Part shown: piece after piece, positions 1 through 36,107 of the stretch
How the letters are laid out: each line of letters begins with the position of its first letter
Position numbering within the stretch: position 1 is the first letter of the stretch
Source of the DNA: an uncultured Pleomorphomonas sp.
GTDB taxonomy: Bacteria > Pseudomonadota > Alphaproteobacteria > Rhizobiales > Pleomorphomonadaceae
Assembly: GCA_937868725.1 (NCBI GenBank)
Contig: CALMMQ010000093.1
Span: forward strand, 1 to 36,107
Direction of reading: 5' to 3'
Length of the DNA: 36,107 bases
Notes under the pieces: model-generated
Told to the model about the DNA's origin: nothing
The model's input: only the letters and a program-made list of their open reading frames with translations
The model's database searches: none
Position numbers and translations under genes: made by a program

Positions 1-791
1 AGATCGTCGGAGATCGGGCCGTCATAGACGATGCAGCCCATGGCGCCGCGCTTCAGCACGATGGTGCCGTGGGTGATGGCGCGGATAGCCTTCAGCGATT
101 CCAGCACGCTGTCGGCGCCGGTGGCAATCATGATCTCTTCTTCGGTGCCGATGATGAGATCGCAATCGGCCAGCACGGCCTTGAGCTTGCTTGAGACGGT
201 GTCCGACTTGACGTAGCGCTCGAAACCGGCGTCGTGACCGGCAAGGCCCCAGAGGTTGGGACGATAGTCGATGTCGAACACCACCTTGCCGCCGTGCTGC
301 TTGGCGAGGCGGATGGCCTTGCTCTGGGCGGCAGCGGAATGGGGCTTGGAGAAATGGGTGCCGGTGACGACGATCGAACGGCTGCTGGCGATCAGCGCCT
401 CGTCGATGTCGCTCTCGTCGAGCGCCATGTCGGCGCAGTCGGTACGATAGAAGATCATCGGCGAGACACCCTCTGCCTCGACGGCCAGCAGCACCAGGGC
501 GGTCAGGCGGGCCTTGTCGACGGTGATGCCGTCGATGCACACACCCTCGCGCACCAGCTGCTCGCGGATGAAGCTGCCGAGCTGCTCGGCGCCAACGCGG
601 GTGATCAGCGCCGACTTGAGGCCGAGACGGGCCGTGCCGACGGCGATGTTGGCCGGACAGCCCCCCACCGATTTGGCAAACGAGCCGATATCTTCAAGGC
701 GACTGCCGATCTGCTGGCCATAAAGATCGACCGACGCCCGGCCGATCGAGATCAGATCCAATGTCTTCGAAACTGTGACGCCGTCGGTCAT
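1..791 (-). CDS. iolC: 5-dehydro-2-deoxygluconokinase IolC, partial (C-terminal part outside the window)
   Basis: This is a PfkB/ribokinase-family sugar kinase that phosphorylates 5-dehydro-2-deoxy-D-gluconate in myo-inositol catabolism. I translated it from the complement of the left edge: it begins MTDGVTVSKTLDLISIGRAS, carries the family's Gly-Gly substrate-binding motif (SVGGCPANIAVG, residues 41-52) and stays open for 263 codons to the edge. The C-terminal GAGD catalytic motif would lie outside the window, as would any fused C-terminal domain. The ATG at 791 has a GGTGGGA-type ribosome-binding site just upstream. It lies 193 bp downstream of iolG on the same strand, so the two probably form one operon. 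Naming it iolC rather than another PfkB kinase rests on the N-terminal sequence and the iolG/iolE/iolR neighbours. Confidence 0.88.
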   Translation of the reverse strand, partial: MTDGVTVSKTLDLISIGRASVDLYGQQIGSRLEDIGSFAKSVGGCPANIAVGTARLGLKSALITRVGAEQLGSFIREQLVREGVCIDGITVDKARLTALVLLAVEAEGVSPMIFYRTDCADMALDESDIDEALIASSRSIVVTGTHFSKPHSAAAQSKAIRLAKQHGGKVVFDIDYRPNLWGLAGHDAGFERYVKSDTVSSKLKAVLADCDLIIGTEEEIMIATGADSVLESLKAIRAITHGTIVLKRGAMGCIVYDGPISDD

Positions 792-941
792 TTTCAGCTT
801 TCCCACCTTCGCGGAACGAGCCAATCCCGCAGAAATCAGGCGAACGGAACACCCGTCGGGCGGCGCGCCTCCCGACCACGACGATGTCGGCTTCCGTCTC
901 CGGCGCGTTGCGTCCGGAAACATCGTCCACCGGGCTGTGAA

Positions 942-970
942 GGACAGCGCCACCGCCCTCTCCGGCGGCG
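942..970 (-). other. intercistronic hairpin between iolG and iolC
   Basis: CAGCGCC at 942-948 pairs with GGCGCTG at 964-970, and the stem extends inward after one mismatch. It lies just after the iolG stop in the transcribed direction and has no T-tract, so it looks more like an mRNA-processing or stability hairpin than a terminator. The rest of 792-984 shows no gene. Confidence 0.4.
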
Positions 971-984
971 CTGCCCGAGGATCG

Positions 985-1980
985 TCAGTAGACGATCTCG
1001 ACCTCGCGGCCTTCCTTCATGGACTTGTTGGCGGCTTCCGCCATCAGCAGCGCCTTGAGGCCCTGCTCGCCCGACGGGCTCATCGGCTTGCCGGCCTCGA
1101 GCGCCTTGATGAACGAGGCGATCTCGTTGGCGTAGGCCTGGGTGTAGCGCGTCATGAAGAAGTCGAGCAGCGGCTCGCGGCGGTAGCCCTCGGCGTTGGC
1201 AACCTCGACGGTGGTGGCCCGGACGTTCTCAGCCGAGACCAGACCCTTGGCACCATGCACTTCGATGCGCTGGTCGTAGCCGTAGGTGGCGCGGCGCGAG
1301 TTGGAAATCTGGGCGATCTTGCCGGACTTGGTGGTCAGGATGATCGAGGCACTGTCGATGTCGCCGGCCTTGCCGATCTCGGGATCGACGAGCACCGAAC
1401 CGACGGCGAACACCTTGGCCGGGTCTTCGCCCAGCAGGAAGGCGGCCATGTCGAAGTCATGGATGGTCATGTCGCGGAACATGCCACCCGAGCGGGCAAC
1501 GTAGGTGGCCGGCGGCGGCGCCGGGTCGCGCGAGGTGATCGACACCATCTCGACGGCGCCGACGGCACCGGCGTCGATGCGGGCGCGCACTTCCATGAAG
1601 TTGGGGTCGAAGCGGCGGTTGAAGCCGATCATCAGCGCCGCCTTTTCCTTGGCGACGGTGTCGAGGCACTTGCGCACGCGCTCGACGGACAGGTCGATGG
1701 GCTTCTCGCAGAAGATCGCCTTGCCGGCCTTGGCCGCCTGCTCGATCATGTCGGCGTGCATGTCGGTCGGCGTGGTGATCAGCACCGCGTCGATGTCCTT
1801 GGCATTCATGATGGCGTCGATGGAACGCACTTCGGCGCCGAAGTTCTTGCCGATGAAGGCCGCGGCCTCCGGAATGGCATCGGCTACCGCCACCAGTTCG
1901 GCCCCAGCCGTGGCAGCAACAGCGCCCGCGTGAACCTTGCCGATGCGCCCGGCGCCCAGCAGACCAAATTTCAAAGTCAT
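985..1980 (-). CDS. iolG: myo-inositol 2-dehydrogenase IolG
   Basis: This 331-residue enzyme is an NAD-dependent oxidoreductase of the Gfo/Idh/MocA family that oxidises myo-inositol to 2-keto-myo-inositol (scyllo-inosose), the first step of the pathway. The N-terminal Rossmann motif is GLLGAGRIG (residues 6-14). The conserved EKP motif sits at residues 92-94, with Lys93 as the expected catalytic lysine. The segment GGMFRDMTIHDFD carries the conserved Asp and His of the active site. The length is normal for the family. It is divergent from iolR across a 465-bp regulatory region and upstream of iolC. Its promoter overlaps a candidate IolR box. A scyllo-inositol dehydrogenase cannot be excluded from sequence alone. 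Confidence 0.9.
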   Translation of the reverse strand: MTLKFGLLGAGRIGKVHAGAVAATAGAELVAVADAIPEAAAFIGKNFGAEVRSIDAIMNAKDIDAVLITTPTDMHADMIEQAAKAGKAIFCEKPIDLSVERVRKCLDTVAKEKAALMIGFNRRFDPNFMEVRARIDAGAVGAVEMVSITSRDPAPPPATYVARSGGMFRDMTIHDFDMAAFLLGEDPAKVFAVGSVLVDPEIGKAGDIDSASIILTTKSGKIAQISNSRRATYGYDQRIEVHGAKGLVSAENVRATTVEVANAEGYRREPLLDFFMTRYTQAYANEIASFIKALEAGKPMSPSGEQGLKALLMAEAANKSMKEGREVEIVY

Positions 1981-2183
1981 GTCTTTGCTCTCCTCGATCC
2001 CGCTTTCCCCGTGCGCCTTGCTGCCGAACCCACGCGACGCAAGGCACTCATTGCACTCAGTTCCGCCATCTTCCCGCCGCGACGACTGACGCCCGGACGG
2101 ATCGATCGTTCGGGACGACCGCCACCGACATCGGCCAAAGGGGCGGCGAAATCGGTCCCGGTCCTACGAATGGTCGTTGCAAT

Positions 2184-2215
2184 GAAATCTATATTCCATT
2201 TTTCGCCAACGTCAA
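2184..2215 (-). promoter_or_regulatory. iolG promoter with candidate IolR operator over the -10
   Basis: Read on the minus strand, TTGACG (2210-2215) and TATAGA (2188-2193) form a sigma-70-like promoter with a 16-nt spacer. The -10 hexamer is itself the N6 centre of GGAA-TATAGA-TTTC (2184-2197), a one-mismatch match to the GGAA-N6-TTCC motif known for rhizobial IolR. A repressor bound here would block the promoter. Transcription would start about 200 bp before the iolG start codon. Confidence 0.6.
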
Positions 2216-2277
2216 CCGCTCCAATTCGATTCTCACCGGCAATTCGCGGGCGACCGGTGATTTGTTCCACATTTTTT

Positions 2278-2301
2278 GGAATATCGGTTCGAAGCGGAAC
2301 C
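2278..2301. promoter_or_regulatory. candidate second IolR box and overlapping inverted repeat
   Basis: GGAA-TATCGG-TTCG (2278-2291) is a one-mismatch GGAA-N6-TTCC site. It overlaps a perfect inverted repeat, GGTTC-GAAGCG-GAACC (2286-2301). Both lie between the divergent iolG and iolR genes. A TATAGT sequence at 2354-2359 could be the iolR -10, but I see no convincing -35. Confidence 0.4.
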
Positions 2302-2445
2302 ATTTTTCGTCCAAAGACGGACATTTGCCGATGTCATCTTGTGCGGATTTCGTTATAGTTCGGCATGTTAGCTCCACCGTAGCGATGGAATGCGATTGGA
2401 ACGTCCGCCTCATTCGTGACAATGCTTAAGTGAGAAGAACGAGCA

Positions 2446-3309
2446 ATGGATCCGAAGGCCACCGATTTGCCGCCACAAGAGTTTCGGGCGCTGCGCGACC
2501 TGATCATCGAGACGCGCGAGAAGCTGCCCAAACGCCTTGCCCAGGTGGCGGCATATGCAATTGAGTTTCCAGATGAAATGACATTTGGAACGGTTGCCAG
2601 CATCGCCGAGCAGGCCGCCGTGCAGCCCTCCACGCTCGTCCGTTTCGCCCAGGCGCTCGGCTATCGCGGCTTCAGCGAGCTGCAGGCGGTGTTTCAGGAG
2701 CGGCTCAGGGATCGCCCCAACAACTACGACGAACGGCTGCGGTCGCTGGACGCCCGTTCGGCGAATCTGCCGACGTCGGCGGCGCTGATCGACGGTTTCT
2801 CGCGCGTGGCGCTGCGCTCGGTCGAACGGCTGCGCGAACGCATCGATCCGGACACGCTCGACCGGGCGGCGCAGGTACTGGCGGATGCGGAAACCATCTA
2901 TCTCATCGCCCAGCGCCGCTCGTTCCCCATAACGGCCTATATGGCCTATGCCTTTGGCAAACTTGGTATAAAGACTGTTCTGGTCGGCTCCTCCGTCGGC
3001 ATCGACCGCGAGACGCTGACCTTTGCCACACCGCGCGACGCCGCCTTCGCCGTGTCGTTCACCCCCTATGCCTCGGCCACCGTCGACTATACCCAGCAGG
3101 TGATGCGACTCGGCACGCCGGTGGTGGTGGTCACCGACAGTCCGTTCAGCCCGCTGGTGTCGGACAGCGCCATCTGGTTCGAGGTGGTGGAGACCGACTT
3201 CGAAGGCTTCCGCTCAATGGCGGCCACCATGACGCTGGCCATGGCACTGACCGTGGCAGTCGGGGAATTCCGGCGGGCCGGGAAAAAACGGAATTTACAT
3301 TCCGAATAG
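2446..3309 (+). CDS. iolR: RpiR/MurR-family transcriptional regulator, probable IolR
   Basis: This 287-residue regulator has the two-domain layout of the RpiR family. An N-terminal HTH_6 domain (about residues 10-85) contains IAEQAAVQPSTLVRFAQALGYRGF, which is 24 residues of typical recognition-helix sequence spanning roughly residues 53-76. A C-terminal SIS sugar-phosphate-binding domain spans about residues 120-265. In rhizobia the RpiR-type IolR represses the inositol genes and is relieved by a pathway intermediate. Here the gene is divergent from iolG and immediately upstream of iolE, with GGAA-N6-TTCC-like boxes on both sides. The last codons and the stop overlap one of these boxes. The function is inferred from family and context; the family call itself is secure. 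Confidence 0.85.
   Translation: MDPKATDLPPQEFRALRDLIIETREKLPKRLAQVAAYAIEFPDEMTFGTVASIAEQAAVQPSTLVRFAQALGYRGFSELQAVFQERLRDRPNNYDERLRSLDARSANLPTSAALIDGFSRVALRSVERLRERIDPDTLDRAAQVLADAETIYLIAQRRSFPITAYMAYAFGKLGIKTVLVGSSVGIDRETLTFATPRDAAFAVSFTPYASATVDYTQQVMRLGTPVVVVTDSPFSPLVSDSAIWFEVVETDFEGFRSMAATMTLAMALTVAVGEFRRAGKKRNLHSE
3289..3304. promoter_or_regulatory. IolR-type operator overlapping the 3' end of iolR, upstream of iolE
   Basis: CGGAAT-TTAC-ATTCCG is a perfect palindrome and contains an exact GGAA-N6-TTCC site (3290-3303), the motif known for rhizobial IolR. A TAGAAT sequence at 3307-3312 directly after it matches a -10 element in 5 of 6 positions, suggesting that iolE has its own promoter controlled here. 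The box lies inside the last codons of iolR. Confidence 0.65.
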
Positions 3310-3495
3310 AATGGAATAGAGAACAATCTAGCCATAAGCCAGTTCGACCATCGCGTCCGGCGCGACCTCCGGACACCGAAACGGTCGGGCCACCCCCTCC
3401 TTATGGGCAGCGCGATCGGCAGCGTCGCGACCAACCTTTGACAACAGCGAACAAGGCGGGTCGCCGGCGCGGCCCCGCGAACTGGGAGAGATGAC

Positions 3496-4377
3496 ATGAT
3501 CCGTATCGGAGCCAACCCGATCTGCTGGTCCAACGACGACCTCTGGGACATCGGCGGCGACATCCCGCTCGAACAGTGCCTCAGCGAAGCGCGCGAAGCC
3601 GGCATCCAGGGCATGGAAAAGGGTCACAAGATGCCCGCCAACGGCCCCGAGCTCAAGGCACTGCTGGCCGAATATGGCATGGTGTTCGTGTCGGGCTGGT
3701 ATTCGACCTTCCTGCTCGAGCGTGACGCCGACGCCGAATTCGCCGCCGCTCAGGACGAGCTCAAGTGGCGCAAGGAAGCCGGCGCCGAAGTGCTGGTGGT
3801 CTGCGAGTGCACCCGCACCGTCCATGGCACCCAGTCGGCCTCGCTCGCCAGCCGTCCGGTGATGACCGATGCCGAGTGGGCGGTGTTCCTGCCGCGCATG
3901 ACGCGCTTTGCCGAACTGGTCAAGGGCTACGGCCTGCAGGTGGTCTACCACCATCACATGGGCACCGTCGTTCAGACGCCGGCGGAAGTCGATCGCTTCA
4001 TGGCCGGCACCGGTCCGGCGGTCAAGCTGCTGCTCGACACCGGCCACATGACCTGGGGTGGCGGCGACGCCGTCGCCATGGCCAAGAAATACGCTGACCG
4101 CATCGGCCACATCCACACCAAGGACGTGCGCACCGAAATCGCCAAGAAGGCGCTGGCCGAAGGCTGGTCGTTCCTCGACGCCGTGCTCGAGGGTGTCTAC
4201 ACGGTGCCGGGCGATGGCTCGATCGACTACGTCGGCGTGTTCAAGGCTCTGCCCAACTACTCGGGCTGGATCGTGCTCGAAGCCGAACAGGACCCGAAGA
4301 AGGCCAATCCCAAAAAGTACGTCAACATGGGCATTACCAACCTCAAGCGCTTCATGAAGGAAGCCGGCGTCGCCTGA
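3496..4377 (+). CDS. iolE: myo-inosose-2 dehydratase IolE
   Basis: This 293-residue protein of the sugar-phosphate isomerase/epimerase (AP endonuclease 2-like TIM-barrel) fold dehydrates 2-keto-myo-inositol, the second step of inositol catabolism. The N-terminus MIRIGANPICWSNDD, the central LLDTGHMTWGGGD and the HIHTKDVR segment carry the acidic and histidine metal ligands expected in IolE. The start is supported by GGGAGAG ahead of the ATG. It follows iolR after 186 bp, with an IolR-type operator in between, and is closed by a strong hairpin. The pathway genes iolD, iolB and iolA are not in the window. Confidence 0.88.
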   Translation: MIRIGANPICWSNDDLWDIGGDIPLEQCLSEAREAGIQGMEKGHKMPANGPELKALLAEYGMVFVSGWYSTFLLERDADAEFAAAQDELKWRKEAGAEVLVVCECTRTVHGTQSASLASRPVMTDAEWAVFLPRMTRFAELVKGYGLQVVYHHHMGTVVQTPAEVDRFMAGTGPAVKLLLDTGHMTWGGGDAVAMAKKYADRIGHIHTKDVRTEIAKKALAEGWSFLDAVLEGVYTVPGDGSIDYVGVFKALPNYSGWIVLEAEQDPKKANPKKYVNMGITNLKRFMKEAGVA

Positions 4378-4401
4378 CCGCGCCCCTTGAGAGCCTGACA
4401 C

Positions 4402-4448
4402 GAGCCCAGCGGCCGGATCACCCGATCCGGCCGTTGTCGTTTGGGCTC
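4402..4448. terminator. bidirectional hairpin terminator between iolE and hutU
   Basis: An inner stem GGCCGGATC/GATCCGGCC (4411-4419 with 4424-4432) is enclosed by outer arms GAGCCCA (4402-4408) and TGGGCTC (4442-4448). The genes converge here and the outer arm reaches into the hutU stop codon. There is no long T-run on the plus strand, only GTTGTCGTTT. Confidence 0.65.
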
Positions 4449-6120
4449 AGCGGCCGAGCATCGGCAGGTCGAGCCCCTGGTCGCGGGCGCAGCGGACGGC
4501 GATGTCGTAGCCGGCATCGGCGTGACGCATGACGCCGGTGGCCGGATCGTTTTCCAGCACGCGGGCCAGACGGCGATCGGCGTCGTCGGTGCCGTCGCAG
4601 ACGATGACCATGCCGGCGTGCTGGGAGAAGCCCATGCCGACACCGCCGCCGTGGTGCAGCGACACCCAGGTGGCGCCGGAGGCGCAGTTGAGCAGGGCGT
4701 TGAGCAGCGGCCAGTCGGACACGGCGTCGGAACCGTCGCGCATCGCCTCCGTCTCGCGGTTGGGCGAGGCGACCGACCCCGAGTCGAGATGGTCGCGGCC
4801 GATGACGATCGGCGCCTTGACGATGCCCTTCCTGACCAGATCGTTGAAGGCGAGGCCGAGGCGGGCGCGGTCGCCAAGGCCGACCCAGCAGATGCGGGCC
4901 GGCAGTCCCTGATAGGCGATGCGCGTCGCCGCCATGTCGAGCCAGGCGTGCAGATGAGTATCGTCGGGGATCAGTTCCTTGACCTTGGCGTCGGTGGCGG
5001 CGATGTCGGCCGGATCGCCCGACAGCGCCACCCAGCGGAACGGCCCGATGCCACGGCAGAACAGCGGCCGGATGTAGGCCGGCACGAAGCCGGGAAAGGC
5101 GAAGGCTTCGGTCTCGCCGGCGTCGAAGGCACGCTGGCGGATGTTGTTGCCGTAGTCGAACACCGGAATGCCCATGGCGCGGAAGTCGAGCATCGCCCGC
5201 ACATGCTGGCGCATGGACGCGGTGGCGGCGGCAACGACGGTCTCCGGTTCGACCAGAGCGCGGGCGCGATACTCGTCCCAGGTCCAGCCGGACGGCAGGT
5301 AGCCGTTGAGCGGATCGTGGGCCGAGGTCTGGTCGGTGACGAGGTCGGGGCGGACGCCGCGCCGCACCAGTTCGGGCAGGATATCGGCGGCGTTGCCGAG
5401 AAGAGCGATGGAGACGGCCTCGCCCTTGGCGGTGTGTTCGGCGACGAGACGCAGGGCGTCGTCGAGGTCTTTGGCCTGCTTGTCGACATAGCGGGTGCGC
5501 AGACGGAAATCGATGCGCGACTGCTGGCATTCGATGGTGAGCGAGGTGGCGCCGGCCATGGCGGCGGCGAGCGGCTGGGCGCCGCCCATGCCGCCCAGCC
5601 CGGCCGTCAGCACCCAGCGCCGCCGTAGGTCGCCGCCATAATGCTGACGTCCCGCCTCGACGAAGGTCTCGTAGGTGCCCTGCACGATGCCTTGCGCGCC
5701 GATGTAGATCCAGGAGCCGGCCGTCATCTGGCCGTACATCATCAGCCCCTCGGCATCGAGCTTGTTGAAGTGCTGCCAGTTGGCCCACTGCGGCACCAGG
5801 TTGGAATTGGCGATCAGAACGCGCGGCGCGTCCTTGTGCGTCCTGAACACGCCGACCGGCTTGCCCGACTGAACCAGCAGTGTCTCGTCGTCACCGAGGC
5901 GTTTCAACGTGGCGATGATGGCGTCGAAGCACTGCCAGTCGCGAGCGGCGCGGCCGATGCCGCCGTAGACGACCAGTTCCTTGGGATTCTCGGCAACGTC
6001 GGGATCGAGATTGTTCATCAGCATGCGCAGCGGGGCTTCGGTCAGCCAGCTTCTGGCGGTGAGCGTCGTGCCACGCGGGGCCCGGATTTCGCTGTCGCGG
6101 TAACGGCTGTTGCTGGGCAT
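4447..6120 (-). CDS. hutU: urocanate hydratase HutU
   Basis: HutU converts urocanate to 4-imidazolone-5-propionate, the second step of histidine degradation, in the cytosol. The protein (557 residues from this start) has normal family length and near-canonical blocks: [10 protein letters not shown] in the NAD-binding region, [13 protein letters not shown], and [20 protein letters not shown] near the C-terminus. An ATG four codons further upstream (6132) is in frame, but the sequence encoding those codons contains GGAGG, an ideal ribosome-binding site for the ATG at 6120, so I chose 6120. It is divergent from hutF with palindromic operators in between. hutH and hutG are not in the window. Confidence 0.95.
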
Positions 6121-6132
6121 TGGGACCTCCAT

Positions 6133-6174
6133 ACTTGTCTATACAAGTGAAGCATCCCGCGCCGGTTCTGTCAA
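6133..6174 (-). promoter_or_regulatory. hutU promoter with HutC-like operator
   Basis: ACTTGT-CTAT-ACAAGT (6133-6148) is a perfect palindrome resembling GntR-type HutC operators. On the minus strand a perfect TTGACA (6169-6174) lies 17 nt before TTCACT (6146-6151), a weak -10 that overlaps the palindrome. Binding would therefore block hutU transcription. No hutC gene is present in the window. Confidence 0.6.
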
Positions 6175-6224
6175 TCGCCCGGCCTCGCGGCGGCCGGCGC
6201 TCATGAATGAGGCGGCAAACTGCC

Positions 6225-6266
6225 TTGCCGGCCCGGCGTTTTTTGCTAGACTGGTTGTATGTACAA
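6225..6266 (+). promoter_or_regulatory. hutF promoter and HutC-like operator
   Basis: TTGCCG (6225-6230), a 16-nt spacer and TAGACT (6247-6252) form a plausible promoter. Directly after it TTGTA-TG-TACAA (6255-6266) is a perfect palindrome of HutC type, placed to block the start of the hutF transcript. Confidence 0.55.
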
Positions 6267-6284
6267 GTTGGATGACAGATCGGT

Positions 6285-7655
6285 ATGACCTTGCAAGCCC
6301 AGCGCCTCTTCGCCGAAACCGTGCTCACCGCCGCCGGCTGGCAGCGCGACGTCGCCATCACCGTCGACGCCGACGGGCGCATCGCCAGCCTCGAGCCAGG
6401 CCAAACGGCCGGCGGCACCCGCCTTGGCGGCCCGGTCGTGCCGCCACTCACCGATCTGCATTCGCACGCCTTCCAGCGCGCCCTCGCCGGACTCACCAAC
6501 CGGGCTGGCCCCGGCGACGACAGTTTCTGGACCTGGCGCGAGGCCATGTACCGGCTGGTGGTACGGCTCACGCCGGCGGACGTTACCGCCATCGCGGCCC
6601 GGCTGCAGGTCGAGCTCATGAAGGGCGGCTTCGGCCGGCTGGTCGAGTTCCACTACCTCCACCACGACCGCGACGGCCGCCGCTATGCCGATCCGGCCGA
6701 GATGGCGCTGGCGCTCTTGGCGGCGAGCGAACAATCCGGCCTGCCGCTGACGCTGCTGCCGGTCTTCTATGCCCATGGCGACTTCGGCGGCGCCGCGCCG
6801 ACCGCCGGCCAGCAGCGGTTCATTCATGACCGCGACAGCTATCTCGGCCTGCTCGACCGGCTGGCCGCCCCCTGCCGCCAAGCCGGCGCCAAGCTCGGCG
6901 TCGCCCTGCACTCGCTGCGCGCCGTCACCGCCGACGAGATGACAGCCGTGCTGGCCGCCAGCCCGCCGGGCGCGCCCATCCACATCCACGTCGCCGAGCA
7001 GCAGCGCGAGGTGGAGGCCTGCCTCGCCCACACCGGCCGTCGGCCGGTCGAATGGCTCTACGATCTCGCCGCCGTCGACGATCGCTGGTGCCTCGTCCAC
7101 GCCACGCACGTACTGCCGCACGAAGTCGAGCTGATGATCCGCTCCGGCGCCGTCGTCGGCCTCTGCCCCACCACCGAGGCCGACCTTGGCGACGGCCTGT
7201 TTCCGGCCGAAGCCTTCCTCAAGGCCGGCGGTCAGTTCGGCATTGGCACCGACTCGCACGTGGCGACCACGGTTGCCGACGAGTTGCGCCTCCTGGAGTA
7301 CGGCCAGCGTCTCGCGGCCCGGCGGCGCAACTGCCTTGCCGCCGGACCGGGCGGATCGGTTGGCCGGCGCCTGTTCGACGCCGCGCTGGCGGGTGGCGCC
7401 CGCGCCGCCGGCGTCGCGCCGGCCGGGATCGCCGTCGGCGCTCCGGCCGATCTCGTCGTGCTCGACGGCGCCTCGCCGTATGTCGCCACCGCCACGGACG
7501 ATGACATCCTCGATCGCTGGCTGTTTGGTGGGCTCGGCCCTGTTGTTGCCGATGTGATGATCGGCGGCCGCTGGCGCATTCGCGACGGCCGGCACGCAGC
7601 GGAGGCGGCGATCGATCGCGCCTTTATGGCAGCGCTGCGCCGGCTGGCCGGCTGA
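6285..7655 (+). CDS. hutF: formimidoylglutamate deiminase HutF
   Basis: HutF hydrolyses N-formimidoyl-L-glutamate to N-formyl-L-glutamate and ammonia, the branch of histidine degradation used by Pseudomonas and many alphaproteobacteria; HutG would follow. The 456-residue protein is an amidohydrolase-superfamily enzyme. The metal-binding motif DLHSHAFQRAL is near residues 57-67, IHIHVAEQQREVE carries further histidine ligands, and GIGTDSHVAT carries the conserved Asp. The length is typical. The ribosome-binding site is weak; no better in-frame ATG lies upstream. It is divergent from hutU and preceded by a HutC-like operator. A third such palindrome lies nine bases after its stop. Confidence 0.92.
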   Translation: MTLQAQRLFAETVLTAAGWQRDVAITVDADGRIASLEPGQTAGGTRLGGPVVPPLTDLHSHAFQRALAGLTNRAGPGDDSFWTWREAMYRLVVRLTPADVTAIAARLQVELMKGGFGRLVEFHYLHHDRDGRRYADPAEMALALLAASEQSGLPLTLLPVFYAHGDFGGAAPTAGQQRFIHDRDSYLGLLDRLAAPCRQAGAKLGVALHSLRAVTADEMTAVLAASPPGAPIHIHVAEQQREVEACLAHTGRRPVEWLYDLAAVDDRWCLVHATHVLPHEVELMIRSGAVVGLCPTTEADLGDGLFPAEAFLKAGGQFGIGTDSHVATTVADELRLLEYGQRLAARRRNCLAAGPGGSVGRRLFDAALAGGARAAGVAPAGIAVGAPADLVVLDGASPYVATATDDDILDRWLFGGLGPVVADVMIGGRWRIRDGRHAAEAAIDRAFMAALRRLAG

Positions 7656-7663
7656 TTGCGCCA

Positions 7664-7679
7664 ACTTGTCCAGACAAGT
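7664..7679. promoter_or_regulatory. third HutC-like palindrome, downstream of hutF
   Basis: ACTTGT-CCAG-ACAAGT has exactly the same six-base arms as the operator at 6133-6148, with a different four-base centre. It stands at the head of the 447-bp region before the AmiC-like gene. It has no T-tract, so it is not a terminator. It could link the following operon to the hut regulon. Confidence 0.5.
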
Positions 7680-8029
7680 CAGAACAATTCCGCACAAATT
7701 TGCGGCAGGCCGACGGTGCGAATGATGACTGTCGTTGCCGCCAGCGCGCTGCCGCCTGACGGCACCATCCGGCCCAAACCCCGGCATGACACTGAATTCG
7801 TTTCCGAATCCGGAAGTATCGCCTCTGTCGCAGGGATTGAATCGCCAGCCGGAACCAACCCCAGACAGGTCCGACGGTAACAGCGGCAAGAGACCGGTTT
7901 CCACTTGGTCAAAAAGCGCCCTGAAAGCGAATAGATCATGCCCACAACTTGAGCAGCCCGCGCCTTGACGGGGTCGGATCCGCCGCCTTACGCTCGCCTC
8001 GACATAGGCACTTGGGCCAAGAGCAATCG
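7680..8029 (+). other. non-coding leader before the ANTAR-type operon
   Basis: About 350 bp without a supportable gene. It contains a GAATTCG-TTTC-CGAATCC imperfect hairpin (7794-7811) and a small GCCT/AGGC stem with a six-base loop (7996-8009). The canonical pair of ANTAR hexaloops (A at loop position 1, G at 4) was not found. An open frame starting at 7965 joins the AmiC-like gene, but its first 46 codons look like translated leader and do not fit the family. Confidence 0.4.
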
Positions 8030-8074
8030 AGCTTCGTTGCCGCCAATCCGGCGGAGCGGAGCTTTTTCTTTTTT
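8030..8074 (+). terminator. strong intrinsic terminator in the leader, candidate ANTAR antitermination target
   Basis: The left arm 8030-8044 pairs with 8050-8063 over 14 pairs (two of them G-T) with one bulged G and a five-base loop. It is followed at once by TTTTTCTTTTTT (8063-8074). This is a textbook rho-independent terminator, but it lies just 29 bases before the AmiC-like start codon and ends no gene. AmiR-type ANTAR proteins are known to prevent termination in leader RNAs, and such a protein is encoded by the second gene of this operon. Confidence 0.8.
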
Positions 8075-8102
8075 AAGAGCGCAGGGATCTCGGATCATCG
8101 GC

Positions 8103-9266
8103 ATGAGCGCGTCTCCGGACATCGCCGTCGGCATCATCTTCTCCCAGAGCGGGCCCTACGACCTCGTTGGGCGCAGCGCTCTCGAGGGGGCGCTCGCCGC
8201 TGTCGCCGCCATCAACGCCTCGGGCCGCTACCCGTTTGCCTTCAAGGCCATCGTCCGCGATCCCCAGGGCGACAGCCGGCAATATGCCGCCGCCGCGCAG
8301 GACCTGATCGCCAACCACGGCTGCCGCCACATCATCGGCACCATCACCTCGTGGAGCCGCAAGGAGGTGCTGCCGGTGGTCGAACGGGCCGGAGCGCTGC
8401 TCTGGTACGCCTTCCCCTACGAAGGCTACGAGACGTCGGACCACGTGCTCTATCTCGGCGCCACCGCCAATCAGCACATCGTGCCGATGTTCGACTACGT
8501 GCTGCCGCGCTTCGGCAATCGGCCGTTCCTCATCGGCTCCAACTACATCTGGGGTTGGGAAGTCAATCGCATCGCCCGCGAACTGGTGACGGCCAGCGGC
8601 GGCGAACCCGTGGGCGAGACCTATCTGCCGCTTGGCGACACCGACGTCGATCACCTGATCGCCGCCATCGCCGAGCGACGACCGGACTTCGTGCTGTCCA
8701 ACCTGATCGGCCCGTCGAGCCACGCCTTCGTCCGCGCCTATGCCGCGCTCGGCCGCCGCGACACCGCCTTCGCCCCTGACCGGCGGCCGATCGTCAGCTG
8801 CAACCTGTCGGAAGTCGACATCGAGGTGATCGGGGCCGACGCCGCCGGCATTCTCGCCACCGCCACCTATTTCGACGGCGCCGATGATCCCGATGGTCTG
8901 GTGCCCGACTTCTCCGCCGCCACGCTGCGGCCGTCGGAATGCTTCGTTGCCCCCTATACGGCGCTGCACATCCTCGCCAGCTGCATCGCCCGCACCGGCA
9001 GCGACGAGCCAGCGCGCGTCCGCGCCGCGGCGATCGCGGGCGGTGACTTCGCCACAGCCTTCGGACCGATCCGCTTCGACGCCAACACCGGCCACTGCCA
9101 TCTGCGCCCCTATCTCGGCCGGGTCGGGGCTGGTGGTCGCGTCGACCTGCTGCACCGGACGCCGCCGATCCCACCCGATCCCTACCTCGTCCGCCACGTG
9201 GCCGAGCGGGCGGCCCTGGCCTCTCCCCCTCCCCGGCAACCCTTCCAGCTCAAGGTGGTCAACTGA
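8103..9266 (+). CDS. AmiC-like cytoplasmic ligand-binding sensor (periplasmic-binding-protein fold type I)
   Basis: This 387-residue protein has the type I periplasmic-binding fold of AmiC and of urea/branched-chain amino acid binding proteins. It begins MSASPDIAVGIIFSQSGPYD and contains SWSRKEVLPVVERAGALLWY and FVAPYTALHILA-type segments. It has no signal peptide, which points to a cytoplasmic regulator and not to a transport protein. In Pseudomonas AmiC sequesters AmiR until an amide inducer binds. I chose the ATG at 8103 because the extra 46 codons upstream run through the terminator stem and T-tract. Its stop overlaps the next start by one base. The ligand is unknown; an amide, amino-acid amide or small peptide would fit the neighbours. 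Confidence 0.82.
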   Translation: MSASPDIAVGIIFSQSGPYDLVGRSALEGALAAVAAINASGRYPFAFKAIVRDPQGDSRQYAAAAQDLIANHGCRHIIGTITSWSRKEVLPVVERAGALLWYAFPYEGYETSDHVLYLGATANQHIVPMFDYVLPRFGNRPFLIGSNYIWGWEVNRIARELVTASGGEPVGETYLPLGDTDVDHLIAAIAERRPDFVLSNLIGPSSHAFVRAYAALGRRDTAFAPDRRPIVSCNLSEVDIEVIGADAAGILATATYFDGADDPDGLVPDFSAATLRPSECFVAPYTALHILASCIARTGSDEPARVRAAAIAGGDFATAFGPIRFDANTGHCHLRPYLGRVGAGGRVDLLHRTPPIPPDPYLVRHVAERAALASPPPRQPFQLKVVN

Positions 9267-9883
9267 TGGTCGCTCTTCCCGCCCAATGGCCCCCGGTGCA
9301 TCTCATGAACTGGCACGCCGTGGTGCTGCATCCGGCGCACACGGTGGCCGACGCCGTGGTGGCGCAGCTGGAACGGCTGGGACTGACGGTCAGCCGCCGC
9401 TGGCCCGCTCTCGAGCCCGCCGACGCCGAGGCCGACGTGGTGCTGTTCGACGCCGACATGGGCCACGACGGCCAGTTTCCCTGGCCGGCCGGACAGGCGC
9501 CGATGCCGCTGGTGGCGCTGATCGGCTCGGAAGCGCCGGGCCGCATCGGCTGGGCCCTGACCCAGGGCGCCGATACCCATCTGCTGAAACCGATCCATTC
9601 GTCCGGCGTGTTCAGCGCCCTGCTGATCGCCAGCCACGCCTTCGAGGCCAAGCGCCGCGCCGAAGCCGAGGTCCGAGACCTGCGTGAGCGCCTGACCCGG
9701 CGGCAGGCCGTGGTGCGGGCGACGCTGCTGCTGATGCAGATCAACGGCACCAGCGAGCCGCTGGCCAGCCGGCAGTTGCGCAGCCTCGCCATGGAACAGC
9801 GCAAGACCATCGAAGACATGGCCGAAGCGATCATCGCCAACCCCGGCCGCTATGGCGCCGAACGCCGCCGCCTCAGCCAGTGA
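9266..9883 (+). CDS. AmiR-like ANTAR-domain transcription antiterminator
   Basis: This 205-residue protein has an N-terminal pseudo-receiver domain (about residues 15-125), a linking helix and a C-terminal ANTAR RNA-binding domain (about residues 145-200, with [16 protein letters not shown] and [20 protein letters not shown]). The receiver domain shows no clear phosphorylation site, as in AmiR, which is controlled by binding AmiC instead. It is translationally coupled to the AmiC-like gene (TGATG overlap). Known ANTAR proteins bind paired hexaloop hairpins in nascent RNA and stop terminator formation. The strong terminator at 8030-8074 is the natural candidate target, so the operon would control itself. 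Confidence 0.85.
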
Positions 9884-9927
9884 TGCCCGCCTTCCGACAC
9901 CGTCCGCAACCGATGGAGACAACCGTG

Positions 9928-10821
9928 ATGACCGCCGAGGGCCTCGCCCCCTTCCGTGACTACAAGACCTGGTACCGCATCACCGGCGACCTCAAGTCGG
10001 GCAAGCCGCCGCTGTTCGTGCTGCACGGCGGCCCCGGCTGCACCCACGACTACGTCGACAGCTACAAGCTGGTGGCCGACAGCGGTCGCGCCGTCATCCA
10101 CTACGACCAGATCGGCAACGGCAAGTCGACGCACCTGCCCGACAAGGGCGGCGACTTCTGGACGCCAGAGTTCTTCGTCGCCGAACTGGAAAACCTCATC
10201 GACCACCTCGGCGTGCGCCCGGCCTATCACGTGCTCGGCCAGTCGTGGGGCGGCATGCTCGGCGCCGAGTTCGCCGTGCGCCGGCCGGCCGGCCTCAAGG
10301 GCCTCGTCATCGCCAACTCGCCGGCCGAGATGAAGACCTGGATCAGCGAAGCCTACCGGCTGCGCACGGAACTGCCGGCCGAGGTGCAGGCGACGCTGCT
10401 GCGCCACGAAACCGCCGGCACCACCGCCGATCCCGCCTACGTCGCGGCCGAACAGGTGTTCAACCAGCGCCACGTCTGCCGCGTCGTTCCGATGCCGCCG
10501 GAGGTCCAGCGCACCTTCGACTGCATCGCCGACGATCCGACCGTCTACCACACCATGAACGGTCCCAATGAGTTCTACGTCGTCGGCACCATGAAGGACT
10601 GGACGATCGTCGACCGCCTGCCGGCGATCAACGTGCCGACGCTGCTGATTTCCGGCTTCTACGACGAAGCCACGCCGGCCACGGTCCAGCCGTACATGGA
10701 CAAGATCCAGGATGTCCGCTGGATCAAGTTCCCGCATTCGAGCCACATGCCGCACGTCGAGGAGAAGGCCGCCTGCATCAAGGCCACCGCCGACTTCCTC
10801 GACGCCGTCGACGCCCGCTGA
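9928..10821 (+). CDS. proline iminopeptidase-family alpha/beta hydrolase (S33), possible L-amino acid amidase
   Basis: This 297-residue alpha/beta hydrolase belongs to the S33 family, which removes N-terminal residues from short peptides or hydrolyses amino-acid amides. HGGPG (residues 33-37) forms the oxyanion hole. GQSWGG places the nucleophile at Ser106; Asp246 (GFYDE) and His273 (SSHMPH) complete the likely triad. The reading frame is open from 9880, but GGAG at 9914-9917 is well placed for the ATG at 9928, or the GTG at 9925. In the classical ami operon this position holds an aliphatic amidase; here an S33 hydrolase takes its place next to a peptide importer. The substrate is not deducible. 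Confidence 0.82.
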
Positions 10822-10861
10822 TTTCGCCAACTCCGCCGCAACCTCAGGAGTTTTCACCAGC

Positions 10862-12541
10862 ATGTCTTCACGCTCCCTCCGCCTCGGAACGACGGCTCTT
10901 GCCGGTCTCATCCTCGCCTCCACCGGCGCCGCTTCGGCCGCTGACCGCGCCGCCGACATGGCCGCCCATCGCGGCGGCACCATGCGCCTGGTCGCCAGTG
11001 CCGCCGGCGGCACCATCGACCCGATGATCAACTACACGTCGCAGTATTGGCAGATCTACCAGTCGATCTACGACGGCCTGCTGGCCTTCAAGCACACCAG
11101 CGGCGCGGCCGCCTTCGAGATCGTGCCGGATCTGGCCGAGGCGCTGCCGGTCGCCAGCAACGACGGCAAGACGCTGACCTTCAAGCTGCGCCAGGGCATC
11201 AAGTTCTCCAACGGCCAGCCGTTGACCACCAAGGACGTCGTCGCTTCCTTCGAGCGCATCTTCAAGGTGTCGAGCCCGACTTCGGGCACCTTCTACGCCG
11301 GCATCGTCGGTGCCGACGCCTGCCTCAAGGCGCCGGCCGACTGTTCGCTCAAAGAGGGCGTCATCGGCGACGAAGCGACCGGCACGGTGACCATCAATCT
11401 GGTGGCGGCCGATCCGGAATTCTTCTTCAAGCTCGCCGTGCCGCACGCCGTCATCCTGCCGGCCGATGCGCCGGCCAAGGACGTTGGTACCGAGCCGATT
11501 GCCGGCACCGGCGCCTACAAGGTCGCCGCCTACGACCCCAACACCCAGCTCAAGCTGGTGCGCAATCCCGAGTTCAAGGAATGGAGCGTCGACGCCCAGC
11601 CGGACGGCTTCGTCGACGAGGTGCACTACGACTTCGGCCTGACCGAGGAAGCGGGCATCACCGCCATCCAGAACGGCCAGGCCGACTGGCTGTTCGATCC
11701 GCCGCCGGCCGACCGTCTCACCGAGCTCGGCTCCAAGTACCAGAACCAGGTGCACATCAACAAGCTGATGGCCTACTGGTACGCGCCGATGAACACCAAC
11801 CTGGCGCCGTTCAATGACGTGCGCGTGCGTCAGGCGCTCAACTACGCCATCGACCGCGATGCCATCGTCGGCCTGTTCGGGGGCACGGCGCTGGCCGACC
11901 CGACCTGCCAGATCCTGCCGCCGAGCTTCCCTGGCTACAAGCCGTTCTGCAGCTACACCGCCGACCCGGGCGAAGCCTGGAGCGCGCCCGATCTCGACAA
12001 GGCCAAGGAACTGGTCAAGGCGTCCGGCACCGCCGGCCAGAAGGTGACCATCATCACCGAGGACACCGCCGTCTCCAAGGCCATCGGCACCTATCTGCAG
12101 AGCGTGCTGACCGACCTCGGCTACGAGGCCGCCGTCAAGCCGATCTCGACCAACATCCAGTTCACCTACATCCAGAACACCAACAACAACGTCCAGCTGT
12201 CGATCAGCCAGTGGTATCAGGACTATCCGGCCGCTTCCGACTTCCTGAACGTGCTGCTGTCGTGCGCCTCGTTCACGCCGGGTTCGGATGCGTCGATCAA
12301 CATCTCGGGCTACTGCAACAAGGACCTCGACGCCAAGATGCAGGCGGCACTGAAGCTGGCCAACACCGATCAGGCGGCCGCCAACGCCGAATGGTCGAAG
12401 ATCGACGCCGCCTTCATGGCCGAAGCGCCGGTGGCGCCGCTGTTCAATCCCAAGCGCGTCGACTTCGTGTCGGCCCGCCTCGGCGGCTACACCTTCTCGA
12501 GCTCGTTCCAGTGGCTGTTCGCCAACGCCTGGGTCAAGTGA
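10862..12541 (+). CDS. ABC transporter substrate-binding protein, family 5 (peptide/dipeptide type)
   Basis: This 559-residue periplasmic binding protein is the receptor of the ABC importer encoded by the following genes. The N-terminus is a clear Sec signal: positive MSSRSLRLG, a hydrophobic core and an ASA-A cleavage site near residue 27. The mature part has the SBP_bac_5 pattern, including KLRQGIKFSNGQPLTTKDVV and VRQALNYAIDRDAIVGLF. AGGAG precedes the ATG. The family binds di- and oligopeptides, opines, nickel or glutathione. The S33 hydrolase next door favours peptides or amino-acid amides. Confidence 0.9.
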   Translation: MSSRSLRLGTTALAGLILASTGAASAADRAADMAAHRGGTMRLVASAAGGTIDPMINYTSQYWQIYQSIYDGLLAFKHTSGAAAFEIVPDLAEALPVASNDGKTLTFKLRQGIKFSNGQPLTTKDVVASFERIFKVSSPTSGTFYAGIVGADACLKAPADCSLKEGVIGDEATGTVTINLVAADPEFFFKLAVPHAVILPADAPAKDVGTEPIAGTGAYKVAAYDPNTQLKLVRNPEFKEWSVDAQPDGFVDEVHYDFGLTEEAGITAIQNGQADWLFDPPPADRLTELGSKYQNQVHINKLMAYWYAPMNTNLAPFNDVRVRQALNYAIDRDAIVGLFGGTALADPTCQILPPSFPGYKPFCSYTADPGEAWSAPDLDKAKELVKASGTAGQKVTIITEDTAVSKAIGTYLQSVLTDLGYEAAVKPISTNIQFTYIQNTNNNVQLSISQWYQDYPAASDFLNVLLSCASFTPGSDASINISGYCNKDLDAKMQAALKLANTDQAAANAEWSKIDAAFMAEAPVAPLFNPKRVDFVSARLGGYTFSSSFQWLFANAWVK

Positions 12542-12634
12542 GCCAGCACTCCCGGCCCTGGAGCCCTGGCCGGCGCCCGGTAACGGACGCCCCACCTGCC
12601 GCGGCTCCAGGTTCAATTGGCTGAACAGTCGCTC

Positions 12635-12660
12635 GGGGCAGGACCGCCCGGCCCTGCCCC
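12635..12660 (+). other. intercistronic hairpin between binding-protein and permease genes
   Basis: GGGGCAGG (12635-12642) and CCTGCCCC (12653-12660) form a perfect 8-bp stem with a ten-base loop, 93 bases after the binding-protein stop. Only a broken pyrimidine tract follows. Such hairpins commonly protect or uncouple the more abundant binding-protein mRNA from the permease mRNA. Confidence 0.5.
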
Positions 12661-12696
12661 ATCCCTTTCGTTCCCGTCTTGCCGCCGAGCGCCTCC

Positions 12697-13731
12697 ATGC
12701 CTTCAGACGTAGTGCCTGCCGCAGCGCCCCCGCCCGCCGCCATAGTGGAGCGGCCACAGAGTCCGTTCCGACGCGCCATGATCAAGCTTCGACAGGACCG
12801 GGCCGCCATGACCGCCGCCGTCGTGCTGCTCATCGTCATCATCCTGGCCCTGGCCGCCCCCTTCTACGCCTCGACCATCGCCCATACCGACCCGTTCCGG
12901 TCGACGCTGACGGCCAAGATCGTCGTCGACGGCAAGCGCGTGCCAGTGATGGCGCCGTCCACCGAGGGCCTCGGCCTCGGCGTCACGCCCATCGGGCCGA
13001 CGTTCCAAGCGCAGTATTTCCTCGGCGCCGACACGCAGGGCCGCGACGTCGCCGCCCGCCTGCTCTACGGCGGCCGCAACTCGCTGATGATCGCCAGTGC
13101 CTCGACGCTGCTGTGCCTGACGCTGGCAACGCTGATCGGCGTCGTCAGCGGCTTCTTCGGCGGCACCACCGACATGCTGCTGTCGCGGTTTCTCGACGTG
13201 CTCTGGGCCTTCCCGGTCTATCTGCTGGCCATATCGCTCTCGATCATCCTGATCGCTCAGGGCATCAGCATCGGGCCGATCACCATCGATTCCGGCTCGC
13301 TGGCCCTGCCCATCGCCATCATCGGCATCATCTACGTGCCCTACGTCGCCCGGCCGGTGCGCGGCCAGGTGATCGCCCTCAAGAAGTCGGAGTTCGTCCT
13401 GGCTTCTACCGGCCTCGGCATTCCGCGCTGGCGCATCCTGCTGTTCGACATCCTGCCCAACGTCATGACGACGCTGATCGTCTTCGTGCCGCTGATGATG
13501 GCGCTCAACATCATCACGGAATCGTCGCTGTCCTTCCTGTCGATCGGCGTGCAGCCGCCGGACGCCAGCTGGGGCACCATCATCCAGGACGGCCAGGCCC
13601 TGCTCTACAACCGTCCCGTCGTGTCGCTGGCCCCCGGCATCGCCATCGTCATCACCGTGCTGGCCCTCAACATCCTGGGCGACGGGGTGCGCGATGCCTT
13701 CGACCCGCGCTCCAAGCTGAGACCGAGGTGA
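12697..13731 (+). CDS. ABC transporter permease, DppC type
   Basis: This 344-residue inner-membrane protein has an N-terminal cytoplasmic extension rich in Ala and Pro, a first membrane helix near residues 40-58, the FLGADTQGRDVAARLLYGGR motif of DppC/OppC permeases, and further membrane segments. The EAA loop (GIPRWRILLFDILPN region) contacts the ATPase. About 30 residues between the first helix and the GRDV motif (including KIVVDGKRVPVMAPSTEG) are longer than in most DppC proteins. I chose the ATG at 12697; a TTG six codons earlier is possible. Unlike most dpp operons, the C-type permease comes before the B-type. Confidence 0.88.
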   Translation: MPSDVVPAAAPPPAAIVERPQSPFRRAMIKLRQDRAAMTAAVVLLIVIILALAAPFYASTIAHTDPFRSTLTAKIVVDGKRVPVMAPSTEGLGLGVTPIGPTFQAQYFLGADTQGRDVAARLLYGGRNSLMIASASTLLCLTLATLIGVVSGFFGGTTDMLLSRFLDVLWAFPVYLLAISLSIILIAQGISIGPITIDSGSLALPIAIIGIIYVPYVARPVRGQVIALKKSEFVLASTGLGIPRWRILLFDILPNVMTTLIVFVPLMMALNIITESSLSFLSIGVQPPDASWGTIIQDGQALLYNRPVVSLAPGIAIVITVLALNILGDGVRDAFDPRSKLRPR

Positions 13732-13735
13732 GATC

Positions 13736-14707
13736 ATGATCACCGCCCTGATCCGCCGCCTCGTCGAGATGCTGTTCGTGATGTTCGGCATTTCCGTCAT
13801 GGTGTTCCTGATCTTCTTCGCGACGCCCGGCTCCGACCCGGCGGCGCGCATCGCCGGCCGCAACGCCTCGCAGGAGACAGTGGCGCAGGTGCGCCTCGAC
13901 TTCGGCTTCGACAAGCCGCTGCCGGTGCAGTACGGGCTGATGATGAAGCGGCTGTTCGTCGATCAGGACCTGAAGTCGTTCGTCAATCGCGGCCAGAACG
14001 TCGTGCCGCAGGTGATCGAGGCGACGCCGGTCACGCTGTCGCTGGTGTTCGGCGCGGCCGTGCTGTGGGTGCTGGGCGGTCTCGCCGTCGGTGTCGTTGC
14101 CGCCGCCGTGCAAGGCTCCCTCCTCGACAAGGGGCTGATGGTGCTGGCCCTCATCGGCGTCTCCATGCCGGTGTTCTGGTTCGGCGAGGTGATGAACCTG
14201 ATCACTCAGGCGCGCCTGCACGATACCTGGATGTTCTCCTGGGTACCGGCCCTCGGCTACAAGCCGCTGACCACCGCGCCCTGGGAGTGGTTCAAGACGC
14301 TGGTCATCCCGTGGATCACCCTTGCCGTGCTCTACATCGGCATCTACGGCCGCGTGCTCAGGGCCAACCTCGTCGAGGCCTACCAGGAAGACTTCATCCG
14401 CACCGCCCGCGCCAAGGGCCTCAGCCCGATGCGCGTCATGCTGCGCCACGCCCTGCGCGTCTCGCTCATTCCGTTCATTACCATGTTCGGACTGGACTTC
14501 GGCGTGCTGGTCGGCGGCTCGGCGCTGCTCACCGAAGTGGTTTTCGGCCTCAACGGTATCGGCCACCTCACCTACACCGCGCTCCTCAACCTCGATCTGC
14601 CGATGATCCTCGCCACCGTGATCTACGCCGCCTTCTTCGTCGTGCTGGCCAATGCCGTGGTCGACGTTCTCTACATCTTCATCGATCCGCGCATGCGGGA
14701 GGCCTGA
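13736..14707 (+). CDS. ABC transporter permease, DppB type
   Basis: This 323-residue membrane protein has the DppB/OppB architecture: an N-terminal helix starting MITALIRRLVEMLFVMFGIS, the LDFGFDKPLPVQYG periplasmic segment, five further predicted membrane segments and the EAA loop (EDFIRTARAKGLSPMRVMLR). It pairs with the DppC-type permease to form the channel. The stop of the upstream gene lies four bases before its ATG, and GAGGTGA overlapping that stop acts as the ribosome-binding site, so translation is probably coupled. Confidence 0.9.
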   Translation: MITALIRRLVEMLFVMFGISVMVFLIFFATPGSDPAARIAGRNASQETVAQVRLDFGFDKPLPVQYGLMMKRLFVDQDLKSFVNRGQNVVPQVIEATPVTLSLVFGAAVLWVLGGLAVGVVAAAVQGSLLDKGLMVLALIGVSMPVFWFGEVMNLITQARLHDTWMFSWVPALGYKPLTTAPWEWFKTLVIPWITLAVLYIGIYGRVLRANLVEAYQEDFIRTARAKGLSPMRVMLRHALRVSLIPFITMFGLDFGVLVGGSALLTEVVFGLNGIGHLTYTALLNLDLPMILATVIYAAFFVVLANAVVDVLYIFIDPRMREA

Positions 14708-14709
14708 TC

Positions 14710-15726
14710 ATGGCGAACCCAGACCAGCCGGCGCTTCTCGAAGTCGAACAGCTCAAAGTGTCGTTCGCCACCGATCGCGGCCGCGTCACCGCCATCAACG
14801 ACGTGTCGTTCCGCATCGACGAGGGCGAGTTCGTGGCCATCGTCGGCGAAAGCGGTTCGGGCAAGACGGTGTCGCTCTTGTCGATCCTCGGCCTCACCGA
14901 TCCGCGCACCACCTCGGTGGAGGGCGCCGCCCACTTCCGCGGCAAGCCGATCCTCGGCCTCAAGGACAGCGCCTTGCGCAAGATCCGCGGCAAGGAGATC
15001 GCCTTCATTCCGCAGGACCCGCTGACGGCCATGACGCCGGTGCACACCATCGGCTGGCAGATCGTCGAGCAGATCCGCACCCATCAGTCGATTTCGGCCG
15101 CCGCCGCCCGCCGGCGGGCCGTCGAACTGCTCGACGAGGTGGGGCTGCCCAACCCGGAAGCCGCCTTCGGCCGTTACCCGCACCAGCTGTCGGGCGGCAT
15201 GCGCCAGCGCGCGGTCATCGCCATGGCGCTGTCGTGCAATCCGGCGCTGCTGATCGCCGACGAGCCGACGACGGCGCTCGACGTCACCGTGCAGGCACAG
15301 GTGCTGGAGCTGCTGAAGCGGCTGCGCCGCGACCACGGTTCGGCCATCGTGCTGATCACCCACGACATGGGCGTGGTCGCCGAGGTGGCCGACCGGGTGA
15401 TGGTGATGTATGCCGGCCGTGTCGTCGAGCGCGGCACCGCCCGCGAGGTGTTCGCCGCCCCGCAGCATCCCTACACCTGGGGCCTCATCGCCTCGATCCC
15501 GCCGGTGGACGGCCCCCGGCCGCATCGCCTGCCCTCCATCGCCGGAACGCCGCCGACGCCGGCCAACATCCCCGCCGGTTGCGGCTTCGCGCCGCGCTGT
15601 CCGCATCGCTTCGCCGCCTGCGACAGCCTGCCGCCACGCCTGCCGCGCGACGGCCACGGCGCCTTCTGCCATCTCGACGAAGCGACGCGGGCCCGCCTCG
15701 CCGCCGCGCCGGAGACCGCCCGATGA
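14710..15726 (+). CDS. ABC transporter ATP-binding protein, DppD type
   Basis: This 338-residue ATPase has Walker A GESGSGKT (about residues 42-49), the signature LSGGMRQR, Walker [13 protein letters not shown] and the switch His in VLITHDMG. The C-terminal oligopeptide-transporter extension has a cysteine pattern typical of DppD/OppD ([14 protein letters not shown] with a later Cys), which in relatives can bind an iron-sulfur cluster. It starts two bases after the permease stop and overlaps the next ATPase by four bases (ATGA). Confidence 0.92.
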
Positions 15727-16703
15727 TCCCCGACACCGCCTCCCCGCTCATCGAAGCGCGCGCCCTCAGCAAGCGCTTCACCATCGGCAAGACCTTCATG
15801 CCCGGCTCGGGCAAGCAGGTGCACGCGGTGAACGAGGTGTCGCTGACCGTCAGCGCCGGCGAAACCGTCGGTCTGGTCGGCGAGTCCGGTTCGGGCAAGT
15901 CGACCCTCGGCCGCTGCCTCACCCGCCTTTACCAGCCGTCGGGCGGGCAGCTGCTGTTCGAGGGCGTCGACATCACCGACGCCACCATGAGCGAGCTGCT
16001 GCCCTACCGGCGCAAGATGCAGATGATCTTTCAGGATCCGTCGGCTTCCCTCAACCCGCGTCGGCCGGTGCGCGAGCTGATCGGCGAGCCGCTCAGGGTG
16101 CACAAGATCCGGCCGACGGCCGAGATCGGCGAACGGATCGAGGAACTGATGGGCCTCGTCGGTCTGCCGGTCGAGTATCTCGACCGCTATCCGCACGAGT
16201 TCTCCGGCGGCCAGCGCCAGCGCATCGGCATCGCCCGGGCACTGGCCATGGAGCCGCGTCTCATCGTCGCCGACGAACCGGTGTCGGCGCTCGACGTGTC
16301 GGTGCAGGCGCAGATCGTCAACCTGTTCGCCGACCTGCGCGACCGGCTGAACCTCACCTACGTGTTCATCGCCCACGATCTCGGCGTCGTCCGGCAGGTG
16401 TCGACGCGCGTCGTCGTCATGTATCTCGGCACCATCGTCGAGTCGGGGGAGACCGAGAGCCTGTTCGCCGCCCCGGCCCATCCCTACACCGAGGCGCTGC
16501 TGTCGGCCATTCCGCGCATGACGGCGAGCGGGCCGCGCATCATGCTGGAAGGCGATCTGCCGAGCCCGATCGATCCGCCCAGGGGCTGCGTGTTCTCGAC
16601 GCGCTGTCCGCGTGCCACCGCCCTCTGCCGCGAGACGCGGCCGGCGCTCACCGCCCGCCCGGATGGGCGGCAGGTGGCCTGCCATACGCCCATCGGCGCC
16701 TGA
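15723..16703 (+). CDS. ABC transporter ATP-binding protein, DppF type
   Basis: This 326-residue partner ATPase has Walker A GESGSGKS, signature FSGGQRQR, Walker B LIVADEPVSALD and the switch His in FIAHDLGVV. It has the DppF-type C-terminus with CVFSTRCPRATALC. The ATGA overlap with the DppD gene indicates translational coupling and a heterodimer. It is the last gene of the operon; its stop codon lies in the loop of a short GC-rich hairpin. Confidence 0.92.
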   Translation: MIPDTASPLIEARALSKRFTIGKTFMPGSGKQVHAVNEVSLTVSAGETVGLVGESGSGKSTLGRCLTRLYQPSGGQLLFEGVDITDATMSELLPYRRKMQMIFQDPSASLNPRRPVRELIGEPLRVHKIRPTAEIGERIEELMGLVGLPVEYLDRYPHEFSGGQRQRIGIARALAMEPRLIVADEPVSALDVSVQAQIVNLFADLRDRLNLTYVFIAHDLGVVRQVSTRVVVMYLGTIVESGETESLFAAPAHPYTEALLSAIPRMTASGPRIMLEGDLPSPIDPPRGCVFSTRCPRATALCRETRPALTARPDGRQVACHTPIGA

Positions 16704-16710
16704 GGCGCCG
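16694..16710 (+). other. GC-rich hairpin around the stop codon ending the transporter operon
   Basis: CGGCGCC and GGCGCCG flank the TGA stop (16701-16703), giving a 7-bp stem with a three-base loop. There is no T-tract, so termination here is uncertain. The remaining 16711-16780 is a short convergent spacer with nothing else visible. Confidence 0.4.
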
Positions 16711-16780
16711 GTGCGGGCGGCTGGTCGGGCCAACACCTGCAACTGGCCAAACGTCAACCGAACCATCAGGTCGGAAAGCG

Positions 16781-18529
16781 CTAGAACAGCGCGTCGTCGA
16801 GCAGGCTGTCGGCGGCGGCGGCCGTCGGGGCCGGCGCCGTCTCGGACGGCAGGCCGACGGCCAGCACCCGCCGGTGCACGTCGCGCTCGCCGGCCATGGT
16901 ATAGAGGTGATAGAGGCGGCCGGAGAAGTCGGCGAAGGCCGGGTCGGTGGCCGGCGCCCCGGTCAGGGCGGCGGCGCTGCCGAACAGCACGCGGCATTCA
17001 TCGAGCAGATCGCCGAGACCGTGGCGGAAATCGAGTTCGGCGGCGATGCGGCCGATGCGTTCGGCGGCGGCGTTGCCATTGCGCGCCGTCTCGGCGATGG
17101 CGCGGTCGGTGCGGCCGGACGCCTCACGCAAGGTCAGCATGGCGCCGTCGAGCTCGCTGACGAGGTCGACCGTGTCCGCTTGGCTGGCAATTTCGGCAGC
17201 CGTTTTATCCATGGCCGATAGACAACCCAGAATTCCCTCCGCCGCCACGCCCAGCCGCGTGGCGTAGGTGTTCATCTCGGCGGCGACGACGCCAACCGCC
17301 CGCCCCTTGTCGCCAAGGCGGTTGGAGCGCAGATAGGCGTTGATGGCCAGGCAACGGATGTCGTCGCGGACGTTGCGCAGGTTGCCGATGTTGCCCATGT
17401 TGTTGAGCAGTTCGGTGGCGACGCGTTTGGTGGCGGCGTAGGCCTCGTTGGCCAGCCGGCTCGCCGCCGCCACCTCGCTTACCAGGCCACGGGCCTCGCC
17501 GACGCCGGTCTCGATGGCCTTCAGCGTCTGGCCGCAGTCGCCCGTCGCCCGTCCGGACAGGTCGAGAATGCGGCGAGCGTCTTCGGAAAAGCCGTCGATG
17601 GTGGCGACGATCGTTCTGGTCTCGCTGACGAAATCCTGCATCAGCGCCGCCGTCTGGGCGGCCAGGACCTTGTGGCCGACAGCCTTCAGCGCCGCGGCCG
17701 CGGCCGGCTCGGCGCAGGCGGCCAACAGTTCCTGCAGCGTGGCAATGCCGGTCTGAACGTGTTCGATGCGCTGGCGCGTCATGTCGCCGATCTGCAGTGC
17801 CGCCAGCACCGTCGCCACCTTGGCCTGCACCGCCCTGGCCGCCTTGCTGGCGGCACTGGCAAGGCGGGCGAGGTCGCCGTGATGGCGGCGGACCGCTTGC
17901 AGCGCGCCGTGCAGCGTCGAAAACAGCGACGGCATTTCGTCCGTGACACCGGCGCCACCGGCGTTGCGGGCGATGGCGATCTGGCCGTTCAACTCGTTGA
18001 CGCGGCCGGAGAAGACGTTGACCTGCTCGACAGCCGAGGCGACGTATTTGGCGACGTCGTCGGCGAAGGTGACGAACTCCGGCACGCCGGCGCCGGCGAT
18101 GCGCGTCTCCACGGCACAGGTGGCGAGGTAGCGCAGCGAGCCCTGCATGTCGCGGATGCGCGGGCCGATGGCTTCGCCGTCGGCCAGAATGGTAGCGAGA
18201 CGGGCGCGCGCCGCGTCCTCGGCCTTGGCCAGCGCCGCCAGCCCGGACAGCGTCGCCTCGACCCGGGCAGAGGCGGCTTCGCAGGCATTGTCGTCGAGCG
18301 AACCCACGACACCGTCGAGGGCGTCGAGCAGGTGACCGACGATGTCGTGGGCGGCCATCAGCGCGGTGCCGCCGGCCAGAAAGCGCTCTTCGATCAGCGA
18401 TCGCGCCGCTTCCAGACGCTCGGCGATGATGCCAAGATCGGTTCGACAGGCGTTGTCGGCCAGCATGGCGTTGAACGGATCGGCAGCGAACGGCGTGCGA
18501 TCAATTCCGTGCAGGGGCGTTTGGTCCAT
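16781..18529 (-). CDS. soluble MCP-like alpha-helical protein (degenerate methyl-accepting signalling domain)
   Basis: This 582-residue protein is almost entirely Ala-rich helix with no membrane segment or signal peptide. Around residues 390-427 the sequence LAINAYLRSNRLGDKGRAVG followed by VVAAEMNTYATRLG closely parallels the tip of chemoreceptor signalling domains (NAAIEAARAGE-GRGFAVVA-EVR). The Glu and Arg residues expected for CheA/CheW contact are partly replaced. Earlier parts (IGDMTRQRIEHVQTGI) resemble helical bundles of cytoplasmic chemoreceptors. The ATG at 18529 has AGG upstream; the frame extends 22 codons further without family support. No che genes are nearby. Its function is unknown: a cytoplasmic receptor or a structural coiled-coil are both possible. 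Confidence 0.7.
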   Translation of the reverse strand: MDQTPLHGIDRTPFAADPFNAMLADNACRTDLGIIAERLEAARSLIEERFLAGGTALMAAHDIVGHLLDALDGVVGSLDDNACEAASARVEATLSGLAALAKAEDAARARLATILADGEAIGPRIRDMQGSLRYLATCAVETRIAGAGVPEFVTFADDVAKYVASAVEQVNVFSGRVNELNGQIAIARNAGGAGVTDEMPSLFSTLHGALQAVRRHHGDLARLASAASKAARAVQAKVATVLAALQIGDMTRQRIEHVQTGIATLQELLAACAEPAAAAALKAVGHKVLAAQTAALMQDFVSETRTIVATIDGFSEDARRILDLSGRATGDCGQTLKAIETGVGEARGLVSEVAAASRLANEAYAATKRVATELLNNMGNIGNLRNVRDDIRCLAINAYLRSNRLGDKGRAVGVVAAEMNTYATRLGVAAEGILGCLSAMDKTAAEIASQADTVDLVSELDGAMLTLREASGRTDRAIAETARNGNAAAERIGRIAAELDFRHGLGDLLDECRVLFGSAAALTGAPATDPAFADFSGRLYHLYTMAGERDVHRRVLAVGLPSETAPAPTAAAADSLLDDALF

Positions 18530-18726
18530 GCGTACAAACCTGGCGAGCCCTTTCCCCCCTCTGCCACAGCCGATGGCAGAGCGGTGACCGGGCATCGACG
18601 CACCCGGTCAGGCGGTCCGAAACATTTGCCGGCACCGCTTGCGCGTCAGTGATCCCATAAAATGATAAACTATCGGTGCACGACTAGTTAGGTATTGTGG
18701 CGGCCGATCCCCTGTTCCGACGCCTT

Positions 18727-19146
18727 TCAGCAGGATGCACCGGCAGGATTATCCATGCTGGCCCAGACCTTCGGCGTCACGGTCTTGGGCCGACCTTCGT
18801 CGTCGACTGCGACATAGACGAACTCGGCCTCGGTCACCTTGTCGCGCACGTCGGACAGAAAGCGGCGGGCCCAGCACTCGATGCCGATATGCATCGAGGT
18901 GCGGCCGACCTTCAGCAGGCGGGTGTAGACGCAGAGCACGTCACCAACCTTGACCGGCCGGATGAAGGTCATGGCGTGGACGGCCACCGTCACCGCCCGA
19001 CCGCCGCAGCAGTGCACCGCCGCGATGCCGCCGGCCGAGTCCATCTGCGCCAGTACCCAGCCGCCGAAGACGTCGCCATAAGCGTTGGTGTCGGCCGGCA
19101 TGGCATTTATGCGGATGGTGAGTTCGCCAAGCGGTTCATCGGACAT
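18727..19146 (-). CDS. acyl-CoA thioesterase, YciA-like hotdog fold
   Basis: This 139-residue single hotdog-domain protein probably hydrolyses acyl-CoA in the cytosol. The segment MPADTNAYGDVFGGWVLAQM carries the conserved Asn and Asp-Val-Phe-Gly-Gly motif of the YciA/BACH group, where the Asp is catalytic. FIRPVKVGDVLCVY is the second family hallmark. The start at 19146 is chosen because GGAGGAGAGG lies just upstream; an in-frame ATG 26 codons earlier has no such site. It is downstream of and divergent from the giant repeat gene, and there is no evident link between the two. Confidence 0.88.
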   Translation of the reverse strand: MSDEPLGELTIRINAMPADTNAYGDVFGGWVLAQMDSAGGIAAVHCCGGRAVTVAVHAMTFIRPVKVGDVLCVYTRLLKVGRTSMHIGIECWARRFLSDVRDKVTEAEFVYVAVDDEGRPKTVTPKVWASMDNPAGASC

Positions 19147-19409
19147 CGGGTTCGCCTCTCCTCCAGCGGCTACGGGCGACGACGCCCGTGGCGGCGAAGA
19201 TAGCGGGAAACCGGCGCATGACAAGCCGCAGACGCTGACGGCCGGGCCGCGCCGGCTGCAACCTTGGCGGCAGCGTCCGCCCGTCGGCCCGGTCCGGCAG
19301 AAACTGCCGGGCCGAAGGCAAGACTTGCCGAGAGACCGGAGCGGCGCAATGGCGCCCGGAATAATTTATTGAATTTACATCATTTTATTAGGCCGAAAAT
19401 CGTTTTTGC
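19147..19409. other. intergenic region upstream of the giant repeat gene
   Basis: No gene is seen. Two compact palindromes occur: CCGGCAG-AAA-CTGCCGG (19294-19310) and GGCAAG-A-CTTGCC (19317-19329). Bases 19360-19400 are strikingly AT-rich (TAATTTATTGAATTTACATC), unlike the rest of the window. This could be a bending or activator-binding region for the promoter that follows. Confidence 0.45.
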
Positions 19410-19425
19410 TGGCATCGATCTTGCG
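19410..19425 (+). promoter_or_regulatory. candidate sigma-54 (RpoN) -24/-12 promoter of the giant repeat gene
   Basis: TGGCATCGATCTTGCG matches TGGCACG-N4-TTGCW with the exact spacing of the GG and GC dinucleotides, and differs at positions 6, 7 and the last. Transcription would begin about 35-40 bases before the GTG start. The AT-rich stretch upstream would suit bending between activator and polymerase. No matching sigma-70 -10 with proper spacing was seen. Confidence 0.5.
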
Positions 19426-19435
19426 ACGGGCTTCG

Positions 19436-19454
19436 CGCGGGTACTTGGCCCGCG
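19436..19454 (+). other. hairpin in the 5' untranslated region of the giant gene
   Basis: CGCGGG (19436-19441) and CCCGCG (19449-19454) form a perfect 6-bp stem with a seven-base loop, close to the predicted 5' end and 19 bases before the GTG start. It could stabilise the very long transcript. Confidence 0.4.
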
Positions 19455-19473
19455 ATGAAGGGCAAGCAGCGCC

Positions 19474-22400
19474 GTGACATCGATATCGGCAACGAAGTCG
19501 ATCTACAGCTCCTACACGGTGACCCAGATCACCAATCTCTCGTCGGCTGAAATCGAGTCGATGAGCACGACGGACATTGCCGCCCTGTCGACCAACCAGC
19601 TGTCGGCCATGTCGACCGACCAGGTCGCCGCCTTCACCATTTCGCAACTGACCTTCAGCGCCGCCCAGCTGTCGGTGTTCAGTGCCGAGCAGATCGAGGC
19701 CTTCTCGCCGACCGAGATCGCAGCCCTGTCGACAACGCAGATCCGCGCCCTGACGGCGACCGAACTGACCGGCCTCACCGACGAGCAGTTTGCGGCGCTG
19801 ACCGAGACGCAGATCGCCGCGCTGATGCCGGCCCAGGTCAAGGTGCTGACCACGACGCAAGTGGCCTCGCTCGCCAGCACTCAGCTCGCCGCCCTGACGG
19901 CGTCGCAGATCGGTGTGATGACGACGACGCAGATCGGCGCCCTCACCAGCGACGAGATGAGCGCGCTCGCCACGACGCAGATTGCCGCCCTGCCGCGCAC
20001 GTCGGTGGCCTCGCTCAGCGAAACGCAGATCGACGCCCTCGACGCCACCCAGCTCGGCGCCCTGACCTCGGCCCAGATCAGCTCGCTCACCACGACGCAG
20101 ATCGGTTACCTCAGCGACGACGACATCGACGCCTTCTCGGCCACCCAGCTCAAGGGTCTCACCTCGGCGCAGGCCGCCGCGCTCAGCAGTACCTCGCTGC
20201 TCGGCCTGACGGCGACGCAGCTGGCAGGGCTGTCGGCCAACGTCATCGCCTCGCTGTCAACGACGGTGATCGCCGGCCTCGACGCGAACCAGGTGGCAGC
20301 GCTCAGCACCAGCCAGATCAAGGCGCTCAAGGTGGCGCAGGTCGACGCTTTCGACACGACGCAGATCGGCGCCCTGACCACGACGCAGCTGGCGGCCATG
20401 TCGTCGACGCAGATCGCCTCGCTGTCGACCGACCAGTTCGCCAGCCTGTCGGCAACCCAGATCGCCAGCCTGTCGGCGGCTTCGATCTACGCCCTGGCGA
20501 CGACCCAGGTCGAAGTGCTCAACGAGACGCAGATCGCGGCCTTGACCAACACGCAGGTCGCCTCGCTGACCCGCACGGCGCTCGCCACGCTGTCGTCGAG
20601 CCAGATCACGGCCTTTTCGGCGACCCAGATCGCCCGCCTGACGTCGACGGCGCTGGCCGGCCTCGACCAGAGCCAGGTCGACGCGCTGACCGACGCCCAG
20701 GTGGCGACGATGTCGGTCACCCAGATCGCCGGCCTGACGACGACCGGACTGTCCGGCTTGTCGACGACCGACATCGCCGCGCTCACCACCACGCAGTTGC
20801 GCGGTCTGTCATCGACCGACATCGGCAATCTCGCCGACACCCAGTTCGCGGCGCTGACGACGACGCAGATCGCCGCGCTGACCTCGACCCAGGTCAAGGG
20901 GCTGACCGAGGACGAGCTGCTGTCGCTCGACACCACCCACCTCGCCGCCCTGACCAGCACGGCCTGCGCCGGCCTCACTTCGGGCCAGTTGGCGCGCCTG
21001 TCGACGACGCAGATCGCCAGCCTCTCGACGACGCAGATCGACGGGCTGACCTATCTGTCGCTGTCCTCGCTGTCCGGCGATCAGATCGCCGCCCTCGGCA
21101 CCGACCAGCTGGCATCGCTGAGCACGACGCAGGTCAAGGGGCTGACCAAGAGCGAGATGGCGGCGCTGACCACCACGCAGTTGACGGCGCTGACCTCGAC
21201 GCAGTTCGCGGCGCTGACCTCGACCGCCGTTTCGGGCCTCACCACCGAACAGGCCGCCGCGCTGTCCCTCGACCAACTGCGGGCGCTGACCTCGACCAAC
21301 ATCGCCGCCCTGTCGATCGACGCCGCCGGCGCGCTGACCGTTACGGCACTGGCCAGCCTGTCGACCACCCAGGTGGCGGCGCTGACCTCGACCAACATCG
21401 CCACTCTCGACACGACGCAGTTCAATGCCCTGACGACGACGCAGCTGGCCGTGCTGACCTCGACCCAGGTGAAGGGTCTCAGCGAAGCCGAACTCGACAC
21501 GCTCACCACCACGCGCCTCGGCGTGCTGACCTCGACGGCGCTGGCCGGGCTGACGGCGACGCAGATCAGCGAACTCGACGTGACGCAGGTGGCGGGCCTG
21601 ACGGTCACCCAGATCAAGGGTCTGGCGGCGACGGCCTTCAACGCCCTGTCGTCGACCCAGATCGGCGCCCTGCAGACGACGCAGATCGCCGCGCTGCAGC
21701 TTGAGCAGGTGCGGCGGATGACCGGCACGCAGGTGGCGCTGCTGTCGACCGAACAGCTCGATGCCATGTCGCGGTCGCAGCTCGGAGCCATTTCGTGGAC
21801 GGCGGTGGCGGCGATGACGACGACGCAGATCGCCTCGCTCGACGACACGCAGCTGTCGGCGCTGACGGCGACGCAGGTCGGCTACCTCGCCGACACGCAG
21901 CTGGCCGTGCTGACGACGTCGCAGATGGCCCGCCTCACCGTCACCCAGCTGCGGGCGCTGACGACGACGCAGATCGGCGAGCTGGTGTCGACACAGCTCG
22001 ACGCCTTGACCTCGACGCAGATGAGTTCGCTGACCTCGACCCAGATCAAGGGCCTCAGCGAAGAGCAGTTGTCGGACATGACGACGACGCGCATCCAGCA
22101 GTTGACGTCGGCCCAGCTGGCGGGGTTGACCCAGACGCAGATCGCCAAGCTGTCCGAAGACCAGATGGCGGCGCTGTCGATCACCCAGATGCGCGGCCTC
22201 ACCTATACCCAGATGGCCGCCCTCAGCGCCCTGCAGGTGGCGGCGCTGTCGTCGACGCAGCTGTCGGCGCTGTCGACCACCCAGGTCAAGGGACTCAACG
22301 CCAGTAATATAAGTGGCCTCGATCAGACCGACATCGCCGCGCTGGCGACGACCCAGGTCGCCGCCCTGGCCGGCGGCGCCGTCGCCGCCCTGGCCGACAC

Positions 22401-25400
22401 GCAGATCGCCGCCTTCACCACGCGTCAGCTGACCTCGCTCAGCACCACGGCCATGAGCGCGCTCACCGCCACTTCGCTCGATGCGCTGTCCGAGGACGAA
22501 CTGGCGCTGTTCACCTCGAACCAGGTCCGGGCGCTGACCACCACCGCCATCGCCTCGCTCGACACGACCCAGCTCAACGCCCTCGACACGACGCAGATCT
22601 CGCGCCTGACGGTGGCACAGGTCGCCGCGCTCGCCGACACCCAGATCGCCTCGCTGACCAGCAGCCAGTTCGCGGCCCTGACGGCGACCGAGTTCACGGC
22701 GCTGACCACGACGCAGCTCGGCGCGCTCACCGGCGATCAGATCAGCGGCCTGACGACGACGCAGTTGCGCGGCCTGACGGCCACCAACATCAGCGCCCTC
22801 AGCAACACCCAGCTCACCGCCCTCAGCACGACCCAGATGGCGGCGCTGACCACCACCCAGATCAAGGGCCTCGACGCCGACGCCGTGGCGGCGCTGTCGA
22901 CCACCCAGTTCGCCGCCCTCAACGAAACGCAGATGGCGGCGCTGACGGCGACGGCGGCGGCGGCGCTCAACGATACCCAGCTGGCCGCCTTCGCCACGAC
23001 GCAGGTGGCGGCGCTGTCGACCACCGCCATCAATGCCCTGACGCCCGACGTCATCGATGCCCTGTCGACGACCGACTTCGCGGCCATGTCGACGACGCAG
23101 ATCCGCGCCTTCGGTACCAGCGCCGTCGCCGCCCTCAGCACGACGCAGTTCGCCGCCCTGTCGACGGCGCAACTGGCGGCCCTGACCACGACGCAGGTGG
23201 CCGCCCTCGACGACGACCAGATCTCGGAGCTCACCGGCACGCGGCTTTCCGCCCTGACCTCGACGCAGCTGGCCGGTCTGACCACCGACCAGATCGAGGT
23301 GCTGACCACCGACCAGATCGCCGCCCTGACCACGACGCAATGGCGCGGCCTCAAGGGCACCGAGGTGGCGGCGCTGTCGACGGCCCAGATCGCCGCCCTC
23401 ACCACGGCCCAGATCGACGCCATGAGCCCGTCGCAGGTGGCCGGCTTCCTGCAGACGCAGATCGCCGCCCTGTCGACCAGCCAGATCGGCGCCCTCACCA
23501 CCACCTCGATCACCGCCCTGAGCTCGACGGCGGCCGCCGGCCTCACCGTCACCCAGATCGCCGCCATGAGCACGACGCAGCTGGCCGCGCTGACGTCGAA
23601 GAGCATCGCCGCCCTCTCCACCGATACCCTGACCGGCCTCGGCACCGACATCATCGCCGCCCTGACGACGGCGCAGATCAAAGGGCTCTCCGTCACGGCG
23701 CTGGCCAGCCTCGACACGACGCAGATCGCGGCGCTGTCGACCAGCCAGGTCGCCGCCTTCACCGAGACCCAGATCGCCAGCCTGACCAACGCCCAGATCG
23801 ACGCGCTCGCCGACACCCAGGCCGCCGCCTTGACGTCGACGCAGATCGGCGCCCTCGACACAACGCAGATCGTGGCGCTCGATGCCACCGAACTCGCCCG
23901 CCTCACCACCTCGCAGCTCAAGGGACTGGTCGCCTCGGAAGTGGCCGCCCTGTCGACGACGCAACTGGCGACGATCAGCGCCACCCAGCTCGCCGCCCTG
24001 ACCACCACGGCGCTGAGCGGCCTCAACCAGACCGACCTCGGCACGCTCACGGCGACGCAGTTCGCCGCCCTCGGCACGACGCAGATCGCCGCCCTCACCA
24101 CCACGGCGCTAGGCGGCCTGACGGCCGACGGCATCGCCGCCCTTGCCACCACCCAGATCGCGGCCCTGACGGCGACGCAGATCGGCAGCCTCGCCGATAC
24201 CCAGATCGCGCAGCTCTCCACCGATCAGGTGGCGGCGCTGACCCGGCTCGAGGTGGCGGGCCTCACTTCGACGCAGATCGCCGCCCTCACCACCAGCCAG
24301 TTGGCCGTACTGTCGGCGACGCAGATGGCGGCCCTGTCGGCAGCGGCGGTGAGCGGCTTCACCTCGACGCAGCTCAACGCCCTGACGACGACCCAGTTCG
24401 GCGCCCTGACCGCCACCGAGCTTGGCGCCATGACGACGACGCAGCTCGGTTCGATGACGGCGACGCAGATCGCTTCGCTGACCACGACGCAGCTGCGCGG
24501 CCTGACGCCGACCGAGATCGGCGCCCTCAGCACGTCGCAGCTGGCCGGGCTGTCGACCCGCCAGGTGTCGGCGCTGACGACGACGCAGCTGACCGGCCTC
24601 ACCGCCGACCAGATGGCCGGCCTCTCGGCCGACCAGTTCAATGCCCTGAGCGCCACCCAGGTGCAGGCGATCAGCACCAGCGCGCTTGCCAACATCGCCA
24701 GCACGGCCATCGACGACCTGCCGACGACGCTCTTGGCGGCGCTGTCATCGACGCAGTTCGCGAGCCTCACCGAAACTCAGATCGCCGCCCTGACCACCAG
24801 TCAGCTCGCCGCCCTCACCGCCACCGAACTCGCCGGCATGACGGCGACGCAGCTTGGGGCGCTCACCGCCACCGGGCTCGGCGCGCTGGCCACCTCGCAG
24901 GTGGCGGCGTTGACCTCGTCGGCAGTCACCGGCCTCACCGCCACGGAAATGGCGGCGCTCAAGGCGACGCAGCTTGCCGCCCTCACCACCACGGCGCTTG
25001 CCGGGCTGACCGACACCCAGATTGCCGCGCTGGCGACGACCCAGCTCGCCGCGCTGACGACGACGCAGTTCTCGGCCTTGAGCACGGCGGCCATTTCCGG
25101 CCTCACCGCCACCGAACTGCAGTCGCTGGCCAGCACCCAGCTCGCCAACATGACGGCGACGCAGATCGGGGCGCTGTCGGCGACGCAGGCGGCGGCGCTC
25201 ACCACCTCCCAGTTCGGCGCCCTGACGGCGACGGCCATCGCCGGCCTGACCTCGACGGCCGTGTCGGCGCTGTCAGTCAGCCAGATCGACAGCCTGACCA
25301 CGACGCAGGTCGCGGCGCTGTCGGCGACGGCGATCTCCGGCCTGACGCGTACCGAAATTGCCGCCATGTCGCAGGACCAGCTGGCGGCGCTGTCGACCAC

Positions 25401-28400
25401 CCAGATCGCCGGCCTTACCGAAACCCAGATTGCCAGCCTCGACACCAGCCAGATCGCCGGCATGAACACGACGCAGTTGCGGGCGCTGATCTCGGCGGCC
25501 ATCGCCGGTCTGTCGGTCACGGCCATCGCGGCGCTGTCGTCGACCCAGGTGGGCAGCCTGACGGCGACGCAGATCGCCGCCTTCGCCAGCACGCAGATCG
25601 CCGCGCTCACCGCCGACCAGATCGGCAATCTGTCGACGACGGCCATCGCCAGCCTGTCGTCGAGCCAGCTCGGCGCCCTCACCACCACCCAGACGGCAGC
25701 GCTGACCACCACCCAACTCGCCGCCCTTTCGGCCACCGCCGCCAGCGGCCTGACCACCGCCGACCTGCAGACGCTGACCACCACCCAGCTCGCCGCCCTG
25801 ACGTCGACGGCGCTCGGCAGCCTTACTACCAGCCAGATCGCCGGCCTCACCACCGGCCAGATCGCGGCGCTGTCCACCACCCAGGTCAAGGGTCTGACGG
25901 CCACCGAACTCGGCGCGCTGACGGCGGCGCAGGTCGACGCCCTCGCCGCCACCCAGCTGGCCGCCCTCGCCGCGACACAGGTGGCCGGCTTCACCTCGAC
26001 CCAGACGGCGGCGCTCGACGCCACGCAGATCGCCGCGCTGACCAAGCCGCAGGTCGCCGCCCTCGGCGCCGATGCGCTGTCCGGCCTCTCCACCACCCAG
26101 ATCGCCGCGCTCACCACGACGCAGGCGAGCGCGCTGACCGCCACGCAGATCGCCGGTCTCGCCACGCGCCAGGTGGCGGCACTGTCGCAGACCCAGATCG
26201 GCGTCCTCAACTCGACGCAGGTCGCCGCCCTGACCAGCAGCCAGATCGGCGCGCTCACGGCCACCCAGATCGCCGGCCTCGCCACGACGCAGATCGCCGC
26301 CATCGATGCGGCCGCCGTCGCCGGCCTCACCGCCACGGAGATCGCGGCGCTGGCCAGCAGCCAGCTCGCCGCCCTGACGGCGACGCAGTTCGCCGGCTTC
26401 ACGTCGGCGCAGGTGACGGCGCTTTCGACCGCCCAGATCGGCAATCTGACGACGACGCAGCTGAGCGCGCTCAGTGCCAGTGGCCTCGACGGCCTGACGA
26501 CGACCGAGATCGCTGCCCTGTCGACGACACAGCTGACGGCGCTGACGGCGACGCAAATCGCCTCGCTCGACGAAACGCAGATTTCCTCGCTCGCCACCGC
26601 CCAGATCGCCGCGCTGACGACGGCGCAGATCTCCGGCCTGACGGCGACGCAGCTCGGCGCGGTGACGGCGACGCAGTTCTCCTCACTGACCACCACCCAG
26701 CTCAGCGCCCTCACCAGCACCGCCTTCTCCGGCCTGACGACCACCCAGATCGCCAGTCTCGACGGCAACCAGATCGCCGCCCTCACCACCACGGAACTGT
26801 CGGCACTCAAGACAACGCAGGCGACGACGCTGTCGGCCGATCAACTGGCGGCGCTCAACACGACGCAGCTGCGGGCGCTGACCCGCGCCGCCATCGGCAG
26901 CCTGACGACCACCCAGCTCGCCAGCCTCGACGGCACCGACTTCGCCGCTCTGACGACGACGCAGATGTCGGGCCTCGCCGACACGCAGGTCGCCAACCTG
27001 ACGACCACCCAGCTGGCGGCACTGACCACCGACCAGATCGGCGCTCTCAGCACGTCCGCCCTCAACGGCCTGACGGCCAGCCAGCTCGCCGGTCTCGCCT
27101 CGACGCAGGTCAACGCCCTGACGGCGACACAGCTCGTCTCGCTCGACGATACCCAGATCGCCGCCCTGACGGCGGCCCAGGTCTCCGCGCTCTCCACCAC
27201 CACCGTCGCCGGGCTCGGTACGACGCAGGTGGCGGCGCTGACCACGACGCAGTTGGCGAACCTGTCGTCGACGCAGATCGCCGCCCTTTCCACCACGGCG
27301 GTACACGGGCTGACGGCGACGCAGATCGCCGCCCTCTCCACCGGCCAGCTCGGCGCGCTGACGGCCACCGAGATCGGCGCTTTCACCTCGACCCAGGTCG
27401 GGGCGCTGTCGACAACCCAGATCGCCACGCTGTCGACGACGCAGATCACCGGCCTTGCCTCGAGCGGGCTGGCGGCGCTGACCACGGCGCAGGTGGCGGC
27501 ACTGACCACGGCGCAGGTCGGGGCCTTGACCACCACGGCGCTGGCCGGTCTCAACAACAGCCAGGCCGCGGCGCTCAACACGACGCAGCTGGCCACCCTG
27601 TCGACGACGCAGCTGTCGGCGCTGTCGACCAGCGGCATCGCCGGCCTCACCGCCAGCCAGATCGACGCGCTGACCAGCCGGCAGCTGTCGTCGTTGACCA
27701 GCGCCCAGATCGGCGCTCTGACCACGACGCAGATCGGCAGCCTCGACAGCACCCAGATCGCCACCTTGACGGTGACCGAAATCGCCGGTCTCGCCTCGAC
27801 GCAGGTGGCGAGCCTTGCCGACACGCAGATCGACGCGCTGGCGACGACGCAGATCGCCGCCCTGTCGACGGCCGCCGTTACCGGCCTCACCACCACCGAG
27901 ATCAACGGCTTCGAGACGACGCAGCTCGGCGCCCTCAGTTCGACGCAGCTCGGCGCCCTGACGACGACGCAGGTGGCCGGCCTCTCCACCGGTTCCGTCG
28001 CCGCGCTGACCACGACGCAGATGAGCGGCCTCGGCGCCGCGGCCATCGGTTCGCTGACCACGGCGCAGGTGGCGGCGCTGTCGACCCGCCAGGTGGCGTC
28101 GCTGACGACGTCGGCGCTGGCCGGCCTCAATGCGACCCAGCTCGCCGCCTTCGCCGATACCCAGCTCGCCGCGCTTTCCAATACCCAGCTCGCCGCCCTG
28201 TCGACGGCGGCCGTCAAGGGCCTCACCACCACGAGCTTCGCCGCCCTGTCGACGGCCCAGCTCAAGAGCCTGACGACGACGCAGATCGGCGCTCTTACCA
28301 CCACGCAGGTGGCCGGCCTGACGACGACTGAGCTCAATACGCTGACGGCCACCGAGGTTACCGGGCTCGCCGCCACTGGCGTTGCCGCCCTCACCGCCAC

Positions 28401-29682
28401 GCAGCTGTCGTCGCTGGCGACGACGCAGATCGCCGCCTTGTCGGCCACCGGTCTCAGCGGGCTCACCGCCACGCAGCTGGCCGCCTTCACCACCACCCAG
28501 CTTGGCGCCCTGTCGACGGCCCAGATCGCGGCGCTGTCGACGACGGCCATCGCCGGCCTGACCCAGACCGAACTCGCCGCGCTGACCACCACTCAGTTCA
28601 AGAGTCTCGCCACGACGCAGGTGGCGGCCTTCACCACGGCCCAGATCGCCGCCCTGACGACGACGCAGATCAACCTGCTGACGGCGGCCGAAATGGGTGG
28701 CTTCACCTCGACGCAGGTGGCGGCGTTGTCGTCGACCCAGCTCAACACGCTGACCGCCACCCAGGTCGCCGCCCTGTCGACCACCGGCGTCGCCGGCCTG
28801 ACGGCGGCGCAGGTCGCCGCGCTCACCACCACTCAGATCGCCGCGCTCACCGCCACCGAGATGGGGGCGCTGACCTCAACGGCGGTGGCCGCGCTGTCGG
28901 GCGACCAGTTCGCGGCGCTGTCGACGGCCCAGTTCTCGGGCCTGTCAGCCACCGGCATGACCGGCCTGTCGACGACCCAGATCGCCAATCTGACGACGAC
29001 GCAGATCAACCTGCTGACCTCGACCGAACTGTCCGGTCTCACCGCCACGCAGGTGGCGGCGCTGTCGGTGACGCAGCTGTCGGCGCTGAGCGCCAGCGAC
29101 GTGGCGTCGCTGTCGGCCACCGGCATCACCGGCTTCACCGGCACGCAGATCGACGCCCTGACCGTGACGCAGATCGGCGGCCTTACCACGACGCAGATCG
29201 GCGCGCTCACCACCACCGAACTCGGCTATCTCGACACCACGGACATCCAGGCGATGACGGCCGAACAACTGGCCGGTCTCGTCCGCGTGCAGTTGCGCTC
29301 GCTGTCGGCCAGCCAGATGGACGCGCTGACCACGACGCAGATCGCCGGCATGAGCGGCACCCAGATCGGCTCGCTGACCGTGACGCAGATGAACGAACTC
29401 GAACAGACGCAGATGGCGGCGATCAGCACCACCCAGTTCGCCGCGGTGACCGCCACCCAACTCGACAACCTGACCACCACCGAAGCCTCCTACCTCAGCG
29501 GCGAGCAGATCGCCTCGATCAACACCACCACCATGTCGCTGCTCGGCACCACCTTCCTGTCGACGCTGAGCATCGCCCAGCTCGACGCGCTCAACGGCAC
29601 GCAGATCGACGAACTGACGACGACGCAGATCGCCGCTCTCAGCACCGAACGCCAGGCCGCGCTGCTCAAGGCCGCCGCCTGA
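19474..29682 (+). CDS. giant octapeptide-repeat protein, 3402 residues, function unknown
   Basis: I do not recognise a named family. After 21 residues (MTSISATKSIYSSYTVTQITN) the chain is octapeptides to the end, consensus L-[T/S]-T-T-Q-[I/V/L]-A-[A/G], closing with LLKAAA. About one residue in three is Thr or Ser. Cys, Trp and His are almost absent, and charges are few. No signal peptide, membrane segment or catalytic motif is visible. Position 2 prefers Ser, Thr, Asp or Asn, position 3 is sometimes Pro, and position 5 is Gln, Glu or Asp. That is a helix-capping pattern, so I infer a solenoid of very short helices. The start is GTG: an in-frame TGA lies five codons before it, and AAGGG upstream is a modest ribosome-binding site. 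No terminator separates it from the GT41 gene 146 bases downstream. It could be a surface or structural protein, or secreted by an unrecognised route. Confidence 0.85.
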   Translation: MTSISATKSIYSSYTVTQITNLSSAEIESMSTTDIAALSTNQLSAMSTDQVAAFTISQLTFSAAQLSVFSAEQIEAFSPTEIAALSTTQIRALTATELTGLTDEQFAALTETQIAALMPAQVKVLTTTQVASLASTQLAALTASQIGVMTTTQIGALTSDEMSALATTQIAALPRTSVASLSETQIDALDATQLGALTSAQISSLTTTQIGYLSDDDIDAFSATQLKGLTSAQAAALSSTSLLGLTATQLAGLSANVIASLSTTVIAGLDANQVAALSTSQIKALKVAQVDAFDTTQIGALTTTQLAAMSSTQIASLSTDQFASLSATQIASLSAASIYALATTQVEVLNETQIAALTNTQVASLTRTALATLSSSQITAFSATQIARLTSTALAGLDQSQVDALTDAQVATMSVTQIAGLTTTGLSGLSTTDIAALTTTQLRGLSSTDIGNLADTQFAALTTTQIAALTSTQVKGLTEDELLSLDTTHLAALTSTACAGLTSGQLARLSTTQIASLSTTQIDGLTYLSLSSLSGDQIAALGTDQLASLSTTQVKGLTKSEMAALTTTQLTALTSTQFAALTSTAVSGLTTEQAAALSLDQLRALTSTNIAALSIDAAGALTVTALASLSTTQVAALTSTNIATLDTTQFNALTTTQLAVLTSTQVKGLSEAELDTLTTTRLGVLTSTALAGLTATQISELDVTQVAGLTVTQIKGLAATAFNALSSTQIGALQTTQIAALQLEQVRRMTGTQVALLSTEQLDAMSRSQLGAISWTAVAAMTTTQIASLDDTQLSALTATQVGYLADTQLAVLTTSQMARLTVTQLRALTTTQIGELVSTQLDALTSTQMSSLTSTQIKGLSEEQLSDMTTTRIQQLTSAQLAGLTQTQIAKLSEDQMAALSITQMRGLTYTQMAALSALQVAALSSTQLSALSTTQVKGLNASNISGLDQTDIAALATTQVAALAGGAVAALADTQIAAFTTRQLTSLSTTAMSALTATSLDALSEDELALFTSNQVRALTTTAIASLDTTQLNALDTTQISRLTVAQVAALADTQIASLTSSQFAALTATEFTALTTTQLGALTGDQISGLTTTQLRGLTATNISALSNTQLTALSTTQMAALTTTQIKGLDADAVAALSTTQFAALNETQMAALTATAAAALNDTQLAAFATTQVAALSTTAINALTPDVIDALSTTDFAAMSTTQIRAFGTSAVAALSTTQFAALSTAQLAALTTTQVAALDDDQISELTGTRLSALTSTQLAGLTTDQIEVLTTDQIAALTTTQWRGLKGTEVAALSTAQIAALTTAQIDAMSPSQVAGFLQTQIAALSTSQIGALTTTSITALSSTAAAGLTVTQIAAMSTTQLAALTSKSIAALSTDTLTGLGTDIIAALTTAQIKGLSVTALASLDTTQIAALSTSQVAAFTETQIASLTNAQIDALADTQAAALTSTQIGALDTTQIVALDATELARLTTSQLKGLVASEVAALSTTQLATISATQLAALTTTALSGLNQTDLGTLTATQFAALGTTQIAALTTTALGGLTADGIAALATTQIAALTATQIGSLADTQIAQLSTDQVAALTRLEVAGLTSTQIAALTTSQLAVLSATQMAALSAAAVSGFTSTQLNALTTTQFGALTATELGAMTTTQLGSMTATQIASLTTTQLRGLTPTEIGALSTSQLAGLSTRQVSALTTTQLTGLTADQMAGLSADQFNALSATQVQAISTSALANIASTAIDDLPTTLLAALSSTQFASLTETQIAALTTSQLAALTATELAGMTATQLGALTATGLGALATSQVAALTSSAVTGLTATEMAALKATQLAALTTTALAGLTDTQIAALATTQLAALTTTQFSALSTAAISGLTATELQSLASTQLANMTATQIGALSATQAAALTTSQFGALTATAIAGLTSTAVSALSVSQIDSLTTTQVAALSATAISGLTRTEIAAMSQDQLAALSTTQIAGLTETQIASLDTSQIAGMNTTQLRALISAAIAGLSVTAIAALSSTQVGSLTATQIAAFASTQIAALTADQIGNLSTTAIASLSSSQLGALTTTQTAALTTTQLAALSATAASGLTTADLQTLTTTQLAALTSTALGSLTTSQIAGLTTGQIAALSTTQVKGLTATELGALTAAQVDALAATQLAALAATQVAGFTSTQTAALDATQIAALTKPQVAALGADALSGLSTTQIAALTTTQASALTATQIAGLATRQVAALSQTQIGVLNSTQVAALTSSQIGALTATQIAGLATTQIAAIDAAAVAGLTATEIAALASSQLAALTATQFAGFTSAQVTALSTAQIGNLTTTQLSALSASGLDGLTTTEIAALSTTQLTALTATQIASLDETQISSLATAQIAALTTAQISGLTATQLGAVTATQFSSLTTTQLSALTSTAFSGLTTTQIASLDGNQIAALTTTELSALKTTQATTLSADQLAALNTTQLRALTRAAIGSLTTTQLASLDGTDFAALTTTQMSGLADTQVANLTTTQLAALTTDQIGALSTSALNGLTASQLAGLASTQVNALTATQLVSLDDTQIAALTAAQVSALSTTTVAGLGTTQVAALTTTQLANLSSTQIAALSTTAVHGLTATQIAALSTGQLGALTATEIGAFTSTQVGALSTTQIATLSTTQITGLASSGLAALTTAQVAALTTAQVGALTTTALAGLNNSQAAALNTTQLATLSTTQLSALSTSGIAGLTASQIDALTSRQLSSLTSAQIGALTTTQIGSLDSTQIATLTVTEIAGLASTQVASLADTQIDALATTQIAALSTAAVTGLTTTEINGFETTQLGALSSTQLGALTTTQVAGLSTGSVAALTTTQMSGLGAAAIGSLTTAQVAALSTRQVASLTTSALAGLNATQLAAFADTQLAALSNTQLAALSTAAVKGLTTTSFAALSTAQLKSLTTTQIGALTTTQVAGLTTTELNTLTATEVTGLAATGVAALTATQLSSLATTQIAALSATGLSGLTATQLAAFTTTQLGALSTAQIAALSTTAIAGLTQTELAALTTTQFKSLATTQVAAFTTAQIAALTTTQINLLTAAEMGGFTSTQVAALSSTQLNTLTATQVAALSTTGVAGLTAAQVAALTTTQIAALTATEMGALTSTAVAALSGDQFAALSTAQFSGLSATGMTGLSTTQIANLTTTQINLLTSTELSGLTATQVAALSVTQLSALSASDVASLSATGITGFTGTQIDALTVTQIGGLTTTQIGALTTTELGYLDTTDIQAMTAEQLAGLVRVQLRSLSASQMDALTTTQIAGMSGTQIGSLTVTQMNELEQTQMAAISTTQFAAVTATQLDNLTTTEASYLSGEQIASINTTTMSLLGTTFLSTLSIAQLDALNGTQIDELTTTQIAALSTERQAALLKAAA
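19537..29661 (+). repeat. about 422 tandem 24-bp (8-codon) repeats
   Basis: Parsing the protein by hand in eights from residue 22 gives 422 units. Only one is irregular: FTISQLT (residues 54-60) has seven residues. From residue 61 to 3396 there are 417 consecutive octads with no insertion or deletion, and the count closes exactly on the protein length. At DNA level the units are far less alike, since the same octad is written with different codons (for example CTGACGACGACGCAG and CTCACCACCACCCAG). Confidence 0.95.
20782..29277 (+). repeat. 576-bp (24-octad, 192-residue) super-repeat within the octad array
   Basis: Units ending in Gly before the next Leu recur at intervals of 4, 6, 4 and 10 octads. 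Six Lys/Arg-Gly units start at 21598, 22174, 22750, 23326, 23902 and 24478, exactly 576 bases apart. Numbering octads from residue 22, all 21 predicted positions from octad 286 to 406 end in Gly. Between octads 53 and 283, 28 of 40 do, in a different phase. The phase changes near 26302-26374. These are hand counts. Confidence 0.8.
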
Positions 29683-29828
29683 GCCGGGGGATAGCGGGAC
29701 GATCGGGAAACGCACGGGAAACCGGAGCGTTGGCCAAAGGGCGAATTTCAGCCCAAGCCTCCGACGGGACTTGAAGTTCCGCCGCCATGACTGTTGTCTC
29801 TCGGGAGCCAACACTTGAGGTGATTCCC

Positions 29829-31835
29829 ATGGCCAGCGACGAGGCATCCACCTCCCCCTTTTCGACCAGCGACCAGCGGCTCGGCATTCTCGACCTCATC
29901 CGCGTCGCCGACACGCTGAAGCGGGCTGGCGAGAACGCCGCCGCCGAAGCGCTCTATTCGGGCTGGATCCAGTCGCATCCCAACGATCCGCTGCTCTACG
30001 CGGTGATGTTCAACTATGCCGTCATGCTGACCGACTCCGGTTCGCTCGACGCCGCCCGCCAGTGTTTCGAGAAGTCGATCGAGCTCAATGCCGATTTCAT
30101 GCCGGCCTACATCAATCTCGGCCGCGTCTTTGAACGCATGGGCGCCGCCGGTCAGGGCATCCTGCGCTGGTCGGCCGGCATCGAGCGGCTGCAGCAGGTG
30201 AACGGGGCGGCCATCGGCTTCAAGACAACGTTGCTCAATCAGATGGGCCGGACGCTCGAAGCCTCCGGTCAGGATGCCGCCGCCGAGGACACGCTGCGCC
30301 AGAGCCTCGACATCGATCCGGCGCAGGGCGAAGTGGCCCAGCACCTGCTGGCGCTGCGCCAGCGCCAGTGCGAGTGGCCGATCGTCACGCCGAGCGAGCG
30401 CGTCAGCCGGGCACAGTTGATGAAGGGCCTGTCCCCCCTGTCGATGGGCGCCTATACCGACGATCCGATGCTGCAGCTCGCCGCCTCCTGGGCCTACAAC
30501 AAGCACGACGTCGGCCTGCCGCCGACCGTCATCTCGGACTGGCCGGCCGCCTTTGCTGCCAAGGGGCCGATCCGCATCGGTTATCTGTCGTCCGATCTCA
30601 GGGAGCACGCCGTCGGCCACCTGATGGCCGAGGTGCTGGGCCTGCACGACCGCTCGGCCGTGGAAGTGTTCGCCTACTATTGCGGTATCCCGGCCAACGA
30701 CGCCATGAACCGCTCGTTCAAGGCTCAGACCGACCACTGGATCGACGTGTCGACCATGGACGACGAGACGGCGGCGCGGCGGATGGTCGAGGACGGCATC
30801 CAGATTCTCGTCGACGTCAACGGCTATACCCGCGAGGGGCGGACCAAGCTCCTGGCCCGCCGGCCGGCACCGGTGATCGTCAACTGGCTGGGCTATCCCG
30901 GCACCATGGCCAGCCCCTATCATCACTACGTCGTCGCCGACGACTGGATCATTCCGCCCGAGCTGGAGCGCTTCTATTCGGAGAAGGTGCTCAACCTGCC
31001 GTGCTATCAGCCGACCAACCGCCAGCGCGTGGTCGATCCCGCCACGCCGACCCGCGCTGATGCCGGCCTGCCGGACGACGCCATCGTCTATTGCTGCTTC
31101 AACGGCACGCACAAGATCACCCGTTTCACCTTCGAGCGCTGGCTCGCCATCCTCGCTCAGGTACCGGGCAGCGTGCTGTGGCTGCTGAGTGGCGGCGAGG
31201 CCACCGACAACCGCCTGCGGGCCCACGCCGAGAGCAAGGGCATCGCCGGCGACCGCATCGTCTTCGCCGGCAAGAAGCCCAACGCCGCCCATCTGGCGCG
31301 CTACGTGCTGGCCGACCTGTTCCTCGACACCACGCCCTACGGCGCCCACACCACCTGTTCGGACGCGCTGTGGATGGGCGTGCCGGTGCTGACGTTCTCC
31401 GGCCGGTCGTTCGCCTCGCGCGTCTGCGGCAGCCTGGTCCGCTCGGCCGGTCTGCCGGAACTGGTGACGACGCAGGCCGACGACTTCATCGCCAAGGCGG
31501 TGGCGCTCGGCAAGGCGCCAGACGAACTCAAGGCGCTGCGAGCCCGGCTCGCGGCCGGCCGCGACACCTGCGTGCTGTTCGACACGCCGCTCTTGGTGAA
31601 GCGCCTCGAAGGACTTTACGCCGAGATGTGGCAGGCGGCGCTCACCGGCACCTTGCCGCAACCCGACCTCAGGAACCTGCAGGACTATTTCGAGGTCGGC
31701 ATCGAGATCGACCACGAGTTGGCCGAGGTGCAACTGGTCGACGACTACGCCGGCTGGTGGCGCGGCGCGCTGGCCCGCCGCCACGCCGCCCGCGCCATCC
31801 CGCCCGACGAGCGGCTGTGGCCTGGGGCCGGCTGA
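29829..31835 (+). CDS. TPR-containing O-GlcNAc transferase-like glycosyltransferase (GT41, SPINDLY/OGT type)
   Basis: This 668-residue protein has TPR-like helices in its first 170 residues (AEALYSGWIQSHPNDPLLYA and ARQCFEKSIELNADFMPAYI) and a two-lobed OGT-type GT-B domain from about residue 235. Family blocks are clear: GYLSSDLREHAVGHLM, ILVDVNGYTREGR with NWLGYPGT, YCCFNGTHKITRFTFERW (Lys429 is the expected nucleotide contact) and DTTPYGAHTTCSDALWMGVP. It has no signal peptide. Known relatives attach sugars to Ser/Thr or Asn of proteins, and FlmG of Caulobacter modifies flagellin. The start at 29829 follows GAGGTG; an ATG at 29787 has a poorer site. Placed directly after the Thr/Ser-rich giant and before a terminator, it is a strong candidate for that protein's modifier. 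This is inference. Confidence 0.88.
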   Translation: MASDEASTSPFSTSDQRLGILDLIRVADTLKRAGENAAAEALYSGWIQSHPNDPLLYAVMFNYAVMLTDSGSLDAARQCFEKSIELNADFMPAYINLGRVFERMGAAGQGILRWSAGIERLQQVNGAAIGFKTTLLNQMGRTLEASGQDAAAEDTLRQSLDIDPAQGEVAQHLLALRQRQCEWPIVTPSERVSRAQLMKGLSPLSMGAYTDDPMLQLAASWAYNKHDVGLPPTVISDWPAAFAAKGPIRIGYLSSDLREHAVGHLMAEVLGLHDRSAVEVFAYYCGIPANDAMNRSFKAQTDHWIDVSTMDDETAARRMVEDGIQILVDVNGYTREGRTKLLARRPAPVIVNWLGYPGTMASPYHHYVVADDWIIPPELERFYSEKVLNLPCYQPTNRQRVVDPATPTRADAGLPDDAIVYCCFNGTHKITRFTFERWLAILAQVPGSVLWLLSGGEATDNRLRAHAESKGIAGDRIVFAGKKPNAAHLARYVLADLFLDTTPYGAHTTCSDALWMGVPVLTFSGRSFASRVCGSLVRSAGLPELVTTQADDFIAKAVALGKAPDELKALRARLAAGRDTCVLFDTPLLVKRLEGLYAEMWQAALTGTLPQPDLRNLQDYFEVGIEIDHELAEVQLVDDYAGWWRGALARRHAARAIPPDERLWPGAG

Positions 31836-31867
31836 TCCGCCGGGGCGAAACGACATCAAAGCTATGC

Positions 31868-31905
31868 GCGGCGGTGCCCACTCCGGGTGCCGCCGCCTTC
31901 GTTTT
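31868..31905 (+). terminator. rho-independent terminator after the glycosyltransferase gene
   Basis: Bases 31868-31879 pair with 31885-31896 over 12 pairs, two of them G-T wobbles, with loop ACTCC. CTTCGTTTT follows. It lies 33 bases after the stop codon and closes the unit made of the giant gene and the glycosyltransferase gene. Confidence 0.75.
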
Positions 31906-31935
31906 CCCACTTATGCCAACCGGCGGGCAACGCCG

Positions 31936-31965
31936 TTGACCATCTTATATATTACGTGATATATC
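31936..31965 (+). promoter_or_regulatory. promoter and operator of the galacturonate operon
   Basis: TTGACC (31936-31941) lies 18 bases before TATATC (31960-31965), a plausible sigma-70 promoter. ATATATTACGTGATATAT (31947-31964) is an 18-bp palindrome with a single mismatched pair that fills the spacer and -10. A repressor of the GntR or LacI class, as used for hexuronate genes, would block it there. The regulator gene is not in the window. Confidence 0.6.
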
Positions 31966-31995
31966 AGTCCGCAGTTTCGTGGAGGAACATCGAAA

Positions 31996-33468
31996 ATGAC
32001 TGACATCGGCGCCGTCCATCTCGGAGGTCGGGCGCGCCCGACCGTGCGCGTGCTCCAGTTCGGCGAGGGCAATTTCCTGCGCGCCTTCGTTGACTGGAAG
32101 ATCGACCGCATGAACGAAGCGGGTGGGCTTGACTGGGGCGTCGCCGTGGTGCGGCCGATCGCCGGCGGCAATCCCCATACGCTCAACGAACAGGATGGCC
32201 TCTACACGGTACTGTCGCGCGGCGTCGGCGATGACGGCCAGGCGGTCAGCGAGGCGCGCGTCGTTGCCTGCGTCCGCCGCGAGCTGCCCTCGCACGAGGA
32301 CTGGGCCGGCGTGCTGGCGCTCGCCCGCGATCCCGATATCACCGTCGTCATCTCCAACACCACCGATGCCGGCATCGCCTACGTGCCGACGGTGAAGTAC
32401 GACGACCAGCCGCCGGTGTCCTTTCCCGGCAAGATGACGCGCCTGCTGCACGAGCGCTGGCAGGCGTTCGGGGGCAAGCCGGAAGCCGGCTGGCAGATGA
32501 TCGCCTGCGAGCTCATCGACCACAATGGCGACGAGCTCAGGCGCATCGTGCTGCAGCACGCCCACGAGTGGGGCCTTGAGCCGGCCTTCATCACCTGGGT
32601 GGAACAGCACAACGCCTTCTACAACACGCTGGTCGATCGCATCGTGCCGGGCTACCCGCGCGCCGAAGCCGACAAGCTCGAAGCCGAGCTCGGCTACCGC
32701 GACATGTTCATGACGGCCACCGAGGTGTTCCACTTCTTCGTCATCGAGCAGAAGCCCGGCCAGCCCGACCTCAGATTGCCGCTCGCCAAGTACGACGCCG
32801 GTACCATCGTCGTTCCCGACGTCTCGCCGTACAAGGCGCGCAAGGTGGCCATCCTCAACGGCGCCCACACGGCCCTCTGTCCGCTCAGCCTGATCTCGGG
32901 CGTCGAAACGGTCGGCGAGGCGGTGACCACCGAGGTTGGTGCCCGCTTCCTCGACCGGCTGCTCGGCGAAGAAGTGGTGCCGTTCCTGAGTCTGCCCAAG
33001 GACGAACTCGCCACCTTCGCAGCGGCGGTGCGGCGGCGCTTCGCCAACCCGTACATCCGCCATCTCTGGTACGACATCTCGCTCAACGGCCTCGTCAAGT
33101 ACCAGACGCGCAACCTTGAGCGCCTCGAAGCGTACATCGCCCGCAACGGCAAGCCGGCACCGCTGCAGACGCTGTCGCTCGCCGCCTGGCTGGTGTTCTA
33201 TCTCGGCCGCTACGCCGGTGCCGACAAGCTGCCGCCGCGCGATGCGCCGGACATCCTGGTGCGCATCAAGGCGATCGCCGCTCTCGACGACGGCAGCGCC
33301 GCCGGCTGCGAGGCGATGGTGACCGCCTATCTGAGAGAAGTCGCTTTCTGGGGCAAGTCCATCGACACGCCGGCGCTGCGCGCCGCCGTCGCCGCCGACT
33401 TCTCCACGCTGACGGCCGAGCCCATGAGTTTCGCGCGCCTCGGCAAGCTGATCGAGGCCCGCGCCTGA
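31996..33468 (+). CDS. uxaB: tagaturonate reductase (altronate oxidoreductase) UxaB
   Basis: UxaB reduces D-tagaturonate to D-altronate with NADH in galacturonate degradation. The 490-residue protein belongs to the mannitol dehydrogenase family. VLQFGEGNFLRAFVDWKID (about residues 19-37) is the UxaB-type nucleotide-binding start, and K283, N288 and H291 in KVAILNGAHTAL form the family's catalytic K-x4-N-x2-H signature. GGAGGA precedes the ATG. Fructuronate reductase (UxuB) is a paralogue, but the N-terminal motif and the adjoining altronate dehydratase favour UxaB. It is the first gene of the operon. Confidence 0.9.
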   Translation: MTDIGAVHLGGRARPTVRVLQFGEGNFLRAFVDWKIDRMNEAGGLDWGVAVVRPIAGGNPHTLNEQDGLYTVLSRGVGDDGQAVSEARVVACVRRELPSHEDWAGVLALARDPDITVVISNTTDAGIAYVPTVKYDDQPPVSFPGKMTRLLHERWQAFGGKPEAGWQMIACELIDHNGDELRRIVLQHAHEWGLEPAFITWVEQHNAFYNTLVDRIVPGYPRAEADKLEAELGYRDMFMTATEVFHFFVIEQKPGQPDLRLPLAKYDAGTIVVPDVSPYKARKVAILNGAHTALCPLSLISGVETVGEAVTTEVGARFLDRLLGEEVVPFLSLPKDELATFAAAVRRRFANPYIRHLWYDISLNGLVKYQTRNLERLEAYIARNGKPAPLQTLSLAAWLVFYLGRYAGADKLPPRDAPDILVRIKAIAALDDGSAAGCEAMVTAYLREVAFWGKSIDTPALRAAVAADFSTLTAEPMSFARLGKLIEARA

Positions 33469-33493
33469 GGCGGCGTTGCCTCCCCATCGCCGC

Positions 33494-33526
33494 GACCGGC
33501 GACGCCGCCCTCCAGCGTCGCCGGTC
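33494..33526 (+). other. perfect 12-bp intercistronic hairpin between uxaB and uxaA
   Basis: GACCGGCGACGC (33494-33505) and GCGTCGCCGGTC (33515-33526) pair perfectly around a nine-base loop. Only AGTTTCC follows, so it is more likely a stability or processing element than a full terminator. It may also reduce expression of the downstream genes. Confidence 0.6.
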
Positions 33527-33554
33527 AGTTTCCTTCGCATCCTGAGGTGCCGCC

Positions 33555-35039
33555 ATGCCCGCCGTGCTCAAGATCCATCCCGATGACAGCGTCGCCGTCG
33601 CCCTCGAGCCGCTGGCCGCCGGCACCAGCATCGACACGTTCGGCCTGACGCTGGCCGCCGACATTCCCCAGGGCCACAAGTTCGCCCTCAAGGCCATCGC
33701 CGCTGGCGAAGCGGTGCTGAAGTATGGCGCGGTGATCGGTATCGCCCGCGAAGCCATCGCGCCGGGTGCTCACGTGCACGTCCACAATCTCAAGACAGCG
33801 CTCGGCGGCGTGCTCGACTACCGCTTCGCTGGCCCGGCCGCCGTTGCCGGCCCGAGCGGCAGCGTGCCGACCTTCCCCGCCTACGAGCGCAAGGGCGGCG
33901 ACATCGGCATCCGCAACGATCTCTGGATCATTCCGCTGGTCGGCTGCATCAACGGCCTCGCTCAGAACGTCGCCCGCGCCGTCGAGCGCCAAGGGCTGCT
34001 GCCGGCCGACAGCCGCGTGCAGGTGCTGTCGCACCCCTACGGCTGTTCGCAGCTCGGCGGCGACCTCGACAACACTCGCAACATCCTGCGCAACTACGCC
34101 TGCCATCCCAACGCCGGCGGCGTGCTCATCCTCGGCCTCGGCTGCGAGAACAACACGCTAGCGCTGTTCCGCGACGGCTTCGAAGTGCCCGACCCCGCGC
34201 GCATCCGCTATCTGACGACGCAGGACTGCCAGGACGAAATGGCGGCGGCGCTCGACGCCTGCCGCGAGCTGACGGCGCTGATGGCCGGCGACAAGCGCGT
34301 GCCGGTCAGGGCCGACCGGCTGCGCGTCGGCCTCAAGTGCGGCGGCTCGGACGGCTTCTCCGGCATCACCGCCAATCCGCTGCTCGGTGCCTTCTCCGAC
34401 TGGCTGGCCGGCATCGGCGGCACCACCGTGCTCACCGAGGTGCCGGAGATGTTCGGCGCCGAACAGCTCCTGATGGAGCGGGCCGAAAGCCGTGCTGTGT
34501 TCGACAAGACCGTGGCGCTCGTCAACGACTTCAAGCAGTACTACATCGACAACAAGCAGCCGATCTACGAGAACCCCTCGCCTGGCAACAAGGCCGGCGG
34601 CATCTCGACGCTGGAAGAAAAGTCGCTGGGCTGCACCCAGAAGGCCGGCCTGTCGACGGTGCGCGACGTGCTGAAGTACACCGATCGCCTCAGCAAGCCC
34701 GGTCTCAACCTGCTGTCGGCGCCCGGCAACGACGGCGTCGCCGTGACGGCGCTGGCCGCCGCCGGCTGTCACATGGTGCTGTTCACCACCGGTCGCGGTA
34801 CGCCGCTCGGCGGTGTCGTCCCGACCGTCAAGGTGGCAACCAACTCGACGCTGGCCGAGAAGAAGCCGCACTGGATCGACTTCGACGCCGGCCCGATCGC
34901 CACCGGCGCCACGACGGTCAGCGGCCTGCGCGACGGCTTCATCGACACCGTGCTGGCAATTGCCGGCGGCAAGGCAACGCGCAACGAAGACAACGGCATT
35001 GGCGAGATCGTGATCTTCAAGTCCGGCGTAACGCTTTGA
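33555..35039 (+). CDS. uxaA: altronate dehydratase UxaA
   Basis: UxaA dehydrates D-altronate to 2-keto-3-deoxy-D-gluconate. The 494-residue protein has the full two-part layout: an N-terminal SAF domain (about residues 1-95, ending HVHVHNL) and a C-terminal altronate hydrolase/galactarate dehydratase domain. The latter has the conserved VLSHPYGCSQLGGD, GLGCENN and LKCGGSDGFSGITANP blocks, whose cysteines are expected to bind the metal. GAGGTG precedes the ATG. It matches UxaA better than galactarate dehydratase GarD because of its neighbours uxaB and kdgK. Confidence 0.93.
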   Translation: MPAVLKIHPDDSVAVALEPLAAGTSIDTFGLTLAADIPQGHKFALKAIAAGEAVLKYGAVIGIAREAIAPGAHVHVHNLKTALGGVLDYRFAGPAAVAGPSGSVPTFPAYERKGGDIGIRNDLWIIPLVGCINGLAQNVARAVERQGLLPADSRVQVLSHPYGCSQLGGDLDNTRNILRNYACHPNAGGVLILGLGCENNTLALFRDGFEVPDPARIRYLTTQDCQDEMAAALDACRELTALMAGDKRVPVRADRLRVGLKCGGSDGFSGITANPLLGAFSDWLAGIGGTTVLTEVPEMFGAEQLLMERAESRAVFDKTVALVNDFKQYYIDNKQPIYENPSPGNKAGGISTLEEKSLGCTQKAGLSTVRDVLKYTDRLSKPGLNLLSAPGNDGVAVTALAAAGCHMVLFTTGRGTPLGGVVPTVKVATNSTLAEKKPHWIDFDAGPIATGATTVSGLRDGFIDTVLAIAGGKATRNEDNGIGEIVIFKSGVTL

Positions 35040-35048
35040 CATCAAGCG

Positions 35049-35065
35049 GGGAATGTCGCATTCCC
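35049..35065 (+). other. short palindrome between uxaA and kdgK
   Basis: GGGAATG-TCG-CATTCCC is a perfect 7-bp inverted repeat ten bases after the uxaA stop, and GGGAATGC is repeated once more at 35073-35080. It could be a small mRNA hairpin or an operator. It has no T-tract. Confidence 0.4.
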
Positions 35066-35100
35066 TGCCATCGGGAATGCAAGAGGGGAGAGGCGGCAAC

Positions 35101-36033
35101 GTGAGTATCCAGGGGGACATCGCCAGCATCGGCGAATGCATGGTCGAGATGGCGCCGGCGGCCGACGGTCTCTATCGCCAGGGCTTTGCCGGCGACACGC
35201 TCAATACCGCCTGGTACCTCAGGGCGCTGACCTCCGCCGACAAGCGGGCGGTGCGCTACGTCTCGGCTGTCGGCACCGACGCCCTTTCCGAGCGCATGGT
35301 CGATTTCCTGACCGGCAACGGCATCGACGCCTCACACCTGGCGCGCATCGCCCAGCGCACGGTCGGCCTCTATCTCATCACGCTGGCCGGTGCCGAGCGC
35401 TCCTTCACCTACTGGCGCAAGGACGCCGCCGCCCGCCTGCTGGCCAACGACCTGCCGCGGCTTGAAGCGGCACTGGCGGGCGTCGGTCTCGTCTACTTCT
35501 CGGGCATCACGCTGGCCATCCTCGAACCAGCCGACCGGGCACGGCTGTTCCAGGCGCTGGCCGGGCTGCGCCAGCGCGGCTGCGAGGTGGTGTTCGATCC
35601 CAACATCCGGCCCCGCCTCTGGCCGGACGCCGCCACCATGGCGGCCGCGACCATCGACGGCTACCGGGCGGCCAGCATCGCCCTGCCGACCTTCCCTGAC
35701 GAAGCGGCGCTCTACGGCGACCGGTCGATGCGCGACACCGCCGACCGCATTGCCGCCCTCGGCGTCCGCGAGATCGTCGTCAAGAACGGCGCCGATCCGG
35801 CGCTGGTGCGGGCCCCGGGTGTCGACGATTTCGTGCCGGTGGCGCCGTCGGGCCAGCCGGTTGATACGACCGGGGCCGGCGACAGCTTCAACGGCGGCTA
35901 TCTGGCCGGCCGCATCGCCGATCGCTCGCCGGTGGCGGCCGCCGAGCTCGGCCACAAGGTGGCCGCCCGCGTCATCTGCGTGCGCGGCGCGCTGGCCGAC
36001 ATGCCGAGCCTTGCCGACCTCAGGGTCGAATGA
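35101..36033 (+). CDS. kdgK: 2-dehydro-3-deoxygluconokinase KdgK
   Basis: KdgK phosphorylates KDG to KDPG. The 310-residue PfkB-family kinase has the N-terminal substrate motif GFAGDTLNTAWYLRAL and the C-terminal signature DTTGAGDSFNGGYLAGR, with catalytic Asp261. I chose the GTG at 35101, which begins V-S-I-Q-G-D-I-A-S-I-G-E and has a purine-rich GGGAGAGG ahead. The in-frame ATG at 35053 lies inside the GGGAATG palindrome and would add 16 residues foreign to the family. It is followed by the eda start after 19 bases. Confidence 0.92.
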   Translation: MSIQGDIASIGECMVEMAPAADGLYRQGFAGDTLNTAWYLRALTSADKRAVRYVSAVGTDALSERMVDFLTGNGIDASHLARIAQRTVGLYLITLAGAERSFTYWRKDAAARLLANDLPRLEAALAGVGLVYFSGITLAILEPADRARLFQALAGLRQRGCEVVFDPNIRPRLWPDAATMAAATIDGYRAASIALPTFPDEAALYGDRSMRDTADRIAALGVREIVVKNGADPALVRAPGVDDFVPVAPSGQPVDTTGAGDSFNGGYLAGRIADRSPVAAAELGHKVAARVICVRGALADMPSLADLRVE

Positions 36034-36052
36034 CCGTTTCCAGGAGTTTTCC

Positions 36053-36107
36053 ATGATCGACCATGCTGCCCTTCTCGCCGTGCTGACGCGCGCGCCCGTC
36101 GTTCCCG
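36053..36107 (+). CDS. eda: KDPG aldolase Eda, partial (start only)
   Basis: Eda splits KDPG into pyruvate and glyceraldehyde-3-phosphate. Only the first 18 codons are inside the window: MIDHAALLAVLTRAPVVP. The xxAPVVP(V) segment is the usual first strand of KDPG/KHG aldolases, and AGGAG lies seven bases before the ATG. Position directly after kdgK in a galacturonate operon supports the call. The short sequence limits certainty. Confidence 0.75.
   Translation, partial: MIDHAALLAVLTRAPVVP

Follow-up and report, generated by a model that had tools for sequence, protein, structure and literature searches.

A giant ALTTAQ octad-repeat protein and its adjacent GT41 glycosyltransferase from a Pleomorphomonas genome: a candidate enzyme-substrate pair

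Bacterial OGT/SPINDLY-like enzymes are widespread, and to our knowledge their natural substrates are largely unassigned. FlmG of Caulobacter is a cytoplasmic O-glycosyltransferase of the TPR-GT type that acts on flagellins; its TPR domain binds the substrate and the modification can precede secretion, as given in the available part of the source (PMC7591256). HMW1C is the dedicated glycosyltransferase of the HMW1 adhesin, a large exoprotein, and the available text (PMC3012730) has the term 'GT41' 14 times. The OGT of Thermobaculum is a bacterial TPR-GT41 enzyme for which in vitro activity was not detected, according to the part of the source at hand (PMC4683255). As for the repeat, it is already known by name, as PF20080 (ALTTAQ_rpt), and as a solved chain of the same octads, PDB 9zem_A 'HeliScrew4' (120 aa), whose name suggests a designed protein. 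Neither record shows a function, and that of PF20080 gives the repeat name with neither a partner enzyme nor a super-period.

The window analysed here, a stretch of 36,107 nucleotides from an uncultured Pleomorphomonas sp., encodes a giant protein of this octad family followed by a GT41 glycosyltransferase. By analogy, the pair would work like FlmG/flagellin and HMW1C/HMW1, while being a member of neither system. As in the FlmG system, a TPR-GT enzyme would serve a single family of exported proteins, but the FlmG substrate is a flagellin and its sugar pseudaminic acid, and 'GT41' is not used in the available text (PMC7591256), whereas here the candidate substrate is a repeat giant. HMW1C differs by N-glycosylation and two-partner secretion (PMC3012730, part available), whereas the HMW1C-type N-glucosyltransferase model of NCBIfam, NF049992 (cut-off 1000 bits), gave the window GT41 27.3 bits. 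The Thermobaculum enzyme has the same bacterial TPR-GT41 architecture as the window protein, and the available part of PMC4683255 names no natural substrate for it. In the literature search, which covered titles and abstract openings with subscription papers and bioRxiv outside its scope, nothing was recognised on an octad-GT41 pair; mentions of PF20080, judged from the listing, look unrelated. What is new here is the GT41 partner with its separate clades, and a hidden super-period of 24/7 octads.

The octad protein (3402 aa; ORF, translation and Pfam) is encoded at 19474-29682 on the plus strand, with a GTG start and zero internal stops. Parsing by dynamic programming with a PSSM derived from the protein itself yielded 422 octads, the earliest at residue 15, in the register T-T-T-Q-I-A-A-L, compared with 70 units in the shuffled protein. 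The commonest residues in T1-T2-T3-Q4-I5-A6-A7-L8 are T/S, T/A/S, T, Q, I/L/V, A, A/G and L. A 14-residue N-terminal leader (19474-19515, +) precedes octads 1-5 (19516-19635, +), which are followed by a lone 7-residue unit (19636-19656, +; step 47 to 62), then by 417 octads without a slip up to residue 3397 (19657-29664, +), in which the super-period runs, and by a C-terminal tail of 5 residues (29665-29679, +). These counts agree exactly with the 3402 residues, 422 octads and 417 uninterrupted units given in an earlier note on this DNA. Among the 417 units, 384 are distinct as peptides and 416 as DNA, and because nearly all differ the array is old and not a product of fresh slippage. Two long antisense ORFs of 1051 and 669 aa (20809-23964 and 24801-26810, both on the minus strand) lie opposite the array and are probably a side effect of its 24-base, GC-rich repeat. 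Elsewhere in the window, a 604-aa protein (16781-18595, -) had no Pfam match at E 1e-5; by eye it looks helical and chemoreceptor-like.

PF20080 matched the octad protein in 120 stretches with E=0 and 1363.7 bits (cut-off 26.4), and 9zem_A aligned with a 111-residue stretch of it over 109 residues in octad register (E=8.9e-18), so that the view of the earlier note that no named family applies has to be given up. The chain of 9zem differs from the window protein by its shortness and by octads that are mostly LTPEQIAA-like against LTTTQIAA. The NCBIfam scan gave no match near any cut-off. Pfam and NCBIfam together returned the repeat, plus matches taken as low-complexity, and no globular domain, which agrees with that part of the first reading. 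Matches to LRR, CAAP1 and sigma-70 or sigma-factor entries (Pfam, NCBIfam, phmmer) were read as effects of leucine spacing or low complexity.

An orthologue from the same genus (G007) aligned over 3402 of 3402 residues with zero gaps at 63.6% identity. Between the two proteins, octads of equal index have 5.10 of 8 residues in common and octads of unequal index 3.11; the individual octads have thus evolved separately, without homogenisation of the array. The two genes gave a dN of 0.291 and a dS of 0.765, the latter approximate because GC3 is 94%, with dN falling to 0.067 at Q4 and 0.115 at L8. The octad protein is real, conserved, old and under purifying selection. PF20080 was found in 3 of the 60 genomes searched, namely the window's own, G007 and one of another genus of the same family (G014); at E 1e-6 it matched 6/385 genomes of the class and 21/398 of the phylum, at least two of the genome matches (L110, L124) being chance matches.

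The number of units was equal in 13 of 32 hand-chosen pairs of relatives and different in 19. It is kept at 422/422 at 64% identity, at 310 in three Asticcacaulis (310/310 at 56%), at 350 in three Solidesulfovibrio (55-73% identity), at 306 in three Caulobacter (74-75%) and at 340 in four Magnetospirillum-like arrays, one of them with compensating one-unit gaps, as well as in three near-identical pairs. It is not constant within genera, with 342 beside 350 units in Solidesulfovibrio, 331 beside 306 in Caulobacter and a range of 625-766 in Pseudomonas. The idea of a fixed unit number per clade was dropped on account of the unequal pairs, some of which lie inside one genus.

Structure prediction, proposed earlier as a check, was carried out with AlphaFold2 on 24 octads of the window protein, supplied together with 72 further segments taken from this protein and its relatives. 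The predicted model (pLDDT 97.9, pTM 0.88) contains 24 helices of 5-6 residues, one per octad, and zero strands. Predicted alone, the N-terminal 200 residues reached a pLDDT of 90.2, the values being lower around the 7-residue unit. A Foldseek search of the model against the PDB (to April 2026) returned 0 matches at E <= 0.001, the best being mesothelin with a TM of 0.41; 9zem was absent among the best 50 matches listed, and its likeness to the window protein is at the sequence level. A viral fold search gave three matches at E <= 0.001, with TM <= 0.40.

When the self-similarity of octads is averaged across the arrays, the maxima fall at lags 24, 48, 10, 34, 14, 17, 38, 58 and 7, which are near-multiples of 24/7 octads. 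Of 79 arrays, 58 have their strongest spectral period at 3.39-3.48 octads and 10 at about 2.0; another 10, at 2.41-2.48, lie near the second harmonic after folding, and a single array has 3.0. At the frequency 7/24, which was picked after the first spectra and tested mostly on those very arrays, 74 of 77 arrays beat all 200 shuffles of unit order, the exceptions being L051, L080 and L082. Gap lengths between orthologous arrays were not counted toward the turn, as the aligner favours in-phase gaps, and use was made instead of recent duplications inside the arrays (80 residues at 90% identity), present in 23/99 arrays. The shortest duplicated blocks are mostly close to whole turns of 27.43 residues: 56, 80, 136, 192 (six arrays), 248, 384 (three) and 496 aa (two). 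The Rayleigh R of this fit is 0.869, a value that none of 5000 randomly drawn sets of multiples of eight reached, several of the arrays being close kin; blocks of 32, 48, 216 and 608 aa fit less well. Lag peaks, the 7/24 test and duplication sizes together give a superhelical turn of about 27.4 residues (24/7 octads), by which the 422 octads would make about 123 turns and, assuming a layer spacing of ~1 nm, a rod of roughly 0.12 µm.

The predicted fold, the super-period and the gap-free orthologue uphold the continuous solenoid with a kept register that had been read from the window. The accompanying statement that one slipped residue would break packing was too strong, as the 7-residue unit near the N-terminus is common to the window protein and its two nearest orthologues and some relatives have many slips. 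In addition, the shortest duplicated blocks of four arrays (138, 190, 492 and 493 aa; L047, L070, L091, L121) preserve the 27.4-residue turn and not the octad. The arrays L070 and L078 lose the octad register periodically, after every 7 or 3 units, which looks like a reset once in two turns or once per turn.

The gene next door, which went unmentioned in the earlier note, lies 104 bp downstream of the octad ORF on the same strand (29787-31835, +). It encodes an OGT/SPINDLY-like glycosyltransferase of 682 aa with N-terminal TPRs and a Glyco_transf_41 domain (PF13844, E=1.4e-82, 278.1 bits, cut-off 25), which places it in GT41; from an alignment of the three nearest proteins, in which M15 is invariant, the true start may be 29829. 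At the level of regions, its catalytic part aligns with Xanthomonas OGT (profile positions 106-593) and, in two blocks, with human OGT.

The linkage was followed in relative loci, collected by a contig scan with the three orthologues; the 79 retained are the best-scoring of 325 confirmed candidates, so that close kin and Thr-rich octads are favoured. With an HMM built from the three nearest GT41 proteins (threshold >100 bits), GT41 was found in 60/79 loci, from several phyla, and in 52/79 it is immediately downstream (same strand, <400 bp). The fetched flanks of the other 19 gave no GT41; the sequence of one locus, L108, stops 2 bases past the array. The array ends exactly 5 residues past the last octad in 35 of the 52 with an immediate GT41 versus 5/27 others, and a step of 14 or 15 residues, similar to the one at the 7-residue unit of the window protein, follows unit 8 or 9 in 22/52 (hand count). 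Short leaders such as SISSY or SISSL open many relative arrays.

Family-based PF20080 searches supplied 20 further stretches, of which 17 gave a main array (L117 is an array-less flank, and L110 and L124 are the chance matches), and GT41 was within the stretch in 5/17. The genomes of seven arrays of family f231 hold GT41 genes; in 4/7 a GT41 domain lies ~3-11 kb from the array, beyond the stretch, and for the other three no GT41 was listed close by on the same contig. No GT41 was found near the arrays L109, L112, L114, L122 and L123. One frame near an octad array (G528:C92:27095-35212) encodes 3781 aa with several tandem GT41 domains, and similar multi-GT41 frames occur in other f231-family genomes. 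GT41 genes are otherwise rare: a hand count over 25 genomes, including 8 picked because they had an array or PF20080 match, came to about 21 frames. Within the window's genus, 2/14 genomes have both genes and 12/14 neither, and among other family members 3/6 carry GT41 without an array. The array-adjacent GT41 is the sole one in G000, G007 and G014. The last of these, from a sister genus, has kept array and GT41, and the other 18 window genes searched were absent from its fetched flanks.

A GT41 tree of 87 rows (quick search without bootstraps, midpoint-rooted, some long branches) placed 68/73 array-linked enzymes in two clades, one of 53 rows (44 immediate, 9 near, where near means anywhere in the fetched locus) and one of 15 rows, with an SH-aLRT of 99 each. 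Five of the 73 (L070, L078, L082, L091, L103) and all 14 unlinked GT41s fall outside both clades. GT41s from Verrucomicrobiota, Desulfovibrionaceae and a Myxococcota-labelled MAG nest among alphaproteobacterial ones, as expected if array and GT41 move between phyla as a pair. These data suggest that the octad array travels between bacteria with its own GT41 gene, of whose enzyme it may be the dedicated substrate. Four octad loci were found in IMG/VR, and in the tree the GT41 of one of them is identical with that of genome G262; an octad protein of 163 aa (L145:8010-8498) lies on an IMG/VR viral contig. An annotated phage collection gave no match for one 192-aa octad segment.

The window protein has 2.44 Ser/Thr per octad. 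At positions 2+3, the content is 1.20 per octad in 67 linked arrays against 1.01 in 24 unlinked ones (Mann-Whitney p=0.005), with the seven f231 arrays set aside, overlapping distributions and statistics that ignore phylogeny. With the f231 arrays counted as unlinked, p was 0.013 at position 1, 0.48 (no difference) at position 2 and 0.019 at position 3. The four arrays lowest at positions 2+3 among 98 (L109, L112, L122, L123) are all unlinked, and the GT41 search of the genome of the poorest one (G790) had no match; the Pseudomonas arrays are GT41-linked yet Ser/Thr-poor at position 3. The difference is modest, and Ser/Thr enrichment was too weak to be retained as a proof of glycosylation.

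Nucleotide-sugar dehydratase/decarboxylase/epimerase-like genes, searched with a model built from three such array neighbours, occur in 6/79 loci plus L111, L113 and L115. The plasmid NZ_CP115852.1 (L129) clusters genes for OGT, UDP-glucuronate decarboxylase, HlyD, an ABC exporter and an FkbM methyltransferase with octad ORFs; its array (7344-12431) is broken into several ORFs by frameshift or sequencing error. HlyD and an ABC exporter, sought with models built from members of the relative set itself, accompany 9/78 relative loci and 5/20 further stretches, and in L074 TolC, HlyD and PrtD all exceed the NCBI curated cut-offs. Among the window genes scanned or judged by translation there was no type I exporter, and in the window genome the top scores for HlyD (62 bits) and PrtD (223 bits) stay below the curated cut-offs; the PrtD test is weak, because 0/14 control genomes passed it. 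HlyD is present in G007 and G014. Type I export is thus unsupported in the window's own species and likely, from gene context, only for the lineages with linked type I secretion genes. Two contigs of the window's genome (C1, C2) carry ABC-transporter matches with identical scores and almost equal coordinates, which suggests duplicated contigs in the assembly.

Several beta- and gammaproteobacterial arrays (L054, L056, L065, L068, L073-L076, L080, L084, L096, L101) have a C-terminal extension of ~190-290 residues with DxDGNG-type motifs; five tested with Pfam gave no family above cut-off, three of them showing weak EF-hand matches. FlgE-like flagellar hook genes are seen in the fetched flanks of L043, L053, L077, L083 and L086. 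A flagellar link was rejected, as FlgE domains in 3/79 upstream neighbours and one downstream are too few.

These data are best read, with fair probability, as a superhelical rod that the partner GT41 would O-glycosylate. The octad protein would form a giant all-alpha solenoid with a short helix per octad and 24/7 octads (27.4 residues) per turn, in which the Ser/Thr of the first helical turn, positions 1-3 of T-T-T-Q-I-A-A-L, may be exposed. The TPRs of the GT41 could recognise this solenoid and the enzyme, encoded downstream, would O-glycosylate the octad Ser/Thr in the cytoplasm; the nucleotide-sugar genes near some arrays are supporting context. The outcome would be a long rod coated with sugar. 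Lineages in which type I secretion genes adjoin the pair would most likely then export it to the cell surface or the medium, where a surface function may be expected. On genomic context the octads are the likely substrate of the GT41, but adjacency and shared inheritance show a functional link only, and linked and unlinked arrays are hardly separated by Ser/Thr content. Instead of being the substrate, the octad protein might bind the TPRs of the GT41 as its partner, scaffold or regulator, or play such a role for the real target of the enzyme, which we consider unlikely, since hundreds of Ser/Thr per chain would be odd for a scaffold and nucleotide-sugar genes and exporters surround some arrays.

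Equally unlikely, in our view, is a rod or fibre of defined length that stays inside the cell, as a cytoskeleton-like element or a ruler, with glycosylation secondary. The often identical unit number of relatives and a window genome with no type I exporter above cut-off would suit such a rod, but most pairs are unequal, also inside Solidesulfovibrio, Caulobacter and Pseudomonas, and T1SS genes adjoin arrays in several lineages. A beta solenoid akin to leucine-rich repeats, suggested by LRR chains and one LRR model in the phmmer and Pfam output, is very improbable: LRR proteins have a beta-strand per repeat and the AlphaFold2 model has helices only, the matches track leucine spacing, and Foldseek returned no PDB chain at the threshold used. 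Least probable, at close to no chance, is an assembly artefact or untranslated repeat. The genome is a draft of 128 contigs (98.9% complete), but the gap-free orthologue comes from an independent genome, the units are distinct with likeness specific to their index, and selection is purifying; misassembly, which the earlier note had named as a possible refutation, is excluded by these, and the array is authentic.

For the glycosylated rod, we put at slightly better than even the proposal of a horizontally mobile two-gene O-glycosylation cassette, in which an OGT-like GT41 clade would be dedicated to a rod with hundreds of regular Ser/Thr acceptors. The genome context names a candidate GT41 substrate in strains that include two Caulobacter vibrioides (L047, L072), which makes the proposal directly testable, and the 24/7-octad rule yields the superhelical turn of a fold from sequence alone. 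Equal unit numbers at 55-75% identity in several genera raise the question of what sets the length of the rod. If true, bacterial OGT homologues would have in the octad proteins a family of natural substrates, and the product would be a sugar-coated rod that related species often keep at the same length, to the exact unit.
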